A DNA stretch of 64,000 bases from Nannobrachium achirus (taxonomy: Eukaryota; Chordata; Actinopteri; Myctophiformes; Myctophidae). The translations under genes were made by a program, and so were the position numbers. A model generated the notes under the pieces. That model saw only the letters and a program-made list of their open reading frames with translations. It did not search any database and was not told where the DNA came from. Positions 1 to 64,000 of the stretch are shown here, piece by piece. Where the stretch lies: contig OY997659.1 of the NCBI GenBank assembly GCA_963921795.1, forward strand, positions 55,417,872 to 55,481,871, written 5' to 3'. The number at the start of each line of letters is the position of its first letter. Within the stretch, counting starts at the first letter, position 1.

Positions 1-109
1 GAAATCGTCTGTGACTATTTAACATAGAACAAATACCCTGGAACCTTCTTTTGCCTAACAACTAGGTTACCATTATTTATGTATTTAATTATTTTTTTTC
101 ATTTTCCAG

Positions 110-418
110 CCCAGCCATCCCAGGGACCAGCTCCAGACCCTTATGAAGAGCCCGATGGGGTACCCTCTTGTTCAGCAGGTGAGGGGAATAATAGTTCCAA
201 ATTGCAAGAATACATACAAGGCTTGATCTACCAAGAAAAATCATTGGGTTATTGGGTCAAATGATTCAAAGATTTGATTTGAAATGGGTTGCCCAATACT
301 TTATCAAAGCCATTGATCCACCCACTAACTGAAACAAACTATTATCTTTACTCAAGAGGTGAGTCTATTACCAGACCTAAAGCAAGGTGTGTCAAAACGC
401 ATATTAAGACTTAACCTC

Positions 419-451
<33 letters not shown>

Positions 452-3400
452 TTTACAGACGAGGAGCTCAGTGTCGACAACAAAAAGACATTCCTCAACA
501 TGGCCAGAGAGAGGATGCCGAAGCTGCTGAGTAAGTAAACATACCCATATCTGTATATCTGTGCCAGTTGTAAAAAAAATAAAAAATGAACCTTTTCTAT
601 TTAGACAGACTGCTGAGGGACTTTAACAACAACACCCTAAAGGAGGTCCAAGGGCTCCTGGCAGGATACCTCATCCTGAGGACGGGACACCGGCCAGGAG
701 TCCTGACCAACATGACGGTTGAAGAATACAAGAATGCAAAAATTGCAAAGGACCTCCGGGTGATTCATGTAAGTCAAGACTTCTAACACCTCCCATTGGT
801 ATTGTCTAAATGTATTTTTATGGGTCACTGAATGTGTTTAAATCTTCACACAATGTGCTTCTTCTGTTTTAGGTCAGGGATCAGACCTCATCAACAAAGG
901 GCCCGGCCGCCCTGCAACTCAAGCTAGAGGAATATTTGTGGCTGGGCCAACTTTACAATACGTGCGTCCTTAAACAAATCACGTCAAAACAAGTTTTTTG
1001 TAACAAGGCCGGGGGGAAAGTGACGGATCTCGGGAAGTTTGTGCAAATGCAGTTGGAGGAGGCCGGTCTCCCGGGAAAGGTCAGCCTTGACAGGATGAGG
1101 ACTTCTACAACCAGCAAGGTACATTTTACAAACCAAAGACTTTCAACAGGAAGATCGTAAAATTAAGTTTTATTACTTAGACCTTCTCTTCCATCCACAG
1201 ACACATCGTACCCAGGATAGGCTCGGGCAGGAGGCCGTTGCCCAGGCTAAGCAGCACAAACTGGAAACGGCAAAAACGGCACGGGACCTGAGGAAGGGTG
1301 GTAAAGAGGAAGGGCCTGAACGGCTTCAAGCCCCCCCGCTCCCAGGAGGTAGGTTCAATTCCCGGTTCCATTTTAAGAAGACTTGTGTTAGGGGCAGGAA
1401 CAAATCTAGGCAAATTGAATTTTTAACATGGTACTTGATAGGAAATCGTCTTTGACCATTTAACATAGAACAAATAGACTTGTGTGTTGCGTGACAACAA
1501 AGTTAATTATTTTTCTCTCAACGGGTCCAGCTCCTCCTGAACGGCTTCAAGCCCCCCCGCTCCCAGGAGGTAGGTTCAATTCCCGGTTCCGTTTTAAGAA
1601 GACTTGTGTTTAGGGCAGGAACAAATCTAGGCAAATTGAATTTTTAACATGGTACTTGATAGGAAATTGTCTTTGACTATTTAACATAGAACAAATAGAC
1701 TTGTGTGTTGCGTAACAACAAAGTTAATTATTTTTCTCTCAACAGGTCCAGCTCCTCCTGAGCGGCATCAAGCCCCCCCGCTCCCACAAGGTAGGTTCAA
1801 TTCCCGGTTCGGTTTTAAGAAGACTTCTGTTAGGGGCAGGAACAAATCTAGGCAAATTGAATTTTTAACATGGTACTTGATAGGAAATCGTCTTTGACCA
1901 TTTAACATAGAACAAATAGACTTGTGTGTTGCGTAACAACAAAGTTAATTATTTTTCTCTCAACAGGTCCAGCTCCTCCTGAACGGCGTCAAGCCCCCCC
2001 GCTCCCACAAGGTAGGTTCAATTCCCGGTTTGGTTTTAAGAAGACTTGTGTTAGGGGCAGGAACAAATCTAGGCAAATTGAATTTTTAACATGGTACTTG
2101 ATAGGAAATCGTCTTTGACCATTTAACATAGAACAAATAGACTTGTGTGTTGCGTAACAACAAAGTTAATTATTTTTCTCTCAACAGGTCCAGCTCCTCC
2201 TGAACGGCGTCAAGCCCCCCCGCTCCCACAAGGTAGGTTCAATTCCCGGTTCGGTTTTAAGAAGACTTGTGTTAGGGGCAGGAACAAATCTATGCAAATT
2301 GAATTTTTAACAAGGTACTTGATAGGAAATCGTCTTTGACCATTTAACATAGAACAAATACCCTGGAAACTTCTTTTGCCTAACAACTAGGATACCAATA
2401 TTCATTCATTTATTAATTTATTAATTTATTCATTCATAAAGGTATTTATTTATTCAATTATTCATTATCGTTAGTTCAGCAGGTGAGGTTATATTGGGTT
2501 ATTGGGTCAAAAGATTCACTGATTTGATTTAAAATGTGTTTGAAAAATCTAGGCAAATTGAATTTTTAACATGGTACTTGATAGGAAATCGTCTTTGACC
2601 ATTTAACATAGAACAAATAGACTTGTGTGTTGCGTAACAACAAAGTTAATTATTTTTCTCTCAACAGGTCCAGCTCCTCCTGAACGGCGTCAAGCCCCCC
2701 CGCTCCCACAAGGTAGGTTCAATTCCCGGTTCGGTTTTAAGAAGACTTGTGTTAGGGGCAGGAACAAATCTATGCAAATTGAATTTTTAACAAGGTACTT
2801 GATAGGAAATCGTCTTTGACCATTTAACATAGAACAAATACCCTGGAAACTTCTTTTGCCTAACAACTAGGATACCAATATTCATTCATTTATTAATTTA
2901 TTAATTTATTCATTCATAAAGGTATTTATTTATTCAATTATTCATTATCGTTAGTTCAGCAGGTGAGGTTATTGGGTTATTGGGTCAAAAGATTCACTGA
3001 TTTGATTTAAAATGTGTTTGAAAAATGTGTTAACTAATTATGTTATATACTCAATGTAATTACAGAAAGTTCCTCGAGCTCATCGGAAGAGGAGGGAACA
3101 GAAGAGGAGGAAGAGGAGCAGGAGGAGCAGGAGAAGGAGGAAGAAGAGCAGGAGGAGGAGGTGGAGGTGGTGGTGAAGAAAAAGAAAAAAAATCGACCTG
3201 GTCCTTCCGCATCCTTCTATAGCGCACAAAAGAAATGGTGGCAACGGGTTAGCCTGCACTCCAAGGCGAGCATTCGCCTCCACCCCTCCCCCAAGGAGGC
3301 AAAGAGGAGGCGAGTACTGAAGAGCGTCAGGTTCACGCCAAACACCAAGAAGGCCCTCCGGGGAGTGAAAGAAGAAGCCTTAAATCCACATATCCGAATC

Positions 3401-4217
3401 CTCAAAGGGTTAGGTAAGACATTTACATTTACTCTTCAAATTGTAAGAATACTTGTGTGTGTGACTAGATCAATAATGTATGTTCCAACACCTCCAGGAA
3501 AACATATGCGTTCATGCACCTCTGCAGAGCTTGAGGGGGAGACAAATGAAGGTGAGTACATTTTGGATTCATTGGGAATTTATTGGCATTTATTGGAATA
3601 TTTAAAATAAGACTTGATATGACATTGGCCCTGACAACCTTAGTAAGGGGTCACTTTTTGGGTGGTAAACTATTAATTTGATAGAAAATTGTCTGCCCAA
3701 ATTCCTATCAGATCCATTCAATGGACATTGAATAATAATGGTGTCTAACATCCATATTTGTAATGTTTGTTTTAACAGCTCAAGCTCCTCATGGAAAGAT
3801 GGTTAAACGTAAGGGCAATAATTATTCCAAATTGTAACAATACTTTCGTTTGACAGTATTGACAAGTATTGACATCCATAATAATGTTTCCTTCAACAGG
3901 GCAGCTTACCTTCCAAATGGAATGTGGACAGCAGCAGCCCAGCAGCCCAGCAGAGTCAGAAGGCCCCCCAGCAGCCCCCCCCCTCTGGATCCTCAGGCCC
4001 AGCGCCAGCCCCTGCCCAGGCGGATATAAATGTGTCTTTCCTTCCACCTGCCCCCACTGCCTCAGGCCAAGCACTTTCCAACCCCTCTGGCTCTGACCCC
4101 TCTGTGTTTATAGACGCAGAAGAGCTAACCCTAAACCTAAACCCACCCCCCCCCCCCCCTCCCCCCCAAATGAAGAAGAGCTTGAAAGAGTCCCTCATCC
4201 CGGACCCCTTTGAATGA
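110..4217 (+). CDS. Gene copy A, 3' part: tyrosine-recombinase-like protein with microexon array
   Basis: Spliced gene whose 5' exons lie left of the window. Exons by GT-AG borders and phase: 110-178, 459-530, 605-768, 873-1118, 1201-1348, microexons 1746-1790, 1967-2011, 2188-2232 and 2668-2712, then 3066-3413, 3498-3551, 3779-3808, and a last exon from 3900. Exons 605-1348 carry TGHRPGV and RMRTS, which resemble the two arginine boxes of tyrosine recombinases. A microexon-like copy at 1525-1569 has GG instead of AG at its acceptor. Differences from copy B in the recombinase exons are few: a synonymous Arg at 605-607 and Cys instead of Arg in the NTxVLK stretch. The stop is uncertain: the proline-rich frame ends at 4217, while the frame joined by phase 1 ends at 4096. 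An AATAAA lies at 4769. Confidence 0.7.
420..444. repeat. TA microsatellite in an intron, unit A
   Basis: Short (TA)n run ending 14 bases before the acceptor of exon 459-530. It is about twice as long in units B and C (27269-27317, 47844-47892). Confidence 0.9.
1525..2712 (+). repeat. Tandem microexon modules, unit A (221 bp each)
   Basis: Copies of a 221-bp module, each with a 45-nt exon (GPAPPERRQAPPLPQ) between CTCAACAG and GTAGGTTCAA. Functional-looking exons are 1746-1790, 1967-2011, 2188-2232 and 2668-2712. The copy at 1525-1569 has CAACGG at the acceptor and is probably not spliced in. Each exon is phase 1-1, so any number keeps the frame. The last two copies lie 480 bp apart because of a larger local duplication found only in unit A. 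Confidence 0.88.
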
Positions 4218-4748
4218 GGACAGCTGTGTCTTTTTTTTTTTTTTTTTTAGGTCAACAGAGGCTGGTCATTTTTTTGGTAGTTTTTGACCACTTCAAAGAA
4301 TATTGACGAAGACAGCTGTTTTTTTTTTATGTCACCAGAGGCTGGTCGTTTTTAGTTATCCCGAAACCCTTTGAATGAGGACAGCTGTCTCTTTTTTTGT
4401 TTGTTTTTTAGGTCACCAGAGGCTGGTAATTTTTTTTGGTAGTTTTTGACCCCTTGAAAAAATATTGAAGAAGAGCCTGACGAGCCTAAAACCTGAAGAG
4501 CCTGAAGAGTCCCTCATCCCGGACCCCTTTGAATGAGGACAGCTGTCTCTTTTTTTGTTTTTTTTAGGTCACCAGAGGCTGGTCATTTTTTTTTTGTAGT
4601 TTTTGACCCCTTCAAAGGATATTGACGAAGACAGCTGTTTGTTTTTATGTCACCAGAGGCTGGTCGTTTTAAGTTATCCCGAACCCCTTTGAATGAGGAC
4701 AGCTGTCTCTCTTTTTTATTTATGTCACCAGAGGCTGGTCGGTTTTCG
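4188..4748 (+). repeat. 3' UTR tandem repeat, about 160 bp x 3.5, unit A
   Basis: CCTTTGAATGAGGACAGCTG recurs at about 4209, 4369, 4529 and 4689. Each 160-bp period contains two half-repeats, each with the palindrome ACAGCTGT, a T-rich tract and ACCAGAGGCTGGT, a 5-bp stem with 3-nt loop. The repeated GAGTCCCTCATCCCGGACCC shows that the last codons of the gene (ESLIPDPFE plus stop) were themselves duplicated. The tract lies between the predicted stops and the AATAAA. Confidence 0.85.
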
Positions 4749-4768
4749 TTTATTTTTGGATTTATGGA

Positions 4769-4774
4769 AATAAA
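4769..4774 (+). promoter_or_regulatory. Polyadenylation signal of gene copy A
   Basis: AATAAA, about 20 bp after the last 3' UTR repeat, followed by a T-rich region. The same signal sits at the same place in units B and C. Confidence 0.7.
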
Positions 4775-4789
4775 GGCTGTTTACAATTA

Positions 4790-5316
4790 TATCTGAATCA
4801 TCATTCTATTTATCATGGGAATGTTATTAATTTTCTTTATATAGGAACTTAGTGTCATAACTTAACTTGTGTGTTGTATTAGGTTAACAATGAATGGATT
4901 TCAAGAAATAATGGGGTGCCCAATTCATTATCAATGCCACTCAGTTTTTCACCAAATAGTTAGGGTTGGGGTTAGGGTTAGCCACTCAGGATTGTTTTAG
5001 GGGAAAGAAACATTTGCAGGTTATTGGGTGTTTTAACATGGGGATTTGATATGATATGGGATATTGAACCAATGAAACACATATCAACATACCAATTAAG
5101 GGAAAGGTAGGTGCGGTTGTGGCGAAACCTATACCCCCTTCTTCAGTGCATCGAGCTGATGAAAAATATCATTGTTCTTCTCTACGACTTAGGTTAGGGT
5201 TTCAGGGATCTTTTGTGGGTATTTGGGCCTTAATAACATGGATTTGATAAGTAAAGGGATAGCCAAAATATTCTCAATGGGAGGTTAGGGTTAGGGTTTT
5301 TTTACAAGGATCGGAC
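4790..5316. other. Gene-3' spacer with TTAGGG-like motifs, unit A
   Basis: No gene seen. Short degenerate telomere-like runs (GGTTAGGGTTAG) occur at about 4959-4982 and 5282-5298. The rest is unique AT-rich sequence, repeated in units B (31175-31704) and C (51750-52279). Confidence 0.7.
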
Positions 5317-7177
5317 ATTTTCTGAACCGCAAGGCCGAGCCAAATCCGTCCGTATCAGCCTCGAGTCTGTGGCGTGCACAGCCGCTGCGTGGTTTCAAAA
5401 AAGCAAACACTGCCCCTAAACAAGGCTATTTCTGTCTAAAGGCTAAAAAGTCAGGGAAAGACGGTCTGGAAGGTCTCTCCTTCGAACTGCACGTCCCCTC
5501 CGGTTCAGCAAACATGTGTGTCGAGGCTGGGGCGCAGGGAATGAGTCTAATTTAAATGGTTTTAAAAAAGGTATGCACCCAATAACTAAAAATATGACCC
5601 TAATCAAGGTTCTTTTACGACGGACTCAAGTCGGATACGCAGGACTCGGTGCTTTGTGCTCGGAACACAGTAAAGACAAGGGACTTGTCTATGCCTGGTC
5701 CAAAGAACAGACCTCAAAGACCTTCCAAAAGGATTATAACACCCGGTGAATTTCAAGTATTGGCCATCCAAATTCCTATCGAAACCTATTCAAATCTCTG
5801 AATCCATTTGATTGCTTGACCTTTGAATGAAGAAAAGTCAAATGAAGGGGGCAGCAGGTTTCCAATCGCCATCAGTTCTTTTTCAGGATGGCCTGTTGAA
5901 CGCCTAGACATCACCATTATGATCATAGCATCTACAGTTCACAAGTGATCACTCAAAATACCTAAAATCAGCAAAATTTAGTCAGGCTTGAGAATGAGGC
6001 CTCCACCCGCCTACCTATCAAACCCCTTTGTTCTTTCACCCAATTAAAAGCAAACCCTACCAGGGGTCAGGACAGATTATTTGGGGTTCTAAGGGTCGTA
6101 GAGCAAAACGGAAGACAGTTTTCTGAACCGCAAGGCAGAGCCAAATTCATCTGTATCAGCCTCGGGTCTGTGGCGTGCACAGCCGCTGCGTGGTTTCAAA
6201 AAAGCAATCACTGCCCCTAAACAAGGCTATTTCTGTCTAAAGGCTCAAAAGTCAGGGAAAGACGGTCTGGAGGGTCTCTCCTTCGAACTGCACGTCCCCT
6301 CCGGTTCAGCAAACATTTGTGTCGAGGCTGGGGCGCAGGGATTGAGTCTAACTTGAATGGTTTTAAAAAAGGTATGCACCCAATAACTAAAAATACAACC
6401 CTAATCAAGGTTCTTTTACGGCGGACTCAAGTCGGATATGCAGGACTCGGTGCTTTGTGCTCGGAACACATTAAACACAAGAAACATGTCTATGCCTCGT
6501 CCAAAGAACAGACCTCGCAGACCTTCCAAGAGCATTATAACGACCAGTGAAATTCAAGTAATGGCCATCCAAATTCCTATCGAAACCTCTTCAAATCTCT
6601 AAATCCATTTGATTGCTTGACCTTTGACTGAATAAATGTTAAATGAAGGGGGCTGCAGGTGTCCAATCGCCATCAGTTCTTTTTTCAGGATGGCCTGTTG
6701 AACAACTAGACGTCTTCATTATGATCATAACATCGACAGTTCACGAGAGGTCACTAAAAATACCTAAAATCACCAAAATTTAGGCAGGCTTGAAAATGAG
6801 GCCTCCGCCCACCTACCTATCAAACCCCCTTGTTTTTTCACCCAATTAAAAGCAAACCCTACCAGGGGTCACAACAGATTATTTTAGGTTCTAAGGGTCG
6901 TAGAGCAAAACGGAAAACAGTTTTCTGAACCTCAAGGCAGAGCCAAATTCATCTGTATCAGCCTCGGGTCTGTGGCGTGCACAGCCGCTGCGTGGTTTCA
7001 AAAAAGCAAACACTGCCCCTAAACAAGGCTATTTCTGTCTAAAGGCTCAAAATTCAGGGAAAGACGGTCTGGAGGGGTCTGGAGGGTCTCTCCTTCGAAC
7101 TGCACGTCCCCTCCGGTTCAGCAAACATTTGTGTCGAGGCTGGGGCGCAGGGAATGAGTCTAACTTGAATGGTTTTT
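5317..7177 (+). repeat. 801-bp tandem repeat, 2.3 copies, first block of unit A
   Basis: TCTGAACC(G/T)CAAGG recurs at 5321, 6122 and 6923, exactly 801 bp apart. The third copy stops early at GAATGGTTTTT. Copies differ by scattered substitutions. A plus-strand frame reading QGYFCLKA..SGKDGLEGLSF is open in the first part of each copy, and a second frame reading NLNGFKKGMHPITKN follows. In unit A the two are not continuous. I do not recognise the protein. Confidence 0.85.
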
Positions 7178-7208
7178 GTATTGAGCTCCGAGTTACTGAA
7201 TGCCCCTT

Positions 7209-8794
7209 CATGAAGACTTGTGTTAGGGGCAGGAACAAATCTAGGCAAATTGAATTTTTAACATGGTACTTGATAGGAAATCGTCTTTGACCATTTAACA
7301 TAGAACAAATAGACTTGTGTGTTGCGTGACAACAAAGTTAATTATTTATCTCTCAACGGGTCCAGCTCCTCCTGAACGGCTTCAAGCCCCCCCGCTCCCA
7401 GGAGGTAGGTTCAATTCCCGGTTCCGTTTTAAGAAGACTTGTGTTTAGGGCAGGAACAAATCTAGGCAAATTGAATTTTTAACATGGTACTTGATAGGAA
7501 ATTGTCTTTGACTATTTAACATAGAACAAATAGACTTGTGTGTTGCGTAACAACAAAGTTAATTATTTTTCTCTCAACAGGTCCAGCTCCTCCTGAACGG
7601 CGTCAAGCCCCCCCGCTCCCACAAGGTAGGTTCAATTCCCGGTTTGGTTTTAAGAAGACTTGTGTTAGGGGCAGGAACAAATCTAGGCAAATTGAATTTT
7701 TAACATGGTACTTGATAGGAAATCGTCTTTGACCATTTAACATAGAACAAATAGACTTGTGTGTTGCGTAACAACAAAGTTAATTATTTTTCTCTCAACA
7801 GGTCCAGCTCCTCCTGAACGGCATCAAGCTCCCCCGCTCCCACAAGGTAGGTTCAATTCCCGGTTCGGTTTTAAGAAGACTTGTGTTAGGGGCAGGAACA
7901 AATCTATGCAAATTGAATTTTTAACAAGGTACTTGATAGGAAATCGTCTTTGACCATTTAACATAGAACAAATACCCTGGAACCTTCTTTTGCCTAACAA
8001 CTAGGATACCAATATTCATTCATTTATTAATTTATTAATTTATTCATTCATAAAGGTATTTATTTATTCAATTATTCATTATCGTTAGTTCAGCAGGTGA
8101 GGTTATTGGGTTATTGGGTCAAAAGATTCACTGATTTGATTTAAAATGTGTTTGAAAAATGTGTTAACTAATTATGTTATATACTCAATGTAATTACAGA
8201 AAGTTCCTCGAGCTCATCGGAAGAGGAGGGAACAGAAGAGGAGGAAGAGGAGCAGGAGGAGCAGGAGAAGGAGGAAGAAGAGCAGGAGGAGGAGGTGGAG
8301 GTGGTGGTGAAGAAAAAGAAAAAAAATCGACCTGGTCCTTCCGCATCCTTCTATAGCGCACAAAAGAAATGGTGGCAACGGGTTAGCCTGCACTCCAAGG
8401 CGAGCATTCGCCTCCACCCCTCCCCCAAGGAGGCAAAGAGGAGGCGAGTACTGAAGAGCGTCAGGTTCACGCCAAACACCAAGAAGGCCCTCCGGGGAGT
8501 GAAAGAAGAAGCCTTAAATCCACATATCCGAATCCTCAAAGGGTTAGGTAAGACATTTACATTTACTCTTCAAATTGTAAGAATACTTGTGTGTGTGACT
8601 AGATCAATAATGTATGTTCCAACACCTCCAGGAAAACATATGCGTTCATGCACCTCTGCAGAGCTTGAGGGGGAGACAAATGAAGGTGAGTACATTTTGG
8701 ATTCATTGGGAATTTATTGGCATTTATTGGAATATTTAAAATAAGACTTGATATGACATTGGCCCTGACAACCTTAGTAAGGGGTCACTTTTTG
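7209..8794 (+). pseudogene. Duplicated internal gene fragment, unit A only
   Basis: Copy of the middle of the array gene set between two blocks of 801-bp repeats. It holds the dead-acceptor microexon (7360-7404), two microexons (7581-7625, 7802-7846), the acidic/basic exon (8200-8547) and the next 54-nt exon (8632-8685), with introns intact. It has no zinc-finger exons, no recombinase-like exons, no last exon and no AATAAA, so it cannot make the whole protein. Its left joint falls in a microexon intron (GAAGACTTGTGTTAGGGG) and its right joint in the intron after the 54-nt exon. Units B and C lack it. It might be spliced into read-through transcripts of copy A, which I cannot test. Confidence 0.8.
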
Positions 8795-10642
8795 GCAAGG
8801 CCGAGCCAAATCCGTCCGTATCAGCCTCGAGTCTGTGGCGTGCACAGCCGCTGCGTGGTTTCAAAAAAGCAAACACTGCCCCTAAACAAGGCTATTTCTG
8901 TCTAAAGGCTAAAAAGTCAGGGAAAGACGGTCTGGAAGGTCTCTCCTTCGAACTGCACGTCCCCTCCGGTTCAGCAAACATGTGTGTCGAGGCTGGGGCG
9001 CAGGGAATGAGTCTAATTTAAATGGTTTTAAAAAAGGTATGCACCCAATAACTAAAAATACGACCCTAATCAAGGTTCTTTTACGACGGACTCAAGTCGG
9101 ATACGCAGGACTCGGTGCTTTGTGCTCGGAACACAGTAAAGACAAGGGACCTGTCTATGCCTGGTCCAAAGAACAGACCTCAAAGACCTTCCAAAAGGAT
9201 TATAACACCCGGTGAATTTCAAGTATTGGCCATCCAAATTCCTATCGAAACCTATTCAAATCTCTGAATCCATTTGATTGCTTGACCTTTGAATGAAGAA
9301 AAGTCAAATGAAGGGGGCAGCAGGTTTCCAATCGCCATCAGTTCTTTTTCAGGATGGCCTGTTGAACGCCTAGACATCACCATTATGATCATAGCATCTA
9401 CAGTTCACAAGTGATCACTCAAAATACCTAAAATCAGCAAAATTTAGTCAGGCTTGAGAATGAGGCCTCCACCCGCCTACCTATCAAACCCCTTTGTTCT
9501 TTCACCCAATTAAAAGCAAACCCTACCAGGGGTCAGGACAGATTATTTGGGGTTCTAAGGGTCGTAGAGCAAAACGGAAGACAGTTTTCTGAACCGCAAG
9601 GCAGAGCCAAATTCATCTGTATCAGCCTCGGGTCTGTGGCGTGCACAGCCGCTGCGTGGTTTCAAAAAAGCAATCACTGCCCCTAAACAAGGCTATTTCT
9701 GTCTAAAGGCTCAAAAGTCAGGGAAAGACGGTCTGGAGGGTCTCTCCTTCGAACTGCACGTCCCCTCCGGTTCAGCAAACATTTGTGTCGAGGCTGGGGC
9801 GCAGGGATTGAGTCTAACTTGAATGGTTTTAAAAAAGGTATGCACCCAATAACTAAAAATACAACCCTAATCAAGGTTCTTTTACGGCGGACTCAAGTCG
9901 GATATGCAGGACTCGGTGCTTTGTGCTCGGAACACATTAAACACAAGAAACATGTCTATGCCTCGTCCAAAGAACAGACCTCGCAGACCTTCCAAGAGCA
10001 TTATAACGCCCAGTGAAATTCAAGTAATGGCCATCCAAATTCCTATCGAAACCTCTTCAAATCTCTAAATCCATTTGATTGCTTGACCTTTGACTGAATA
10101 AATGTTAAATGAAGGGGGCTGCAGGTGTCCAATCGCCATCAGTTCTTTTTTCAGGATGGCCTGTTGAACAACTAGACGTCTTCATTATGATCATAACATC
10201 GACAGTTCACGAGAGGTCACTAAAAATACCTAAAATCACCAAAATTTAGGCAGGCTTGAAAATGAGGCCTCCGCCCACCTACCTATCAAACCCCCTTGTT
10301 TTTTCACCCACTTAAAAGCAAACCCTACCAGGGGTCACAACAGATTATTTTAGGTTCTAAGGGTCGTAGAGCAAAACGGAAAACAGTTTTCTGAACCTCA
10401 AGGCAGAGCCAAATTCATCTGTATCAGCCTCGGGTCTGTGGCGTGCACAGCCGCTGCGTGGTTTCAAAAAAGCAAACACTGCCCCTAAACAAGGCTATTT
10501 CTGTCTAAAGGCTCAAAATTCAGGGAAAGACGGTCTGGAGGGGTCTGGAGGGTCTCTCCTTCGAACTGCACGTCCCCTCCGGTTCAGCAAACATTTGTGT
10601 CGAGGCTGGGGCGCAGGGAATGAGTCTAACTTGAATGGTTTT
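8795..10642 (+). repeat. 801-bp tandem repeat, second block of unit A
   Basis: Near-identical to 5329-7177 at an offset of 3,466 bp. Together with the gene fragment at 7209-8794 it shows that a segment spanning the gene's 3' half and the 801-bp repeats was duplicated and then trimmed. In B and C only one such block exists. Confidence 0.85.
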
Positions 10643-10740
10643 TGTATTGAGCTCCGAGTTACTGAATGCCCCTTCACCTCTTAGGGCAAACACCGACGCC
10701 GCCTGCGAACCCCCAGTGGGGTGCTAAACCCACCAAGTTA

Positions 10741-10812
10741 CTAGGCCTGGGACAAAATATCGATATTTCGATATACCGCGGTATTATCTCCCGCGATAAT
10801 TATCGATATCAG
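10741..10812. mobile_element. MITE-like terminus (CGATAT palindromes), unit A
   Basis: AGGCCTGGGACAAAATATCG followed by alternating ATCGATAT, CCGCGG and ATTATCGATATC. This resembles the ends of abundant fish non-autonomous DNA elements that begin GGGCTGGGCGATAT. The opposite end was not located, so element limits and family (probably hAT-like) are recall-based. Confidence 0.4.
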
Positions 10813-10829
10813 GGATTTCCCATTTAACC

Positions 10830-11140
10830 TACTGTATGGTGTAGTACTATGGTGCAATACCGTCAGCCGCCAGCACTGTTTGTAGTGGGGGCGCTAGCGA
10901 GATAAAGGACCGGCCGGTCGGCCGTATTATGCAAAAGTGAGGAAGAGAGAAGAGCTTTACGCTGTGGTTCTCAGTCTGAGTTTGACGGTCAGACAGAGAG
11001 GGAGAGAGGAGGAGTGGAGAGCTGTCTTCAGTTTTACAACAAGGTGAAGTTAATTTGAGCAACACATACAGCTCTGTCTGTGTTTAGTGGACACACACAT
11101 AGGCTACTGTACATGTATGCAACCACCATTACAATATACA
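10830..11140. other. Unannotated spacer before AC tract, unit A
   Basis: No gene, RNA or repeat family recognised. There is a GC-rich stretch with GGACCGGCCGGTCGGCCG and a purine-rich stretch of GAGAGGGAGAG type. Repeated in units B and C. Confidence 0.5.
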
Positions 11141-11146
11141 AACTAA

Positions 11147-11279
<133 letters not shown>

Positions 11280-11743
11280 CACAACCATGTTCCCCCTTTG
11301 CCTCGATCTCCCTCTCATGCACAGCCTGACGCAACGGAGGCGGTCAAGGTGAGGCTAGGACTCCCCTATTCATGCGAGATTGGGGAGTCGCTGGGAAACA
11401 CACTCTCCCCCAGGATGTCGTATCTCATGTAGACGAATAGGAGATAACAGCACAGCCCAAACGTTAGGGAGGGACGGGCACTTGTCTCAGTCTCAGGTTG
11501 TTCTCCCAGACAGAGAGCATTCTACACAAGGCAGCTGTGTTGGCAGTGTGCCAAAGCATATTTCCTGCTGTGAAAATGTTCGTGCTTAAACTTCTATATT
11601 CTACAGACATTAAAAATAGCCATGAATATACCTGGCACATACAGTATATGAAAAAGCCACAGCTCTCTTCACTAGAAAACCTACGTTTCATGCATATGAA
11701 AATGATGAGAACTTTTCTACACAAGCAACATGTATATATGCAT

Positions 11744-11778
11744 TTTTATACTACTGAACCAAGTTCAGTAGTATAAAA
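11744..11778. other. Perfect 16-bp hairpin, unit A
   Basis: TTTTATACTACTGAAC, a CAA loop, then its exact reverse complement. Recurs at 34683-34717 and 55258-55292. It could be a MITE core or a chance stem. No further function is supported. Confidence 0.7.
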
Positions 11779-11867
11779 TGTAGTATAAAATGTTCTGGCG
11801 CTATCCAGCTTTGTGTGTCTCTATGCATGTTTATGTTAGGAGGTGTTAGGTTGTGTTAGGATGTGTT

Positions 11868-12128
11868 TTTAGTAAAACAATTGTATTTATGGATTCAAGT
11901 TTGTATTAATTTCAATCATAGTCATTATTGTATGATTTGGTTTCGGAATAAAATATTATATTTCAGTTTTTTGGGTGAATATTGAAGCCGTTTGATAGGA
12001 TTCCGGTATAGCCGATTTTCTATCAAGTCCCTCCAATTTCCATCTAATACCTAACCCTACATATTACATAGCTCCTCCCTTTAGGGGTTAGGTTTCTTGG
12101 TTGGCTCGTTATTTGCAAACTTAACCCG
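11868..12128 (+). repeat. Isolated promoter-array module, unit A
   Basis: A single copy of the module that later forms the promoter array: TTTAGTAAAACAATTGTATT through CTCCTCCCTTTAGGGGTTAG to GCTCGTTATTTGCAAACTTA. It is cut off from the main array by the transposon-remnant block that follows, so the array was probably once longer or was split by insertion. It has no ATG-donor end. Confidence 0.8.
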
Positions 12129-12769
12129 TTAAAAAAATAAATAAATAAAATAAATTAAAATCTTGCTGCACAGCCCTAACTGACATTACGGTAATGCATG
12201 CGCGGCCGCAACGTCCATTACGGTAATCCCAGTGGCCCTATCACGCGGCTAGAATGGATCACATGCCCTCCCACCTTCCAAACAGCACGCACACAGGACA
12301 GGAGGATAGTAGTTGGAGGAGGAGGATGCAGTGGTTTGTGAGTTTTTGTGAGAGAGAGAGAAAAAAAAGTTAACAACAAATGAAAACAAAAATGCTGGAG
12401 GAGGAGTAGGATTACATTATACTTTTGACCAGTTGCCATTTGCCATTATCGCAAAGAGGAGGAATTGGTGGTGATATGGTAAGCCTGAGAGTGGATGTGG
12501 ATAATGTCCAGCAGATTGCTTTGTGTTAACCTCTTAACAGGTCTGGGCCCGCCGGCCGTATTTTGACAAACAATCACGTTTAGCCAAGCCTCTGTTTCAC
12601 TTGCATTGCCAAGCTGTATGCCATTTTAAAAGATTCTTGTGATTCCGAATCTGCAAACCATTTGATTATAGCTCCGAAACTCACGCCGCAAACAACGCAG
12701 AAGTCCGACATAAACAAACAAACAAATATTCATAAATCTGCTGCTACTCACGTTTAGAGTTAGCCCTGA

Positions 12770-13206
12770 ATACATGGGGGACCCCCAGAGGGGTCCCCAA
12801 ATTATGTTGGGGGGTCCCCAGAAGTTTAGCTAAATGTTAACATTGTTTTCTCACTCAAAAGTAAACAGACCAACATACAGTATAAGTGTATACAGGGTAT
12901 CTGAACATTTCTAAAGTGACAATTTAAGGACGTCAAAGACCTCTTTAGTACCTCTGGTCAAACATTGGTCAAATTGTAAAATATTAGAGGCAGAAATTAT
13001 GAAAATAGCCAATCTACATGCTCACAACGCCTCGCGTTGCGAGGCGTTGTGAGCATGTAGATCGGCTATTTTCACAAAGGAATAGATGGGGTCAAACTAA
13101 ATGTTATGTCAACTCCTACAATTCCAAGTGCTCGTCATGGTGGGGGGTCCCCAGTTCAAATATGAATATTTTGGGGGTCACGGCCAGAAAAGGTTGAGAA
13201 CCACTG
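12770..13206 (-). mobile_element. hAT-type DNA transposon fragment, unit A
   Basis: On the minus strand the sequence starts CAGTGGTTCTCAACCTTTTC and continues into GTGACCCCC, the well-known end of many hAT/Charlie-type elements. The other end is not clear. No transposase frame is present, so it is a non-autonomous or truncated copy. Confidence 0.5.
13000..13074. other. Long near-perfect hairpin, 36-bp arms, unit A
   Basis: Arms 13000-13035 and 13039-13074 pair with one mismatch around a GTT loop. It lies inside the hAT-type fragment. Copies sit at 35939-36013 and 56514-56588. The shape fits a MITE-derived miRNA-like hairpin, but transcription is unknown. Confidence 0.8.
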
Positions 13207-14388
13207 GTGTAGAGGAAGGGTAAACATGATAAAATCCATACCCAAAAACCTCTGCGTAACAGCTCTACTGGACGTGCGTAAATGCGCAGCAGCGCGCCGA
13301 ACGTCAGACCAAGAGTGTTAGGGCTGTCATTAAAATAAATAAATTAAATAATAATAATAATAAATATATCAAAATAATAAAAAAATTTAAATAAAAAAAA
13401 TCCAGTCTATTAGACCTTTTTTGACCTTTTTATATGATCATGCAAATGTCTCCAAATGAAAACGCATAAACATACACTTAGTAAAACATGTGTAAAATAT
13501 TCATAGTTTAAAATATTCATATTTTGTAGTTTTATCATGTCCTTTGAAATTGGGCTAGGTAAGGCTTCAAAATGTGTCCACATTGTGTTTTTCAGCTCCT
13601 ATATGATAATAACAGTGTTATGCAGGCATCTATTTACTGAAAATATTTAGGCAAGGATTAAAAACCTGCTATTCCAGTAAGTTAAAACTTGTATTACTCG
13701 ATGTCAGTTGCACACAGAGTGACTATTTATTTCTGGGTAAAACTTCAAAATGAGACCATGCCCAATGCATTACTCCAAATGGTTTAAAAACGACAATCAA
13801 TTTACTTTGGGTACGCTGTGTATAGGCGTTTTTTGCAAATTATACAGGATTGTTAACAGGTTAAAGGAGTAGTTACCCTGTATGTTTTCACTGTGGTTGA
13901 GGGCTATGCTATGGAGCGTGTCTGGGTTGCTTTCTTTTAGGTGATAATAGAATTTAAGTGCTCTATTTTTTACTTTTATAATGATAATGAGTGGGTATTG
14001 TCCTAATTCTGCCCTGCAAGCATTGTTTGTTGTTGTCCGTTGGGTATATATATATTGGGTATAGTTCTGCATGCATTCTCAGTTTGGTGTTTTGCTATGC
14101 TCTAGTATATAATATATAGGCCTACAGCCTAATAGCCTACTGCATATTGAGCAATAAAATACAACTTGTTTGTCCAATTCTCAGATCAATTATTAGTTTC
14201 CATTCATTAGCTAACTAGCCAAAGTTCTGACATTTTGGCATGTAATCATGTTCATACTGCCCTTGTTGGTGGTGAGAACTGTACACTAACTTATACGATT
14301 TATGGATTGTGTAGTTATCATTTATGTTGTATGTAAAAGTTGCGGTATTAAGAGCTTATGTATTTAAATGTGCCGCCCTCCACCTGAC

Positions 14389-14473
14389 GAGTCGGTAGAG
14401 TATCTGCGCTCGCGCTAGTTGTGGGGGCTGGTCTGGCCAAGATGCCAGGGCTGAATTTTAGTCCCAGTCCACC
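14389..14473 (+). repeat. Possible tRNA-derived SINE head, unit A
   Basis: GAGTCGGTAGAGTATCTGCG resembles a tRNA D-arm/box A region and TTTTAGTCCCAGTCC a decayed box B about 55 bp later. No clear cloverleaf or 3' tail was found. Confidence 0.25.
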
Positions 14474-15248
14474 ACTGGAGGAAAGAGAGTGATAAGGAAT
14501 ATTCACCAATATGCTTGTGAGTTGATGTGTTTTTTTATTAAATTAGCCTAGATGTTATAGCTCGATGCCAGCTTATTCAGGGTTAAACTTTTAGTAAAAC
14601 AATTGTATTTATGGATTCAAGTTTGTAATAATTTCAATCAGAGTCATTATTGTATGATTTGGTTTCGGGATAAAATATTATATTTCAGTTTTTGGGTGAA
14701 TATTGAAGCCGTTTGATAGGAGTCCGGTATAGCCGATTTTCTATCAAGTCCCTCCAATTTCCATCTAATACCTAACCCTACATATTACATAGCTCCTCCC
14801 TTTAGGGGTTAGGTTTCTTGGTTGGCTCGTTATTTGCAAACTGAACTCACCTGGTGTTGTTTGAGAGACAGGGAGTGAGGAAGGAGAGAGAAGGAAGGTT
14901 GCACCGAAATGCCTGTGAGTAATATTATAGGTTTATTGAATTAGCCCAGATGTTATGCATTGAATACATATTATCTAAGGTTATGTTTTTAGTAAAACAA
15001 TTGTTTTTATCGATTCAAGCTTTCTTTGTTATGTCTTTGACTTGCATTGTCTTCAAAACACTTGGGATTGACTTGTATTTTACAGTGTGCTTTATAAGTA
15101 TAATGTGTCATTATCATCATTTTTACTGTATCATTTTATATTAACTGGTCAAGTGAACCTTAGTCAGGATGTGTTAGGGAGTGTTAGGATGTGTTAGGGT
15201 GTGTTAGGAACTTTATATTGGGTCTAGGGGAGGTAACTTGTGTTAGGG

Positions 15249-15351
15249 TATAAGAGGAGAAAGGATATCTTTTGTTTTCAGTTTACCCAACCTTTCTGTG
15301 AGAGAGATAGCGAGGGAGGAAAGAGAGTGAAAAGGAATATTGACCAATATG
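15249..15351 (+). promoter_or_regulatory. TATA promoter with leader and ATG, module 1 of unit A
   Basis: TATAAGAGG at 15249, initiator-like TTTTCAGTTT with its A at 15280 (31 bp after the first T), and ATG at 15349 followed by TTT and a GTGAGT donor. The spacing is what a TATA-driven start expects. GTGTTAGG repeats lie just upstream. Confidence 0.55.
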
Positions 15352-17601
15352 TTTGTGAGTTGATGTTGTGTTTTTTTATTAAATTAGCCTAGATGTTATA
15401 GCTCGATGCCAGATTATCCAGGGTTAAACTTTTAGTAAAACAATTGTATTTATGGATTCAAGTTTGTATTAATTTCAATCAGAGTCATTATTGTATGATT
15501 TGGGTTAGGGATAAAATATTATATTTCAGTTTTTGGGTGAATATTGAAGCCGTTTGATAGGATTCCGGTTTAACCAATCCTCTATCAAGTCCCTGCATTT
15601 TCCATCTAATACCTAACCCTACAAATGACCAAGCTCCTCCCTTTAGGGGTTAGGTTTCTTGGTTGGCTCGTTATGTGCAAACTTAACTCACCTGGTGTTG
15701 TTTGAGAGACAGAGAGTGAGGAAAGAGAGAAGGAAGGTTGCACCAAACAGAGAGTGAGGAAAGAGAGAAGGAAGGTTGCACCAAAATGCCTGTGAGTAAT
15801 ATTATAGGTTTATCGAATTAGCCCAGATTTTTTGCATTGAATACATATTATCTAGGGTTAGGTTTTTAGTAAATCAATTGTTTTTATCGATTCAAGCTTT
15901 CTTTGCTATATCTTTGACTTGCATTGTATTCAAAACACCTTGGGATTGAATTGTATGTGAAACAATTGTATTTATGGATTCAAGTTTGTTTTAATTTCAA
16001 TCAGAGTCATTATTGTATGATTTGGCTACGGGATAAAATATCAGTTTTTGGGTGAATATTGAAGCCGTTTGATAGGATTCCGGTATAGATAGCTCCTCCC
16101 TTTAGGGGTTAGGTTTCTTGGTTGGCTCGTTATTTGCAAACCTAACTCACCTGGTGTTGTTTGAGAGACAGAGAGTGAGGAAGGAGAGAGAAGGAAGGTT
16201 GCACCGAAATGCCTGTGAGTAATATTATAGGTTTATTGAATTAGCCCAGATGTTAGTTTTTGGGTGAATATTGAAGCCGTTTGATAGGATTCCGGTTTAA
16301 CCAATTGTCTATCAAGTCCATTCATTTTCCATCTAATACCTAACCCTACATATCATCCAGGGTTAAACTTTTAGTAAAACAATTGTATTTATGGATTCAA
16401 GTTTGTTTTAATTTCAATCAGAGTAATTATTTTATTATTTGGTTGCGTTAATACCTAACCCTACATATCATTTTTTTCTGTATTATTTTATGTTAACTTG
16501 TCAGGTTGGGCTATATTGTTTGGGTGTTTTGGCTGGTTGTTGCTTGCTTTCACAACTATTTATCAAACTTCCTTGCTCTTTAACCCAATTACAAGTTAGC
16601 CCCTAACCAAAACGGTACTTTGGTCAGGCCTGATGTAATATCAAGCTCTATTGTTCAATTTAATACCTAACCCTACAAATTACCAAGCTCCTCCCTTTAG
16701 GGGTTAGGTTTCTTGGTTGGCTCGTTATGTGCAAACTTAACTCACCTGGTGTTGTTTGAGAGACAGAGAGTGAGGAAAGAGAGAAGGAAGGTTGCACCAA
16801 ACAGAGAGTGAGGAAAGAGAGAAGGAAGGTTGCACCAAAATGCCTGTGAGTAATATTATAGGTTTATCGAATTAGCCCAGATTTTTTGCATTGAATACAT
16901 ATTATCTAGGGTTAGTTTTTTAGTAAATCAATTGTTTTTATCGATTCAAGCTTTCTTTGCTATATCTTTGACTTGCATTGTATTCAAAACACCTTGGGAT
17001 TGAATTGTATGTGAAACAATTGTATTTATGGATTCAAGTTTGTTTTAATTTCAATCAGAGTCATTATTGTATGATTTGGCTACGGGATAAAATATCAGTT
17101 TTTGGGTGAATATTGAAGCCGTTTGATAGGATTCCGGTATAGATAGCTCCTCCCTTTAGGGGTTAGGTTTCTTGGTTGGCTCGTTATTTGCAAACCTAAC
17201 TCACCTGGTGTTGTTTGAGAGACAGAGAGTGAGGAAGGAGAGAGAAGGAAGGTTGCACCGAAATGCCTGTGAGTAATATTATAGGTTTATTGAATTAGCC
17301 CAGATGTTATGCATTGAATACATATTATCTAAGGTTAGGTTTTTAGTAAAACAATTGTTTTTATCGATTCAAGCTTTCTTTGTTATGTAAAGACTTGCAT
17401 TGTCTTCAAAACACTTGGGATTGACTTGTATTTTACAGTGTGTTTTATAAGTATAATGTGTCATTATCCAAATTTTTACTGTATCATTTTATATTAACTG
17501 GTCAAGTGAACCTTAGTCAGGATGTGTTAGGGCGTGTTAGGCTGTGTTAGGGTGTGTTAGGAACTTTATATTGGGTCCAGGGGAGGTAACTTGTGTTAGG
17601 G

Positions 17602-17704
17602 TATAAGAGGAGAAAGGATATCTTTGTTTTTCAGTTTACCCAACCTTTCTGTGAGAGAGACAGCGAGGGAGGAAAGAGAGTGAAAAGGAATATTGACCAA
17701 TATG
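17602..17704 (+). promoter_or_regulatory. TATA promoter with leader and ATG, module 2 of unit A
   Basis: Same arrangement: TATAAGAGG at 17602 and ATG-TTT|GTGAGT at 17702, exactly 100 bp apart. Confidence 0.55.
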
Positions 17705-19954
17705 TTTGTGAGTTGATGTTGTGTTTTTTTATTAAATTAGCCTAGATGTTATAGCTCGATGCCAGATTATCCAGGGTTAAACTTTTAGTAAAACAATTGT
17801 ATTCATGGATTCAAGTTTGTATTAATTTCAATCAGATTCATTATTGTATGATTTGGGTTAGGGATAAAATATCATATTTCAGTTTTTGGGTGAATATTGA
17901 AGCCGTTTGATAGGATTCCGGTTTAACCAATCCTCTATCAAGTCCCTGCATTTTCCATCTGATACCTAACCCTACAAATTACCAAGCTCCTCCCTTTAGG
18001 GGTTAGGTTTCTTGGTTGGCTCGTTATGTGCAAACTTAACTCACCTGGTGTTGTTTGAGAGACAGAGAGTGAGGAAAGAGAGAAGGAAGGTTGCACCAAA
18101 CAGAGAGTGAGGAAAGAGAGAAGGAAGGTTGCACCAAAATGCCTGTGAGTAATATTATAGGTTTATCGAATTAGCCCAGATTTTTTGCATTGAATACATA
18201 TTATCTAGGGTTAGGTTTTTAGTAAATCAATTGTTTTTATCGATTCAAGCTTTCTTTGCTATATCTTTGACTTGCATTGTATTCAAAACACCTTGGGATT
18301 GAATTGTATGTGAAACAATTGTATTTATGGATTCAAGTTTGTTTTAATTTCAATCAGAGTCATTATTGTATGATTTGGCTACGGGATAAAATATCAGTTT
18401 TTGGGTGAATATTGAAGCCGTTTGATAGGATTCCGGTATAGATAGCTCCTCCCTTTAGGGGTTAGGTTTCTTGGTTGGCTCGTTATTTGCAAACCTAACT
18501 CACCTGGTGTTGTTTGAGAGACAGAGAGTGAGGAAGGAGAGAGAAGGAAGGTTGCACCGAAATGCCTGTGAGTAATATTATAGGTTTATTGAATTAGCCC
18601 AGATGTTAGTTTTTGGGTGAATATTGAAGCCGTTTGATAGGATTCCGGTTTAACCAATTGTCTATCAAGTCCATTCATTTTCCATCTAATACCTAACCCT
18701 ACATATCATCCAGGGTTAAACTTTTAGTAAAACAATTGTATTTATGGATTCAAGTTTGTTTTAATTTCAATCAGAGTAATTATTTTATTATTTGGTTGCG
18801 TTAATACCTAACCCTACATATCATTTTTTTCTGTATTATTTTATGTTAACTTGTCAGGTTGGGCTATATTGTTTGGGTGTTTTGGCTGGTTGTTGCTTGC
18901 TTTCACAACTATTTATCAAACTTCCTTGCTCTTTAACCCAATTACAAGTTAGCCCCTAACCAAAATGGTACTTTGGTCAGGCCTGATGTAATATCAAGCT
19001 CTATTGTTCAATTTAATACCTAACCCTACAAATTACCAAGCTCCTCCCTTTAGGGGTTAGGTTTCTTGGTTGGCTCGTTATGTGCAAACTTAACTCACCT
19101 GGTGTTGTTTGAGAGACAGAGAGTGAGGAAAGAGAGAAGGAAGGTTGCACCAAACAGAGAGTGAGGAAAGAGAGAAGGAAGGTTGCACCAAAATGCCTGT
19201 GAGTAATATTATAGGTTTATCGAATTAGCCCAGATTTTTTGCATTGAATACATATTATCTAGGGTTAGTTTTTTAGTAAATCAATTGTTTTTATCGATTC
19301 AAGCTTTCTTTGCTATATCTTTGACTTGCATTGTATTCAAAACACCTTGGGATTGAATTGTATGTGAAACAATTGTATTTATGGATTCAAGTTTGTTTTA
19401 ATTTCAATCAGAGTCATTATTGTATGATTTGGCTACGGGATAAAATATCAGTTTTTGGGTGAATATTGAAGCCGTTTGATAGGATTCCGGTATAGATAGC
19501 TCCTCCCTTTAGGGGTTAGGTTTCTTGGTTGGCTCGTTATTTGCAAACCTAACTCACCTGGTGTTGTTTGAGAGACAGAGAGTGAGGAAGGAGAGAGAAG
19601 GAAGGTTGCACCGAAATGCCTGTGAGTAATATTATAGGTTTATTGAATTAGCCCAGATGTTATGCATTGAATACATATTATCTAAGGTTAGGTTTTTAGT
19701 AAAACAATTGTTTTTATCGATTCAAGCTTTCTTTGTTATGTAAAGACTTGCATTGTCTTCAAAACACTTGGGATTGACTTGTATTTTACAGTGTGTTTTA
19801 TAAGTATAATGTGTCATTATCCAAATTTTTACTGTATCATTTTATATTAACTGGTCAAGTGAACCTTAGTCAGGATGTGTTAGGGCGTGTTAGGCTGTGT
19901 TAGGGTGTGTTAGGAACTTTATATTGGGTCCAGGGGAGGTAACTTGTGTTAGGG

Positions 19955-20057
19955 TATAAGAGGAGAAAGGATATCTTTGTTTTTCAGTTTACCCAACCTT
20001 TCTGTGAGAGAGACAGCGAGGGAGGAAAGAGAGTGAAAAGGAATATTGACCAATATG
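19955..20057 (+). promoter_or_regulatory. TATA promoter with leader and ATG, module 3 of unit A
   Basis: TATAAGAGG at 19955 and ATG-TTT|GTGAGT at 20055. This is the TATA-bearing module nearest gene B. Its intron to the zinc-finger exon would be about 1.4 kb. Confidence 0.55.
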
Positions 20058-20491
20058 TTTGTGAGTTGATGTTGTGTTTTTTTATTAAATTAGCCTAGAT
20101 GTTATAGCTCGATGCCAGATTATCCAGGGTTAAACTTTTAGTAAAACAATTGTATTCATGGATTCAAGTTTGTATTAATTTCAATCAGATTCATTATTGT
20201 ATGATTTGGGTTAGGGATAAAATATCATATTTCAGTTTTTGGGTGAATATTGAAGCCGTTTGATAGGATTCCGGTTTAACCAATCCTCTATCAAGTCCCT
20301 GCATTTTCCATCTGATACCTAACCCTACAAATTACCAAGCTCCTCCCTTTAGGGGTTAGGTTTCTTGGTTGGCTCGTTATGTGCAAACTTAACTCACCTG
20401 GTGTTGTTTGAGAGACAGAGAGTGAGGAAAGAGAGAAGGAAGGTTGCACCAAACAGAGAGTGAGGAAAGAGAGAAGGAAGGTTGCACCAAA

Positions 20492-20497
20492 ATGCCT
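20492..20497 (+). CDS. Candidate first coding exon (Met-Pro) nearest gene B
   Basis: ATG-CCT followed at once by the strong donor GTGAGT. The start context CACCAAAATGC has A at -3. Joining phase 0 to the exon at 21449 gives M-P-R-P-S-K-V-H, and the intron would be 951 bp. The exon itself has an in-frame TAG right before its acceptor, so an upstream ATG exon is required. Which of the copies is used cannot be told from sequence. Confidence 0.5.
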
Positions 20498-21448
20498 GTG
20501 AGTAATATTATAGGTTTATCGAATTAGCCCAGATGTTTTGCATTGAATACATATTATCTAAGGTTAGGTTTTTAGTAAATCAATTGTTTTTATCGATTCA
20601 AGCTTTCTTTGCTATATCTTTGACTTGCATTGTATTCAAAACACCTTGGGTTTGAATTGTATGTGAAACAATTGTATTTATGGACTCAAATTTGTTTTAA
20701 TTTCAATCAGAGTCATTATTGTATGATTTGGCTACGGGATAAAATATCAGTTTTTGGGTGAATATTGAAGCCGTTTGATAGGATTCCGGTTTAACCAATT
20801 GTCTATCAAGTCCATTCATTTTCCATCTAATACCTAACCCTACATATCATCCAGGGTTAAACTTTTAGTAAAACAATTGTATTTATGGATTCAAGTTTGT
20901 TTTAATTTCAATCAGAGTAATTATTTTATTATTTGGTTGCGTTAATACCTAACCCTACATATCATTTTTTTCTGTATTATTTTATGTTAACTTGTCAGGT
21001 TGGGCTATATTGTTTGGGTGTTTTGGCTGGTTGTTGCTTGCTTTCACAACTATTTATCAAACTTCCTTGCTCTTTAACCCAATTACAAGTTAGCCCCCTA
21101 ACCAAAACGGTACTTTGGTCAGGCCTGATGTAATATCAAGCTCTATTGTTCAATGGCCCAAAATTCTGCAAAACCCCTAACCCTGCTAAACTTATTCTGC
21201 CCAGCGCTGATCGGATCTTCCCACATGTTAGGATAATATGATTGGTTTGTTAATTTTTTGTTATAATATGAGATTTTTATTGGGTATTATTCAGTTACTT
21301 GATCAAATCCAAACAGAACAACTTACGCAAAACAGCAGGTTTCTTTTCTTACAGCTTGTCATGAAGTTTGGCTTTAGACCCAACTTCCTTCTAATTAAAA
21401 TTGCTATGTGACCCAATTACTGACAATCACCTTTTTTGACTCATCTAG

Positions 21449-21597
21449 AGACCGAGTAAAGTGCACGCTACCGTAGTCGCCTGTCCCATGGTCGGCTGTC
21501 GCCAAGGGGAGTGTTTTATAAAAACCCACCTGGTGAAAAAACACAAGGTGGAAAACGATGTCGAGAGAAATCTTATTCAAGATTATGCCAATGGCAG
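21449..21597 (+). CDS. Gene B exon: first C2H2 zinc finger
   Basis: Encodes RPSKVHATVVAC followed by a C-x4-C-x9-H-x4-H finger (CPMVGC ... HLVKKH) and ends NLIQDYANG. Enters in phase 0 after TCTAG and leaves in phase 2 at GGCAG|GTAAAG. Residue spacing is that of an atypical C2H2/BED-like finger, probably DNA-binding. Confidence 0.78.
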
Positions 21598-24073
21598 GTA
21601 AAGTCGATCCCATTAATGAGACCATGATTATTCTGTAATGGTGCAATAAGCAGACACTTTCAAAACTGATGTTGCTTACCTTGTCTTCACTTGTTAGAAT
21701 CCACGACGGGGACACCCTCGATTGTGTGTTATGTGGAAAGGAAAATAACACAAGGCTGGACAAGCACTTTAGAGACAAGCATGACCTACCTATCGGTGTA
21801 AGTTCTTTTTTTTTGCTTGCTACTTATTAAAGATTTGGTCAAATTAGAGTGTATGTTGACTGGATCTCACTGGACCAAAATTGTGTGGTTAACCAGACTG
21901 TACTCTTCAACAGGAGACAGACAACCGAAGATTGTTCATCACCGCCAAACGGCAATTAACGCTGGGGAAGCTGGCTAATCTAAGAGCCTCCGGCGTGGCG
22001 ATGGTCAGCGAGCTGGACCTTGTGGAAGGAGGTAGGTTGAACTGCCGTTCCAATTGTAAGTATGGGATAATTTTTTTGTCATTGTTCAGGGTCTTTGGTG
22101 GGTTTTGGGATGGGGTGTCTGTTAAGGGTTTGGTGATTTCTTTCTCCATGATATTTTTTTCTAATCGGAATCATCATTCGAGGATGTATCAGAATGTGTA
22201 TACCATAACAACTAGGTTAATAATTTTAGTTTCAGCTCCAGTTCCTCCACGGCCAAACCCCTTGCCTAACCCCCTGCCTCCTGCTCCCCGGGCCCTCCAG
22301 CCCCACGGAGGTAGGTTCAATTCCCGTTCCAGTTTTATGAAGACTTTTCTGTTGCGTATAATCTAAATTAATTGTTTTGTTTTGTTTTTTCAAACAGGTC
22401 CAGCACCTCAGGTCGACCTGCTCCCAGGAGGTAGGTTCGATTTCAGTTCCAATTTTATGAAGACTTGTCTGTTGCGTAACATCTAAGTTAATAGTTTTTG
22501 TGTCAACAGGTCTTGACCAAGATGTCAATCACCAAGATGCCGGTAGGTTCAATTTCCGTTCCAATTTTATGAAGACTTGTCTGTTGCTTAACAACTAAGT
22601 TAATTATTTTTCTCTCAACAGGTCGGTTCTCAATTCCGAAGGTCCATTGGTCGGAAGGTTCTCACTTCCGAAGGTTCTATATTCCGAAAATGGGCTCTTT
22701 ACTCCGAAAACTGAATCCCATTGTTCCGAAGGTTCTCAATTCCGAAATCACCGGGGTTTCATTGGGCCAACGATGTCAAAGGGCGCTCTCCATGGTGCCA
22801 AAATGAGCAAGAAAAAAAAAAAAAAGAAAAAAAATAACCTTGGCAGTCAGTCTCGCAATGACTGAAAGCGCTTTACCCTGTTTTAATCCATCCGATCTGA
22901 TCGTGGGTATTGTGCCTTCGCCTCTGTTGCGCGGCACGCCTCGATCAGCCGATGCGCAAAATAAAAGAAAAAATATCTATAAGTGGTAGCCCATAATGAC
23001 CGTTATTGTGGCGATATCGCCAAAATTCCCACTGGGCACGACTCTATGCATATATAGCCTAGTATAGACATGACAAGGTTCATAAGTTGACGCATTTGGA
23101 GCTGAATTATCAGTTAATATGCAACTATTTGTTTCAAAAAATGACACAATGTGACATAGTTCTCATATGCTTTACCAATGTATGTTTTCTCATGCCCAAT
23201 AAACCCCCTTCTGTTTGACGTTTCTTTAAGCGTGGCTGTGGTTCGCTATAAAGGCTTAAACTAAAGGCTTCGGGTTTCATGCAAACTCCAAATAATGTAA
23301 TGGCCCATTGACCACGCACAGTGTCCTTGCTTTGATTTTAAATAAAACACGTTTCTACTTTACACTGAGTCTGAGCTACCTTGGATCCTTTAAAATATCT
23401 CCTTCTTATTATTTCACTCTTTTGAAACGCACAGCACCGTAAATTAACTTGGAACCTTTGTCCTGTAACTAGCAGCGCTTTTTCATCTTATCACATAACG
23501 TAGTCTTACCATCTGATGAGGCTGAAGTGGCCTATGGATGAAATCTAGGCCTATAGTGTCTCCATATTAGCCAGTAAAGGTGAGTGAGCAGTTGTTCAGT
23601 ATAAGGGTTTATATGATATCATTTATATATTTAATAATATATATTTATTAGCCCCTGGTTGCGAGGTTGAATCTCATAATTTAACCTCTTATTTATACTG
23701 CCCATTTATGGCGGCATTCACACGGGCACGTTTTATTGCTATTAAAACGAATCCTCTAACGTATTGTCGGAAAATACACAACGTTTGGACATGTGTGAAG
23801 ACACATCCGTAGGCTATCTCAAATACAGGCAATATATAGAGCCATGTGCGGGTTAAATCCATAGTTATTTATAAAAGGTTAAATCCCCCTCCAGACCGTC
23901 CGCTCTCATTAAATTTCTGACCATTCTGGCTGCCTCCTCCCCTCATTGATTTCATTTCTGATCACCGCTCCCTCGATCGCACATACATAGTGTATTATTT
24001 GTGAGGAGTTGCTCACAGTTAGATGAAAGGAAAGTGCCACTGGAGACACTTGTAGACCTATATCATATATAGG

Positions 24074-24123
<50 letters not shown>

Positions 24124-24199
24124 CTCGCAGTGCCAAATCATGTCCAAATGGAGACGCTTTACGCGGAGCGGAGCGCAGAGAGGGAGCCAGCGGAGGGCA

Positions 24200-24286
<87 letters not shown>

Positions 24287-27264
24287 GTTGACGTTGTCCT
24301 CTTCGTAGATATTCATATCTTGCTAAAGTAGGCCTATTTGCTGTCTGGTTAATTGCTGATAGATTTTGCGAGTCTCTCCCGCCGCCGCATGGTTTTATTT
24401 TTTGATCGCCCGTTTATACGACCGTCGACCGCAGGTAAATATTTACGGGGGTCCTGACTCCTGCGGTTACATTGTGAGTTGAACTTGAAGAATTAATAAA
24501 CACAGGGAGATGGAGGAGGCATTATTATGCAGCTTGGATACATACATGTCCCGTGGACAGACGTGGACTCAGTGATTCCAGTGATTCGTATGACAATGTG
24601 TGTGAGCGCAAACGTATCAATTAAATATGCAAGAATGTGGCAACTTCACCACCTCCCATTCGCACGACTAAACTGAATTATATTTTGAGAATGTGGCCAG
24701 TCTAACGCGCAGTGGATCCATCGCATGAGAGACTTGCTTGCCAAAATAAGCTGATCTACAAGTTGTCAAGGCAGTGCGTAGGCCTACATGACCCGTTGTT
24801 AGCTTGTAGATCTGCCCATTTTGAGGAGTGATGACATGATAGGACTATAGGTCACGTGAGACTTGTTGCGCCTTCTGCGAAAGATTTGTATGGTATTTCT
24901 CTCTGCTCAAGTCACAGGGCCTAATGCAAGGATGTCAAAATACGACTAGTTTTTATCTATGCGTGCATGTTTCCAACTCAGGCTACTATTATAATCTAAA
25001 TGCTGCAGATTTAGTCCACAAATCCGCCTAACAAGAAACGGATGTGCATATCCTATAGGCCTATACATATTTTATTAACATATCACACGTTTTTTCTGTG
25101 TATGAGGGAGCTTTCCAAATTCTGTGCCCAAGCTGGCAGCGAGGCGTCCCCTGAAGATGCTATTCATAATATAGACATTGTATTATATAGGCCTACATTC
25201 TATATCCTGATCTATAAAACGTATAATAAAACATTTGGTTAATAATAGGTTTGACAAAGTACGTTGTCACTTTATATAACCATGATTATTCAATCTGCAG
25301 CATATAGATTATAATAGTGGCCTGAGTGCGCGATGGATCCACTGCGCGTTATAAATGGGCAGTATAAAGGGGAGGTTAAATTATGAGATTCAACCTCGCA
25401 ACCAGGGGCTAATAAATATAGGCTATATTATTGAATATATACATTTATCATATAAACTCTTATACTGAACAATTGCTCACTCACCTTTACTGGCTAATAT
25501 GGAGACACTATAGGCCTAGATTTCATCCATATAGGCCACTTAGATAGATAGATAGATACCTTTATTATCCCAAGGGGGAAATTTAGTTGTCCAGTAGTAG
25601 CACAGCAGTATACAGTTATTTACAAAGTTACAGAGACGTAAGAAAGATAGATAAGAGGGAAAAAAACAAAACAAAACAAAGACAAGAGCAGTACAGTACC
25701 AATAAGGAGAAGGTGCATCAATAGAGGGGGGCGAATAATATATAAGTATATATACTTCAGCCTCATCAGATGGTAAGACTACGTTATGTGATAAGATGAA
25801 AAAGCGCTGCTAGTTACAGGACAAAGGTTCCAAGTTAATTTACGGTGCTGTGCGTTTCAAAAGAGTGAAATAATAAGGAGATCTTTTAAAGGATACAAGG
25901 TAGCTCAGTGTAAAGTAGAAACGTGTTTTATTTAAAATCAAAGCAAGGACACTGTGCGTGGTCAATGGGCCATTACATTATTTGGAGTTTGCATGAAACC
26001 CGAAGCCTTTAAGCCTTTAATAGCGAACCACAGCCACGCTTAAAGAAACGTCAAACAGAAGGGGGTATTCAAAGGAGCGTTATTGGGTATGAGAAAACAT
26101 ATACTTTACATTGGCAAAGCAATTGTCAAAATAAAATGAAACCCTTAGAAAATGGGGACCATATGATCGAGAGCTATGTCGCATTATGTCATTTTTTAAA
26201 CAAATAGCTGCATATTAACTGATAATTCAGCTCCAAATGCGTCAACTTGTGAACCTTGCCATGTCTATTGTATGCATAGAGAGTCGTGCCCAGTGGGAAT
26301 GTTGGCGATATCACCACAATAGCGGTCATTATGGGCTAAGGAGAGTCGAGTCGACCACTTAACAGATATTTTTTCTTTTATTTTGCGCATCGGCTGATCG
26401 AGGCGTGCCGCGCAACAGAGGCGAAGGCGCAATACCCACGATCGGATCGGATGGATTAAAACAGGGTAAAGCGCTTTCAGTCATTGTGACTGCCGAGGTT
26501 CTTTTTTTGTGTGCTCATTTCGGCGGCACCGGCACCATGGGAGAGCGCCGATTGACATCGCTGGCCCAATGAAACCCCGGTGATTTCGGAACAAAGAACC
26601 TTCGGAGCAATGGAATTCAATGTTCGGACCAATGGGCTGTCGGAACAACGAACCCTGGGCCCACGGAGCCCATTTTCGGAATATAGAACCTTCGGAATTT
26701 AGAACCGTCGGACCAATGCCATGGCACCCAGCTTCTGGCCCCCCCGATCCCAGAAGGTAGGTTCAATTCCTGTTCCGGTTTTAAGAAGACTTCTGTCAGG
26801 GGCAGGAACAAATCTAGGCAAATTGCATTTTAACATGGTACTTGATAGGAAATCGTCTGTGACTATTTAACATAGAACAAATACCCTGGAACCTTCTTTT
26901 GCCTAACAACTAGGTTACCATTATTTATGTATTTAATTTTTTTTTTTTCATTTTCCAGCCCAGCCATCCCAGGGACCAGCTCCAGACCCTTATGAAGAGC
27001 CCGATGGGGTACCCTCTTGTTCAGCAGGTGAGGGGAATAATAGTTCCAAATTGCAAGAATACATACAAGGCTTGATCTACCAAGAAAAATCATTGGGTTA
27101 TTGGGTCAAATGATTCAAAGATTTGATTTGAAATGGGTTGCCCAATACTTTATCAAAGCCATTGATCCACCCACTAACTGAAACAAACTATTATCTTTAC
27201 TCAAGAGGTGAGTCTATTACCAGACCTAAAGCAAGGTGTGTCAAAACGCATATTAAGACTTAAC

Positions 27265-27324
<60 letters not shown>

Positions 27325-30300
27325 TTTACAGACGAGGAGCTCAGTGTCGACAACAAAAAGACATTCCTCAACATGGCCAGAGAGAGGATGCCGAAGCTGC
27401 TGAGTAAGTAAACATACCCATATCTGTATATCTGTGCCAGTTGTAAAAAAAATAAAAAATGAACCTTTTCTATTTAGACCGACTGCTGAGGGACTTTAAC
27501 AACAACACCCTAAAGGAGGTCCAAGGGCTCCTGGCAGGATACCTCATCCTGAGGACGGGACACCGGCCAGGAGTCCTGACCAACATGACGGTTGAAGAAT
27601 ACAAGAATGCAAAAATTGCAAAGGACCTCCGGGTGATTCATGTAAGTCAAGACTTCTAACACCTCCCATTGGTATTGTCTAAATGTATTTTTATGGGTCA
27701 CTGAATGTGTTTAAATCTTCACACAATGTGCTTCTTCTGTTTTAGGTCAGGGATCAGACCTCATCAACAAAGGGCCCGGCCGCCCTGCAACTCAAGCTAG
27801 AGGAATATTTGTGGCTGGGCCAACTTTACAATACGCGCGTCCTTAAACAAATCACGTCAAAACAAGTTTTTTGTAACAAGGCCGGGGGGAAAGTGACGGA
27901 TCTCGGGAAGTTTGTGCAAATGCAGTTGGAGGAGGCCGGTCTCCCGGGAAAGGTCAGCCTTGACAGGATGAGGACTTCTACAACCAGCAAGGTACATTTT
28001 ACAAACCAAAGACTTTCAACAGGAAGATCGTAAAATTAAGTTTTATTACTTAGACCTTCTCTTCCATCCACAGACACATCGTACCCAGGATAGGCTCGGG
28101 CAGGAGGCCGTTGCCCAGGCTAAGCAGCACAAACTGGAAACGGCAAAAACGGCACGGGACCTGAGGAAGGGTGGTAAAGAGGAAGGGCCTGAACGGCTTC
28201 AAGCCCCCCCGCTCCCAGGAGGTAGGTTCAATTCCCGGTTCCATTTTAGAAGACTTGTGTTAGGGGCAGGAACAAATCTAGGCAAATTGAATTTTTAACA
28301 TGGTACTTGATAGGAAATCGTCTTTGACCATTTAACATAGAACAAATAGACTTGTGTGTTGCGTAACAACAAAGTTAATTATTTTTCTCTCAACGGGTCC
28401 AGCTCCTCCTGAACGGCTTCAAGCCCCCCCGCTCCCAGGAGGTAGGTTCAATTCCCGGTTCCGTTTTAAGAAGACTTGTGTTTAGGGCAGGAACAAATCT
28501 AGGCAAATTGAATTTTTAACATGGTACTTGATAGGAAATTGTCTTTGACTATTTAACATAGAACAAATAGACTTGTGTGTTGCGTAACAACAAAGTTAAT
28601 TATTTTTCTCTCAACAGGTCCAGCTCCTCCTGAGCGGCGTCAAGCCCCCCTGCTCCCACAAGGTAGGTTCAATTCCCGGTTCGGTTTTAAGAAGACTTCT
28701 GTTAGGGGCAGGAACAAATCTAGGCAAATTGAATTTTTAACATGGTACTTGATAGGAAATCGCCTTTGACCATTTAACATAGAACAAATAGACTTGTGTG
28801 TTGCGTAACAACAAAGTTAATTATTTTTCTCTCAACAGGTCCAGCTCCTCCTGAACGGCGTCAAGCCCCCCTGCTCCCACAAGGTAGGTTCAATTCCCGG
28901 TTTGGTTTTAAGAAGACTTGTGTTAGGGGCAGGAACAAATCTAGGCAAATTGAATTTTTAACATGGTACTTGATAGGAAATCGTCTTTGACCATTTAACA
29001 TAGAACAAATAGACTTGTGTGTTGCGTAACAACAAAGTTAATTATTTTTCTCTCAACAGGTCCAGCTCCTCCTGAACGGCGTCAAGCCCCCCCCGCTCCC
29101 ACAAGGTAGGTTCAATTCCCGGTTCGGTTTTAAGAAGACTTGTGTTAGGGGCAGGAACAAATCTATGCAAATTGAATTTTTAACAAGGTACTTGATAGGA
29201 AATCGTCTTTGACCATTTAACATAGAACAAATACCCTGGAACCTTCTTTTGCCTAACAACTAGGATACCAATATTCATTCATTTATTAATTTATTAATTT
29301 ATTCATTCATAAAGGTATTTATTTATTCAATTATTCATTATCGTTAGTTCAGCAGGTGAGGTTATTGGGTTATTGGGTCAAAAGATTCACTGATTTGATT
29401 TAAAATGTGTTTGAAAAATGTGTTAACTAATTATGTTATATACTCAATGTAATTACAGAAAGTTCCTCGAGCTCATCGGAAGAGGAGGGAACAGAAGAGG
29501 AGGAAGAGGAGCAGGAGGAGCAGGAGAAGGAGGAAGAAGAGCAGGAGGAGGAGGTGGAGGTGGTGGTGAAGAAAAAGAAAAAAAATCGACCTGGTCCTTC
29601 CGCATCCTTCTATAGCGCACAAAAGAAATGGTGGCAACGGGTTAGCCTGCACTCCAAGGCGAGCATTCGCCTCCACCCCTCCCCCAAGGAGGCAAAGAGG
29701 AGGCGAGTACTGAAGAGCGTCAGGTTCACGCCAAACACCAAGAAGGCCCTCCGGGGAGTGAAAGAAGAAGCCTTAAATCCACATATCCGAATCCTCAAAG
29801 GGTTAGGTAAGACATTTACATTTACTCTTCAAATTGTAAGAATACTTGTGTGTGTGACTAGATCAATAATGTATGTTCCAACACCTCCAGGAAAACATAT
29901 GCGTTCATGCACCTCTGCAGAGCTTGAGGGGGAGACAAATGAAGGTGAGTACATTTTGGATTTATTGGGAATTTATTGGCATTTATTGGAATATTTAAAA
30001 TAAGACTTGATATGACATTGGCCCTGACAACCTTAGTAAGGGGTCACTTTTTGGGTGGTAAACTATTAATTTGATAGAAAATTGTCTGCCCAAATTCCTA
30101 TCAGATCCATTCAATGGACATTGAATAATAATGGTGTCTAACATCCATATTTGTAATGTTTGTTTTAACAGCTCAAGCTCCTCATGGAAAGATGGTTAAA
30201 CGTAAGGGCAATAATTATTCCAAATTGTAACAATACTTTCGTTTGACAGTATTGACAAGTATTGACATCCATAATAATGTTTCCTTCAACAGGGCAGCTT

Positions 30301-30562
30301 ACCTTCCAAATGGAATGTGGACAGCAGCAGCCCAGCAGCCCAGCAGAGTCAGAAGGCCCCCCAGCAGCCCTCCCCCTCTGGATCCTCAGGCCCAGCGCCA
30401 GCCCCTGCCCAGGCGGATATAAATGTGTCTTTCCTTCCACCTGCCCCCACTGCCTCAGGCCAAGCACTTTCCAACCCCTCTGGCTCTGACCCCTCTGTGT
30501 TTATAGACGCAGAAGAGCTAACCCTAAACCTAAACCCACCCCCCCCCCTCCCCCCCAAATGA
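21449..30562 (+). CDS. Gene copy B: zinc-finger, tyrosine-recombinase-like, proline-rich protein (spliced)
   Basis: Complete gene copy apart from its first exon, which lies in the upstream array. Exons: 21449-21597, 21698-21797, 21914-22031, 22236-22310, 22398-22430, 22510-22542, one exon interrupted by the foldback element, 26959-27027, 27332-27403, 27478-27641, 27746-27991, 28074-28221, microexons 28618-28662, 28839-28883 and 29060-29105, then 29459-29806, 29891-29944, 30172-30201 and a last exon from 30293. Expected product is about 650 residues: two C2H2 fingers, Pro-rich linkers, Crypton-like recombinase segment, Pro-rich repeats, an acidic/basic nuclear-type region and a Pro-rich tail. 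DNA binding in the nucleus is likely. Recombinase activity is doubtful because no nucleophilic Tyr is evident. The third microexon has 46 nt, which shifts frame if included. Could be a domesticated or recently mobile Crypton-like gene. Confidence 0.68.
21698..21797 (+). CDS. Gene B exon: second C2H2 zinc finger
   Basis: Encodes IHDGDTLDCVLCGKENN and then KHFRDKH, giving C-x2-C-x10-H-x4-H. Phase 2 in, phase 0 out (ATCGGT|GTAAGT). Two fingers on adjacent exons support an N-terminal DNA-binding module. Confidence 0.78.
21914..22031 (+). CDS. Gene B exon: basic/helical linker
   Basis: Encodes ETDNRRLFITAKRQLTLGKL followed by ANLRASGVAMVSELDLVEG, a basic helix-like segment. Phase 0 in, phase 1 out (GGAG|GTAGGT). 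From here every small exon is phase 1-1. No family recognised. Confidence 0.72.
22236..22542 (+). CDS. Gene B exons 4-6: small proline-rich exons
   Basis: Three phase 1-1 exons: 22236-22310 (PVPPRPNPLPNPLPPAPRAL...), 22398-22430 (GPAPQVDLLPG) and 22510-22542 (GLDQDVNHQDA). Their introns start GTAGGTTCAATTTC or similar and share AAGACTTGTCTGTTGC with the introns of the downstream 221-bp microexons, so all derive from one exon-intron module. Exons 5, 6 and the interrupted one are 112 bp apart. Confidence 0.72.
24074..24121. repeat. CT microsatellite in foldback spacer, unit B
   Basis: (CT)n with one CTTTCT interruption, 48 bp. It is complementary to the GA tract at 24204-24285, about 80 bp downstream. 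Confidence 0.95.
24204..24285. repeat. GA microsatellite in foldback spacer, unit B
   Basis: (GA)n of 82 bp. With the upstream CT tract it can form an additional hairpin or triplex. Reading frames of Arg-Glu or Leu-Ser repeats here are artefacts. Confidence 0.95.
25542..25753 (-). mobile_element. LINE 3'-end insertion in right foldback arm, unit B
   Basis: 212 bp absent from the matching place in the left arm. It begins with AGATAGATAGATAGATACCT and CTTTATTATCCCAAGGGGGA, the reverse of a 3' end common to teleost CR1/Rex1/L2-type LINEs with a (TATC)n tail. ACTT flanks both sides (25538-25541 and 25754-25757), a likely target-site duplication. It is too short to code. Confidence 0.65.
26959..27403 (+). 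CDS. Gene B exons 8-9: acidic proline linker and helical exon
   Basis: 26959-27027 encodes QPSQGPAPDPYEEPDGVPSC; 27332-27403 encodes DEELSVDNKKTFLNMARERM and PKLL. Both are phase 1-1. The second is probably the start of the recombinase core-binding region. The intron between them holds a (TA)n tract at 27269-27317. The first exon and its left intron have a decayed paralogue downstream of the microexons at about 29230-29400. Confidence 0.7.
27269..27317. repeat. TA microsatellite in intron, unit B
   Basis: (TA)n of about 49 bp before the acceptor at 27331; identical length in unit C (47844-47892). Confidence 0.9.
27478..28221 (+). CDS. Gene B exons 10-12: tyrosine-recombinase-like segment
   Basis: 27478-27641 encodes RLLRDFNNNTLKEVQ..GYLILRTGHRPGVLTNMTVEEY, matching the Arg-I box style (TGxR) of tyrosine recombinases. 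27746-27991 encodes VRDQTSSTKGPAALQLKLEE through GLPGKVSLDRMRTSTTSK, an Arg-II-like box. 28074-28221 encodes THRTQDRLGQ..QHKLETAKTARDL and ends PERLQAPPLPG. From remembered relatives in fish Crypton-like proteins, a tyrosine would be expected near HKLETAKTAR, and none is present. So it is probably DNA-binding rather than catalytic. The last 11 residues are the source of the microexon repeat. Phases run 1-0, 0-0, 0-1. Confidence 0.68.
28397..29105 (+). repeat. Tandem microexon modules, unit B
   Basis: Four 221-bp modules: 28397-28441 (acceptor CAACGG, probably dead), 28618-28662, 28839-28883 and 29060-29105. The last has eight C in AAGCCCCCCCCGCT, hence 46 nt rather than 45; including it would put the acidic exon out of frame, so it must be skipped or that copy is impaired. 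Residues are GPAPPERRQAPLLPQ-type. Unit A lacks this extra base. Confidence 0.85.
29459..29806 (+). CDS. Gene B exon: acidic then basic low-complexity region
   Basis: 348-nt phase 1-1 exon encoding ESSSSSSEEEGTEEEEEEQE, more Glu, then EVEVVVKKKKKNRPGPSASF, QKKWWQRVSLHSKASI and RRRVLKSVRFTPNTKKALRG. The Ser/Glu tract and KKKKK and RRR clusters suggest nuclear localisation and chromatin or nucleic-acid contact. Identical in all units apart from a nearby intronic change. The other-frame poly-Gly and poly-Leu readings are shadows. Confidence 0.78.
29891..30201 (+). CDS. Gene B exons: two small phase 1-1 exons
   Basis: 29891-29944 encodes KHMRSCTSAELEGETNE; 30172-30201 encodes AQAPHGKMVK. Both have good acceptors (CTCCAG, TTTAACAG) and donors (GTGAGT, GTAAGG). 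The second resembles a short, diverged relative of the PAPPE microexon. Confidence 0.65.
30293..30562 (+). CDS. Gene B last exon: proline-rich tail
   Basis: The best-looking frame reads SSSPAAQQSQKAPQQPSPSG, then PAPAPAQADINVSFLPPAPT and SVFIDAEELTLNLNPPPP, with stop at 30560-30562 just after the C tract. Joining the previous exon by its phase 1 donor to the AG at 30292 gives another frame (QLTFQMECGQQQ) that stops about 70 residues in. An AG a few codons downstream (CCCAGCAG|CCCAGCAG) would restore the first frame, but its pyrimidine tract is weak. The C-tract length differs from unit A, so the C-terminus differs (PPLPPK here, DPFE in A). Confidence 0.5.
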   Translation, partial: GSLPSKWNVDSSSPAAQQSQKAPQQPSPSGSSGPAPAPAQADINVSFLPPAPTASGQALSNPSGSDPSVFIDAEELTLNLNPPPPLPPK

Positions 30563-30574
30563 AGAAGAGCTTGA

Positions 30575-31130
30575 AAGAGTCCCTCATCCCGGACCCCTTT
30601 GAATGAGGACAGCTGTGTCTTTTTTTGTTTTGTTTAGGTCAACAGAGGCTGGTCATTTTTTTGGTAGTTTTTGACCACTTCAAAGAATATTGACGAAGAC
30701 AGCTGTTTTTTTTTATGTCACCAGAGGCTGGTCGTTTTTTGTTATCCCGAAACCCTTTGAATGAGGACAGCTGTCTCTTTTTTTGTTTGTTTTTTAGGTC
30801 ACCAGAGGCTGGTAATTTTTTTTGGTAGTTTTTGACCCCTTGAAAAAATATTGAAGAAGAGCCTGACGAGCCTAAAACCTGAAGAGCCTGAAGAGTCCCT
30901 CATCCCGGACCCCTTTGAATGAGGACAGCTGTCTCTTTTTTTGTTTTTTTTAGGTCACCAGAGGCTGGTCATTTTTTTTTGTAGTTTTTGACCCCTTCAA
31001 AGGATATTGACGAAGACAGCTGTTTTTTTTTATGTCACCAGAGGCTGGTCGTTTTAAGTTATCCCGAACCCCTTTGAATGAGGACAGCTGTCTCTCTTTT
31101 TTATTTATGTCACCAGAGGCTGGTCGGTTT
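30575..31130 (+). repeat. 3' UTR tandem repeat, unit B
   Basis: Same 160-bp/80-bp repeats as in unit A, with ACAGCTGT and ACCAGAGGCTGGT in each half. T-run lengths differ from unit A. Confidence 0.85.
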
Positions 31131-31153
31131 TCGTTTATTTTTGGATTTATGGA

Positions 31154-31159
31154 AATAAA
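31154..31159 (+). promoter_or_regulatory. Polyadenylation signal of gene copy B
   Basis: AATAAA followed by GGCTG and T-rich sequence, 24 bp after the last 3' UTR repeat. Confidence 0.7.
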
Positions 31160-31174
31160 GGCTGTTTACAATTA

Positions 31175-31704
31175 TATCTGAATCATCATTCTATTTATCA
31201 TGGGAATGTTATTAATTTTCTTTATATAGGAACTTAGTGTCATAACTTAACTTGTGTGTTGTATTAGGTTAACAATGAATGGATTTCAAGAAATAATGGG
31301 GTGCCCAATTCATTATCAATGCCACTCAGTTTTTCACCAAATAGTTAGGGTTGGGGTTAGGGTTAGCCACTCAGGATTGTTTTAGGGGAAAGAAACATTT
31401 GCAGGTTATTGGGTGTTTTAACATGGGGATTTGATATGATATGGGATATTGAACCAATGAAACACATATCAACATACCAATTAAGGGAAAGGTAGGTGCG
31501 GTTGTGGCGAAACCTATACCCCCTTCTTCAGTGCATCGAGCTGATGAAAAATATCATTGTTCTTCTCTACGACTTAGGTTAGGGTTTCAGGGATCTTTTG
31601 TGGGTATTTGGGCCTTAATAACATGGATTTGATAAGTAAAGGGATAGCCAAAATATTCTCAATGGGAGGTTAGGGTTAGGGTTTTTTTACAAGGATCGGA
31701 CATT
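31175..31704. other. Gene-3' spacer with TTAGGG-like motifs, unit B
   Basis: No gene seen. Equivalent of 4790-5316, including the GGTTAGGGTTAG motifs. Confidence 0.7.
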
Positions 31705-32135
31705 TTCTGAACCGCAAGGCCGAGCCAAATCCGTCCGTATCAGCCTCGAGTCTGTGGCGTGCACAGCCGCTGCGTGGTTTCAAAAAAGCAAACACTGCCC
31801 CTAAACAAGGCTATTTCTGTCTAAAGGCTAAAAAGTCAGGGAAAGACGGTCTGGAAGGTCTCTCCTTCGAACTGCACGTCCCCTCCGGTTCAGCAAACAT
31901 GTGTGTCGAGGCTGGGGGTGCAGGGAATGAGTCTAATTTAAATGGTTTTAAAAAAGGTATGCACCCAATAACTAAAAATACGACCCTAATCAAGGTTCTT
32001 TTACGACGGACTCAAGTCGGATACGCAGGACTCGGTGCTTTGTGCTCGGAACACAGTAAAGACAAGGGACCTGTCTATGCCTGGTCCAAAGAACAGACCT
32101 CAAAGACCTTCCAAAAGGATTATAACACCCGGTGA
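31680..32135 (+). other. Open frame in 801-bp repeat, unit B, unrecognised
   Basis: A plus-strand frame stays open for about 150 codons and ends at TGA 32133-32135. It reads LNRKAEPNPSVSASSLWRAQ, QGYFCLKAKKSGKDGLEGLS, then NLNGFKKGMHPITKN and LCSEHSKDKGPVYAW. The first ATG is at 31899, leaving 78 residues. I recognise no family. Differences between repeat copies are only mildly biased to synonymous change (about 7 of 19 by eye), so strong constraint is not shown. It may be a fossil of a coding sequence. Confidence 0.3.
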
Positions 32136-33562
32136 ATTTCAAGTATTGGCCATCCAAATTCCTATCGAAACCTATTCAAATCTCTGAATCCATTTGATTG
32201 CTTGACCTTTGAATGAAGAAAAGTCAAATGAAGGGGGCAGCAGGTTTCCAATCGCCATCAGTTCTTTTTCAGGATGGCCTGTTGAACGCCTAGACATCAC
32301 CATTATGATCATAGCATCTACAGTTCACAAGTGATCACTCAAAATACCTAAAATCAGCAAAATTTAGTCAGGCTTGAGAATGAGGCCTCCACCCGCCTAC
32401 CTATCAAACCCCTTTGTTCTTTCACCCAATTAAAAGCAATCCCTACCAGGGGTCAGGACAGATTATTTGGGGTTCTAAGGGTCGTAGAGCAAAACGGAAG
32501 ACAGTTTTCTGAACCGCAAGGCAGAGCCAAATTCATCTGTATCAGCCTCGGGTCTGTGGCGTGCACAGCCGCTGCGTGGTTTCAAAAAAGCAATCACTGC
32601 CCCTAAACAAGGCTATTTCTGTCTAAAGGCTCAAAAGTCAGGGAAAGACGGTCTGGAGGGTCTCTCCTTCAAACTGCACGCCCCCTCCGGTTCAGCAAAC
32701 ATTTGTGTCGAGGCTGGGGCGCAGGGATTGAGTCTAACTTGAATGGTTTTAAAAAAGGTATGCACCCAATAACTAAAAATACAACCCTAATCAAGGTTCT
32801 TTTACGGCGGACTCAAGTCGGATATGCAGGACTCGGTGCTTTGTGCTCGGAACACATTAAACACAAGAAACATGTCTATGCCTCGTCCAAAGAACAGACC
32901 TCGCAGACCTTCCAAGAGCATTATAACGCCCAGTGAAATTCAAGTAATGGCCATCCAAATTCCTATCGAAACCTCTTCAAATCTCTAAATCCATTTGATT
33001 GCTTGACCTTTGACTGAATAAATGTTAAATGAAGGGGGCTGCAGGTGTCCAATCGCCATCAGTTCTTTTTTCAGGATGGCCTGTTGAACAACTAGACGTC
33101 TTCATTATGATCATAACATCGACAGTTCACGAGAGGTCACTAAAAATACCTAAAATCACCAAAATTTAGGCAGGCTTGAAAATGAGGCCTCCGCCCACCT
33201 ACCTATCAAACCCCCTTGTTTTTTCACCCACTTAAAAGCAAACCCTACCAGGGGTCACAACAGATTATTTTAGGTTCTAAGGGTCGTAGAGCAAAACGGA
33301 AAACAGTTTTCTGAACCTCAAGGCAGAGCCAAATTCATCTGTATCAGCCTCGGGTCTGTGGCGTGCACAGCCGCTGCGTGGTTTCAAAAAAGCAAACACT
33401 GCCCCTAAACAAGGCTATTTCTGTCTAAAGGCTCAAAATTCAGGGAAAGACGGTCTGGAGGGGTCTGGAGGGTCTCTCCTTCGAACTGCACGTCCCCTCC
33501 GGTTCAGCAAACATTTGTGTCGAGGCTGGGGCGCAGGGAATGAGTCTAACTTGAATGGTTTT
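31701..33562 (+). repeat. 801-bp tandem repeat, unit B
   Basis: Copies start at 31706 (TCTGAACCG), 32508 and about 33309. The first copy is 802 bp. The block ends at GAATGGTTTTT near 33562, where unique sequence leads to the MITE-like end. Confidence 0.85.
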
Positions 33563-33660
33563 TGTATTGAGCTCCGAGTTACTGAATGCCCCTTCACCTC
33601 TTAGGGCAAACACCGACGCCGCCTGCGAACCCCCAGTGGGGTGCTAAACCCACCAAGTTA

Positions 33661-33732
33661 CTAGGCCTGGGACAAAATATCGATATTTCGATATACCGCG
33701 GTATTATCTCCCGCGATAATTATCGATATCAG
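33661..33732. mobile_element. MITE-like terminus, unit B
   Basis: Same CGATAT/CCGCGG palindromic end as at 10741. Confidence 0.4.
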
Positions 33733-34066
33733 GGATTTCCCATTTAACCTACTGTATGGTGTAGTACTATGGTGCAATACCGTCAGCCGCCAGCACTGTT
33801 TGTAGTGGGGGCGCTAGCGAGATAAAGGACCGGCCGGTCGGCCGTATTATGCAAAAGTGAGGAAGAGAGAAGAGCTTTACGCTGTGGTTCTCAGTCTGAG
33901 TTTGACGGTCAGACAGAGAGGGAGAGAGGAGGAGTGGAGAGCTGTCTTCAGTTTTACAACAAGGTGAAGTTAATTTGAGCAACACATACAGCTCTGTCTG
34001 TGTTTAGTGGACACACACATAGGCTACTGTACATGTATGCAACCACCATTACAATATACAAACTAA

Positions 34067-34218
<152 letters not shown>

Positions 34219-34682
34219 CACAACCATGTTCCCCCTTTGCCTCGATCTCCCTCTCATGCACAGCCTGACGCAACGGAGGCGGTCAAGGTGAGGCTAGGAC
34301 TCCCCTATTCATGCGAGATTGGGGAGTCGCTGGGAAACACACTCTCCCCCAGGATGTCGTATCTCATGTAGACGAATAGGAGATAACAGCACAGCCCAAA
34401 CGTTAGGGAGGGACGGGCACTTGTCTCAGTCTCAGGTTGTTCTCCCAGACAGAGAGCATTCTACACAAGGCAGCTGTGTTGGCAGTGTGCCAAAGCATAT
34501 TTCCTGCTGTGAAAATGTTCGTGCTTAAACTTCTATATTCTACAGACATTAAAAATAGCCATGAATATACCTGGCACATACAGTATATGAAAAAGCCACA
34601 GCTCTCTTCACTAGAAAACCTACGTTTCATGCATATGAAAATGATGAGAACTTTTCTACACAAGCAACATGTATATATGCAT

Positions 34683-34717
34683 TTTTATACTACTGAACCA
34701 AGTTCAGTAGTATAAAA
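34683..34717. other. Perfect 16-bp hairpin, unit B
   Basis: Same stem as 11744-11778. Confidence 0.7.
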
Positions 34718-34806
34718 TGTAGTATAAAATGTTCTGGCGCTATCCAGCTTTGTGTGTCTCTATGCATGTTTATGTTAGGAGGTGTTAGGTTGTGTTAGGA
34801 TGTGTT

Positions 34807-35067
34807 TTTAGTAAAACAATTGTATTTATGGATTCAAGTTTGTATTAATTTCAATCATAGTCATTATTGTATGATTTGGTTTCGGAATAAAATATTATAT
34901 TTCAGTTTTTTGGGTGAATATTGAAGCCGTTTGATAGGATTCCGGTATAGCCGATTTTCTATCAAGTCCCTCCAATTTCCATCTAATACCTAACCCTACA
35001 TATTACATAGCTCCTCCCTTTAGGGGTTAGGTTTCTTGGTTGGCTCGTTATTTGCAAACTTAACCCG
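34807..35067 (+). repeat. Isolated promoter-array module, unit B
   Basis: Equivalent of 11868-12128; ends at the transposon-remnant block. Confidence 0.8.
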
Positions 35068-37419
35068 TTAAAAAAATAAATAAATAAAATAAATTAAAAT
35101 CTTGCTGCACAGCCCTAACTGACATTACGGTAATGCATGCGCGGCCGCAACGTCCATTACGGTAATCCCAGTGGCCCTATCACGCGGCTAGAATGGATCA
35201 CATGCCCTCCCACCTTCCAAACAGCACGCACACAGGACAGGAGGATAGTAGTTGGAGGAGGAGGATGCAGTGGTTTGTGAGTTTTTGTGAGAGAGAGAGA
35301 AAAAAAAGTTAACAACAAATGAAAACAAAAATGCTGGAGGAGGAGTAGGATTACATTATACTTTTGACCAGTTGCCATTTGCCATTATCGCAAAGAGGAG
35401 GAATTGGTGGTGATATGGTAAGCCTGAGAGTGGATGTGGATAATGTCCAGCAGATTGCTTTGTGTTAACCTCTTAACAGGTCTGGGCCCGCCGGCCGTAT
35501 TTTGACAAACAATCACGTTTAGCCAAGCCTCTGTTTCACTTGCATTGCCAAGCTGTATGCCATTTTAAAAGATTCTTGTGATTCCGAATCTGCAAACCAT
35601 TTGATTATAGCTCCGAAACTCACGCCGCAAACAACGCAGAAGTCCGACATAAACAAACAAACAAATATTCATAAATCTGCTGCTACTCACGTTTAGAGTT
35701 AGCCCTGAATACATGGGGGACCCCCAGAGGGGTCCCCAAATTATGTTGGGGGGTCCCCAGAAGTTTAGCTAAATGTTAACATTGTTTTCTCACTCAAAAG
35801 TAAACAGACCAACATACAGTATAAGTGTATACAGGGTATCTGAACATTTCTAAAGTGACAATTTAAGGACGTCAAAGACCTCTTTAGTACCTCTGGTCAA
35901 ACATTGGTCAAATTGTAAAATATTAGAGGCAGAAATTATGAAAATAGCCAATCTACATGCTCACAACGCCTCGCGTTGCGAGGCGTTGTGAGCATGTAGA
36001 TCGGCTATTTTCACAAAGGAATAGATGGGGTCAAACTAAATGTTATGTCAACTCCTACAATTCCAAGTGCTCGTCATGGTGGGGGGTCCCCAGTTCAAAT
36101 ATGAATATTTTGGGGGTCACGGCCAGAAAAGGTTGAGAACCACTGGTGTAGAGGAAGGGTAAACATGATAAAATCCATACCCAAAAACCTCTGCGTAACA
36201 GCTCTACTGGACGTGCGTAAATGCGCAGCAGCGCGCCGAACGTCAGACCAAGAGTGTTAGGGCTGTCATTAAAATAAATAAATTAAATAATAATAATAAT
36301 AAATATATCAAAATAATAAAAAAATTTAAATAAAAAAAATCCAGTCTATTAGACCTTTTTTGACCTTTTTATATGATCATGCAAATGTCTCCAAATGAAA
36401 ACGCATAAACATACACTTAGTAAAACATGTGTAAAATATTCATAGTTTAAAATATTCATATTTTGTAGTTTTATCATGTCCTTTGAAATTGGGCTAGGTA
36501 AGGCTTCAAAATGTGTCCACATTGTGTTTTTCAGCTCCTATATGATAATAACAGTGTTATGCAGGCATCTATTTACTGAAAATATTTAGGCAAGGATTAA
36601 AAACCTGCTATTCCAGTAAGTTAAAACTTGTATTACTCGATGTCAGTTGCACACAGAGTGACTATTTATTTCTGGGTAAAACTTCAAAATGAGACCATGC
36701 CCAATGCATTACTCCAAATGGTTTAAAAACGACAATCAATTTACTTTGGGTACGCTGTGTATAGGCGTTTTTTGCAAATTATACAGGATTGTTAACAGGT
36801 TAAAGGAGTAGTTACCCTGTATGTTTTCACTGTGGTTGAGGGCTATGCTATGGAGCGTGTCTGGGTTGCTTTCTTTTAGGTGATAATAGAATTTAAGTGC
36901 TCTATTTTTTACTTTTATAATGATAATGAGTGGGTATTGTCCTAATTCTGCCCTGCAAGCATTGTTTGTTGTTGTCCGTTGGGTATATATATATTGGGTA
37001 TAGTTCTGCATGCATTCTCAGTTTGGTGTTTTGCTATGCTCTAGTATATAATATATAGGCCTACAGCCTAATAGCCTACTGCATATTGAGCAATAAAATA
37101 CAACTTGTTTGTCCAATTCTCAGATCAATTATTAGTTTCCATTCATTAGCTAACTAGCCAAAGTTCTGACATTTTGGCATGTAATCATGTTCATACTGCC
37201 CTTGTTGGTGGTGAGAACTGTACACTAACTTATACGATTTATGGATTGTGTAGTTATCATTTATGTTGTATGTAAAAGTTGCGGTATTAAGAGCTTATGT
37301 ATTTAAATGTGCCGCCCTCCACCTGACGAGTCGGTAGAGTATCTGCGCTCGCGCTAGTTGTGGGGGCTGGTCTGGCCAAGATGCCAGGGCTGAATTTTAG
37401 TCCCAGTCCACCACTGGAG
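35068..37419. mobile_element. Nested transposon-remnant block, unit B
   Basis: Equivalent of 12129-14480, with the hAT-type end at 36145 and the long hairpin at 35939-36013. No host gene seen. Confidence 0.5.
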
Positions 37420-38176
37420 GAAAGAGAGTGATAAGGAATATTCACCAATATGCTTGTGAGTTGATGTGTTTTTTTATTAAATTAGCCTAGATGTTATAGC
37501 TCGATGCCAGCTTATTCAGGGTTAAACTTTTAGTAAAACAATTGTATTTATGGATTCAAGTTTGTAATAATTTCAATCAGAGTCATTATTGTATGATTTG
37601 GTTTCGGGATAAAATATTATATTTCAGTTTTTGGGTGAATATTGAAGCCGTTTGATAGGAGTCCGGTATAGCCGATTTTCTATCAAGTCCCTCCAATTTC
37701 CATCTAATACCTAACCCTACATATTACATAGCTCCTCCCTTTAGGGGTTAGGTTTCTTGGTTGGCTCGTTATTTGCAAACTGAACTCACCTGGTGTTGTT
37801 TGAGAGACAGGGAGTGAGGAAGGAGAGAGAAGGAAGGTTGCACCGAAATGCCTGTGAGTAATATTATAGGTTTATTGAATTAGCCCAGATGTTATGCATT
37901 GAATACATATTATCTAAGGTTATGTTTTTAGTAAAACAATTGTTTTTATCGATTCAAGCTTTCTTTGTTATGTCTTTGACTTGCATTGACTTGTATTGAC
38001 TTGTATTTTACAGTGTGCTTTATAAGTATAATGTGTCATTATCATCATTTTTACTGTATCATTTTATATTAACTGGTCAAGTGAACCTTAGTCAGGATGT
38101 GTTAGGGAGTGTTAGGATGTGTTAGGGTGTGTTAGGAACTTTATATTGGGTCTAGGGGAGGTAACTTGTGTTAGGG

Positions 38177-38279
38177 TATAAGAGGAGAAAGGATATCTTT
38201 TGTTTTCAGTTTACCCAACCTTTCTGTGAGAGAGATAGCGAGGGAGGAAAGAGAGTGAAAAGGAATATTGACCAATATG
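38177..38279 (+). promoter_or_regulatory. TATA promoter with leader and ATG, module 1 of unit B
   Basis: TATAAGAGG at 38177, TTTTCAGTTT about 30 bp on, ATG-TTT|GTGAGT at 38277. Confidence 0.55.
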
Positions 38280-40529
38280 TTTGTGAGTTGATGTTGTGTT
38301 TTTTTATTAAATTAGCCTAGATGTTATAGCTCGATGCCAGATTATCCAGGGTTAAACTTTTAGTAAAACAATTGTATTTATGGATTCAAGTTTGTATTAA
38401 TTTCAATCAGAGTCATTATTGTATGATTTGGGTTAGGGATAAAATATTATATTTCAGTTTTTGGGTGAATATTGAAGCCGTTTGATAGGATTCCGGTTTA
38501 ACCAATCCTCTATCAAGTCCCTGCATTTTCCATCTAATACCTAACCCTACAAATGACCAAGCTCCTCCCTTTAGGGGTTAGGTTTCTTGGTTGGCTCGTT
38601 ATGTGCAAACTTAACTCACCTGGTGTTGTTTGAGAGACAGAGAGTGAGGAAAGAGAGAAGGAAGGTTGCACCAAACAGAGAGTGAGGAAAGAGAGAAGGA
38701 AGGTTGCACCAAAATGCCTGTGAGTAATATTATAGGTTTATCGAATTAGCCCAGATTTTTTGCATTGAATACATATTATCTAGGGTTAGGTTTTTAGTAA
38801 ATCAATTGTTTTTATCGATTCAAGCTTTCTTTGCTATATCTTTGACTTGCATTGTATTCAAAACACCTTGGGATTGAATTGTATGTGAAACAATTGTATT
38901 TATGGATTCAAGTTTGTTTTAATTTCAATCAGAGTCATTATTGTATGATTTGGCTACGGGATAAAATATCAGTTTTTGGGTGAATATTGAAGCCGTTTGA
39001 TAGGATTCCGGTATAGATAGCTCCTCCCTTTAGGGGTTAGGTTTCTTGGTTGGCTCGTTATTTGCAAACCTAACTCACCTGGTGTTGTTTGAGAGACAGA
39101 GAGTGAGGAAGGAGAGAGAAGGAAGGTTGCACCGAAATGCCTGTGAGTAATATTATAGGTTTATTGAATTAGCCCAGATGTTAGTTTTTGGGTGAATATT
39201 GAAGCCGTTTGATAGGATTCCGGTTTAACCAATTGTCTATCAAGTCCATTCATTTTCCATCTAATACCTAACCCTACATATCATCCAGGGTTAAACTTTT
39301 AGTAAAACAATTGTATTTATGGATTCAAGTTTGTTTTAATTTCAATCAGAGTAATTATTTTATTATTTGGTTGCGTTAATACCTAACCCTACATATCATT
39401 TTTTTCTGTATTATTTTATGTTAACTTGTCAGGTTGGGCTATATTGTTTGGGTGTTTTGGCTGGTTGTTGCTTGCTTTCACAACTATTTATCAAACTTCC
39501 TTGCTCTTTAACCCAATTACAAGTTAGCCCCTAACCAAAACGGTACTTTGGTCAGGCCTGATGTAATATCAAGCTCTATTGTTCAATTTAATACCTAACC
39601 CTACAAATTACCAAGCTCCTCCCTTTAGGGGTTAGGTTTCTTGGTTGGCTCGTTATGTGCAAACTTAACTCACCTGGTGTTGTTTGAGAGACAGAGAGTG
39701 AGGAAAGAGAGAAGGAAGGTTGCACCAAACAGAGAGTGAGGAAAGAGAGAAGGAAGGTTGCACCAAAATGCCTGTGAGTAATATTATAGGTTTATCGAAT
39801 TAGCCCAGATTTTTTGCATTGAATACATATTATCTAGGGTTAGTTTTTTAGTAAATCAATTGTTTTTATCGATTCAAGCTTTCTTTGCTATATCTTTGAC
39901 TTGCATTGTATTCAAAACACCTTGGGATTGAATTGTATGTGAAACAATTGTATTTATGGATTCAAGTTTGTTTTAATTTCAATCAGAGTCATTATTGTAT
40001 GATTTGGCTACGGGATAAAATATCAGTTTTTGGGTGAATATTGAAGCCGTTTGATAGGATTCCGGTATAGATAGCTCCTCCCTTTAGGGGTTAGGTTTCT
40101 TGGTTGGCTCGTTATTTGCAAACCTAACTCACCTGGTGTTGTTTGAGAGACAGAGAGTGAGGAAGGAGAGAGAAGGAAGGTTGCACCGAAATGCCTGTGA
40201 GTAATATTATAGGTTTATTGAATTAGCCCAGATGTTATGCATTGAATACATATTATCTAAGGTTAGGTTTTTAGTAAAACAATTGTTTTTATCGATTCAA
40301 GCTTTCTTTGTTATGTAAAGACTTGCATTGTCTTCAAAACACTTGGGATTGACTTGTATTTTACAGTGTGTTTTATAAGTATAATGTGTCATTATCCAAA
40401 TTTTTACTGTATCATTTTATATTAACTGGTCAAGTGAACCTTAGTCAGGATGTGTTAGGGCGTGTTAGGCTGTGTTAGGGTGTGTTAGGAACTTTATATT
40501 GGGTCCAGGGGAGGTAACTTGTGTTAGGG

Positions 40530-40632
40530 TATAAGAGGAGAAAGGATATCTTTGTTTTTCAGTTTACCCAACCTTTCTGTGAGAGAGACAGCGAGGGAGG
40601 AAAGAGAGTGAAAAGGAATATTGACCAATATG
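40530..40632 (+). promoter_or_regulatory. TATA promoter with leader and ATG, module 2 of unit B
   Basis: TATAAGAGG at 40530 and ATG-TTT|GTGAGT at 40630; the TATA module nearest gene C. Confidence 0.55.
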
Positions 40633-41066
40633 TTTGTGAGTTGATGTTGTGTTTTTTTATTAAATTAGCCTAGATGTTATAGCTCGATGCCAGATTATCC
40701 AGGGTTAAACTTTTAGTAAAACAATTGTATTCATGGATTCAAGTTTGTATTAATTTCAATCAGATTCATTATTGTATGATTTGGGTTAGGGATAAAATAT
40801 CATATTTCAGTTTTTGGGTGAATATTGAAGCCGTTTGATAGGATTCCGGTTTAACCAATCCTCTATCAAGTCCCTGCATTTTCCATCTGATACCTAACCC
40901 TACAAATTACCAAGCTCCTCCCTTTAGGGGTTAGGTTTCTTGGTTGGCTCGTTATGTGCAAACTTAACTCACCTGGTGTTGTTTGAGAGACAGAGAGTGA
41001 GGAAAGAGAGAAGGAAGGTTGCACCAAACAGAGAGTGAGGAAAGAGAGAAGGAAGGTTGCACCAAA

Positions 41067-41072
41067 ATGCCT
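41067..41072 (+). CDS. Candidate first coding exon (Met-Pro) nearest gene C
   Basis: ATG-CCT with immediate GTGAGT donor, equivalent of 20492. Phase 0 joins to exon 42024-42172. Confidence 0.5.
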
Positions 41073-42023
41073 GTGAGTAATATTATAGGTTTATCGAATT
41101 AGCCCAGATGTTTTGCATTGAATACATATTATCTAAGGTTAGGTTTTTAGTAAATCAATTGTTTTTATCGATTCAAGCTTTCTTTGCTATATCTTTGACT
41201 TGCATTGTATTCAAAACACCTTGGGTTTGAATTGTATGTGAAACAATTGTATTTATGGACTCAAATTTGTTTTAATTTCAATCAGAGTCATTATTGTATG
41301 ATTTGGCTACGGGATAAAATATCAGTTTTTGGGTGAATATTGAAGCCGTTTGATAGGATTCCGGTTTAACCAATTGTCTATCAAGTCCATTCATTTTCCA
41401 TCTAATACCTAACCCTACATATCATCCAGGGTTAAACTTTTAGTAAAACAATTGTATTTATGGATTCAAGTTTGTTTTAATTTCAATCAGAGTAATTATT
41501 TTATTATTTGGTTGCGTTAATACCTAACCCTACATATCATTTTTTTCTGTATTATTTTATGTTAACTTGTCAGGTTGGGCTATATTGTTTGGGTGTTTTG
41601 GCTGGTTGTTGCTTGCTTTCACAACTATTTATCAAACTTCCTTGCTCTTTAACCCAATTACAAGTTAGCCCCCTAACCAAAACGGTACTTTGGTCAGGCC
41701 TGATGTAATATCAAGCTCTATTGTTCAATGGCCCAAAATTCTGCAAAACCCCTAACCCTGCTAAACTTATTCTGCCCAGCGCTGATCGGATCTTCCCACA
41801 TGTTAGGATAATATGATTGGTTTGTTAATTTTTTGTTATAATATGAGATTTTTATTGGGTATTATTCAGTTACTTGATCAAATCCAAACAGAACAACTTA
41901 CGCAAAACAGCAGGTTTCTTTTCTTACAGCTTGTCATGAAGTTTGGCTTTAGACCCAACTTCCTTCTAATTAAAATTGCTATGTGACCCAATTACTGACA
42001 ATCACCTTTTTTGACTCATCTAG

Positions 42024-44648
42024 AGACCGAGTAAAGTGCACGCTACCGTAGTCGCCTGTCCCATGGTCGGCTGTCGCCAAGGGGAGTGTTTTATAAAAAC
42101 CCACCTGGTGAAAAAACACAAGGTGGAAAACGATGTCGAGAGAAATCTTATTCAAGATTATGCCAATGGCAGGTAAAGTCGATCCCATTAATGAGACCAT
42201 GATTATTCTGTAATGGTGCAATAAGCAGACACTTTCAAAACTGATGTTGCTTACCTTGTCTTCACTTGTTAGAATCCACGACGGGGACACCCTCGATTGT
42301 GTGTTATGTGGAAAGGAAAATAACACAAGGCTGGACAAGCACTTTAGAGACAAGCATGACCTACCTATCGGTGTAAGTTCTTTTTTTTTGCTTGCTACTT
42401 ATTAAAGATTTGGTCAAATTAGAGTGTATGTTGACTGGATCTCACTGGACCAAAATTGTGTGGTTAACCAGACTGTACTCTTCAACAGGAGACAGACAAC
42501 CGAAGATTGTTCATCACCGCCAAACGGCAATTAACGCTGGGGAAGCTGGCTAATCTAAGAGCCTCCGGCGTGGCGATGGTCAGCGAGCTGGACCTTGTGG
42601 AAGGAGGTAGGTTGAACTGCCGTTCCAATTGTAAGTATGGGATAATTTTTTTGTCATTGTTCAGGGTCTTTGGTGGGTTTTGGGATGGGGTGTCTGTTAA
42701 GGGTTTGGTGATTTCTTTCTCCATGATATTTTTTTCTAATCGGAATCATCATTCGAGGATGTATCAGAATGTGTATACCATAACAACTAGGTTAATAATT
42801 TTAGTTTCAGCTCCAGTTCCTCCACGGCCAAACCCCTTGCCTAACCCCCTGCCTCCTGCTCCCCGGGCCCTCCAGCCCCACGGAGGTAGGTTCAATTCCC
42901 GTTCCAGTTTTATGAAGACTTTTCTGTTGCGTATAATCTAAATTAATTGTTTTGTTTTGTTTTTTCAAACAGGTCCAGCACCTCAGGTCGACCTGCTCCC
43001 AGGAGGTAGGTTTGATTTCAGTTCCAATTTTATGAAGACTTGTCTGTTGCGTAACATCTAAGTTAATAGTTTTTGTGTCAACAGGTCTTGACCAAGATGT
43101 CAATCACCAAGATGCCGGTAGGTTCAATTTCCGTTCCAATTTTATGAAGACTTGTCTGTTGCTTAACAACTAAGTTAATTATTTTTCTCTCAACAGGTCG
43201 GTTCTCAATTCCGAAGGTCCATTGGTCGGAAGGTTCTCACTTCCGAAGGTTCTATATTCCGAAAATGGGCTCTTTACTCCGAAAACTGAATCCCATTGTT
43301 CCGAAGGTTCTCAATTCCGAAATCACCGGGGTTTCATTGGGCCAACGATGTCAAAGGGCGCTCTCCATGGTGCCAAAATGAGCAAGAAAAAAAAAAAAAA
43401 GAAAAAAAATAACCTTGGCAGTCAGTCTCGCAATGACTGAAAGCGCTTTACCCTGTTTTAATCCATCCGATCTGATCGTGGGTATTGTGCCTTCGCCTCT
43501 GTTGCGCGGCACGCCTCGATCAGCCGATGCGCAAAATAAAAGAAAAAATATCTATAAGTGGTAGCCCATAATGACCGTTATTGTGGCGATATCGCCAAAA
43601 TTCCCACTGGGCACGACTCTATGCATATATAGCCTAGTATAGACATGACAAGGTTCATAAGTTGACGCATTTGGAGCTGAATTATCAGTTAATATGCAAC
43701 TATTTGTTTCAAAAAATGACACAATGTGACATAGTTCTCATATGCTTTACCAATGTATGTTTTCTCATGCCCAATAAACCCCCTTCTGTTTGACGTTTCT
43801 TTAAGCGTGGCTGTGGTTCGCTATAAAGGCTTAAACTAAAGGCTTCGGGTTTCATGCAAACTCCAAATAATGTAATGGCCCATTGACCACGCACAGTGTC
43901 CTTGCTTTGATTTTAAATAAAACACGTTTCTACTTTACACTGAGTCTGAGCTACCTTGGATCCTTTAAAATATCTCCTTCTTATTATTTCACTCTTTTGA
44001 AACGCACAGCACCGTAAATTAACTTGGAACCTTTGTCCTGTAACTAGCAGCGCTTTTTCATCTTATCACATAACGTAGTCTTACCATCTGATGAGGCTGA
44101 AGTGGCCTATGGATGAAATCTAGGCCTATAGTGTCTCCATATTAGCCAGTAAAGGTGAGTGAGCAGTTGTTCAGTATAAGGGTTTATATGATATCATTTA
44201 TATATTTAATAATATATATTTATTAGCCCCTGGTTGCGAGGTTGAATCTCATAATTTAACCTCTTATTTATACTGCCCATTTATGGCGGCATTCACACGG
44301 GCACGTTTTATTGCTATTAAAACGAATCCTCTAACGTATTGTCGGAAAATACACAACGTTTGGACATGTGTGAAGACACATCCGTAGGCTATCTCAAATA
44401 CAGGCAATATATAGAGCCATGTGCGGGTTAAATCCATAGTTATTTATAAAAGGTTAAATCCCCCTCCAGACCGTCCGCTCTCATTAAATTTCTGACCATT
44501 CTGGCTGCCTCCTCCCCTCATTGATTTCATTTCTGATCACCGCTCCCTCGATCGCACATACATAGTGTATTATTTGTGAGGAGTTGCTCACAGTTAGATG
44601 AAAGGAAAGTGCCACTGGAGACACTTGTAGACCTATATCATATATAGG

Positions 44649-44698
<50 letters not shown>

Positions 44699-44774
44699 CT
44701 CGCAGTGCCAAATCATGTCCAAATGGAGACGCTTTACGCGGAGCGGAGCGCAGAGAGGGAGCCAGCGGAGGGCA

Positions 44775-44861
<87 letters not shown>

Positions 44862-47839
44862 GTTGACGTTGTCCTCTTCGTAGATATTCATATCTTGCTA
44901 AAGTAGGCCTATTTGCTGTCTGGTTAATTGCTGATAGATTTTGCGAGTCTCTCCCGCCGCCGCATGGTTTTATTTTTTGATCGCCCGTTTATACGACCGT
45001 CGACCGCAGGTAAATATTTACGGGGGTCCTGACTCCTGCGGTTACATTGTGAGTTGAACTTGAAGAATTAATAAACACAGGGAGATGGAGGAGGCATTAT
45101 TATGCAGCTTGGATACATACATGTCCCGTGGACAGACGTGGACTCAGTGATTCCAGTGATTCGTATGACAATGTGTGTGAGCGCAAACGTATCAATTAAA
45201 TATGCAAGAATGTGGCAACTTCACCACCTCCCATTCGCACGACTAAACTGAATTATATTTTGAGAATGTGGCCAGTCTAACGCGCAGTGGATCCATCGCA
45301 TGAGAGACTTGCTTGCCAAAATAAGCTGATCTACAAGTTGTCAAGGCAGTGCGTAGGCCTACATGACCCGTTGTTAGCTTGTAGATCTGCCCATTTTGAG
45401 GAGTGATGACATGATAGGACTATAGGTCACGTGAGACTTGTTGCGCCTTCTGCGAAAGATTTGTATGGTATTTCTCTCTGCTCAAGTCACAGGGCCTAAT
45501 GCAAGGATGTCAAAATACGACTAGTTTTTATCTATGCGTGCATGTTTCCAACTCAGGCTACTATTATAATCTAAATGCTGCAGATTTAGTCCACAAATCC
45601 GCCTAACAAGAAACGGATGTGCATATCCTATAGGCCTATACATATTTTATTAACATATCACACGTTTTTTCTGTGTATGAGGGAGCTTTCCAAATTCTGT
45701 GCCCAAGCTGGCAGCGAGGCGTCCCCTGAAGATGCTATTCATAATATAGACATTGTATTATATAGGCCTACATTCTATATCCTGATCTATAAAACGTATA
45801 ATAAAACATTTGGTTAATAATAGGTTTGACAAAGTACGTTGTCACTTTATATAACCATGATTATTCAATCTGCAGCATATAGATTATAATAGTGGCCTGA
45901 GTGCGCGATGGATCCACTGCGCGTTATAAATGGGCAGTATAAAGGGGAGGTTAAATTATGAGATTCAACCTCGCAACCAGGGGCTAATAAATATAGGCTA
46001 TATTATTGAATATATACATTTATCATATAAACTCTTATACTGAACAATTGCTCACTCACCTTTACTGGCTAATATGGAGACACTATAGGCCTAGATTTCA
46101 TCCATATAGGCCACTTAGATAGATAGATAGATACCTTTATTATCCCAAGGGGGAAATTTAGTTGTCCAGTAGTAGCACAGCAGTATACAGTTATTTACAA
46201 AGTTACAGAGACGTAAGAAAGATAGATAAGAGGGAAAAAAACAAAACAAAACAAAGACAAGAGCAGTACAGTACCAATAAGGAGAAGGTGCATCAATAGA
46301 GGGGGGCGAATAATATATAAGTATATATACTTCAGCCTCATCAGATGGTAAGACTACGTTATGTGATAAGATGAAAAAGCGCTGCTAGTTACAGGACAAA
46401 GGTTCCAAGTTAATTTACGGTGCTGTGCGTTTCAAAAGAGTGAAATAATAAGGAGATCTTTTAAAGGATACAAGGTAGCTCAGTGTAAAGTAGAAACGTG
46501 TTTTATTTAAAATCAAAGCAAGGACACTGTGCGTGGTCAATGGGCCATTACATTATTTGGAGTTTGCATGAAACCCGAAGCCTTTAAGCCTTTAATAGCG
46601 AACCACAGCCACGCTTAAAGAAACGTCAAACAGAAGGGGGTATTCAAAGGAGCGTTATTGGGTATGAGAAAACATATACTTTACATTGGCAAAGCAATTG
46701 TCAAAATAAAATGAAACCCTTAGAAAATGGGGACCATATGATCGAGAGCTATGTCGCATTATGTCATTTTTTAAACAAATAGCTGCATATTAACTGATAA
46801 TTCAGCTCCAAATGCGTCAACTTGTGAACCTTGCCATGTCTATTGTATGCATAGAGAGTCGTGCCCAGTGGGAATGTTGGCGATATCACCACAATAGCGG
46901 TCATTATGGGCTAAGGAGAGTCGAGTCGACCACTTAACAGATATTTTTTCTTTTATTTTGCGCATCGGCTGATCGAGGCGTGCCGCGCAACAGAGGCGAA
47001 GGCGCAATACCCACGATCGGATCGGATGGATTAAAACAGGGTAAAGCGCTTTCAGTCATTGTGACTGCCGAGGTTCTTTTTTTGTGTGCTCATTTCGGCG
47101 GCACCGGCACCATGGGAGAGCGCCGATTGACATCGCTGGCCCAATGAAACCCCGGTGATTTCGGAACAAAGAACCTTCGGAGCAATGGAATTCAATGTTC
47201 GGACCAATGGGCTGTCGGAACAACGAACCCTGGGCCCACGGAGCCCATTTTCGGAATATAGAACCTTCGGAATTTAGAACCGTCGGACCAATGCCATGGC
47301 ACCCAGCTTCTGGCCCCCCCGATCCCAGAAGGTAGGTTCAATTCCTGTTCCGGTTTTAAGAAGACTTCTGTCAGGGGCAGGAACAAATCTAGGCAAATTG
47401 CATTTTAACATGGTACTTGATAGGAAATCGTCTGTGACTATTTAACATAGAACAAATACCCTGGAACCTTCTTTTGCCTAACAACTAGGTTACCATTATT
47501 TATGTATTTAATTTTTTTTTTTTCATTTTCCAGCCCAGCCATCCCAGGGACCAGCTCCAGACCCTTATGAAGAGCCCGATGGGGTACCCTCTTGTTCAGC
47601 AGGTGAGGGGAATAATAGTTCCAAATTGCAAGAATACATACAAGGCTTGATCTACCAAGAAAAATCATTGGGTTATTGGGTCAAATGATTCAAAGATTTG
47701 ATTTGAAATGGGTTGCCCAATACTTTATCAAAGCCATTGATCCACCCACTAACTGAAACAAACTATTATCTTTACTCAAGAGGTGAGTCTATTACCAGAC
47801 CTAAAGCAAGGTGTGTCAAAACGCATATTAAGACTTAAC

Positions 47840-47899
<60 letters not shown>

Positions 47900-50800
47900 T
47901 TTACAGACGAGGAGCTCAGTGTCGACAACAAAAAGACATTCCTCAACATGGCCAGAGAGAGGATGCCGAAGCTGCTGAGTAAGTAAACATACCCATATCT
48001 GTATATCTGTGCCAGTTGTAAAAAAAATAAAAAATGAACCTTTTCTATTTAGACCGACTGCTGAGGGACTTTAACAACAACACCCTAAAGGAGGTCCAAG
48101 GGCTCCTGGCAGGATACCTCATCCTGAGGACGGGACACCGGCCAGGAGTCCTGACCAACATGACGGTTGAAGAATACAAGAATGCAAAAATTGCAAAGGA
48201 CCTCCGGGTGATTCATGTAAGTCAAGACTTCTAACACCTCCCATTGGTATTGTCTAAATGTATTTTTATGGGTCACTGAATGTGTTTAAATCTTCACACA
48301 ATGTGCTTCTTCTGTTTTAGGTCAGGGATCAGACCTCATCAACAAAGGGCCCGGCCGCCCTGCAACTCAAGCTAGAGGAATATTTGTGGCTGGGCCAACT
48401 TTACAATACGCGCGTCCTTAAACAAATCACGTCAAAACAAGTTTTTTGTAACAAGGCCGGGGGGAAAGTGACGGATCTCGGGAAGTTTGTGCAAATGCAG
48501 TTGGAGGAGGCCGGTCTCCCGGGAAAGGTCAGCCTTGACAGGATGAGGACTTCTACAACCAGCAAGGTACATTTTACAAACCAAAGACTTTCAACAGGAA
48601 GATCGTAAAATTAAGTTTTATTACTTAGACCTTCTCTTCCATCCACAGACACATCGTACCCAGGATAGGCTCGGGCAGGAGGCCGTTGCCCAGGCTAAGC
48701 AGCACAAACTGGAAACGGCAAAAACGGCACGGGACCTGAGGAAGGGTGGTAAAGAGGAAGGGCCTGAACGGCTTCAAGCCCCCCCGCTCCCAGGAGGTAG
48801 GTTCAATTCCCGGTTCCATTTTAGAAGACTTGTGTTAGGGGCAGGAACAAATCTAGGCAAATTGAATTTTTAACATGGTACTTGATAGGAAATCGTCTTT
48901 GACCATTTAACATAGAACAAATAGACTTGTGTGTTGCGTAACAACAAAGTTAATTATTTTTCTCTCAACGGGTCCAGCTCCTCCTGAACGGCTTCAAGCC
49001 CCCCCGCTCCCAGGAGGTAGGTTCAATTCCCGGTTCCGTTTTAAGAAGACTTGTGTTTAGGGCAGGAACAAATCTAGGCAAATTGAATTTTTAACATGGT
49101 ACTTGATAGGAAATTGTCTTTGACTATTTAACATAGAACAAATAGACTTGTGTGTTGCGTAACAACAAAGTTAATTATTTTTCTCTCAACAGGTCCAGCT
49201 CCTCCTGAGCGGCGTCAAGCCCCCCTGCTCCCACAAGGTAGGTTCAATTCCCGGTTCGGTTTTAAGAAGACTTCTGTTAGGGGCAGGAACAAATCTAGGC
49301 AAATTGAATTTTTAACATGGTACTTGATAGGAAATCGCCTTTGACCATTTAACATAGAACAAATAGACTTGTGTGTTGCGTAACAACAAAGTTAATTATT
49401 TTTCTCTCAACAGGTCCAGCTCCTCCTGAACGGCGTCAAGCCCCCCTGCTCCCACAAGGTAGGTTCAATTCCCGGTTTGGTTTTAAGAAGACTTGTGTTA
49501 GGGGCAGGAACAAATCTAGGCAAATTGAATTTTTAACATGGTACTTGATAGGAAATCGTCTTTGACCATTTAACATAGAACAAATAGACTTGTGTGTTGC
49601 GTAACAACAAAGTTAATTATTTTTCTCTCAACAGGTCCAGCTCCTCCTGAACGGCGTCAAGCCCCCCCCGCTCCCACAAGGTAGGTTCAATTCCCGGTTC
49701 GGTTTTAAGAAGACTTGTGTTAGGGGCAGGAACAAATCTATGCAAATTGAATTTTTAACAAGGTACTTGATAGGAAATCGTCTTTGACCATTTAACATAG
49801 AACAAATACCCTGGAACCTTCTTTTGCCTAACAACTAGGATACCAATATTCATTCATTTATTAATTTATTAATTTATTCATTCATAAAGGTATTTATTTA
49901 TTCAATTATTCATTATCGTTAGTTCAGCAGGTGAGGTTATTGGGTTATTGGGTCAAAAGATTCACTGATTTGATTTAAAATGTGTTTGAAAAATGTGTTA
50001 ACTAATTATGTTATATACTCAATGTAATTACAGAAAGTTCCTCGAGCTCATCGGAAGAGGAGGGAACAGAAGAGGAGGAAGAGGAGCAGGAGGAGCAGGA
50101 GAAGGAGGAAGAAGAGCAGGAGGAGGAGGTGGAGGTGGTGGTGAAGAAAAAGAAAAAAAATCGACCTGGTCCTTCCGCATCCTTCTATAGCGCACAAAAG
50201 AAATGGTGGCAACGGGTTAGCCTGCACTCCAAGGCGAGCATTCGCCTCCACCCCTCCCCCAAGGAGGCAAAGAGGAGGCGAGTACTGAAGAGCGTCAGGT
50301 TCACGCCAAACACCAAGAAGGCCCTCCGGGGAGTGAAAGAAGAAGCCTTAAATCCACATATCCGAATCCTCAAAGGGTTAGGTAAGACATTTACATTTAC
50401 TCTTCAAATTGTAAGAATACTTGTGTGTGTGACTAGATCAATAATGTATGTTCCAACACCTCCAGGAAAACATATGCGTTCATGCACCTCTGCAGAGCTT
50501 GAGGGGGAGACAAATGAAGGTGAGTACATTTTGGATTTATTGGGAATTTATTGGCATTTATTGGAATATTTAAAATAAGACTTGATATGACATTGGCCCT
50601 GACAACCTTAGTAAGGGGTCACTTTTTGGGTGGTAAACTATTAATTTGATAGAAAATTGTCTGCCCAAATTCCTATCAGATCCATTCAATGGACATTGAA
50701 TAATAATGGTGTCTAACATCCATATTTGTAATGTTTGTTTTAACAGCTCAAGCTCCTCATGGAAAGATGGTTAAACGTAAGGGCAATAATTATTCCAAAT

Positions 50801-51137
50801 TGTAACAATACTTTCGTTTGACAGTATTGACAAGTATTGACATCCATAATAATGTTTCCTTCAACAGGGCAGCTTACCTTCCAAATGGAATGTGGACAGC
50901 AGCAGCCCAGCAGCCCAGCAGAGTCAGAAGGCCCCCCAGCAGCCCTCCCCCTCTGGATCCTCAGGCCCAGCGCCAGCCCCTGCCCAGGCGGATATAAATG
51001 TGTCTTTCCTTCCACCTGCCCCCACTGCCTCAGGCCAAGCACTTTCCAACCCCTCTGGCTCTGACCCCTCTGTGTTTATAGACGCAGAAGAGCTAACCCT
51101 AAACCTAAACCCACCCCCCCCCCTCCCCCCCAAATGA
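42024..51137 (+). CDS. Gene copy C: zinc-finger, tyrosine-recombinase-like, proline-rich protein (spliced)
   Basis: Same structure as copy B at +20,575. Exons: 42024-42172, 42273-42372, 42489-42606, 42811-42885, 42973-43005, 43085-43117, the exon split by the foldback element, 47534-47602, 47907-47978, 48053-48216, 48321-48566, 48649-48796, microexons 49193-49237, 49414-49458 and 49635-49680 (46 nt), then 50034-50381, 50466-50519, 50747-50776 and a last exon from 50868. Coding sequence appears identical to copy B, including the extra base in the last microexon and the uncertain frame of the final exon. Function is inferred as DNA binding from the two C2H2 fingers, the recombinase-like fold signature and the basic clusters; there is no direct evidence of expression. 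Confidence 0.68.
44649..44860. repeat. CT and GA microsatellites in foldback spacer, unit C
   Basis: (CT)n at 44649-44696 and (GA)n at 44779-44860, the same lengths as in unit B. Confidence 0.93.
46117..46328 (-). mobile_element. LINE 3'-end insertion in right foldback arm, unit C
   Basis: Equivalent of 25542-25753 with the same ACTT flanks. Its presence in both units means it predates their duplication. Confidence 0.65.
48972..49680 (+). repeat. Tandem microexon modules, unit C
   Basis: 48972-49016 (acceptor CAACGG), 49193-49237, 49414-49458 and 49635-49680. As in unit B the last exon has an extra C (46 nt). Confidence 0.85.
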
Positions 51138-51149
51138 AGAAGAGCTTGA

Positions 51150-51705
51150 AAGAGTCCCTCATCCCGGACCCCTTTGAATGAGGACAGCTGTGTCTTTTTT
51201 TGTTTTGTTTAGGTCAACAGAGGCTGGTCATTTTTTTGGTAGTTTTTGACCACTTCAAAGAATATTGACGAAGACAGCTGTTTTTTTTTATGTCACCAGA
51301 GGCTGGTCGTTTTTTGTTATCCCGAAACCCTTTGAATGAGGACAGCTGTCTCTTTTTTTGTTTGTTTTTTAGGTCACCAGAGGCTGGTAATTTTTTTTGG
51401 TAGTTTTTGACCCCTTGAAAAAATATTGAAGAAGAGCCTGACGAGCCTAAAACCTGAAGAGCCTGAAGAGTCCCTCATCCCGGACCCCTTTGAATGAGGA
51501 CAGCTGTCTCTTTTTTTGTTTTTTTTAGGTCACCAGAGGCTGGTCATTTTTTTTTGTAGTTTTTGACCCCTTCAAAGGATATTGACGAAGACAGCTGTTT
51601 TTTTTTATGTCACCAGAGGCTGGTCGTTTTAAGTTATCCCGAACCCCTTTGAATGAGGACAGCTGTCTCTCTTTTTTATTTATGTCACCAGAGGCTGGTC
51701 GGTTT
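51150..51705 (+). repeat. 3' UTR tandem repeat, unit C
   Basis: Equivalent of 30575-31130. Confidence 0.85.
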
Positions 51706-51728
51706 TCGTTTATTTTTGGATTTATGGA

Positions 51729-51734
51729 AATAAA
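51729..51734 (+). promoter_or_regulatory. Polyadenylation signal of gene copy C
   Basis: AATAAA, equivalent of 31154-31159. Confidence 0.7.
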
Positions 51735-51749
51735 GGCTGTTTACAATTA

Positions 51750-52279
51750 TATCTGAATCATCATTCTATTTATCATGGGAATGTTATTAATTTTCTTTAT
51801 ATAGGAACTTAGTGTCATAACTTAACTTGTGTGTTGTATTAGGTTAACAATGAATGGATTTCAAGAAATAATGGGGTGCCCAATTCATTATCAATGCCAC
51901 TCAGTTTTTCACCAAATAGTTAGGGTTGGGGTTAGGGTTAGCCACTCAGGATTGTTTTAGGGGAAAGAAACATTTGCAGGTTATTGGGTGTTTTAACATG
52001 GGGATTTGATATGATATGGGATATTGAACCAATGAAACACATATCAACATACCAATTAAGGGAAAGGTAGGTGCGGTTGTGGCGAAACCTATACCCCCTT
52101 CTTCAGTGCATCGAGCTGATGAAAAATATCATTGTTCTTCTCTACGACTTAGGTTAGGGTTTCAGGGATCTTTTGTGGGTATTTGGGCCTTAATAACATG
52201 GATTTGATAAGTAAAGGGATAGCCAAAATATTCTCAATGGGAGGTTAGGGTTAGGGTTTTTTTACAAGGATCGGACATT
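51750..52279. other. Gene-3' spacer with TTAGGG-like motifs, unit C
   Basis: No gene seen; equivalent of 31175-31704. Confidence 0.7.
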
Positions 52280-54137
52280 TTCTGAACCGCAAGGCCGAGC
52301 CAAATCCGTCCGTATCAGCCTCGAGTCTGTGGCGTGCACAGCCGCTGCGTGGTTTCAAAAAAGCAAACACTGCCCCTAAACAAGGCTATTTCTGTCTAAA
52401 GGCTAAAAAGTCAGGGAAAGACGGTCTGGAAGGTCTCTCCTTCGAACTGCACGTCCCCTCCGGTTCAGCAAACATGTGTGTCGAGGCTGGGGGTGCAGGG
52501 AATGAGTCTAATTTAAATGGTTTTAAAAAAGGTATGCACCCAATAACTAAAAATACGACCCTAATCAAGGTTCTTTTACGACGGACTCAAGTCGGATACG
52601 CAGGACTCGGTGCTTTGTGCTCGGAACACAGTAAAGACAAGGGACCTGTCTATGCCTGGTCCAAAGAACAGACCTCAAAGACCTTCCAAAAGGATTATAA
52701 CACCCGGTGAATTTCAAGTATTGGCCATCCAAATTCCTATCGAAACCTATTCAAATCTCTGAATCCATTTGATTGCTTGACCTTTGAATGAAGAAAAGTC
52801 AAATGAAGGGGGCAGCAGGTTTCCAATCGCCATCAGTTCTTTTTCAGGATGGCCTGTTGAACGCCTAGACATCACCATTATGATCATAGCATCTACAGTT
52901 CACAAGTGATCACTCAAAATACCTAAAATCAGCAAAATTTAGTCAGGCTTGAGAATGAGGCCTCCACCCGCCTACCTATCAAACCCCTTTGTTCTTTCAC
53001 CCAATTAAAAGCAATCCCTACCAGGGGTCAGGACAGATTATTTGGGGTTCTAAGGGTCGTAGAGCAAAACGGAAGACAGTTTTCTGAACCGCAAGGCAGA
53101 GCCAAATTCATCTGTATCAGCCTCGGGTCTGTGGCGTGCACAGCCGCTGCGTGGTTTCAAAAAAGCAATCACTGCCCCTAAACAAGGCTATTTCTGTCTA
53201 AAGGCTCAAAAGTCAGGGAAAGACGGTCTGGAGGGTCTCTCCTTCAAACTGCACGCCCCCTCCGGTTCAGCAAACATTTGTGTCGAGGCTGGGGCGCAGG
53301 GATTGAGTCTAACTTGAATGGTTTTAAAAAAGGTATGCACCCAATAACTAAAAATACAACCCTAATCAAGGTTCTTTTACGGCGGACTCAAGTCGGATAT
53401 GCAGGACTCGGTGCTTTGTGCTCGGAACACATTAAACACAAGAAACATGTCTATGCCTCGTCCAAAGAACAGACCTCGCAGACCTTCCAAGAGCATTATA
53501 ACGCCCAGTGAAATTCAAGTAATGGCCATCCAAATTCCTATCGAAACCTCTTCAAATCTCTAAATCCATTTGATTGCTTGACCTTTGACTGAATAAATGT
53601 TAAATGAAGGGGGCTGCAGGTGTCCAATCGCCATCAGTTCTTTTTTCAGGATGGCCTGTTGAACAACTAGACGTCTTCATTATGATCATAACATCGACAG
53701 TTCACGAGAGGTCACTAAAAATACCTAAAATCACCAAAATTTAGGCAGGCTTGAAAATGAGGCCTCCGCCCACCTACCTATCAAACCCCCTTGTTTTTTC
53801 ACCCACTTAAAAGCAAACCCTACCAGGGGTCACAACAGATTATTTTAGGTTCTAAGGGTCGTAGAGCAAAACGGAAAACAGTTTTCTGAACCTCAAGGCA
53901 GAGCCAAATTCATCTGTATCAGCCTCGGGTCTGTGGCGTGCACAGCCGCTGCGTGGTTTCAAAAAAGCAAACACTGCCCCTAAACAAGGCTATTTCTGTC
54001 TAAAGGCTCAAAATTCAGGGAAAGACGGTCTGGAGGGGTCTGGAGGGTCTCTCCTTCGAACTGCACGTCCCCTCCGGTTCAGCAAACATTTGTGTCGAGG
54101 CTGGGGCGCAGGGAATGAGTCTAACTTGAATGGTTTT
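52276..54137 (+). repeat. 801-bp tandem repeat, unit C
   Basis: Equivalent of 31701-33562, including the unrecognised open frame (about 52255-52710). Confidence 0.85.
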
Positions 54138-54235
54138 TGTATTGAGCTCCGAGTTACTGAATGCCCCTTCACCTCTTAGGGCAAACACCGACGCCGCCTG
54201 CGAACCCCCAGTGGGGTGCTAAACCCACCAAGTTA

Positions 54236-54307
54236 CTAGGCCTGGGACAAAATATCGATATTTCGATATACCGCGGTATTATCTCCCGCGATAATTATCG
54301 ATATCAG
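54236..54307. mobile_element. MITE-like terminus, unit C
   Basis: Equivalent of 33661-33732. Confidence 0.4.
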
Positions 54308-54641
54308 GGATTTCCCATTTAACCTACTGTATGGTGTAGTACTATGGTGCAATACCGTCAGCCGCCAGCACTGTTTGTAGTGGGGGCGCTAGCGAGATAA
54401 AGGACCGGCCGGTCGGCCGTATTATGCAAAAGTGAGGAAGAGAGAAGAGCTTTACGCTGTGGTTCTCAGTCTGAGTTTGACGGTCAGACAGAGAGGGAGA
54501 GAGGAGGAGTGGAGAGCTGTCTTCAGTTTTACAACAAGGTGAAGTTAATTTGAGCAACACATACAGCTCTGTCTGTGTTTAGTGGACACACACATAGGCT
54601 ACTGTACATGTATGCAACCACCATTACAATATACAAACTAA

Positions 54642-54793
<152 letters not shown>

Positions 54794-55257
54794 CACAACC
54801 ATGTTCCCCCTTTGCCTCGATCTCCCTCTCATGCACAGCCTGACGCAACGGAGGCGGTCAAGGTGAGGCTAGGACTCCCCTATTCATGCGAGATTGGGGA
54901 GTCGCTGGGAAACACACTCTCCCCCAGGATGTCGTATCTCATGTAGACGAATAGGAGATAACAGCACAGCCCAAACGTTAGGGAGGGACGGGCACTTGTC
55001 TCAGTCTCAGGTTGTTCTCCCAGACAGAGAGCATTCTACACAAGGCAGCTGTGTTGGCAGTGTGCCAAAGCATATTTCCTGCTGTGAAAATGTTCGTGCT
55101 TAAACTTCTATATTCTACAGACATTAAAAATAGCCATGAATATACCTGGCACATACAGTATATGAAAAAGCCACAGCTCTCTTCACTAGAAAACCTACGT
55201 TTCATGCATATGAAAATGATGAGAACTTTTCTACACAAGCAACATGTATATATGCAT

Positions 55258-55292
55258 TTTTATACTACTGAACCAAGTTCAGTAGTATAAAA
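55258..55292. other. Perfect 16-bp hairpin, unit C
   Basis: Same stem as 11744-11778. Confidence 0.7.
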
Positions 55293-55381
55293 TGTAGTAT
55301 AAAATGTTCTGGCGCTATCCAGCTTTGTGTGTCTCTATGCATGTTTATGTTAGGAGGTGTTAGGTTGTGTTAGGATGTGTT

Positions 55382-55642
55382 TTTAGTAAAACAATTGTAT
55401 TTATGGATTCAAGTTTGTATTAATTTCAATCATAGTCATTATTGTATGATTTGGTTTCGGAATAAAATATTATATTTCAGTTTTTTGGGTGAATATTGAA
55501 GCCGTTTGATAGGATTCCGGTATAGCCGATTTTCTATCAAGTCCCTCCAATTTCCATCTAATACCTAACCCTACATATTACATAGCTCCTCCCTTTAGGG
55601 GTTAGGTTTCTTGGTTGGCTCGTTATTTGCAAACTTAACCCG
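55382..55642 (+). repeat. Isolated promoter-array module, unit C
   Basis: Equivalent of 11868-12128. Confidence 0.8.
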
Positions 55643-57994
55643 TTAAAAAAATAAATAAATAAAATAAATTAAAATCTTGCTGCACAGCCCTAACTGACAT
55701 TACGGTAATGCATGCGCGGCCGCAACGTCCATTACGGTAATCCCAGTGGCCCTATCACGCGGCTAGAATGGATCACATGCCCTCCCACCTTCCAAACAGC
55801 ACGCACACAGGACAGGAGGATAGTAGTTGGAGGAGGAGGATGCAGTGGTTTGTGAGTTTTTGTGAGAGAGAGAGAAAAAAAAGTTAACAACAAATGAAAA
55901 CAAAAATGCTGGAGGAGGAGTAGGATTACATTATACTTTTGACCAGTTGCCATTTGCCATTATCGCAAAGAGGAGGAATTGGTGGTGATATGGTAAGCCT
56001 GAGAGTGGATGTGGATAATGTCCAGCAGATTGCTTTGTGTTAACCTCTTAACAGGTCTGGGCCCGCCGGCCGTATTTTGACAAACAATCACGTTTAGCCA
56101 AGCCTCTGTTTCACTTGCATTGCCAAGCTGTATGCCATTTTAAAAGATTCTTGTGATTCCGAATCTGCAAACCATTTGATTATAGCTCCGAAACTCACGC
56201 CGCAAACAACGCAGAAGTCCGACATAAACAAACAAACAAATATTCATAAATCTGCTGCTACTCACGTTTAGAGTTAGCCCTGAATACATGGGGGACCCCC
56301 AGAGGGGTCCCCAAATTATGTTGGGGGGTCCCCAGAAGTTTAGCTAAATGTTAACATTGTTTTCTCACTCAAAAGTAAACAGACCAACATACAGTATAAG
56401 TGTATACAGGGTATCTGAACATTTCTAAAGTGACAATTTAAGGACGTCAAAGACCTCTTTAGTACCTCTGGTCAAACATTGGTCAAATTGTAAAATATTA
56501 GAGGCAGAAATTATGAAAATAGCCAATCTACATGCTCACAACGCCTCGCGTTGCGAGGCGTTGTGAGCATGTAGATCGGCTATTTTCACAAAGGAATAGA
56601 TGGGGTCAAACTAAATGTTATGTCAACTCCTACAATTCCAAGTGCTCGTCATGGTGGGGGGTCCCCAGTTCAAATATGAATATTTTGGGGGTCACGGCCA
56701 GAAAAGGTTGAGAACCACTGGTGTAGAGGAAGGGTAAACATGATAAAATCCATACCCAAAAACCTCTGCGTAACAGCTCTACTGGACGTGCGTAAATGCG
56801 CAGCAGCGCGCCGAACGTCAGACCAAGAGTGTTAGGGCTGTCATTAAAATAAATAAATTAAATAATAATAATAATAAATATATCAAAATAATAAAAAAAT
56901 TTAAATAAAAAAAATCCAGTCTATTAGACCTTTTTTGACCTTTTTATATGATCATGCAAATGTCTCCAAATGAAAACGCATAAACATACACTTAGTAAAA
57001 CATGTGTAAAATATTCATAGTTTAAAATATTCATATTTTGTAGTTTTATCATGTCCTTTGAAATTGGGCTAGGTAAGGCTTCAAAATGTGTCCACATTGT
57101 GTTTTTCAGCTCCTATATGATAATAACAGTGTTATGCAGGCATCTATTTACTGAAAATATTTAGGCAAGGATTAAAAACCTGCTATTCCAGTAAGTTAAA
57201 ACTTGTATTACTCGATGTCAGTTGCACACAGAGTGACTATTTATTTCTGGGTAAAACTTCAAAATGAGACCATGCCCAATGCATTACTCCAAATGGTTTA
57301 AAAACGACAATCAATTTACTTTGGGTACGCTGTGTATAGGCGTTTTTTGCAAATTATACAGGATTGTTAACAGGTTAAAGGAGTAGTTACCCTGTATGTT
57401 TTCACTGTGGTTGAGGGCTATGCTATGGAGCGTGTCTGGGTTGCTTTCTTTTAGGTGATAATAGAATTTAAGTGCTCTATTTTTTACTTTTATAATGATA
57501 ATGAGTGGGTATTGTCCTAATTCTGCCCTGCAAGCATTGTTTGTTGTTGTCCGTTGGGTATATATATATTGGGTATAGTTCTGCATGCATTCTCAGTTTG
57601 GTGTTTTGCTATGCTCTAGTATATAATATATAGGCCTACAGCCTAATAGCCTACTGCATATTGAGCAATAAAATACAACTTGTTTGTCCAATTCTCAGAT
57701 CAATTATTAGTTTCCATTCATTAGCTAACTAGCCAAAGTTCTGACATTTTGGCATGTAATCATGTTCATACTGCCCTTGTTGGTGGTGAGAACTGTACAC
57801 TAACTTATACGATTTATGGATTGTGTAGTTATCATTTATGTTGTATGTAAAAGTTGCGGTATTAAGAGCTTATGTATTTAAATGTGCCGCCCTCCACCTG
57901 ACGAGTCGGTAGAGTATCTGCGCTCGCGCTAGTTGTGGGGGCTGGTCTGGCCAAGATGCCAGGGCTGAATTTTAGTCCCAGTCCACCACTGGAG
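55643..57994. mobile_element. Nested transposon-remnant block, unit C
   Basis: Equivalent of 12129-14480, with the long hairpin at 56514-56588. No host gene seen. Confidence 0.5.
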
Positions 57995-58751
57995 GAAAGA
58001 GAGTGATAAGGAATATTCACCAATATGCTTGTGAGTTGATGTGTTTTTTTATTAAATTAGCCTAGATGTTATAGCTCGATGCCAGCTTATTCAGGGTTAA
58101 ACTTTTAGTAAAACAATTGTATTTATGGATTCAAGTTTGTAATAATTTCAATCAGAGTCATTATTGTATGATTTGGTTTCGGGATAAAATATTATATTTC
58201 AGTTTTTGGGTGAATATTGAAGCCGTTTGATAGGAGTCCGGTATAGCCGATTTTCTATCAAGTCCCTCCAATTTCCATCTAATACCTAACCCTACATATT
58301 ACATAGCTCCTCCCTTTAGGGGTTAGGTTTCTTGGTTGGCTCGTTATTTGCAAACTGAACTCACCTGGTGTTGTTTGAGAGACAGGGAGTGAGGAAGGAG
58401 AGAGAAGGAAGGTTGCACCGAAATGCCTGTGAGTAATATTATAGGTTTATTGAATTAGCCCAGATGTTATGCATTGAATACATATTATCTAAGGTTATGT
58501 TTTTAGTAAAACAATTGTTTTTATCGATTCAAGCTTTCTTTGTTATGTCTTTGACTTGCATTGACTTGTATTGACTTGTATTTTACAGTGTGCTTTATAA
58601 GTATAATGTGTCATTATCATCATTTTTACTGTATCATTTTATATTAACTGGTCAAGTGAACCTTAGTCAGGATGTGTTAGGGAGTGTTAGGATGTGTTAG
58701 GGTGTGTTAGGAACTTTATATTGGGTCTAGGGGAGGTAACTTGTGTTAGGG

Positions 58752-58854
58752 TATAAGAGGAGAAAGGATATCTTTTGTTTTCAGTTTACCCAACCTTTCT
58801 GTGAGAGAGATAGCGAGGGAGGAAAGAGAGTGAAAAGGAATATTGACCAATATG
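58752..58854 (+). promoter_or_regulatory. TATA promoter with leader and ATG, module 1 of unit C
   Basis: TATAAGAGG at 58752, ATG-TTT|GTGAGT at 58852. Confidence 0.55.
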
Positions 58855-61104
58855 TTTGTGAGTTGATGTTGTGTTTTTTTATTAAATTAGCCTAGATGTT
58901 ATAGCTCGATGCCAGATTATCCAGGGTTAAACTTTTAGTAAAACAATTGTATTTATGGATTCAAGTTTGTATTAATTTCAATCAGAGTCATTATTGTATG
59001 ATTTGGGTTAGGGATAAAATATTATATTTCAGTTTTTGGGTGAATATTGAAGCCGTTTGATAGGATTCCGGTTTAACCAATCCTCTATCAAGTCCCTGCA
59101 TTTTCCATCTAATACCTAACCCTACAAATGACCAAGCTCCTCCCTTTAGGGGTTAGGTTTCTTGGTTGGCTCGTTATGTGCAAACTTAACTCACCTGGTG
59201 TTGTTTGAGAGACAGAGAGTGAGGAAAGAGAGAAGGAAGGTTGCACCAAACAGAGAGTGAGGAAAGAGAGAAGGAAGGTTGCACCAAAATGCCTGTGAGT
59301 AATATTATAGGTTTATCGAATTAGCCCAGATTTTTTGCATTGAATACATATTATCTAGGGTTAGGTTTTTAGTAAATCAATTGTTTTTATCGATTCAAGC
59401 TTTCTTTGCTATATCTTTGACTTGCATTGTATTCAAAACACCTTGGGATTGAATTGTATGTGAAACAATTGTATTTATGGATTCAAGTTTGTTTTAATTT
59501 CAATCAGAGTCATTATTGTATGATTTGGCTACGGGATAAAATATCAGTTTTTGGGTGAATATTGAAGCCGTTTGATAGGATTCCGGTATAGATAGCTCCT
59601 CCCTTTAGGGGTTAGGTTTCTTGGTTGGCTCGTTATTTGCAAACCTAACTCACCTGGTGTTGTTTGAGAGACAGAGAGTGAGGAAGGAGAGAGAAGGAAG
59701 GTTGCACCGAAATGCCTGTGAGTAATATTATAGGTTTATTGAATTAGCCCAGATGTTAGTTTTTGGGTGAATATTGAAGCCGTTTGATAGGATTCCGGTT
59801 TAACCAATTGTCTATCAAGTCCATTCATTTTCCATCTAATACCTAACCCTACATATCATCCAGGGTTAAACTTTTAGTAAAACAATTGTATTTATGGATT
59901 CAAGTTTGTTTTAATTTCAATCAGAGTAATTATTTTATTATTTGGTTGCGTTAATACCTAACCCTACATATCATTTTTTTCTGTATTATTTTATGTTAAC
60001 TTGTCAGGTTGGGCTATATTGTTTGGGTGTTTTGGCTGGTTGTTGCTTGCTTTCACAACTATTTATCAAACTTCCTTGCTCTTTAACCCAATTACAAGTT
60101 AGCCCCTAACCAAAACGGTACTTTGGTCAGGCCTGATGTAATATCAAGCTCTATTGTTCAATTTAATACCTAACCCTACAAATTACCAAGCTCCTCCCTT
60201 TAGGGGTTAGGTTTCTTGGTTGGCTCGTTATGTGCAAACTTAACTCACCTGGTGTTGTTTGAGAGACAGAGAGTGAGGAAAGAGAGAAGGAAGGTTGCAC
60301 CAAACAGAGAGTGAGGAAAGAGAGAAGGAAGGTTGCACCAAAATGCCTGTGAGTAATATTATAGGTTTATCGAATTAGCCCAGATTTTTTGCATTGAATA
60401 CATATTATCTAGGGTTAGTTTTTTAGTAAATCAATTGTTTTTATCGATTCAAGCTTTCTTTGCTATATCTTTGACTTGCATTGTATTCAAAACACCTTGG
60501 GATTGAATTGTATGTGAAACAATTGTATTTATGGATTCAAGTTTGTTTTAATTTCAATCAGAGTCATTATTGTATGATTTGGCTACGGGATAAAATATCA
60601 GTTTTTGGGTGAATATTGAAGCCGTTTGATAGGATTCCGGTATAGATAGCTCCTCCCTTTAGGGGTTAGGTTTCTTGGTTGGCTCGTTATTTGCAAACCT
60701 AACTCACCTGGTGTTGTTTGAGAGACAGAGAGTGAGGAAGGAGAGAGAAGGAAGGTTGCACCGAAATGCCTGTGAGTAATATTATAGGTTTATTGAATTA
60801 GCCCAGATGTTATGCATTGAATACATATTATCTAAGGTTAGGTTTTTAGTAAAACAATTGTTTTTATCGATTCAAGCTTTCTTTGTTATGTAAAGACTTG
60901 CATTGTCTTCAAAACACTTGGGATTGACTTGTATTTTACAGTGTGTTTTATAAGTATAATGTGTCATTATCCAAATTTTTACTGTATCATTTTATATTAA
61001 CTGGTCAAGTGAACCTTAGTCAGGATGTGTTAGGGCGTGTTAGGCTGTGTTAGGGTGTGTTAGGAACTTTATATTGGGTCCAGGGGAGGTAACTTGTGTT
61101 AGGG

Positions 61105-61207
61105 TATAAGAGGAGAAAGGATATCTTTGTTTTTCAGTTTACCCAACCTTTCTGTGAGAGAGACAGCGAGGGAGGAAAGAGAGTGAAAAGGAATATTGAC
61201 CAATATG
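61105..61207 (+). promoter_or_regulatory. TATA promoter with leader and ATG, module 2 of unit C
   Basis: TATAAGAGG at 61105, ATG-TTT|GTGAGT at 61205. Confidence 0.55.
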
Positions 61208-61641
61208 TTTGTGAGTTGATGTTGTGTTTTTTTATTAAATTAGCCTAGATGTTATAGCTCGATGCCAGATTATCCAGGGTTAAACTTTTAGTAAAACAAT
61301 TGTATTCATGGATTCAAGTTTGTATTAATTTCAATCAGATTCATTATTGTATGATTTGGGTTAGGGATAAAATATCATATTTCAGTTTTTGGGTGAATAT
61401 TGAAGCCGTTTGATAGGATTCCGGTTTAACCAATCCTCTATCAAGTCCCTGCATTTTCCATCTGATACCTAACCCTACAAATTACCAAGCTCCTCCCTTT
61501 AGGGGTTAGGTTTCTTGGTTGGCTCGTTATGTGCAAACTTAACTCACCTGGTGTTGTTTGAGAGACAGAGAGTGAGGAAAGAGAGAAGGAAGGTTGCACC
61601 AAACAGAGAGTGAGGAAAGAGAGAAGGAAGGTTGCACCAAA

Positions 61642-61647
61642 ATGCCT
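61642..61647 (+). CDS. Candidate first coding exon (Met-Pro) nearest gene D
   Basis: ATG-CCT with immediate GTGAGT donor, equivalent of 20492. Phase 0 joins to exon 62599-62747. Confidence 0.5.
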
Positions 61648-62598
61648 GTGAGTAATATTATAGGTTTATCGAATTAGCCCAGATGTTTTGCATTGAATAC
61701 ATATTATCTAAGGTTAGGTTTTTAGTAAATCAATTGTTTTTATCGATTCAAGCTTTCTTTGCTATATCTTTGACTTGCATTGTATTCAAAACACCTTGGG
61801 TTTGAATTGTATGTGAAACAATTGTATTTATGGACTCAAATTTGTTTTAATTTCAATCAGAGTCATTATTGTATGATTTGGCTACGGGATAAAATATCAG
61901 TTTTTGGGTGAATATTGAAGCCGTTTGATAGGATTCCGGTTTAACCAATTGTCTATCAAGTCCATTCATTTTCCATCTAATACCTAACCCTACATATCAT
62001 CCAGGGTTAAACTTTTAGTAAAACAATTGTATTTATGGATTCAAGTTTGTTTTAATTTCAATCAGAGTAATTATTTTATTATTTGGTTGCGTTAATACCT
62101 AACCCTACATATCATTTTTTTCTGTATTATTTTATGTTAACTTGTCAGGTTGGGCTATATTGTTTGGGTGTTTTGGCTGGTTGTTGCTTGCTTTCACAAC
62201 TATTTATCAAACTTCCTTGCTCTTTAACCCAATTACAAGTTAGCCCCCTAACCAAAACGGTACTTTGGTCAGGCCTGATGTAATATCAAGCTCTATTGTT
62301 CAATGGCCCAAAATTCTGCAAAACCCCTAACCCTGCTAAACTTATTCTGCCCAGCGCTGATCGGATCTTCCCACATGTTAGGATAATATGATTGGTTTGT
62401 TAATTTTTTGTTATAATATGAGATTTTTATTGGGTATTATTCAGTTACTTGATCAAATCCAAACAGAACAACTTACGCAAAACAGCAGGTTTCTTTTCTT
62501 ACAGCTTGTCATGAAGTTTGGCTTTAGACCCAACTTCCTTCTAATTAAAATTGCTATGTGACCCAATTACTGACAATCACCTTTTTTGACTCATCTAG

Positions 62599-63692
62599 AG
62601 ACCGAGTAAAGTGCACGCTACCGTAGTCGCCTGTCCCATGGTCGGCTGTCGCCAAGGGGAGTGTTTTATAAAAACCCACCTGGTGAAAAAACACAAGGTG
62701 GAAAACGATGTCGAGAGAAATCTTATTCAAGATTATGCCAATGGCAGGTAAAGTCGATCCCATTAATGAGACCATGATTATTCTGTAATGGTGCAATAAG
62801 CAGACACTTTCAAAACTGATGTTGCTTACCTTGTCTTCACTTGTTAGAATCCACGACGGGGACACCCTCGATTGTGTGTTATGTGGAAAGGAAAATAACA
62901 CAAGGCTGGACAAGCACTTTAGAGACAAGCATGACCTACCTATCGGTGTAAGTTCTTTTTTTTTGCTTGCTACTTATTAAAGATTTGGTCAAATTAGAGT
63001 GTATGTTGACTGGATCTCACTGGACCAAAATTGTGTGGTTAACCAGACTGTACTCTTCAACAGGAGACAGACAACCGAAGATTGTTCATCACCGCCAAAC
63101 GGCAATTAACGCTGGGGAAGCTGGCTAATCTAAGAGCCTCCGGCGTGGCGATGGTCAGCGAGCTGGACCTTGTGGAAGGAGGTAGGTTGAACTGCCGTTC
63201 CAATTGTAAGTATGGGATAATTTTTTTGTCATTGTTCAGGGTCTTTGGTGGGTTTTGGGATGGGGTGTCTGTTAAGGGTTTGGTGATTTCTTTCTCCATG
63301 ATATTTTTTTCTAATCGGAATCATCATTCGAGGATGTATCAGAATGTGTATACCATAACAACTAGGTTAATAATTTTAGTTTCAGCTCCAGTTCCTCCAC
63401 GGCCAAACCCCTTGCCTAACCCCCTGCCTCCTGCTCCCCGGGCCCTCCAGCCCCACGGAGGTAGGTTCAATTCCCGTTCCAGTTTTATGAAGACTTTTCT
63501 GTTGCGTATAATCTAAATTAATTGTTTTGTTTTGTTTTTTCAAACAGGTCCAGCACCTCAGGTCGACCTGCTCCCAGGAGGTAGGTTTGATTTCAGTTCC
63601 AATTTTATGAAGACTTGTCTGTTGCGTAACATCTAAGTTAATAGTTTTTGTGTCAACAGGTCTTGACCAAGATGTCAATCACCAAGATGCCG
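62599..63692 (+). CDS. Gene copy D, 5' exons: zinc fingers and proline-rich exons
   Basis: Exons 62599-62747 (first C2H2 finger), 62848-62947 (second finger), 63064-63181, 63386-63460, 63548-63580 and 63660-63692, identical to copy C. The rest lies beyond the window. The next exon is again interrupted by the foldback element from about 63775. Confidence 0.7.
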
Positions 63693-63774
63693 GTAGGTTC
63701 AATTTCCGTTCCAATTTTATGAAGACTTGTCTGTTGCTTAACAACTAAGTTAATTATTTTTCTCTCAACAGGTC

Positions 63775-64000
63775 GGTTCTCAATTCCGAAGGTCCATTGG
63801 TCGGAAGGTTCTCACTTCCGAAGGTTCTATATTCCGAAAATGGGCTCTTTACTCCGAAAACTGAATCCCATTGTTCCGAAGGTTCTCAATTCCGAAATCA
63901 CCGGGGTTTCATTGGGCCAACGATGTCAAAGGGCGCTCTCCATGGTGCCAAAATGAGCAAGAAAAAAAAAAAAAAGAAAAAAAATAACCTTGGCAGTCAG
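63775..64000. mobile_element. Foldback element, left end, gene D
   Basis: Start of the element with its TTCCGAAGGTTCT motif array; cut by the window end. Confidence 0.75.

Follow-up and report, generated by a model that had tools for sequence, protein, structure and literature searches.

Why should a gene be preceded by as many as 14 tandem copies of what appears to be its own start exon, and could more than one of these copies serve as a starting point of transcription? The question arises for a zinc-finger gene whose tandem units, 20.6 kb each, lie where the assembly of a chromosome ends, and we addressed it in a window (the whole 64-kb stretch of DNA that was analysed) containing arrays upstream of genes B, C and D. 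On its + strand the window has 36 copies of the motif ATG-N3-GTGAGT and on its - strand none, where 0.33 per 64 kb would be expected by chance (mean of 30 second-order Markov simulations). The ATG-YYT subset accounts for 32 of the 36 sites, with 14 before gene B, nine before C (37450-41067) and nine before D (58025-61642). The remaining four sites, all ATG-AAG (3546, 8680, 29939 and 50514), correspond to where a late exon ends; that at 29939 is the E19 donor of our gene model, and the other three are copies in repeated units. Before gene B, 10 ATG-CCT, three ATG-TTT and one ATG-CTT are each followed directly by GTGAGT, at the positions and in the codon classes given by the original prediction, where about 0.3 sites would be expected in the window; the similar sets that it reported before C and D are likewise present.

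The sites lie in two types of cassette, T1 (mostly CCT) and T2 (mostly TTT or CTT), which in array B (14481-20497, + strand) follow each other in the order T2-truncated, T1, T2, T1, T1, T1, T1, T2, T1, T1, T1, T1, T2, T1. All features given here are on the + strand. The ATG-CTT copy (14511-14516) is a truncated T2 cassette, its upstream sequence is unrelated, and it lacks the TATA and initiator of the three TTT cassettes; in this respect the original description of the sites needs correction. T1 cassettes carry ATG-CCT at 14909-14914, 16209-16214, 17263-17268, 18562-18567 and 19616-19621, and, with a 38-bp duplicated leader, at 15786-15791, 16840-16845, 18139-18144, 19193-19198 and 20492-20497, the last being closest to exon 2. 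Full T2 cassettes span 15249-15354 (TATA at 15249, initiator A at 15280, 69-nt leader, ATG-TTT at 15349-15354), 17602-17707 (TATA at 17602, initiator A at 17633, ATG-TTT at 17702-17707) and 19955-20060 (TATA at 19955, initiator A at 19986, ATG-TTT at 20055-20060). Arrays C (37450-41072) and D (58025-61647) hold nine cassettes each and precede the exon 2 of gene C (42024-42172) and of gene D (62599-62747). Among 11 chosen cassettes, T1 and T2 are 62-68% alike over ~225 nt and have a core common to both, and they are 59-63% alike to a partial cassette of the related C5 cluster. The cassettes are nested in a higher-order repeat of ~2353 bp, which lies in turn within the 20,575-bp gene unit. Many copies are 97-100% identical, and the retention of most of them means little because they are too young.

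One shared exon 2 is preceded by tandemly repeated modules of promoter-proximal DNA, exon 1 and the first part of intron 1; each first exon codes for two residues only (M-P, M-L or M-F). Exon 2 of gene B, the first zinc-finger exon (21449-21597, phase 0 in, phase 2 out), has an in-frame TAG immediately upstream and must be entered in phase 0, as had been noted; all first-exon donors are in that phase, with an open frame behind. It is followed by E3-E7 (21698-22542), with a second zinc finger in E3, then E4, and small proline-rich and other exons in E5-E7, and by E9-E21 through the stop codon (26959-30489, micro-exon copies E14 and E17 omitted). An insertion with inverted-repeat arms (22853-26489) interrupts exon 8 of the unit, as judged by eye. 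E1, E2 and 16 further exons give an open frame of 643 codons, and the same protein is obtained from C. This frame assumes that E8, E14 and E17 are skipped, since the model omits exon 8 for the insertion, E14 because its copy has no acceptor AG, and E17 because its 46 nt would shift the frame.

The nature of the protein was pursued by domain and structure searches. E11-E12 may resemble a tyrosine recombinase (Crypton-like). Such an origin was not supported, no recognisable recombinase domain having been found: at E values up to 10, neither the first 393 residues nor a second stretch of 151 residues matched any Pfam family, and a PDB search gave chance-level matches only (best E = 1.8). For an acidic stretch, 17 weak families were returned, all under their curated cut-offs, and no viral-contig relative of exon 12 was found.

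Only in the full T2 cassettes did we recognise core promoter signals. TATA and initiator are 31 nt apart in each of the window's seven full T2 copies (three in B, two in C and two in D), and the 69-nt full T2 leader contains no other ATG. For T1, the majority type, no recognisable core promoter was found in the one unit that was searched. The first-exon donors are weak on the exon side, with matrix scores of 2.6 (CCT), 1.3 (TTT) and 2.9 (CTT), compared with 1.7-8.1 for 15 other donors of the same gene.

We then collected, by flank homology, 113 cassettes from the window and 13 further loci, excluding rows whose match is limited to the leader's duplicated upstream half, and the partial matches L019 5854 and L023 3891; five cassettes of L036 are also outside this set. 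The core ATG-NNT-GTGAGT is kept in 111 of the 113 (73 CCT, 18 CTT, 20 TTT), and the ATG or the donor is lost in two. Both T1 and T2, with the same core, are retained in the C22, C18 and C5 clusters, the C5 relative having a single T1, a single full T2 and a partial cassette, with ATG-CCT in the first two. When T1 was used as the query, with 40 of 102 candidates scored, 41 matches were listed as a lower bound, all on C22, C18 and C5; for 39 of them an exon 2 follows within 10 kb. T1 as a mobile element is disfavoured because these listed matches are confined to three clusters. In a distant paralogue arranged head to head, ATGCCT|GTGAGT stands ~0.7 kb upstream of a zinc-finger exon entered in phase 0; the paralogue's leader has no blastn match to T1 or T2, and its start exon is present in one intact and one visibly decayed copy, as read in the sequence. 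Comparison supports the claim that the sites are phase-0 first coding exons, through the 643-codon frame, the paralogue with the same core, the two old cassette types that share it, and the listed cassette matches, which are confined to clusters of this gene.

Module number varies among paralogues, B exceeding C by one 2353-bp block of five. The array had been described as copy-number variable, and this holds between paralogous genes within one assembly. The length of E3 shifts the frame in four diverged copies, if the same splice sites are used, and three of these four have intact first exons, so that cassettes may outlive the gene. On C22, an array of five cassettes is followed by 37 kb without an exon 2.

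From these sequence comparisons we consider it somewhat probable (roughly 55%) that the 5′ end of the gene has been amplified in tandem and that each full module can serve as an alternative first exon. Promoter-proximal DNA would open a full module, followed by the leader, by a first coding exon of 6 nt (the ATG and one more codon) and by the beginning of intron 1. RNA would start at or near the module, and the GTGAGT donor would be joined in phase 0 to the shared exon 2, the predicted products being Met-Pro, Met-Phe or Met-Leu followed by an identical protein. Blocks of modules would be gained or lost by unequal exchange without a parallel change in the coding exons, with an exchanged block of 842 bp in one diverged array and of ~2353 bp in B. 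The use of several cassettes as alternative first exons is plausible, and the arrangement could let a gene gain or lose starting points. Promoter dosage, which the original prediction took to follow from cassette number, may do so if transcription starts at the modules, more than one of them is used and output depends on how many there are.

The principal alternative, to which we would assign a substantial minority of the probability, is passive amplification: the first coding exon is real, yet use is confined to one or two cassettes (probably the T1/T2 pair nearest exon 2), and the others are by-products of tandem 5′-flank duplication at a recombination-prone chromosome end. The great similarity of most cassettes speaks for it, as does the lack of significant conservation of the core. 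In a first count, variable columns in core and flanks were 2/10 vs. 31/102 for T1 and 0/10 vs. 36/102 for T2, the T2 flank figure being too high because of truncated copies with unrelated upstream sequence. A recount dropped L017_7395 (T1) and the truncated or partial T2 cassettes window_14511, L010_6195, L018_6213 and L022-_5425, and gave 0/10 vs. 17/102 for T2; in the pooled data the core (2/20) was not significantly less variable than the flanks (48/204; one-sided Fisher's exact test: P = 0.13), and we rejected core conservation as proof of use. The same reading is favoured by the C5 relative with its single T1, single full T2 and one partial cassette, by the two cassettes that lost ATG or donor, by the head-to-head paralogue with one intact and one decayed start exon, and by the existence of an array lacking exon 2. 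Against it stand the retention of T1 and T2 with the same core in all three clusters, and the TATA and initiator kept 31 nt apart in the full T2 copies of the window. The main reading is itself weakened by several findings. Among 40 candidates scored out of 78, no spliced retrocopy spanning the E1-E2 junction was found; just two matches cover query positions 1-70 (C22:55385406 and C18:61969649), and both cross the 38-bp duplicated leader and not the junction. The exon-side weakness of the donors, the T1 modules with no recognised core promoter, the near-identity of many copies, the core that is not significantly conserved, the acceptor-like sites inside the array, the frame-shifting E3 lengths and the C22 array lacking exon 2 also count against it.

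It is improbable that transcripts start at a distal cassette and sometimes include downstream cassettes as internal leader exons, with stop codons and lower translation as the result. Acceptor-like sites do recur in the array (tttcaatcag, score 5.0; ctccctttag, 2.2-3.6), with scores near that of the exon-2 acceptor (4.2), and a pyrimidine-rich TTTTCAG precedes the T2 starts. However, when 490 AG sites were ranked, this TTTTCAG did not come among the top 30, the C5 copy has TTTGG at the ctccctttag site, and internal exons introduce stop codons, as read by eye; T2 as an internal exon was rejected on its acceptor rank and on the stop that its inclusion would place, also by eye, at the exon-2 junction. 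That the sites are a chance by-product of the repeat and that the gene starts elsewhere, e.g., at the internal ATG of exon 2, which lies in a strong start context (CCCATGG), is highly improbable even with core conservation not significant, since an internal start would remove the first cysteine of the finger, ATG-CCT|GTGAGT recurs before exon 2 of the distant paralogue, and the core is retained in 111 of 113 cassettes.

The proposed amplification of alternative first exons may be compared with known systems. Protocadherin and UGT1A genes have many alternative first exons with their own promoters, spliced to shared downstream exons, and each of these first exons codes for a large and different part of the protein; here, in contrast, every first exon gives two residues and the protein is nearly unchanged. 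Closer in layout is the ribosomal DNA intergenic spacer, where duplicated promoters, in varying number, lie ahead of each tandem gene unit. Those spacer promoters are served by RNA polymerase I, yield a non-coding product and are not known to supply a start codon. In the present units, a putative core promoter of TATA and initiator lies in three cassettes of B, two of C and two of D, and none was found before the T1 cassettes of one unit or in the CTT cassette. Tandem duplication of a promoter with a first exon is already known from PEP1 of Arabis alpina, where a partial tandem duplication extends from parts of the promoter through exon 1 into intron 1, distinct start sites were identified by 5′ RACE, and the upstream copy is absent from one accession (PMC3527215). 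As in the present arrays, the repeated segment, from promoter-proximal DNA to the beginning of intron 1, lies upstream of a shared exon 2; there are two copies ~6.3 kb apart, at a single plant locus, with an exon 1 that codes for the MADS box (PMC3527215). The arrays reported here are on a larger scale and nested in a gene amplification, with up to 14 modules and a putative first exon of two codons within a tandem gene cluster.

A further step would be to view the array as a tunable promoter, in which expression is adjusted, whatever the number of gene copies, as unequal exchange adds or removes modules, in a fast-evolving family at a chromosome end; T1 and T2 (without and with TATA, Met-Pro vs. 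Met-Phe or Met-Leu) might then also be regulated differently and lead to different N-terminal processing. We offer this tentatively and think it unlikely. Paralogues in one genome bear different numbers of start exons, and since every module would lead into one common set of coding exons, the number of start sites would be separated from the number of genes. Such a separation would open to study whether output scales with promoter multiplicity, whether tandem promoters interfere with one another, and how fast such arrays turn over.

The window holds 36 ATG-N3-GTGAGT sites on the forward strand and none on the reverse (expectation 0.33); four are part of a late exon, and the other 32 are cassettes, each a leader followed by a 6-nt candidate first coding exon (ATG-NNT) and a GTGAGT donor. 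The original prediction of 14 such sites before gene B (10 CCT, three TTT, and one CTT), with further sets before its tandem copies C and D, held on recounting (14, 9, and 9). Array B has 10 cassettes of type T1, all ATG-CCT, five of which carry a 38-bp leader duplication; three full cassettes of type T2 (mostly ATG-TTT or ATG-CTT), all ATG-TTT; and one truncated T2 cassette, ATG-CTT, at 14511 (+ strand), where the sequence 5′ of the leader is unrelated. Across the arrays (window 14–20, 38–42, and 58–62 kb), GC skew is about +0.15 to +0.24 and AT skew about −0.12 to −0.14, a strand bias exceeding that of most of the gene unit.

Directly upstream of exon 2, the first zinc-finger exon (21449–21597, + strand), lies an in-frame TAG, and the exon has to be entered in phase 0, as had been predicted. 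When ATG-CCT is joined to exon 2 and 16 more exons, all bordered by AG/GT, the frame stays open for 643 codons in gene B and encodes an identical protein in C; in D, joining was limited to the first seven exons. This model omits exon 8, a micro-exon copy without acceptor AG, and a frame-shifting 46-nt micro-exon copy. Exons 2 and 3 encode two motifs that by eye resemble zinc fingers; the first 393 residues matched no Pfam family, and PDB matches to exons 10–13 were at chance level. Exon 8 of B is interrupted by an inverted-repeat insertion of ∼4 kb (window ∼22625–26740, repeated in C at +20575), which has three inverted pairs of arms (108–127 nt, 98–100% identity) and falls within the 99.9% repeat common to B and C. 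At 28188–29233 lies a tandem 221-bp repeat (TRF) with a proline-rich micro-exon and intron sequence in every copy; one copy lacks the acceptor AG, and the 46-nt exon of another would shift the frame.

We consider it probable (about 0.8) that ATG-NNT before GTGAGT is the first coding exon. Among the 41 T1 matches listed in a genome search (best 40 of 102 candidates scored), all on contigs C22 (which carries the window), C18, and C5, 39 have an exon 2 no more than 10 kb downstream; the remaining two come from an array 38 kb from the next exon 2. ATG-NNT-GTGAGT is retained in 111 of 113 cassettes collected by flank homology, with ATG lost in one and the donor in another. At first count, variable columns numbered 2/10 (T1) and 0/10 (T2) in this core vs. 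31/102 and 36/102 in the flanks; the T2 flank count included truncated copies, and fell to 17/102 on their removal. The pooled difference was then not significant (2/20 vs. 48/204, one-sided Fisher test: P = 0.13), so column conservation by itself does not demonstrate constraint, and we lowered our estimate from 0.85. As to age, T1 and T2 are 62–68% identical among 11 chosen cassettes (59–63% in comparisons with a partial C5 cassette), and each type is present in all three clusters (C22, C18, and C5). The copy on C5 carries a single T1 and a single full T2 cassette (both ATG-CCT) plus a partial third. Exon 2 of the C5, C3, and C304 copies each carries a +1 frameshift, and the upstream sequence covered for C3 and C304 yielded no cassette.

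All seven full T2 cassettes in the window have TATAAG 31 nt upstream of the A in TTTTCAGTTT, followed by a 69-nt leader without further ATG. Within one gene unit (both strands), three of 38 TATAAA/TATAAG motifs have an initiator-like hexamer at 29–32 nt, two of them being T2 cassettes. This layout recurs among the listed copies on C5 and C18; a diverged C22 array (L009) has TAAAAG at the TATA position. In T1 cassettes we recognized no core promoter.

Intact cassettes upstream of each exon 2 number 8, 5, 14 (B), 9 (C), 9 (D), 9, 9, 9, 8 (plus a ninth with ATG lost), 4, and 9 on C22, and 3, 5, 4, 0 (a single cassette, its donor lost), and 3 on C18, of which two precede an intervening partial gene copy; C5 has three, one partial. 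A further five-cassette array near 55.58 Mb on C22 has no exon 2 nearby. B exceeds C by one block of ∼2353 bp (five cassettes) plus 11 bp, which fits unequal exchange as read from sequence; assembly collapse or expansion of near-identical repeats is a possible alternative. On C18 (locus L021, 7450–7877; L019/L020, around C18:62034000–62035800), partial gene copies (exons 3–4, or cassette plus exon 2) separate cassettes from exon 2, and show rearrangement within these arrays.

Whether several cassettes are used is a closer matter, which we judge slightly in favor of use. Several points weigh against the alternative-first-exon reading. No processed copy was found with leader plus exons 2–4 as query among the best 40 of 78 candidates. 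Cassette donors are weak in their exonic part (matrix scores: CCT 2.6, TTT 1.3, CTT 2.9 vs. 1.7–8.1 for 15 other donors). Acceptor-like sites scoring near the exon-2 acceptor recur within the array, so multi-exon leaders are possible. In four diverged copies (C22_5538, C18_6197, C18_62035, and C18_62048), the length of exon 3 would cause a frameshift, assuming unchanged splice sites, and three of these copies have intact cassettes; cassette integrity is thus no proof of a working gene. That cassette number sets dosage is unlikely.

The window (G000:C22:55417872–55481871, in an assembly of 1.66 Gb) lies ∼0.2 Mb from the end of C22, which breaks off within a further copy of the gene unit, with no telomere repeat found in its final 4.8 kb. 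The unit repeats in tandem at 20,575 bp (B, C, and D, 99.9% alike), and exons 2–7 of B differ from the seven best-matching other copies (L001–L007, including C and D) at 0 or 1 of 1094 bases. Exon 2 has 19 genomic matches (C22, 11; C18, 5; C5, C3, and C304, one each). An exon 11–12-like query had 55 matches on 17 contigs (C22, C18, C5, C3, C6, C21, C10, C4, C371, C14, C20, C1, C15, C70, C74, C275, and C518), the six on C1, C15, C70, C74, C275, and C518 scoring identically, as if recently dispersed. We compared exon 2 (21449–21597) with that of L030, L028, L020, L029, and L025. B and C22_5538 differ at 22/149 exon-2 sites (pN = 0.159, pS = 0.114) vs. 2/100, 1/82, 2/94, and 6/186 in introns; for C22_5538 and C18_62048, pN = 0.091 and pS = 0.016. 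Between copies, exon 2 is more divergent than its introns, which would reflect either positive selection or patchwork gene conversion.

At the level of titles and abstract openings, we found no description of a comparable array. The closest published parallel is PEP1 of Arabis alpina, in which exon 1 and promoter parts are present in two tandem copies, both joined to a single exon 2, and 5′ RACE showed separate start sites (PMC3527215). For repeated promoters ahead of tandem units, the nearest analogy is the rDNA spacer (PMC1215480).

A distant head-to-head paralogue (− strand; L009, ∼3.2–4.6 kb; L017, ∼1.9–3.4 kb; two copies 99% alike) also bears on whether the cassettes are first exons: it has a proline-rich stretch and a start exon, ATGCCT before GTGAGT, with a phase-0 zinc-finger exon ∼0.7 kb further on; by blastn its leader matched neither T1 nor T2. 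The expected count of the exact 12-mer is 0.0002 per 3 kb; since the site came from a looser-pattern scan of ∼160 kb on both strands, its position before a zinc-finger exon outweighs that figure. The intron between these two exons also contains a degenerate version of this start, with ATG and donor both altered. Start-exon duplication therefore seems to have occurred in the paralogue too, and copies do undergo decay.
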